Assembly (NCBI GenBank): GCA_903931355.1
Contig: CAIZCB010000311.1
Span: forward strand, 1-17,159
Direction of reading: 5' to 3'
Length of the DNA: 17,159 nt
From: an uncultured Pseudomonadota bacterium
Lineage (GTDB): Bacteria; Pseudomonadota; Gammaproteobacteria; Methylococcales; Methylomonadaceae
The first letter of the stretch is position 1. Every line of letters begins with the position of its first letter. The notes beneath the pieces were generated by a model. It did not search any database and was not told where the DNA came from. It saw nothing but the letters and a program-made list of their open reading frames with translations. Made by a program: the position numbers and the translations under genes. Below are positions 1 to 17,159 of this stretch, in pieces.

Positions 1-910
1 CTAATGTGGTTTCAAAATGCCAGCCATTAGGTTTATCAGCGGCAGTCCAGCGTTTTGCAGGAATAGTCACAGTAAATGGTCTGGTATAAACTTCAGGATC
101 AGTAAATACCGCTTCATAGTTATAACGAGTATTATCATTAGAGAAAATATAACGCTCTTCTATATGCGCATTTTCACTAATAAACTCGCCAGATCGACCA
201 AACAGCGCTTTACCATTTTGGTTAGTCACATCAACGACTAAGGTATTACCTTCCCAATGACCACGAGAATCACCGTTCCACAATTTGATGGCGTTGGGCA
301 AATGCGGCTTGTCATCTAAGTGAATAATCCTGGTGCCTGAATCAAACAGGAACACCACATAATTAGGATATTGTCTGATTTCATAGCCATGCCAATACAA
401 TGACTTAGGAACACCGCCTGGTGCGCAACGTGCTAAAGGCTCAATAAATTGCGGCTCGGTTGGATCATGGAACTTCACTTGAAACTCTTTCACTTTCTCA
501 AGTGCCCATGGCTGGAAAGGCAGTTGTCCATCAACAGGATCGCTAACCCGACTTGGCGCACGCTCTTCTCGTGGGCCTTTTGCCAAGCGATTAGGGTTAG
601 GATCGTTTGGAATCCCGCCTTGTGGATCGGTGAAATTGCTGTGATTAGCAATCGTATTTGACCAATGGCCTGATACATCAGGTTGCCCATCGGCTAATTT
701 AGCGCCAGTCCATTTTCCCGATAATAATTTAGGGAAACTTTTTTCACGAGAAATACCAGAACCGCCATTATTTGCCGCAGGTTTTTCTTGGGCAGGGGCT
801 TTTTTCTCGGTATTTGCTTGAGCAGCATCAGCCGCCTGTGCAATTTGTGGTGCTAATGCCATACTGGTAATCAGCAATCCCAAATAATATTGAATGACTT
901 TGTTTTTCAT
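1..910 (-). CDS. Exported protein of unknown function, C-terminus cut by left edge
   Basis: This open frame runs leftward from an ATG at 910 to the window edge without a stop, giving 303 visible residues. The start follows an AGAGGA Shine-Dalgarno at normal spacing. Residues 1-26 look like a Sec signal peptide (MKNK, a hydrophobic stretch, cleavage near AQA/AD). An Ala/Gln/Pro/Lys-rich linker follows. The body contains GQPDVSGHW and, at residues 213-221, GDSRGHWEG followed by NTLVVDV. These are the same landmarks as in the neighbouring protein at 959-1768, so the two are diverged paralogs in tandem. The gap to that upstream gene is 48 bases, so it is probably the third gene of the operon that begins with the DUF6152 gene. 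I know this family only as conserved uncharacterised exported proteins often found near DUF6152 proteins, and I assign no function. Confidence 0.85.
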   Translation of the reverse strand, partial: MKNKVIQYYLGLLITSMALAPQIAQAADAAQANTEKKAPAQEKPAANNGGSGISREKSFPKLLSGKWTGAKLADGQPDVSGHWSNTIANHSNFTDPQGGIPNDPNPNRLAKGPREERAPSRVSDPVDGQLPFQPWALEKVKEFQVKFHDPTEPQFIEPLARCAPGGVPKSLYWHGYEIRQYPNYVVFLFDSGTRIIHLDDKPHLPNAIKLWNGDSRGHWEGNTLVVDVTNQNGKALFGRSGEFISENAHIEERYIFSNDNTRYNYEAVFTDPEVYTRPFTVTIPAKRWTAADKPNGWHFETTL

Positions 911-958
911 AACATCCTCTATAAACAATGTTGGTATTTACCAACTTTCCTATTCGCC

Positions 959-1768
959 TTATTTGACAGTTTGTTTAGGCGGGTAATATTGGTCGTAATC
1001 TAAAGTGAATCGATAATCTTCAATTAATTGAAAGTTTTTCTCTCTATGTCTATGAAGAACGACGCTAATATCCCAAGGTTTGCTAAATACATTTGGGTCT
1101 TCAATAGTGGCTTTATATTCAATAGTATTGGCATCGAGGAATGTCCATTTCTCTATAACGTGTAAGGCATCACTATGAAAATTACCGGCTCGGTCTAACC
1201 AAGTTTTGTCATTAAAATGCTTAACATCGACAACTAATGTCTCACCTTCCCAATGCGCTCTTGAATCACCTAACCACCAATCATTTGGGTCATCTGGGTG
1301 TTCAGTACCATTGGTATAAATAGTTCTAACTGAATGCCCAAATTGATGAACTAAGGTTAAATCCTGATTACGCTGAAAAATTTGAAATGGCTCAGGGTAA
1401 TAAATGCCACGAGGCACACCGAGGGTATAAACTTTTAAAGCCGGATCAGCGGTTAATCGAGCATCAAAGTTTTTCTTTTTTTGTTCCAAGGCTTTCGGTA
1501 AATACGGCAATAAACCACCGTCAACAATACCGGGGCCAGGTGGCGCATCTTTGCGATTTGAATGTGGCTCAAGATCATAATCAGCCGCACTTGTGGTTTG
1601 CCAAATACCGGAAAAATCCGGTTTTCCATTGCTTAATTTCGGAATTTTTTTATCTGCAGCGAATGCTGAACCAGCTATTGCTGATACTAAAAATATACTT
1701 AGTGCTAATTTAGCGGCATAACTAAAACCAACCGTGGTTTTAGTCGATTTTATGATTAATGTATTCAA
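959..1768 (-). CDS. Exported protein of unknown function with GDSRAHWEG motif
   Basis: A 269-residue protein with a Sec signal peptide (cleavage near AFA/AD, about residue 37). The mature protein opens with NGKPDFSGIW (residues 47-56) and carries GDSRAHWEG at 167-175, followed by ETLVVDVKHFNDKTWLDRAG. This motif set marks a family of soluble, presumably periplasmic proteins that I recognise but cannot name functionally. The start appears to be TTG: an AAGGAG Shine-Dalgarno (1777-1782) lies 8 bases upstream, and no in-frame ATG occurs near the signal peptide. It begins 39 bases after the DUF6152 stop and ends 48 bases before the next gene, so it is the middle gene of a three-gene operon. It is a paralog of the protein at 1-910. 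Confidence 0.88.
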   Translation of the reverse strand: MNTLIIKSTKTTVGFSYAAKLALSIFLVSAIAGSAFAADKKIPKLSNGKPDFSGIWQTTSAADYDLEPHSNRKDAPPGPGIVDGGLLPYLPKALEQKKKNFDARLTADPALKVYTLGVPRGIYYPEPFQIFQRNQDLTLVHQFGHSVRTIYTNGTEHPDDPNDWWLGDSRAHWEGETLVVDVKHFNDKTWLDRAGNFHSDALHVIEKWTFLDANTIEYKATIEDPNVFSKPWDISVVLHRHREKNFQLIEDYRFTLDYDQYYPPKQTVK

Positions 1769-1807
1769 GAAATATTCTCCTTATTTCAGTGAATGGTAAT
1801 TCCAGAG

Positions 1808-2236
1808 TTACAGTGGCGCAGGTGTTGGCTGTGTTGCCGGTGCATCTTGCGCACCACCGGTTTGAACGCTGCTACCATCAGGTAATTTAGTGGTGACGGC
1901 ATAACCAAAGTTTTTACCGCTTTTGGCTCTAAAACCTTGGATAGTAATTTCTGTCGAAGGGGTTAAGGTTTTTTTAGTAATCCCTTTTTCTTTTAGATTA
2001 AATGGCGCACCAAATTCAAAACCCCAGTTAGCCACCGTACCATCTGGCTGTTTAACATCTAAATAAAGCCAACTGTGTGGATTAACCAATTCAAATTTAG
2101 TGACCACGCCTTTCACCTCAACCGGCTGCTCTGCATCAAACTCAGCAGAAAAAGCGTGATGAGCATTAGCAGGTATTGCGATTGACATACCCGCGCTTAT
2201 TAACAAAGTGGTTATTAATTTAGTTTTCATAGGCAT
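1808..2236 (-). CDS. DUF6152-family small exported protein
   Basis: A protein of about 142 residues. The signal peptide ends at ANA, so the mature chain would begin His-His-Ala-Phe. The core includes FDAEQPVEVKGVV, then NPHSWLYLDVK, a DGTVANWGFEFG segment and a final ITIQGFRAKSG beta element, which match the DUF6152 pattern. The C-terminus is an Ala/Pro/Thr-rich tail. I chose the ATG at 2236 because a GAGA sequence lies 6 bases before it. A GTG at 2248 and an ATG at 2230 are alternatives that change only the first residues. It is first in the operon with the two exported proteins downstream and has a sigma-54-type promoter at 2352-2367. The function of DUF6152 is unknown. The exposed N-terminal His pair invites a metal-binding idea, which is only inference. 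Confidence 0.88.
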   Translation of the reverse strand: MPMKTKLITTLLISAGMSIAIPANAHHAFSAEFDAEQPVEVKGVVTKFELVNPHSWLYLDVKQPDGTVANWGFEFGAPFNLKEKGITKKTLTPSTEITIQGFRAKSGKNFGYAVTTKLPDGSSVQTGGAQDAPATQPTPAPL

Positions 2237-2272
2237 CAAAAATCTCACATTTAAAAAATCAATACAGAGGTC

Positions 2273-2299
2273 AACAGCGAACTGATTGATGTCGCTGTT
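2273..2299 (-). promoter_or_regulatory. Leader hairpin of the DUF6152 operon
   Basis: Perfect 8-base inverted repeat AACAGCGA / TCGCTGTT with an 11-base loop. It falls between the predicted transcription start (about 2341) and the DUF6152 start codon, so it would form in the 5' untranslated RNA. No T-tract follows directly, so it does not look like an intrinsic terminator. It could affect mRNA stability or be a protein-binding dyad; the role is unknown. Confidence 0.45.
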
Positions 2300-2351
2300 T
2301 AAACCTTAATCTCAAATAGACTCGCTAAAACATCACAAGTAATTTTATGAA

Positions 2352-2367
2352 AGCAAATAGCGTGCCT
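2352..2367 (-). promoter_or_regulatory. Sigma-54 (-24/-12) promoter of the DUF6152 operon
   Basis: Read on the minus strand the site is AGGCACGCTATTTGCT. Against the consensus TGGCACG-N4-TTGCW only the first base differs, and the diagnostic GG and GC are separated by exactly 10 bases. The predicted start of transcription is near 2341, about 105 bases before the start codon. A dyad matching the other operons' upstream sites lies at 2484-2501. Confidence 0.75.
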
Positions 2368-2387
2368 GATTTTTTAAAATAATGAAT

Positions 2388-2408
2388 TTAGTGATAATCA
2401 ATCACTAA
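2388..2408. repeat. Perfect inverted repeat upstream of the sigma-54 promoter
   Basis: TTAGTGAT / ATCACTAA with a 5-base spacer, lying between the putative activator site (2484-2501) and the promoter (2352-2367). Three readings are possible. It could be an IHF-type bending site, since AATCAATCACTAA at 2396-2408 matches WATCAANNNNTTR at 12 of 13 positions. It could be a Fur-like box, since 2387-2405 agrees with the classical 19-base Fur box at 13 positions by my alignment. Or it could be another regulator's operator. The 12-mer AATTTAGTGATA that begins here recurs at 2536-2547. Confidence 0.45.
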
Positions 2409-2483
2409 CAAGCTGTTTTAGTTAGCTTTTAATTAGAAGAAACTATTTATAAGTTGTCAGTGGATTTGATAAAAGACAGCCAA

Positions 2484-2501
2484 CTGTTGAAATACCAACA
2501 G
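2484..2501. promoter_or_regulatory. Putative activator (enhancer) site A, CTGTTG-N6-CAACAG
   Basis: The plus strand reads CTGTTGAAATACCAACAG, a perfect 6+6 dyad with TGT-N10-ACA spacing. Its centre is about 150 bases upstream of the predicted sigma-54 start at 2341, a normal distance for an enhancer-binding protein. On the minus strand it shares TATTTCAACAG exactly with site B at 4773-4790. A weak terminator hairpin for the receptor gene is an alternative, but related dyads also occur in the divergent region, where no transcript ends. Confidence 0.6.
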
Positions 2502-2548
2502 CAGACAAACATTTGATGCTGAAGCAAGTACAAACAATTTAGTGATAG

Positions 2549-4669
2549 TTAAAAATTAACCGTCACCGTCCCCCTAACCATTCTCGGCTCGACTGGGTGA
2601 CGCATTAAGCCAAACGTCCCCGTTCCGCCATCAGGGCAATTGCTGTTATTCGCTTCACCTTTCATCTGCGAGCAATAGGCATAAGCGAGGTCGCTATTGT
2701 TGGAACCTAATAAATTGAACAAATCAATCTCAAATTTGTAATTTTTCTGTTTGTAGCCAGTGCCAAAATTGACAATATTGGTATCGCCAGCCCAGAAACC
2801 ACCTTGTTGATCAAGCGGCACATGGCCAAAATGCCGCAAACGTAAAGAAGCGAACCAACCTTGTGGATGTTCAATGGTGGCTCCGGTGCTAATAACCCGA
2901 CCAACCGAATTCGGTATCCAGTTATTACCGACAGCTTCATTAGCGTAATGCGCAGAGGTTAAAGCTAAATCAGCATCTAAGGTCAGCCAATTAGTCGGTT
3001 TGTAATAGTTGGTAAACTCAAGCCCATGCCGACGCGATTTACCATTTACCTCGGTGGTTCCTGCATCGCCGACAAACACCAACTCCTGACTACTTTCCAA
3101 ATACCAAAACGCCAGCGTTGACTTTAAACCGGCAATGGCATCGCTGCGTATCCCAACTTCTGCACCGCGCGACCAAGCGGTTGGCTTGATCGGCGAAATG
3201 GTCGAGCCATCAGCTGGATTGAATTGCAAAGTGGTGCCGCGAGCATCATTAGAATGATGACCATAGCCAAGATTTAAAAAATATTCGGTATCTAACCACG
3301 GCCCTGCGATAAAACTCAGCTTAGGACTCATCACCGCTTTACTTTTATTGCCAGAATTGGCTGCGCTCAAATTGGCATCATGCAAAGCGTTGTCGAACAT
3401 CTGTACATCGTTATTGAGCAAGTCGGTTCTAAATCCAGCCACGGTGCGGAATTTTTCTAACCAATGGGTTTGGTTTTGCAGATACAGCCCGACATTACTT
3501 TCGCCGACGTTATAGCGACTGACCCAATCTAAAGACTGTCTGGCTTGGCTATGTTGCAAGCCTAAATCCATAATTTCATCATGCCGAAACTGGATGCCGA
3601 CTGTGTTATCCATTTTCAAACCCCAGAGCGTGGTTTGGCGTTTGTGGTCAAAATTACCGCCAGTTTGTACCCTGCGCTCGCCTTGATGAATCTGATCACC
3701 ATGCACGGGGTCATTCAAATAACCGGTAAAGTTGGAATACAAATCAACGTCATAATAAAGCGCATAAAGATTGGCATCGTTGCGCCAATTGTCGCCCGCT
3801 TGCCAAAAATGACTGGCTAAACTGTAGCGATTCGATTTACCGCCATCAGTAGGATCAATGCTGCCGTAAAGATTGACCGCACCATCATCAATCGCCCGCT
3901 GCGGAATTGGATTAGTCGCATTCCAACTGGCGCTATAGGCTTTGCCATTAACCGAGAAGCCCCAATCATCACGATCTAGGCTATAACGCAAAGTGCCGTT
4001 AAACTTGCCTAAATCTTCTGGTTGCTGCCAAACACCGTCATAGACATTGACCTCACCGGCATACAGCAAATTGCCTTCTCCCAACTGATTCGAGTTCGCC
4101 AACAGCCCACGGTAATAACCAAATTCACCGCCAGTAAACTTGATAATCCCTTGATCGAGCTTTTGCTTGCTAGTCATTTTTGAATAGCCCGCCGCTGAGA
4201 AATCACCGGTTTCGGCATAGTAAGGCCCTTTACCGTATTCAACTTTGTGTACTAACTCGGGAATGATGCTGTTTAAATCCAGATAACCTTGGCCGTGGGC
4301 ATGGGTTGCCATATTCATTGGAATCCCATCCACAACCACCGAAAAATCAGTACCGTGATCAAGATTAAATCCGCGCAAAAAATACTGATTAGCTTTGCCG
4401 CTACCACTATGTTGAGTCGCCAACGCCCCCGGTATTACTTCAACTAACTCACCGGCTCGTGACATCGGACGATATTCAAACTGTGGCTGACCGACTTCGC
4501 CTTGAGATGCTGATCCAGAAACACCCAACAAACTACGCCCTCTGCCACCATGCACTTCTACGGTTGCTAATTCATTAACCTCATCTAGGCTTTCAAGCTC
4601 AGCAACCGCTAAGGCCGGTAAGCCGATTAAACTAATCAGCAATTTTTTGGCAATGGTTCGGAATTTCAT
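2549..4669 (-). CDS. TonB-dependent outer-membrane receptor
   Basis: A 706-residue outer-membrane receptor. The signal peptide spans residues 1-23 (MKFRTIAKK, hydrophobic stretch, AVA/E). A TonB-box-like ELATVEV sits at 33-39. The plug domain spans roughly 65-185, with RAGELVEVIPG, the hallmark NQYFLRGFNLDHGTDFSVVV and DGIPMN. The rest is a beta barrel ending in a C-terminal Phe (VTVNF). A HAH triad at 123-125 in the plug could touch a metal-containing ligand, but that is speculation. The ATG at 4669 is chosen because GAGAGA precedes it and because a longer frame beginning TTG at 4708 would start inside the promoter. It is divergent from the RND operon, and tonB-exbB-exbD is in the same window, so it probably depends on that energiser. 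The ligand cannot be read from the sequence. Confidence 0.93.
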   Translation of the reverse strand: MKFRTIAKKLLISLIGLPALAVAELESLDEVNELATVEVHGGRGRSLLGVSGSASQGEVGQPQFEYRPMSRAGELVEVIPGALATQHSGSGKANQYFLRGFNLDHGTDFSVVVDGIPMNMATHAHGQGYLDLNSIIPELVHKVEYGKGPYYAETGDFSAAGYSKMTSKQKLDQGIIKFTGGEFGYYRGLLANSNQLGEGNLLYAGEVNVYDGVWQQPEDLGKFNGTLRYSLDRDDWGFSVNGKAYSASWNATNPIPQRAIDDGAVNLYGSIDPTDGGKSNRYSLASHFWQAGDNWRNDANLYALYYDVDLYSNFTGYLNDPVHGDQIHQGERRVQTGGNFDHKRQTTLWGLKMDNTVGIQFRHDEIMDLGLQHSQARQSLDWVSRYNVGESNVGLYLQNQTHWLEKFRTVAGFRTDLLNNDVQMFDNALHDANLSAANSGNKSKAVMSPKLSFIAGPWLDTEYFLNLGYGHHSNDARGTTLQFNPADGSTISPIKPTAWSRGAEVGIRSDAIAGLKSTLAFWYLESSQELVFVGDAGTTEVNGKSRRHGLEFTNYYKPTNWLTLDADLALTSAHYANEAVGNNWIPNSVGRVISTGATIEHPQGWFASLRLRHFGHVPLDQQGGFWAGDTNIVNFGTGYKQKNYKFEIDLFNLLGSNNSDLAYAYCSQMKGEANNSNCPDGGTGTFGLMRHPVEPRMVRGTVTVNF

Positions 4670-4703
4670 TTGATCTCTCTTCACTTTAGATAAAAAGATA
4701 ATC

Positions 4704-4719
4704 AGCAAAAATCATACCA
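4704..4719 (-). promoter_or_regulatory. Sigma-54 (-24/-12) promoter of the TonB-dependent receptor
   Basis: The minus strand reads TGGTATGATTTTTGCT. It differs from TGGCACG-N4-TTGCW only by T for C at two positions, with GG-N10-GC exact and a full TTTGCT -12 element. The predicted start is near 4693, leaving a leader of about 24 bases that contains the Shine-Dalgarno of the receptor. GATAATCA at 4697-4704 next to the -12 resembles half of a Fur box, so iron repression could be layered on top. Confidence 0.7.
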
Positions 4720-4725
4720 AGTAAC

Positions 4726-4738
4726 AAAAACCTTGATT
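4726..4738 (-). promoter_or_regulatory. Possible IHF site between activator sites and receptor promoter
   Basis: The minus strand reads AATCAAGGTTTTT, matching WATCAANNNNTTR at 12 of 13 positions. Sigma-54 promoters often use IHF bending between enhancer and promoter, and this lies in that interval. The motif is degenerate and the DNA AT-rich, so this is weak evidence. Confidence 0.25.
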
Positions 4739-4757
4739 TTCCGCATAAACACTAATA

Positions 4758-4768
4758 ACTGAATCAGT
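4758..4768. repeat. 11-base palindrome ACTGAATCAGT
   Basis: A perfect 5+5 palindrome around a central A, in the divergent region between the receptor promoter and site B. It may be an operator half or a chance palindrome; no function is assigned. Confidence 0.3.
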
Positions 4769-4772
4769 CACT

Positions 4773-4790
4773 CTGCTGCTATTTCAACAG
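4773..4790. promoter_or_regulatory. Putative activator site B, CTGCTG-N6-CAACAG
   Basis: CTGCTGCTATTTCAACAG matches the CTGTTG-N6-CAACAG dyad at 11 of 12 fixed positions. Its centre is about 89 bases upstream of the predicted receptor start and about 110 upstream of the RND operon start, so it could serve both. It lies 32 bases (about three helical turns) from site C, so both sites would face the same side of the DNA. Confidence 0.55.
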
Positions 4791-4804
4791 CCACCATGCA
4801 ACCT

Positions 4805-4822
4805 GTGTTCGCCGACCAACAC
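4805..4822. promoter_or_regulatory. Putative activator site C, GTGTTC-N6-CAACAC
   Basis: GTGTTCGCCGACCAACAC keeps the TGTT-N8-AACA core intact with the same spacing. As an inverted repeat it extends to TGTGTT-N8-AACACA at 4804-4823. The centre is about 77 bases upstream of the predicted RND operon start and about 120 upstream of the receptor start. Confidence 0.5.
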
Positions 4823-4846
4823 AACCACCTCACCGCACCATAACAA

Positions 4847-4859
4847 AATCAAACACATA
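4847..4859 (+). promoter_or_regulatory. Possible IHF site just before the RND operon promoter
   Basis: AATCAAACACATA matches WATCAANNNNTTR at 12 of 13 positions and lies between site C and the -24 element at 4865. The evidence is weak because the motif is degenerate. Confidence 0.25.
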
Positions 4860-4864
4860 GCTTT

Positions 4865-4880
4865 TGGTATAGAAATTGCT
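4865..4880 (+). promoter_or_regulatory. Sigma-54 (-24/-12) promoter of the RND operon
   Basis: TGGTATAGAAATTGCT has GG-N10-GC exact and a perfect TTGCT -12 element. The -24 half (TGGTAT) is the same variant as in the divergent receptor promoter. Transcription would start near 4891, about 85 bases before the adaptor gene. No better sigma-70 pair was seen in this gap. Confidence 0.6.
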
Positions 4881-4974
4881 ATCAATCAAAACACCCGCCG
4901 CATCACAGCAGCCGAAACCATTTGCGTAACGCCAAGGCTTTACTCAACCTGATTTTCTTCTCAACCCATTTGTT

Positions 4975-6246
4975 ATGAGCCCATTGAATCGACCGTCAAC
5001 CACCACCCCATTTCGTAAACTCATCTTGCCTCTATCGTTACTGGCTTTGGCGATTGCCGCCACTGGATATTTTTATAACCCGTTTCATACTGACTCTGAG
5101 AATCCTAAAGCTAAGGATCGTAGCAATGAACGCGGTAACAAACGCGGACGAGATGATGATGCCCCGAGCGCTGTTTCAGTAGAAACCACCAGCCAAGGCG
5201 ATTTCCCAATTTATCTAAATGGTTTAGGCACTGTGACAGCGCTACGCACCGTTGCCGTTAAACCACGAGTGGATGGCGAGCTGGTTAAAGTAGCTTTTAG
5301 CGAAGGTCAGTTAGTAAAAGAAGGCGATTTATTAGCCGAAATTGATCCGCGTCCGTTTCAAGTCCAATTGCAACAAGCCCAAGGCCAGTTATTACGCGAT
5401 GAAGCCTTGTTAAAAAATGCTGAAATCGACCATTCCCGTTACCAAACTTTATTAGAACAAGATTCGATTGCCGCCCAGCAAACCGCAACCCAGCAAACCC
5501 AAGTCAAACAATATCAAGGCACCGTCGAAATGGATAAAGCCTTGGTCAATAACGCCAAACTGCAACTCAGTTACGCACATTTAACCGCGCCGATTGCAGG
5601 TCGGGTCGGTTTAAGACAAATCGACCAAGGCAATATTGTTCACGCTAATGATGCCAACGGTTTAGTGGTGATTACTCAATTACAACCGATTAACGTGGTT
5701 TTCAGTTTGCCAGAAGACAAAATCCAATCGGTAGTGCAACGCTTTCACAGTAATCAAACCGTCAATGTAGTTGCCTTCGACCGTGCCGGCAAAACTCAAT
5801 TAGCCAGCGGCAAGTTATTAGCCTTGGACAACCAAATTGATCCCAGCACCGGCACTTTAAAACTTAAAGCTCAGTTCGATAACAGCGACAACAGCCTGTT
5901 TGCGAATCAATTCGTCAATATTCGGATGCACTTAGACACTTTGCATAATGTCACTTTAATCTCTAGCGCCGCGATTCAACACGATAGCCAAGGGCCGTTT
6001 GTTTATCTGGTTAAGCCTGATCAAACCGTTGAGCAACGCCGCGTGACCCTCGGTGGCACCGAAGGCGACAGAGTGGCGATTTTGGCTAATTTGGCCGCCA
6101 ATGAAAGCGTGGTGATTGAAGGGGTCGATAGATTACGCGATGGCAGCAAAGTCGATGTAGCCCAAAAAGACGGCGTAGCAGTGGCGGCCAGCCCTGATGC
6201 TCAAGCCAAACCCGAAGGCAAATTTCGTAAACGCGACAAACGCTAA
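4975..6246 (+). CDS. mdtA: RND efflux periplasmic adaptor, MdtA-like
   Basis: A 423-residue membrane-fusion protein that bridges the RND pump and the outer-membrane channel. It has an N-terminal membrane anchor at residues 15-33 with no lipobox Cys, then a very charged linker (about 42-62, rich in Arg, Asp, Lys). A barrel/lipoyl segment follows ([30 protein letters not shown], 99-128). Next come an alpha-helical hairpin (about 130-195), the second lipoyl half with [13 protein letters not shown], and the beta-barrel and membrane-proximal domains. The tail is basic (GKFRKRDKR). No clear Shine-Dalgarno precedes the ATG, so translation may be modest or the start imprecise. It is the first gene of a four-gene operon, and the RND gene starts 5 bases downstream. 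Confidence 0.93.
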
Positions 6247-6251
6247 CCGCC

Positions 6252-9200
6252 ATGACCACAGCAAATCCAAAAACGGCATTTAATCCTTCTCGACTGTTTA
6301 TTCTGCGACCCGTCGCTACTTCGTTATTGATGTTAGCGATTTTATTGGTTGGGATTTTGGCCTACCGTTTATTGCCGGTATCGGCTTTACCGCAAGTCGA
6401 TTACCCCACCATTCAAGTGGTGACTTTGTACCCCGGCGCCAGTCCAGAAGTGATGACCTCGGTGATTACCGCGCCGTTGGAACGCCAATTCGGGCAAATG
6501 CCAGGCTTAACGCAAATGTCATCAACCAGCTCGGGCGGGGCTTCGGTGATTACCCTGCAATTTAATCTCAGTCTTGATTTAGATATTGCCGAACAAACCG
6601 TACAAGCCTCGATTAACGCCGCCAGCAATTTTTTACCGAAAGACTTACCGCAAGCGCCGATTTACAGCAAAGTCAATCCCGCAGACACGCCGATTATGAC
6701 GCTGGCGGTCAGCGCCAGCGCCCTGCCCTTGTTTAAAGTTGAAGATTTAGTTGATACTCGTTTGGCGCAAAAAATCGCCCAATTGCCAGGTGTGGGTATG
6801 GTCAGCATCAGCGGCGGCCAGCGTCCAGCGGTGCGGATTCAAGCCAATCACAAAGCCCTAGCCGCTTATGGCATCAGCTTAGAAGATGTTCGCACCGCGA
6901 TTGCTGCCGCCAACGTCAATCAACCCAAAGGCATGTTCAACGGCCCGTTGCGTTCAGCCACCATCGACAGCAACGATCAATTGCGCTCAGCGGATGAATA
7001 TCGCGATTTAGTGATTGCCTATCGCAACGGCGGCCCAGTGCGATTGTCGGAAGTGGCGCAAGTGGTTGATGGTGCGGAAAACGTCCGCTTAGCAGCTTGG
7101 GCCAATGATAAAGCGGCGGTGATTGTCAACATTCAGCGCCAGCCGGGGGCGAATGTGATTGAAGTAGTGGACAGAATTAAGAAATTATTGCCAAAACTAC
7201 AAGCCGCTTTACCCGCCAATATCGAAGTCGAACCGCTCAGCGACCGCACGGTCACTATCCGCGCTTCGGTACATGATGTGCAGTTTGAATTATTCCTCGC
7301 TGTCGCCCTGGTGGTGATGGTGATTTTTTTGTTTTTACGCAATATCCCCGCCACCATTATTCCTGGGGTTGCGGTGCCGTTGTCGTTGATTGGTACTTTC
7401 GCGGTGATGTATCTGGCCGAGTTCAGTATCAACAACCTGACTTTAATGGCCTTAACCATCGCCACGGGTTTTGTGGTCGATGATGCGATTGTGGTGATTG
7501 AAAATATTTCGCGCTATATCGAGCGTGGCGAATCAGCGTTTAAAGCGGCGTTGAAAGGCTCCGAGCAAATCGGCTTTACCATTATTTCGCTGACTTTTTC
7601 ACTGGTGGCGGTGCTGATTCCCTTGCTGTTTATGAGCGATGTAGTCGGGCGTTTATTCCGAGAATTTGCCATCACTTTAGCGGTGTCGATTTTAATTTCC
7701 GCCATTATCTCGCTGACTTTAACCCCGATGATGTGCGCGAAACTATTACGCCAAGGCGTTGAGCATCATCAACAAAAAGATGGCTGGTTTGAAGGTTTAA
7801 TTGCCGGTTATGGCCGCAGTTTGCAATGGGTGATGCGTCATCAGACTTTAACCATGGGCGGTTTCTTGGTCACTGTGGCTTTAACAGTGGCTTTGTATGT
7901 CTTTATTCCCAAAGGCTTTTTCCCAATCCAAGACACTGGCTTGATTCAAGGCTATTCGGAAGCGCCGCAAAATATCTCGTTCAGTGCCATGGCTGATGAA
8001 CAGCAACAATTAGCCAGTTTGATTCTGCAAGATCCAGCCGTGGCAAGTTTGTCTTCATTTATTGGCGTCGATGGGATTAACACCACCCCAAACAGTGGCC
8101 GTTTTTTAATCAATCTAAAGCCATTGGCTCAACGCGATGCTAACGCCAGCCAAGTGATTAGCCGACTAAAATCCAAACTTAGTGAGCATTCGGCGATTAA
8201 TTTGTATCTGCAACCGGTACAAGATTTGACCATGGAAAACCGTGTCAGCCGCAGCCAATATCAATTCACTTTAGAAACCGCCGACATCGAACAGCTCAAT
8301 CTTTGGACTAAGCGTTTGGTCGATGAATTAGCCGAGCAAGCGGTGTTTGGTGATGTGGTTAGCGATGTTCAAGATCAAGGCCGACAGGTGTTTGTTAACA
8401 TCGACCGCAGCACCGCCAGTCGTTTAGGCGTCAGTACCGCAGCGGTTGATAATGCTTTATACAGCGCCTACGGTCAGCGTTTGATTTCGACTATTTTTAC
8501 TCAAGCCAATCAATATCGAGTGGTGTTAGAAGTCGATCCAGAAGCACAAAACAACCCACAATCGCTGAATGATTTGCGTGTGCCTTCCAGCAACGGTAAC
8601 CAAGTGCCTTTGTCAGCTATCGCCACTATTTCCGAACGCCCCACCCCTTTAGCGATCAATCATCTCGATCAATTTCCCGTTGCCACGGTGTCATTCAATT
8701 TAAACCAAGGCTTTGCCTTGGGTGATGCAGTGAAAGCGATTGAACAAGCCAAACAGGACATCGATTTACCGTTAAGCATCCGCAGCAGTTATCAAGGAGC
8801 GGCGCTGGCGTTTGAAGCCTCATTAGGCAACACCTTATGGCTGATTTTGGCAGCAATAGTCACGGTTTATATCGTCCTCGGTGTGCTTTATGAAAGTTAT
8901 ATCCACCCCATCACTATTCTTTCTACCCTGCCCTCGGCTGGGGTCGGGGCTTTATTAGCCTTGCTAGTATCGGGCGATGACTTAGGGATTATCGGCATCA
9001 TTGGCATTATTTTGTTGATTGGGATTGTTAAGAAAAACGCCATCATGATGATCGACTTCGCTTTAGAAGCCGAACGCAAACAAGCAATGCCGCCTGCTGA
9101 AGCGATTTTCCAAGCCTGTTTATTACGATTTCGGCCAATTTTAATGACCACCCTCGCCGCCTTGTTAGGTGCTTTGCCGTTAATGCTGGGCAGTGGGGTT

Positions 9201-9386
9201 GGCTCGGAATTGCGTCATCCTTTGGGGATTACTATGGTCGGCGGTTTATTAGTCAGTCAATTGCTGACTTTGTACACCACACCAGTGATTTATTTGTGGA
9301 TGGATAACGCTGCAAAACGGGTCGCCAACTGGCTGAAATTGAATCAGCCAAGTGCATCTGAACACGATGACGAGGAGGTGATTTAA
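6252..9386 (+). CDS. mdtB: RND multidrug efflux transporter subunit, MdtB-like
   Basis: A 1044-residue inner-membrane proton-driven exporter with 12 membrane segments and two large periplasmic loops. It opens [25 protein letters not shown] and closely follows enterobacterial MdtB through signatures such as [20 protein letters not shown] and [12 protein letters not shown]. The proton-relay acids are Asp410-Asp411 in [15 protein letters not shown], and the relay lysine is in [16 protein letters not shown] (Lys927-928). Known MdtB works with MdtC in a mixed trimer. It begins 5 bases after mdtA, and its TAA overlaps the ATG of mdtC by one base. In E. coli these pumps handle bile salts and other amphiphiles, and related pumps have been linked to siderophore export; the substrate here is not known. 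Confidence 0.95.
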
Positions 9387-12300
9387 TGAATTTTTCAGCG
9401 ATTTTTATCCAGCGTCCGGTTGCCACCAGCTTACTGACTTTGGCGATTGCTTTAGCCGGTGGCTTGGCGTTTTTCAATCTGCCGGTATCGTCGTTGCCTC
9501 AAGTCGATTTTCCGACCGTCAACGTCCAAGCCCAATTACCTGGCGCCAGCGCCGAAACCATGGCCGCCACGGTTGCCACGCCGTTGGAACGGGCTTTAGG
9601 CCGAATCGCTGGCGTCACTGAAATGACGTCTAGCAGTTCGCAAGGCTCGACCCAAATCACCTTGCAATTTGATTTGGAACGCGACATCAACGGCGCTTGT
9701 CGCGATGTACAAGCGGCAATCAATGCCGCCGCCAGCCTGTTACCAACCGGAATGCCAAATCGCCCGACTTACCGCCGCGACAATCCCGCCGACTCGCCGA
9801 TTTTGATTTTGGCGTTAACCTCAGAATCACAAAGTCGCGGTCAAATGTACGATGTTGCCTCGACGATTTTGGCGCAGAAAATCTCGCAATTACCGGGCAT
9901 CGGCCAAGTACAAATTGGCGGCGCAGCCTTGCCTGCGGTGCGAGTTGAGTTAAATCCCAACGCCTTAACTAAATATGGCATTGGTCTGGAAGATGTTCGT
10001 AACACCATCACCCAAACCAATACCAACCAACCGAAAGGAGTGATGGAAGACGGCGCTCAACGCTGGCAAGTTCAAGCCAATGATCAAGCCCGCAAAGCCG
10101 AAGATTATTTGCCGCTAATCGTTAGCTACCGCAACGGTTCGCCAGTCACCATTGCTGATTTGGGCAATGTCGAAAATTCGGTGGAAGATTTGCGTAACAC
10201 TGGCTTAAAAAACGGCAAGCCATCGGTGTTATTAATTTTGAGAAAACAACCGCTGGCGAATGTGATTCAAACCGTTGATCAAGTCCAAGCCATGTTGCCA
10301 CAGTTACGGGCCTTAATTCCTGAGGATATTGAGTTATCAGTGGTGGTAGATAGATCACTAACGATTCGCGGCTCGATTGCCGAAGTTGAACACAGTTTAT
10401 TGATTGCGATAGGTTTAGTGATTTTAGTAGTGCTGTTATTTTTGCGAAATGTCCGTTCGGCATTAGTACCGATTATTGCGATTCCGGTATCGTTAATCGG
10501 CGCTTGTGGGGTGATGTATTTTTTAAATTACAGCTTAAACAATCTGACTTTAATGGCGCTGACTATTGCTACTGGCTTTGTGGTCGATGACGCGATTGTG
10601 GTTTTGGAAAATACCAATCGTTATATTGAACAAGGCATTAAACCGTTTAAAGCCACCCTCTTAGCGACTAAAGAAGTCAGCTTTACTGTGATAGCAATGA
10701 CGGTGTCATTAGTAGCGGTATTTTTGCCGATTTTGTTGATGGGCGGTGTGGTTGGACGCTTGTTTAGAGAATTTGCAGTGACTTTATCGGCTTCGGTACT
10801 GGTGTCGTTGCTGATTTCTTTAACCGTCACGCCGATGCTGTGCGCCCGTTGGCTGGAAAAAGAGACTGATCAGCATGGTCGATTTTTTACTTTAATCGGT
10901 GATGGCTTTGACTGGCTTCAAAATGCTTATCAAAGCTCGTTGTGCTGGGCATTGAATCATAGCCGAACCATGATGCTGATTTTGTTAGCGACAATCGGCT
11001 TGAATGTTTTTCTATACAGCAAAATTGATAAAGGCTTTTTTCCTAATCAAGACGGCGGGCGATTACAGGGCGAAATCCAAACCGACCAAGGCGCTTCGTT
11101 TTGGTCATTACAAAACAAACTAGCCGAGCTATCGGATGTCTTGCTCAAAGATCCAGCGGTCAGCACCGTTGCTGGCTTTGGTGGCTCCGGTAGCGGTGCT
11201 AATAGTGCCCGCTTGTTTGTGGTGTTAAAACCGCATGATCAAAGACCACCGATTAATGAAGTGATGCGGCGTTTACGGGAACAAGTCAGCCGCATTCCTG
11301 GCGCTAATTTACACATGACACCCTCACAAGAATTGCGAATTGGTGGACGACAATCCGCCGGCAGTTATGACTATAGCCTGCAATCGGATGATTTAGGTTT
11401 GTTGCGGGAATGGCTGCCGAAAGTGGTAGCGGCTTTATCGAAGTTACCGGAACTTAACGATGTCAGCACCAGCCAGCAAGACAAAGGCCAACAAATCGGC
11501 TTGGTGGTTGATCGTGATATGGCCTCGCGCTATGGCATCACTCAAGCAATGATTGATAGCAGCCTGAATGATGCGTTTGGCCAACGTCAGGTATCGGTGA
11601 TTTATAACCCTTTAAACCAATATCGAGTGGTGATGGAATTAGCGCCGGAATATTGGCAAAGCGCCGAGGCATTGAAACAGGTGTATATCAACGTGCCGGC
11701 CAGTAATTCGGCAACTGGCGAAGCGATCAGCGCTAAACAGGTGCCTTTATCGGCTTTAGCAAGTTTTTCACCGACTAATGCGCCGTTATCGGTGAATCAT
11801 CAAGGTCAATTTGCGGCGGCTAGTTTGTCATTTAATTTACAAACCGGTGTGTCACTATCGACCGCGACCGCTTTGATTGAAAAAACCATGCAGGAAATTG
11901 GCGTACCTAGCTCAGTGCAAGGCAGTTTCCAAGGCTCGGCCAAAGCCTTTCAAGAATCGTTACGCAATCAGCCATTTTTGCTGTTAGCGGCGTTATTGAG
12001 CATTTATCTGGTGCTGGGGATGTTGTACGAAAGTTACATTCATCCATTAACGATTTTATCCACCCTGCCCTCAGCTGGGGTTGGCGCTTTGTTAGCCTTA
12101 ATGATCTGTGATAAGGAATTTAGCATCATCGCCTTGATTGGCGTGATTCTGTTGATTGGTATTGTTAAGAAAAACGCCATCATGATGATAGACTTTGCCC
12201 TTCAAGCCGAGCGAGAACAAGGTTTGGATTCGCGAGAAGCGATTTTTCAGGCCTGCCTGTTACGCTTTCGACCGATTATGATGACTACTCTAGCTGCATT

Positions 12301-12511
12301 GTTCGGCGCCTTGCCGTTAGCACTGGGTAGCGGTTATGGCGCAGAACTGCGTCAACCTTTGGGGATTACCATTGTTGGCGGTTTGATTTTTAGTCAAATG
12401 CTGACTTTGTACACCACCCCCGTGGTTTATCTGTACTTGGATCGTTTCCGGTTGTGGTCACATAACCGTTTGTTTAACCGCACCGCTTCCCGAGCGGGCA
12501 AACCTGCTTAA
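9386..12511 (+). CDS. mdtC: RND multidrug efflux transporter subunit, MdtC-like
   Basis: A 1041-residue RND transporter, paralogous to the preceding subunit but clearly of the MdtC type: [40 protein letters not shown] and GRIAGVTEMTSSSSQGSTQI. The relay acids are Asp401-Asp402 ([18 protein letters not shown]), and the lysine is in [17 protein letters not shown] (Lys928-929). No catalytic residue is missing, so both subunits could carry protons. The start is the one-base-overlapping ATG behind a strong GAGGAGG (9372-9378), which ensures coupled expression with mdtB and suits a mixed trimer. The C-terminus is basic and cytoplasmic. Confidence 0.95.
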   Translation: MNFSAIFIQRPVATSLLTLAIALAGGLAFFNLPVSSLPQVDFPTVNVQAQLPGASAETMAATVATPLERALGRIAGVTEMTSSSSQGSTQITLQFDLERDINGACRDVQAAINAAASLLPTGMPNRPTYRRDNPADSPILILALTSESQSRGQMYDVASTILAQKISQLPGIGQVQIGGAALPAVRVELNPNALTKYGIGLEDVRNTITQTNTNQPKGVMEDGAQRWQVQANDQARKAEDYLPLIVSYRNGSPVTIADLGNVENSVEDLRNTGLKNGKPSVLLILRKQPLANVIQTVDQVQAMLPQLRALIPEDIELSVVVDRSLTIRGSIAEVEHSLLIAIGLVILVVLLFLRNVRSALVPIIAIPVSLIGACGVMYFLNYSLNNLTLMALTIATGFVVDDAIVVLENTNRYIEQGIKPFKATLLATKEVSFTVIAMTVSLVAVFLPILLMGGVVGRLFREFAVTLSASVLVSLLISLTVTPMLCARWLEKETDQHGRFFTLIGDGFDWLQNAYQSSLCWALNHSRTMMLILLATIGLNVFLYSKIDKGFFPNQDGGRLQGEIQTDQGASFWSLQNKLAELSDVLLKDPAVSTVAGFGGSGSGANSARLFVVLKPHDQRPPINEVMRRLREQVSRIPGANLHMTPSQELRIGGRQSAGSYDYSLQSDDLGLLREWLPKVVAALSKLPELNDVSTSQQDKGQQIGLVVDRDMASRYGITQAMIDSSLNDAFGQRQVSVIYNPLNQYRVVMELAPEYWQSAEALKQVYINVPASNSATGEAISAKQVPLSALASFSPTNAPLSVNHQGQFAAASLSFNLQTGVSLSTATALIEKTMQEIGVPSSVQGSFQGSAKAFQESLRNQPFLLLAALLSIYLVLGMLYESYIHPLTILSTLPSAGVGALLALMICDKEFSIIALIGVILLIGIVKKNAIMMIDFALQAEREQGLDSREAIFQACLLRFRPIMMTTLAALFGALPLALGSGYGAELRQPLGITIVGGLIFSQMLTLYTTPVVYLYLDRFRLWSHNRLFNRTASRAGKPA

Positions 12512-12527
12512 TTTTGCCGAGATTTGC

Positions 12528-14021
12528 ATGAGCTTTCGCCTTAAACCTTTAGTTGTCGCTCTATTTGCCAGCCAATTAACCGCCTGCGCCGTCGGGCCAG
12601 ATTACATCCGCCCTCAAGCACCCGTTGCCACCGAGTTCAAAGAAGTCAAAGGCTGGAAAACCGCGCAACCGCGTGACACGGCAATCAGCGGTCAGTGGTG
12701 GGAAATTTTCAACGACCCCAAATTAAACGAACTTGAATCACAGGTCGCCAGCAATCAATCCTTGATTCAAGCCGAAGCGCAATATCGCCAAGCGCAAGGT
12801 TTGGTGCAATCGGCGCAATCATCGTTACTGCCAGTGTTTAATCTAAACGGCAGCTTCAATAACTTTAAGTCGGCACAAGGCCAAACTCAGGTTATCAGCG
12901 GGGTGCGCACCTTATTTGGTAATACGGTTGCAATGGCTTGGGAACCGGATTTATGGGGCAAAGTTCGCCGACAAATCGAAGCTAACACCGGCAATGCTCA
13001 AGCCAGTGCTGCCACCTTACAAGCCTTGCGTTTGTCGATTCAAAGCAATTTAGCAGTGGCTTACTTTCAGTTAAAAGTGCTGGATGCACAAAAAACGTTG
13101 CTGGATGAAACCGTCGCCGCCTATCAAAAAACCTTGGACATCACTAAAAACCGCTATGCGGTCGGCGTGGTAGCCAAGGCTGATGTGGTTCAAGCTGAAA
13201 CCCAATTGCAATCAGCCAAAGCGCAAGCGATTAATTTAGGTGTTCAACGGGCTAAGTTGGAACATGCAATTGCGGTTTTGATTGGTAAATCGCCCGCTGA
13301 ATTATCGTTAGCAGCCAGCGCTTTAACTACCCAAGCACCCGTGATTCCGCTGTCTTTACCGTCAGAATTATTAGAACGACGCCCCGATATTGCCGCCGCT
13401 GAACGTAAAGTCGCGGCGGCTAATGCGCAAATCGGCATCGCCAAAGCCGCTTATTTTCCGACTTTAAATCTAGCGATGAGCAATGGTTTTCAGTCTACCG
13501 ATGTCGGCGATTTATTCACCGTTGCCCGCCGTTACTGGGCATTTGGCCCTGCCGCTGCGGCGCTGACTGTGTTTGATGGTGGGGTTAAAAACGCCCAATA
13601 CAATCAAGCCATTGCTGGCTTTGATGCCAGCGTTGCGGCTTATCGACAAGCGGTGTTAACCGGTTTTCAAGAAGTTGAAGACAATCTAGCGGCAATGCGG
13701 ATTTTAGAAGAGCAAGCGCAAGTTCAGAATCAGGCTGTCGCCTCAGCTAATCAGGCATTGGCACTGACCAATAATCAATACCAAGCCGGCACCGTTAGCT
13801 ATTTAAACGTCATGACCGCGCAAACTGCGGCTTTGTCTAACCGCCAAACCGCCGTGCAATTACAAGGTGATCGCTTGAATGCAGCGGTGTTGTTGGTGAA
13901 AGCCTTGGGTGGTGGCTGGAATGAAACGTTGATGCCAACCGAAGAACAAGCGGCTGGGGACAGAAAATGGACTGATTATTTGATTTTGCCAGTGGATACG
14001 ATTGGGGAGTGGGTTGAGTAA
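12528..14021 (+). CDS. Outer-membrane efflux factor, NodT-family lipoprotein
   Basis: A 497-residue TolC-like trimeric channel. It has a lipoprotein signal with lipobox LTAC (Cys20) followed by the family signature AVGPDYIRP, then two homologous outer-membrane-efflux-protein repeats. The ELLERRPDIAAAERKVAAANAQIGIAKAAYFPTLNL block (starting about residue 279) is characteristic of this family. It starts 16 bases after mdtC with only a weak GAG Shine-Dalgarno. E. coli mdtABC lacks a dedicated channel and uses TolC, whereas this operon supplies its own, as in the Pseudomonas MdtABC-OpmB arrangement. It completes the tripartite pump. Confidence 0.93.
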   Translation: MSFRLKPLVVALFASQLTACAVGPDYIRPQAPVATEFKEVKGWKTAQPRDTAISGQWWEIFNDPKLNELESQVASNQSLIQAEAQYRQAQGLVQSAQSSLLPVFNLNGSFNNFKSAQGQTQVISGVRTLFGNTVAMAWEPDLWGKVRRQIEANTGNAQASAATLQALRLSIQSNLAVAYFQLKVLDAQKTLLDETVAAYQKTLDITKNRYAVGVVAKADVVQAETQLQSAKAQAINLGVQRAKLEHAIAVLIGKSPAELSLAASALTTQAPVIPLSLPSELLERRPDIAAAERKVAAANAQIGIAKAAYFPTLNLAMSNGFQSTDVGDLFTVARRYWAFGPAAAALTVFDGGVKNAQYNQAIAGFDASVAAYRQAVLTGFQEVEDNLAAMRILEEQAQVQNQAVASANQALALTNNQYQAGTVSYLNVMTAQTAALSNRQTAVQLQGDRLNAAVLLVKALGGGWNETLMPTEEQAAGDRKWTDYLILPVDTIGEWVE

Positions 14022-14057
14022 GATAAAGGGATTGTTCTAGTCCGACAAAAAATTACC

Positions 14058-14063
14058 TATAAT
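14058..14063 (+). promoter_or_regulatory. Sigma-70-like -10 (TATAAT) of the toxin-antitoxin pair
   Basis: A perfect TATAAT lies 35 bases before the antitoxin ATG, within the 76-base gap after the outer-membrane factor gene. The -35 is poor (TTCTAG at 17-base spacing). An imperfect dyad TTGT...ACAA at 14032-14048 spans the -35 region and could be the antitoxin's own operator, since such pairs usually repress themselves. Neither a sigma-54 element nor a CTGTTG-N6-CAACAG site is present here. Confidence 0.5.
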
Positions 14064-14097
14064 CAAACAATTGCAGTTTTCTAATAGGAATATCGTT

Positions 14098-14370
14098 ATG
14101 AGCAGCACACCACTTTCAATTCGCTTGCCAGATGAGTTACGCGAAAGTTTAGCGACGATTAGCCGGATTTCACACCAATCTCAATCCCAAATTGCAACCA
14201 AAGCCATCGCAGAATACATCGCCAAACACGAATGGAAACTCAAAGCGATTCAAGCAGCAAAACTAGAAGCGGATAAAGGCGTTTTCATATCCCAAGAAAC
14301 TACCTTGAACTGGCTTGATTCTTGGGGCTCGGACAATGAGCAACCCACACCTTTGCCTGATATTGTTTAA
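14098..14370 (+). CDS. Ribbon-helix-helix (CopG/ParD-like) antitoxin
   Basis: A 90-residue protein whose N-terminus, PLSIRLPDELRESLATISRISHQSQSQIATKAIAEYIAKHEW, fits a ribbon-helix-helix DNA-binding dimer fold: a beta strand (residues 5-9), then two helices. The C-terminal part (ETTLNWLDSWGSDNEQP) is typical of the toxin-wrapping segment. The ATG at 14098 is chosen because an AGGA (14086-14089) precedes it. A longer frame from TTG at 14071 lacks that support. Its stop overlaps the toxin start by one base (TAATG). It should neutralise the toxin and repress the promoter at 14058. Confidence 0.87.
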   Translation: MSSTPLSIRLPDELRESLATISRISHQSQSQIATKAIAEYIAKHEWKLKAIQAAKLEADKGVFISQETTLNWLDSWGSDNEQPTPLPDIV

Positions 14371-14663
14371 TGAAATTCGTTTTACTGCCTTCGGCGAAAG
14401 AAGATTTGGTCGAAATTCGCCAGTATATCCAGCAAGAAAGCCCCGCCGCCGCACGAAATGTAGCTGCACGTATTAAGCAATCCTTACTACTATTGACCGA
14501 GCAACCGCACATTGGTCATCCGACCGATGACGATGAGGTATTGGAATGGCATATTCCCGGATTACCGTATTCAATACCATATCGAATTATGGATAAACAA
14601 ATTCAAGTTTTACGGGTTTTCCATGAGGCACAACACCGCCCTGAATCTTGGTTCGATCACTAA
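14370..14663 (+). CDS. RelE/ParE-family toxin
   Basis: A 97-residue toxin with the ParE layout: FVLLPSAKEDLVEIRQYIQQESPAAARNVAARIKQSLLLLTEQPHIGHP, then a strand region ending in YSIPYRIMDKQIQVLRVFHEAQHRPESW. Family members either poison gyrase or cleave translated mRNA. The ParE-like helical hairpin and the ribbon-helix-helix partner favour the gyrase-type group, without proof. It is translationally coupled to the antitoxin through a TAATG overlap. The first tonB activator site begins only 9 bases after its stop. Confidence 0.88.
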   Translation: MKFVLLPSAKEDLVEIRQYIQQESPAAARNVAARIKQSLLLLTEQPHIGHPTDDDEVLEWHIPGLPYSIPYRIMDKQIQVLRVFHEAQHRPESWFDH

Positions 14664-14671
14664 GTCTATAA

Positions 14672-14689
14672 CTGTTGCCCTACCAACAC
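14672..14689. promoter_or_regulatory. Putative activator site D, CTGTTG-N6-CAACAC
   Basis: CTGTTGCCCTACCAACAC matches the CTGTTG-N6-CAACAG dyad at 11 of 12 fixed positions. Its centre is about 227 bases upstream of the predicted tonB start, and 42 bases (four helical turns) from site E. Confidence 0.55.
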
Positions 14690-14713
14690 CCGCACAACAA
14701 AAAATCCAATCCA

Positions 14714-14731
14714 CTGGTGCTAACACAACAT
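14714..14731. promoter_or_regulatory. Putative activator site E, CTGGTG-N6-CAACAT
   Basis: CTGGTGCTAACACAACAT matches the dyad at 10 of 12 fixed positions with the same spacing. The centre is about 185 bases upstream of the predicted tonB start. With site D it forms a helically phased pair, like B and C in the divergent region. Confidence 0.45.
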
Positions 14732-14831
14732 TTTTAAATTGCCCTAAGACGATATAAAAGCTGCAAAAAATCACCTTTAAGCATTTAACACCACCAACCC
14801 CAACAAAAACCTCATTAAAAATTAAACACTT

Positions 14832-14854
14832 AGATAAAAACCAATTTTTTATCT
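14832..14854. repeat. Inverted repeat AGATAAAAA / TTTTTATCT before the tonB promoter
   Basis: Perfect 9-base arms with a 5-base spacer, ending 27 bases upstream of the -24 element. The stem is almost all A-T, so it is a poor terminator. The GATAA/TTATC halves recall a loose Fur-type dyad, and the position would also suit a bending site or a repressor operator. The identity is unresolved. Confidence 0.45.
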
Positions 14855-14881
14855 GCAATTATTTCCTCATTCTAAAAAAAC

Positions 14882-14897
14882 TGGCACAGCTTGTGCT
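14882..14897 (+). promoter_or_regulatory. Sigma-54 (-24/-12) promoter of tonB-exbB-exbD
   Basis: TGGCACAGCTTGTGCT has a perfect TGGCAC -24 half, exact GG-N10-GC spacing and a GTGCT -12 half (one base from TTGCT). Transcription is predicted near 14908, about 74 bases before the tonB ATG. Sites D and E lie upstream at enhancer distances. A sigma-54 promoter is unusual for tonB genes, which are more often sigma-70 and Fur controlled. Confidence 0.7.
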
Positions 14898-14981
14898 TTG
14901 AATAACGTAACAGTTAATCAAAGCCGGAGCTGACAAGGACTGTTTTAAACGGCGATTTTTTTAAAACTCGAGGACATTCTA

Positions 14982-15770
14982 ATGAGCACACCTTTATCCA
15001 CTTTTAATAAAGCTGAGCGAGAAACTAATTTTTTAAACTGGGAACCGGCCAATGTGCCATTAAACCCAGTGGCTAATGCAATAGCTGCGAATTCGCCCTA
15101 CCCCGCTTTAGCTAATTTCAAATACACCGGCCAAACCAGTGACCACAAACTGGTTGATTATCTGGTCTTGGGCTTGGTGTCGATATTGATCCACGCCACT
15201 GTCGTCGATCATTTTGATCGTTTATCGTTAAGTGAAGAGATTATTCAGCCTGTCGAACAACCACCTAAGGTGATGATTTCGCTGAGCAGACCACAGCCAA
15301 AAACCATTGCCCCTCCACCTAAACTACAGGCCAAGCCACCGACACCTAAAGTCGTCCCGTTAAAACCACAAAAGCCAAAACCAGTTGAAAAAGTGCTGGA
15401 ACAAACACCTGCGCCAGCGCCGGTTGTCGATTCGACTCCAAGCCCAGCGCCAGCTGTGTCATCACCTGCGCCAGTGGTAGAAGAAAAAATTACCGCACCA
15501 GTGGCGGGTGCTGATTATTTACACAACCCTGCCCCTGAATATCCTGAAATTGCCATGGATAGAGGCTGGGAAGGCAAAGTGCTGATGAAGGTTCACGTCA
15601 AACCAGACGGCAAACCGGATGAAGTGTCGGTGATTAAATCCAGCGGCCAGAAAATTCTGGACGATGCGGCAGTAAAAACTGTCAACAAATGGTCTTTCGT
15701 TCCAGCGATGCGTGGCACTACGCCGATTGCTGGTTGGGTTACTGTTCCTATTACTTTTAATTTATCTTGA
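14982..15770 (+). CDS. tonB: Energy-transducing protein TonB
   Basis: A 262-residue TonB. It has an unusually long cytoplasmic N-terminus of about 57 residues, then one membrane helix (about 58-76) containing the SxxxH motif (Ser67, His71) needed for coupling to ExbB-ExbD. A long Pro/Lys/Ala-rich periplasmic spacer (about 88-172) follows. The C-terminal TonB domain includes NPAPEYPEIAMDRGWEGKV, HVKPDGKPDEVSV and AVKTVNKWSFVPA (about 182-262). The start follows CGAGGAC at correct spacing. It is the first gene of tonB-exbB-exbD, and exbB begins 10 bases after its stop. It is probably the partner of the receptor at 2549-4669. Confidence 0.95.
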   Translation: MSTPLSTFNKAERETNFLNWEPANVPLNPVANAIAANSPYPALANFKYTGQTSDHKLVDYLVLGLVSILIHATVVDHFDRLSLSEEIIQPVEQPPKVMISLSRPQPKTIAPPPKLQAKPPTPKVVPLKPQKPKPVEKVLEQTPAPAPVVDSTPSPAPAVSSPAPVVEEKITAPVAGADYLHNPAPEYPEIAMDRGWEGKVLMKVHVKPDGKPDEVSVIKSSGQKILDDAAVKTVNKWSFVPAMRGTTPIAGWVTVPITFNLS

Positions 15771-15780
15771 GGTTACAAAA

Positions 15781-16536
15781 ATGGCTGATATAGCAACGGG
15801 TTTAATTGTCGATGGCACATTGGATGTTTTGATTGCATCGTCTGTGGTGACTTGGGGTTTGATTTTGATTAAAGGCATCCAACATGCGCGGATTTCTTAT
15901 CACAATCGCCAATTTAATAAAGCGTTCTGGAGCGCGGCCAATATTCAGGCTGCTGCGGAACTGGAAAATCTGCAAGGCCCAGCGGCGCGGGTTGCTGGGA
16001 TTGGTTTTGATACTTTAATTGAAACCGATAGCGGCGCAACTACCCATGATCTTGAGCACACTTGGGACAAACAAGAGCTGTTAGATCGCCGCTTGCGTCA
16101 ACAATCGCAAAAAGAACGCGGCTCATTAGAAAGCGGCTTGGCTGTGTTAGCCACCATCGGCAGTATTTCACCCTTCGTTGGTCTGTTCGGTACGGTTTGG
16201 GGGATTATGGGCGCTTTGACTAGCATCAGTAAATCCGGCTCAGCCAGTCTTGAAGTAGTTGCTGGCCCGATTGGTGAAGCCTTGATTGCAACAGCGGTCG
16301 GTATTGCGGTTGCTGTACCTGCGGTGGTTGGTTACAACTTCTTCATCCGTCGTAACAAAGTGCAATTAGCCTTTTTAGACGATTTTGCTATCGACTTCGT
16401 GCACTTGGCTTTAAAAAATGCCTTCACTATCCAACGTCCGGCCAAAGCATCTAGTAGCCGCACTAACGACAGCAAAACCAACACCACTTCAACCCGATCA
16501 GTTGGGTTAAACATCGCGCAGGAGGCGCACGCTTAA
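15781..16536 (+). CDS. exbB: ExbB/TolQ/MotA-family proton channel protein ExbB
   Basis: A 251-residue inner-membrane protein with three predicted membrane segments: near residues 10-30, then around LATIGSISPFVGLFGTVWGIMGAL (about 122-145), and ALIATAVGIAVAVPAVVGYNFFI (about 170-192). A cytoplasmic loop lies between the first two. The FVGLFGTVWGIM block is the family hallmark. The C-terminal tail is low-complexity, rich in Ser, Thr and Asn. The ATG at 15781 is preferred because GAGG precedes it; an upstream in-frame start at 15712 lies inside tonB and lacks a site. Its TAA overlaps the exbD ATG by one base, so the two are coupled. Confidence 0.95.
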   Translation: MADIATGLIVDGTLDVLIASSVVTWGLILIKGIQHARISYHNRQFNKAFWSAANIQAAAELENLQGPAARVAGIGFDTLIETDSGATTHDLEHTWDKQELLDRRLRQQSQKERGSLESGLAVLATIGSISPFVGLFGTVWGIMGALTSISKSGSASLEVVAGPIGEALIATAVGIAVAVPAVVGYNFFIRRNKVQLAFLDDFAIDFVHLALKNAFTIQRPAKASSSRTNDSKTNTTSTRSVGLNIAQEAHA

Positions 16537-16943
16537 TGGCTTTTAAAACTCAAGATGACGGCGATGATGTCATGGGCGAAATCAACGTCACGCCTTTAGT
16601 TGACGTGATGTTGGTGTTATTGGTGGTGTTTATCGTCACCGCACCGTTATTGACTCAAGCAGTGCATGTCAATTTACCTAAAACCGCTGAAACTGCGCCA
16701 CCGGAAGAAAAAGCCGCGGTGTATTTAAGCGTCGATGCCCAAGGCAAAATCTTTATCGACAAACAGGAATATGCGCTGGAAGTCGTGGAAAACGAGTTAA
16801 AAACCCGCAAAGCTGCTGATCCTGAACTAGCGTTAAACCTCAATGCCGATGATGCAGTGCAATATGGAATCGTCGCGAAAGTGATGTCTTCGATTGAGCG
16901 GGCGGGCGTTACTAAACTGGCTGTGCTAACCGCGCCGCAATAA
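16536..16943 (+). CDS. exbD: Biopolymer transport protein ExbD
   Basis: A 135-residue protein with a short cytoplasmic N-terminus, one membrane helix and a periplasmic domain. The motif GEINVTPLVDVMLVLLVVFIVTAPL contains the proton-carrying Asp23. The periplasmic part (about 45-135) has the usual YLSVDAQGKIFIDKQ strand pair and ends AVLTAPQ. A strong AGGAGG (16520-16525) precedes the ATG, which overlaps the exbB stop. It completes the TonB energiser: ExbB and ExbD turn the proton gradient into TonB movement. Confidence 0.95.
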   Translation: MAFKTQDDGDDVMGEINVTPLVDVMLVLLVVFIVTAPLLTQAVHVNLPKTAETAPPEEKAAVYLSVDAQGKIFIDKQEYALEVVENELKTRKAADPELALNLNADDAVQYGIVAKVMSSIERAGVTKLAVLTAPQ

Positions 16944-17159
16944 TCTCAGTTTGCTGTGCAAGTGAAGAAAATCTAATGATTTGGCGTGATCGGGCAATAT
17001 TGCAGTTATGGCTTGAAAACGATCAAATAACACGTAGGGCGGATAAGCAAAGCGCCATCCGCCATGATGGCCAACCGGCGGATGGCGCTTTGCTTATCCG
17101 CCCTACGGACTAGATGTGCTTCACTGTTGTTCAACAAATCCTATTTCTCAATAATTTTC
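16944..17159. other. Non-coding right end
   Basis: No gene was seen between the exbD stop and the window edge. The only clear structure is the inverted repeat at 17033-17107. A TGTTG-TT-CAACA dyad at 17125-17136 resembles the activator half-sites but has 2 rather than 6 spacer bases, so I do not count it with them. Confidence 0.6.
17033..17107. repeat. REPIN-like pair of inverted palindromic repeats
   Basis: Two 31-base arms (17033-17063 and 17077-17107) are perfect reverse complements around a 13-base loop. Each arm contains GTAG followed by an internal palindrome GGCGGAT...ATCCGCC, the arrangement of REP elements mobilised by RAYT-type transposases. A head-to-head pair is a REPIN. Lying 90 bases after exbD, it may also stop transcription or protect the 3' end, although no T-tract follows. 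I recall similar GTAGGGCGGAT repeats between genes in many proteobacteria. Confidence 0.75.

Follow-up and report, generated by a model that had tools for sequence, protein, structure and literature searches.

We analysed a 17,159-nt stretch of DNA (the window) from an uncultured Methylomonadaceae bacterium (contig CAIZCB010000311.1; genome G000), which carries exported-looking proteins, a TonB-dependent receptor, an RND efflux operon and a TonB, ExbB, ExbD operon, together with sigma-54-like elements and palindromic dyads:

2..928, minus strand: gammaA, exported-looking protein, truncated by the window end (ortholog in the genus relative G009 79% identical)
959..1768, minus strand: gammaB, exported-looking protein without a family (G009 ortholog 77% identical)
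1808..2248, minus strand: DUF6152 protein, gene 1 of the leftward operon (Pfam PF19649, E 3.6e-28)
2352..2367, minus strand: sigma-54-like -24/-12 element AGGCACGCTATTTGCT of the DUF6152 operon, 11/12 letters, also in G004
2484..2501, unstranded: dyad CTGTTG-N6-CAACAG, 0 mismatches, upstream of the DUF6152 operon promoter
2549..4708, minus strand: TonB-dependent receptor (Pfam Plug PF07715)
4704..4719, minus strand: sigma-54-like element TGGTATGATTTTTGCT of the receptor gene, 10/12 letters, same in G004
4773..4790, unstranded: dyad CTGCTG-N6-CAACAG, 1 mismatch, common to the divergent receptor and RND promoters
4805..4822, unstranded: weak second dyad GTGTTC-N6-CAACAC, 3 mismatches, 32 bp from the 4773 dyad
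4865..4880, plus strand: sigma-54-like element TGGTATAGAAATTGCT of the RND operon, 9/12 letters, same in G004
4975..14021, plus strand: RND efflux operon (membrane fusion protein, two RND pumps, outer membrane channel)
14672..14689, unstranded: TonB promoter dyad 1, 1 mismatch
14714..14731, unstranded: TonB promoter dyad 2, 2 mismatches, 42 bp from dyad 1
14882..14897, plus strand: sigma-54-like element TGGCACAGCTTGTGCT of the TonB operon, 10/12 letters
14982..16943, plus strand: TonB, ExbB, ExbD operon (TonB_C PF03544, MotA_ExbB PF01618, ExbD PF02472)

The RND operon matched HlyD_D23, ACR_tran and OEP in Pfam, the second pump also matching ACR_tran, and gammaA and gammaB gave no match in Pfam and NCBIfam scans. 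The receptor gene likely starts at the ATG at 4669. Sigma-54-like sites, defined as GG-N10-GC with at least 9 of the 12 consensus letters, number 13 in the window, where intergenic DNA makes up 7.4%. The initial annotation had placed a dyad upstream of every sigma-54 site, and this is true for all 4 intergenic sites, the remaining 9 lying inside genes. All five dyads that it had located were found, with 0, 1, 3, 1 and 2 mismatches in order of position; its spacings of 32 and 42 bp within the two pairs were correct, and its distances to the predicted starts agree with the 76.5–226.5 nt that we measured from the dyad centres. The 14882 element starts 168 nt past the start of the 14714 dyad.

By raw count the enrichment of dyads in the window is only mild: when up to 3 mismatches are allowed there are 12 matches where 7.56 would be expected; an extra 2-mismatch match (14490–14507) lies within the ParE gene. 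At up to 1 mismatch the genome holds 9 distinct places, 3 of them in the 17-kb window (binomial P 3e-5), and the reversed dyad pattern used as a control gave 1 place. A weight matrix built from activator promoters of other species (scores in bits) gave 21.9 for the 2484 dyad and 21.6 for the 4773 dyad, both above the best of 100 shuffles (17.0), and 15.0 for the 14672 dyad, under that best shuffle; the test is partly circular because the training sites were found through their likeness to the window's dyad. Judged from the sequence, the dyads at 2484, 4773 and 14672 rank as strong and those at 4805 and 14714 as weak alone, with a geometry that is kept in relatives. It is conceivable, if rather unlikely, that only the three strong dyads work and the other two arose by chance, a refinement compatible with the explanation that we favour below: 14714 scores 9.8, under three non-promoter places (4507, 13.7; 15782, 12.9; 5171, 10.5), and 4805 lies outside the top 16 scores. 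Against this, the 4805 half-sites are the same in G004 despite a different spacer, and a partner 42 bp from dyad 1 is over threshold in 13 of the 21 orthologs that the window's TonB gene has in the genus, the rest having a degenerate partner at equal spacing.

The expectation that the dyads are conserved in relatives held strongly for the TonB promoter and also for the DUF6152 promoter in G004 and G009, but for the receptor and RND promoters in G004 only. All 21 TonB orthologs are preceded by a dyad and 20 of them also by a sigma-54 element, which lies 140–169 nt from dyad 2 in the 13 orthologs with a thresholded pair. A dyad followed by an element thus ordered occurs in 20 of 21 TonB promoters versus 1.1% of 6000 random windows, and in none of 19 receptor homologs and none of 9 TonB genes of lower identity; the TonB-promoter half-sites carry 1.69 and 1.51 bits per column versus 0.52 in the flanks. 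At the DUF6152 promoter the 2484 half-sites are identical in G004 although neighbouring bases differ, and G009 has CTGCTGGAATATCAGCAG as the counterpart of the dyad and GGGCACGATGGTTGCA as its form of the sigma-54-like element. The 4773 dyad was found in G004 with 2 mismatches; in G009 the receptor has a sigma-54 element without a nearby dyad, and the RND genes have a dyad without an element of at least 9 letters.

A genome scan bore out the association with sigma-54 promoters only for the combined pattern, the dyad alone not being specific to them. The 9 places with up to 1 mismatch comprise 3 window promoters, 5 positions within genes and 1 intergenic position (C389:4943), the other exact dyad, whose sole sigma-54 match, 120 nt on, is inside the next gene; the genic dyad in C488 has a 9-letter sigma-54 match 184 nt on, itself in a gene. 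The composite of dyad and sigma-54 element is far more specific, with 21 matches versus 1 control match across 37 genomes of the genus (17 versus 5 for its TGCTG variant). All but one of the 21 fall in genomes bearing the activator described next, and 3, which look like chance, sit within long genes.

The likely activator is a 375-residue sigma-54 enhancer-binding protein (EBP) encoded on contig C340, outside the window, with the same sites at its promoter in relatives. Its PF00158 sigma-54 AAA+ activator domain (E 1e-69) begins at residue 43, with Pfam blank before it and no receiver or large N-terminal sensor domain found. The C terminus scores 21.2 bits for HTH_8 against a cut-off of 22, and 16–27 of 48 residues in this region are identical to homologs adjoining sulfur genes, versus 10–13 of 48 to the genome's other EBPs. 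As identities for this protein, NifA (319.3 bits, NCBIfam cut-off 528.85) and NtrC (301.1 bits, cut-off 558.6) were rejected. The neighbouring gene read in G000 is of TatA/B type, and the self-sites are visible only in relatives because the G000 contig ends 116 bp before the gene. In 8 of 21 scanned genus loci (84–88% identity) the sigma-54 element of the EBP gene itself is preceded by pairs of dyads spaced 32–33 bp and begins 68–69 nt past the start of the second dyad; the other 13 are without the 32-bp pair plus 68–69-nt element, and G051 provides a ninth locus with such dyads and element. In the G004 promoter the dyads lie at -241 and -209, with the element following at -84. Among the 37 genomes, 21 have both the TonB ortholog and the EBP, none TonB only, 2 the EBP only and 14 neither (Fisher 2e-8, which overstates the case because the species are related and the two genes are linked in several); the EBP lies about 3.3 kb or less from TonB-ExbBD in G011, G005, G002 and G009.

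SfnR is the sulfur-starvation activator of Pseudomonas, and SfnR-type proteins are sigma-54 activators some 370 residues long that lack both a receiver and a large N-terminal sensor domain. Neighbours of the EBP in the genus are named Sbp, CysT, sulfate ABC ATPase, CysK and serine acetyltransferase, and also include a family 2A encapsulin with its cysteine desulfurase cargo; in G009 the cluster, the EBP and the cysteine-synthesis, encapsulin and cysteine desulfurase genes all stand together. In G021 and G051, alkanesulfonate monooxygenase genes lie downstream of a dyad and a sigma-54 element. Farther afield, EBP homologs of Burkholderia, Pseudomonas and Erwinia have genes for sulfonate or dimethylsulfone monooxygenases nearby, and such sites are present there; SfnR-type homologs adjoin sulfur genes in Sphingobium too. 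The Burkholderia pyrrocinia homolog (58.7%) adjoins msuE, sfnG and an SfnB-family gene, and in an Erwinia assembly the homolog (50%) and the genes for alkanesulfonate monooxygenase and SfnG diverge, with a 32-bp dyad pair and an 11/12 sigma-54 element; at a second Pseudomonas locus (L114) no such arrangement was seen.

The dyads, of general form TGYTG-N6-CARCA, are thus very probably upstream activator sites of the SfnR-type EBP from C340. The earlier proposal of an undescribed activator stands in so far as a sigma-54 EBP other than NifA would use these upstream sites, but the protein is not wholly undescribed and belongs with SfnR. Sites, geometry, conservation, co-occurrence and neighbourhoods are read from sequence; binding, activation, signal and substrate are what we infer from them. 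The EBP would be a bare AAA+ activator with a short N terminus and a Fis-like C-terminal helix-turn-helix, whose dimers would bind single dyads or pairs 32 or 42 bp apart, on one face of the DNA because these distances equal three or four helical turns. Bound there, it would loop to RNA polymerase–sigma54 at the -24/-12 elements and turn on the receptor, DUF6152, RND and TonB-ExbBD operons jointly, and the cluster would scavenge sulfur when sulfur is limiting. Positive autoregulation on top of a sulfur-status input probably determines how much of it is made, because no sensor domain is obvious in it and, in relatives, the same dyads and a sigma-54 element precede its gene; in Pseudomonas that input is CysB.

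The same EBP could act on the dyads in response to another nutrient, such as copper, iron or a lanthanide, the sulfur genes being neighbours by history. TonB and RND systems are more often tied to metals, and the genome's other exact dyad precedes a cluster that in G004 has a CusA/CzcA-family RND gene; Pfam and NCBIfam scans found no recognised sulfur enzyme encoded in the window. According to excerpts of the published account, a Methylococcus capsulatus TonB cluster responds when copper is limiting, and an operon there has a predicted sigma-54 promoter (PMC4831470). We nevertheless consider this reading improbable, since in several species genes for sulfate uptake, cysteine, encapsulin with cysteine desulfurase, and alkanesulfonate monooxygenase either lie next to the EBP or have the dyad and element in common with it, and SfnR-type homologs stand beside sulfur genes in all four genera outside the methanotrophs named above.

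Still less likely is use of the dyads by another EBP, whether NtrC, one of the response regulators C294 and C45, or a NifA lying in the part of the genome that the 84% complete assembly lacks. TGT-N10-ACA is the NifA upstream activator sequence, and the dyads have this spacing. However, G000 has four strong EBP matches and G004, which is 99% complete, has five, and the dyads follow the promoter and presence of the C340-type EBP. Of the other three EBPs in G000, NtrC alone exceeds a cut-off among the matches listed (E up to 1e-90), and the NifA cut-off (528.85) is reached by none: NtrC scores 333.4 and C294 306.4 bits for NifA, and C45 has no NifA match in that listing. That the dyads are chance or ordinary palindromes without a regulatory role is scarcely credible, for although 17 of 200 shuffles equal or exceed the raw count at up to 3 mismatches, the genus-wide footprint at the TonB promoter, the fixed spacing and the controls speak strongly against it.

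The SfnR-type reading points to sulfur scavenging as the role of these uncharacterised uptake and efflux genes in a methanotroph-type bacterium. More tentatively, methanotrophs of the genus may possess a dedicated sulfur-scavenging outer-membrane system, with TonB-ExbBD as energiser, the receptor, DUF6152-type exported proteins and the RND pump in one regulon of a sensor-less, self-amplifying SfnR-type activator, a possibility we take seriously without yet favouring it. If true, organosulfur import would be TonB-dependent and under SfnR control, an arrangement for which our literature search found no report; what would be new is the extension of an SfnR-type regulon to TonB uptake and RND efflux. 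TonB-dependent uptake is usually regarded as import of iron, B12 or sugar, and the cluster suggests that it can belong to the sulfur-limitation response in methane oxidisers. The conserved but unnamed receptor/RND/DUF6152 cluster thereby gains a testable function, and the operator motif, given its dyad spacing of 32 or 42 bp and the fixed distance to the sigma-54 element, could predict SfnR-type regulons in other Proteobacteria.

Excerpts of a report on Synechococcus describe SrpI, a family 2A encapsulin, as induced by sulfur starvation (PMC8049743). In G009 the encapsulin and cysteine desulfurase genes are neighbours of the EBP and the cluster, but Synechococcus is a cyanobacterium and the link here is one of gene neighbourhood only; upstream of the G009 encapsulin gene we saw no dyad with 2 or fewer mismatches. 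The Methylococcus capsulatus cluster is likewise a methanotroph TonB system with a predicted sigma-54 promoter, and differs, as far as the excerpts go, in its multiheme cytochromes and copper response (PMC4831470). The window dyads share half-site spacing and activator class with NifA sites but are not NifA-type: their half-sites extend to TGYTG/CARCA and the genes are unrelated to nitrogen fixation. The closest likeness is to SfnR (SfnR1/SfnR2; sfnFG and msu organosulfur genes): the C340 EBP is also a receiver-less sigma-54 activator of about 370 residues, and its homologs (50–59% identity, identified by neighbourhood) have sfnG, msuE or alkanesulfonate monooxygenase genes as neighbours, together with a dyad and a sigma-54 element. 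In contrast to SfnR, the activator here is predicted to act also on a TonB-dependent receptor, on TonB-ExbBD and on an RND pump, and the C340-type gene in relatives has its own dyads and sigma-54 element, whereas P. putida sfnR was reportedly placed under CysB regulation by Endoh in 2003.

A pattern search of the window bore out the coordinates of all five CTGTTG-N6-CAACAG dyads in the initial annotation and revealed a further copy, with two mismatches, at 14490 within a ParE-type toxin gene. Scored against the 12-letter sigma-54 consensus, TGGCACGNNNNTTGCW, the window contains 13 sigma-54-like elements that match 9 or more letters, four of them intergenic. Each of these four (4/4) has a dyad upstream, at distances agreeing with those initially annotated (about 77 to 227 bases).

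Intergenic sigma-54-like elements (at least 9/12 letters), dyads and genes of the window.
Leftward: operon for a DUF6152 protein and two family-less, exported-looking proteins
2352, minus strand: sigma-54-like element
2484: dyad
2549–4708, leftward: TonB-dependent receptor gene
4704, minus strand: sigma-54-like element
4773 and 4805: dyads common to the divergent receptor and RND genes
4865, plus strand: sigma-54-like element
Rightward: RND efflux operon
14071–14663: likely antitoxin gene without Pfam match, followed by a ParE-type toxin gene (PF05016); the two separate the RND operon from the TonB promoter
14672 and 14714: dyads 1 and 2 of the TonB promoter
14882, plus strand: sigma-54-like element
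Rightward: TonB-ExbB-ExbD operon
17034–17106: REP-like 30-base perfect inverted repeat (arms 17034–17063 and 17077–17106), near the window end

Matches with up to three mismatches numbered 12 in the window versus 7.56 expected, a count reached by 17 of 200 shuffles; because such raw counts are too weak to decide, genome-wide, comparative and control tests were used instead. With at most one mismatch, the dyad occurs at 9 distinct places in the 2.29-Mb assembly, 3 of them within the 17-kb window (P = 3e-5), and the reversed pattern at 1 place.

Orthologs of the window's TonB (at least 59% identity) were found in 21 of 37 genus genomes, its own included, and the dyad, whose conservation in relatives the initial annotation had staked its proposal on, precedes all of them (21/21 with at most two mismatches from CTGYTG-N6-CARCAG); a sigma-54 element of at least 9 letters is present in 20/21. 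In 13/21 promoters a pair of dyads 42 bp apart exceeded the threshold, with 140–169 nt from the start of dyad 2 to the element (42 and 168 in the window). A fixed rule, a dyad followed by an element at 40–260 nt, was passed by 20/21 TonB promoters versus 1.1% of 6000 windows drawn at random from 29 loci in relatives, and by none of the negative controls, 19 homologs of the receptor reused for this purpose and nine lower-identity TonB genes. Gap-free alignment of the 21 promoters gave 1.69 and 1.51 bits per column for the half-sites, 0.81 for the spacers and 0.52 for the flanks, values in which the half-sites are somewhat favoured by placing rows to minimise mismatches, for a set of 21 species that includes close kin. 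The dyads are a real, conserved regulatory element. An additional AACA between the dyads, approximately 24 nt from where dyad 1 starts, is also conserved in the 21 promoters (L217–L237) and is possibly a third half-site. Dyad 1 starts 8 bases past the toxin gene in the window; in the close relative G004 the operon, preceded by the same promoter, is found on a separate contig, C9.

Four strong sigma-54 activator matches were found in the window's own assembly, namely NtrC (C100), two response regulators (C294 and C45) and a 375-residue enhancer-binding protein (EBP) without receiver encoded on contig C340. NifA sites share the spacing TGT-N10-ACA, and NifA was rejected as the activator because no EBP of the assembly exceeded the NCBIfam NifA cut-off among the matches listed. 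SfnR, the sulfur-starvation activator of Pseudomonas, was the first lead for the C340 protein. A sigma-54-like element lies 85 nt ahead of the C340 gene's start, and the contig ends 116 nt upstream; in G004 the orthologous gene (98%) is preceded by a pair of dyads with 32-bp spacing (−241 and −209) and by an element at −84. We scanned 21 EBP loci in other species, including four that are paralogs or homologs at 58–59%. In eight (L073–L080) two dyads stand 32 or 33 bp apart and the element starts 68–69 nt from the start of the second one; one (L085) has a 32-bp pair with the element at a different distance, and three (L082–L084) have 42-bp pairs between the EBP gene and a divergent TonB operon; the remaining loci scanned lack such a pair followed by an element. 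The relative G051 provides a ninth EBP locus with a 32–33-bp pair and element. Thus, an activator gene with such a site nearby, which the initial annotation proposed to look for, is found in relatives, where the site occupies the gene's own promoter.

The EBP is present in 23/37 genus genomes, among them all 21 with the TonB ortholog; G018 and G021 carry the EBP without the TonB ortholog, and 14 have neither (Fisher 2e-8, to be taken with caution because the species are not independent and the two genes are neighbours in several of them). In G004 the dyad occurs at 19 places with at most one mismatch versus 6 control matches and is therefore not specific alone: 9 of 13 annotated loci lie within open frames, and clear promoter arrangements were seen on C12, C79 and C50, with C8:73471 possible. 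A composite pattern, TGTTG-N6-CARCA followed after 35–65 nt by a sigma-54 element, gave 21 matches over the 37 genomes versus 1 control match, 20 of the 21 in EBP-bearing genomes. Eight precede an EBP gene, two lie ahead of the receptor gene of the window or of its ortholog in G004, and three (L193, L202 and L203) fall within long genes and look like chance. The evidence from the TGCTG variant is weaker (17 matches versus 5 in the control; 14 in EBP-bearing genomes).

Among the 29 upstream regions of receptor homologs listed, only those of the window and G004 have the dyad-element arrangement; the neighbours of the four homologs inspected (L018–L020 and L047) are unlike the window's. The G004 DUF6152, receptor and RND promoters retain their elements, and its counterparts of dyads 2484 and 4805 have unchanged half-sites with changed spacer or flanking bases. 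G009 has a syntenic cluster (receptor, DUF6644-type pair, both unnamed proteins, DUF6152, receptor, RND, channel, TonB-ExbBD), with a palindromic dyad and a sigma-54 element at the DUF6152 promoter. The G009 receptor has an element with no dyad nearby and RND has a dyad with no element of 9 letters, so the receptor and RND promoters are unconfirmed beyond the window's genome and G004.

Beyond gammaA, one of the two exported-looking proteins, G004 (L046 131–3596) encodes two DUF6644 membrane proteins, a weak cytochrome c′-like protein (below cut-off) and a second TonB-dependent receptor, upstream of which an 11/12 sigma-54 element (1667–1682) lies behind two weak dyads 42 bp apart (L046 1820 and 1862, 3 mismatches each). 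Dyads and a strong sigma-54 element also stand ahead of a gene in three EBP-bearing genomes (L211, L104 and L105). Its protein, which may be an unnamed part of this regulon, resembles ExbB/TolQ at the C terminus (L104, below cut-off) and carries DUF2341 and lectin-like domains in G051 (L211). An exact intergenic dyad is kept in the window's genome (C389:4943–4960) and G004 (C49:11651–11668); the sole sigma-54-like element in the right direction, CGGCACCGTTGGTGCA, lies 120 nt on within the next gene, identical in both, and in G004 a cluster that includes a CusA/CzcA-family RND gene comes after it.

The company of the EBP gene points to sulfur. In G009 it lies approximately 3.3 kb beyond exbD and adjoins cysK, serine O-acetyltransferase and a family 2A encapsulin with its cysteine desulfurase cargo; in G002 a second EBP copy is followed by a sulfate-binding protein, CysT and a sulfate ABC ATPase (NCBIfam names) and by a CysB-like regulator below its cut-off, a layout seen in G011 too. 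Alkanesulfonate monooxygenase genes of G021 and G051 are preceded by a dyad (3 mismatches from the initially annotated form) and an element. Outside the genus, the Burkholderia pyrrocinia homolog (58.7% identity) adjoins msuE, sfnG and a gene of the SfnB family, and CTGCTGCCTGATCAGCAG and TGGCACGCTCCTTGCG lie upstream of msuE; that of an Erwinia assembly (50%) is divergent from alkanesulfonate monooxygenase and SfnG genes, with a 32-bp pair and TGGCACGCTTCCTGCT. In Pseudomonas sp. CBZ-4 (57%) an alkanesulfonate monooxygenase gene precedes the EBP gene, and further upstream lies CTGTTGCCCAGGCAACAG with an element 100 nt on; a second Pseudomonas locus (L114) has no such arrangement. The Sphingobium homolog (52.8%) lies in a sulfonate cluster, where a one-mismatch dyad with an element 93 nt on stands ahead of a monooxygenase gene and another strong element has no dyad; the Variovorax homolog (61.6%) has a dyad and strong element in an unannotated record. 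The EBP C-terminal region is identical to outside-genus homologs at 16–27 of 48 positions versus 10–13 of 48 for the assembly's other EBPs.

We consider it very likely that the dyads are read by this SfnR-type activator. Of the initial proposal of an undescribed activator, the conserved, non-NifA regulatory element stands, and the activator itself is assigned to a known kind. From the sites, their geometry, conservation and company, as read in the sequence, we infer binding, activation, autoregulation in the window's own species, signal and substrate: dimers of the activator would bind either one dyad or two on a common helix face, would activate sigma-54 polymerase at the four promoters and would boost production of the activator itself. 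Sulfur limitation is the most likely signal. SfnR1, MsuCDE and SfnG are described as raised in sulfur-starved P. aeruginosa (PMC12581299).

The organism is presumably a methanotroph, judging by its genus relatives; the methane/ammonia monooxygenase A family is present in G004, G009 and G010, and none was found in the incomplete assembly of the window. Titles and abstract beginnings, in a literature set with most subscription journals outside it, yielded no report of an SfnR-type regulon that either belongs to a methanotroph or includes TonB genes. Compared with known systems, the activator would be of a familiar kind, and its target set unusual.
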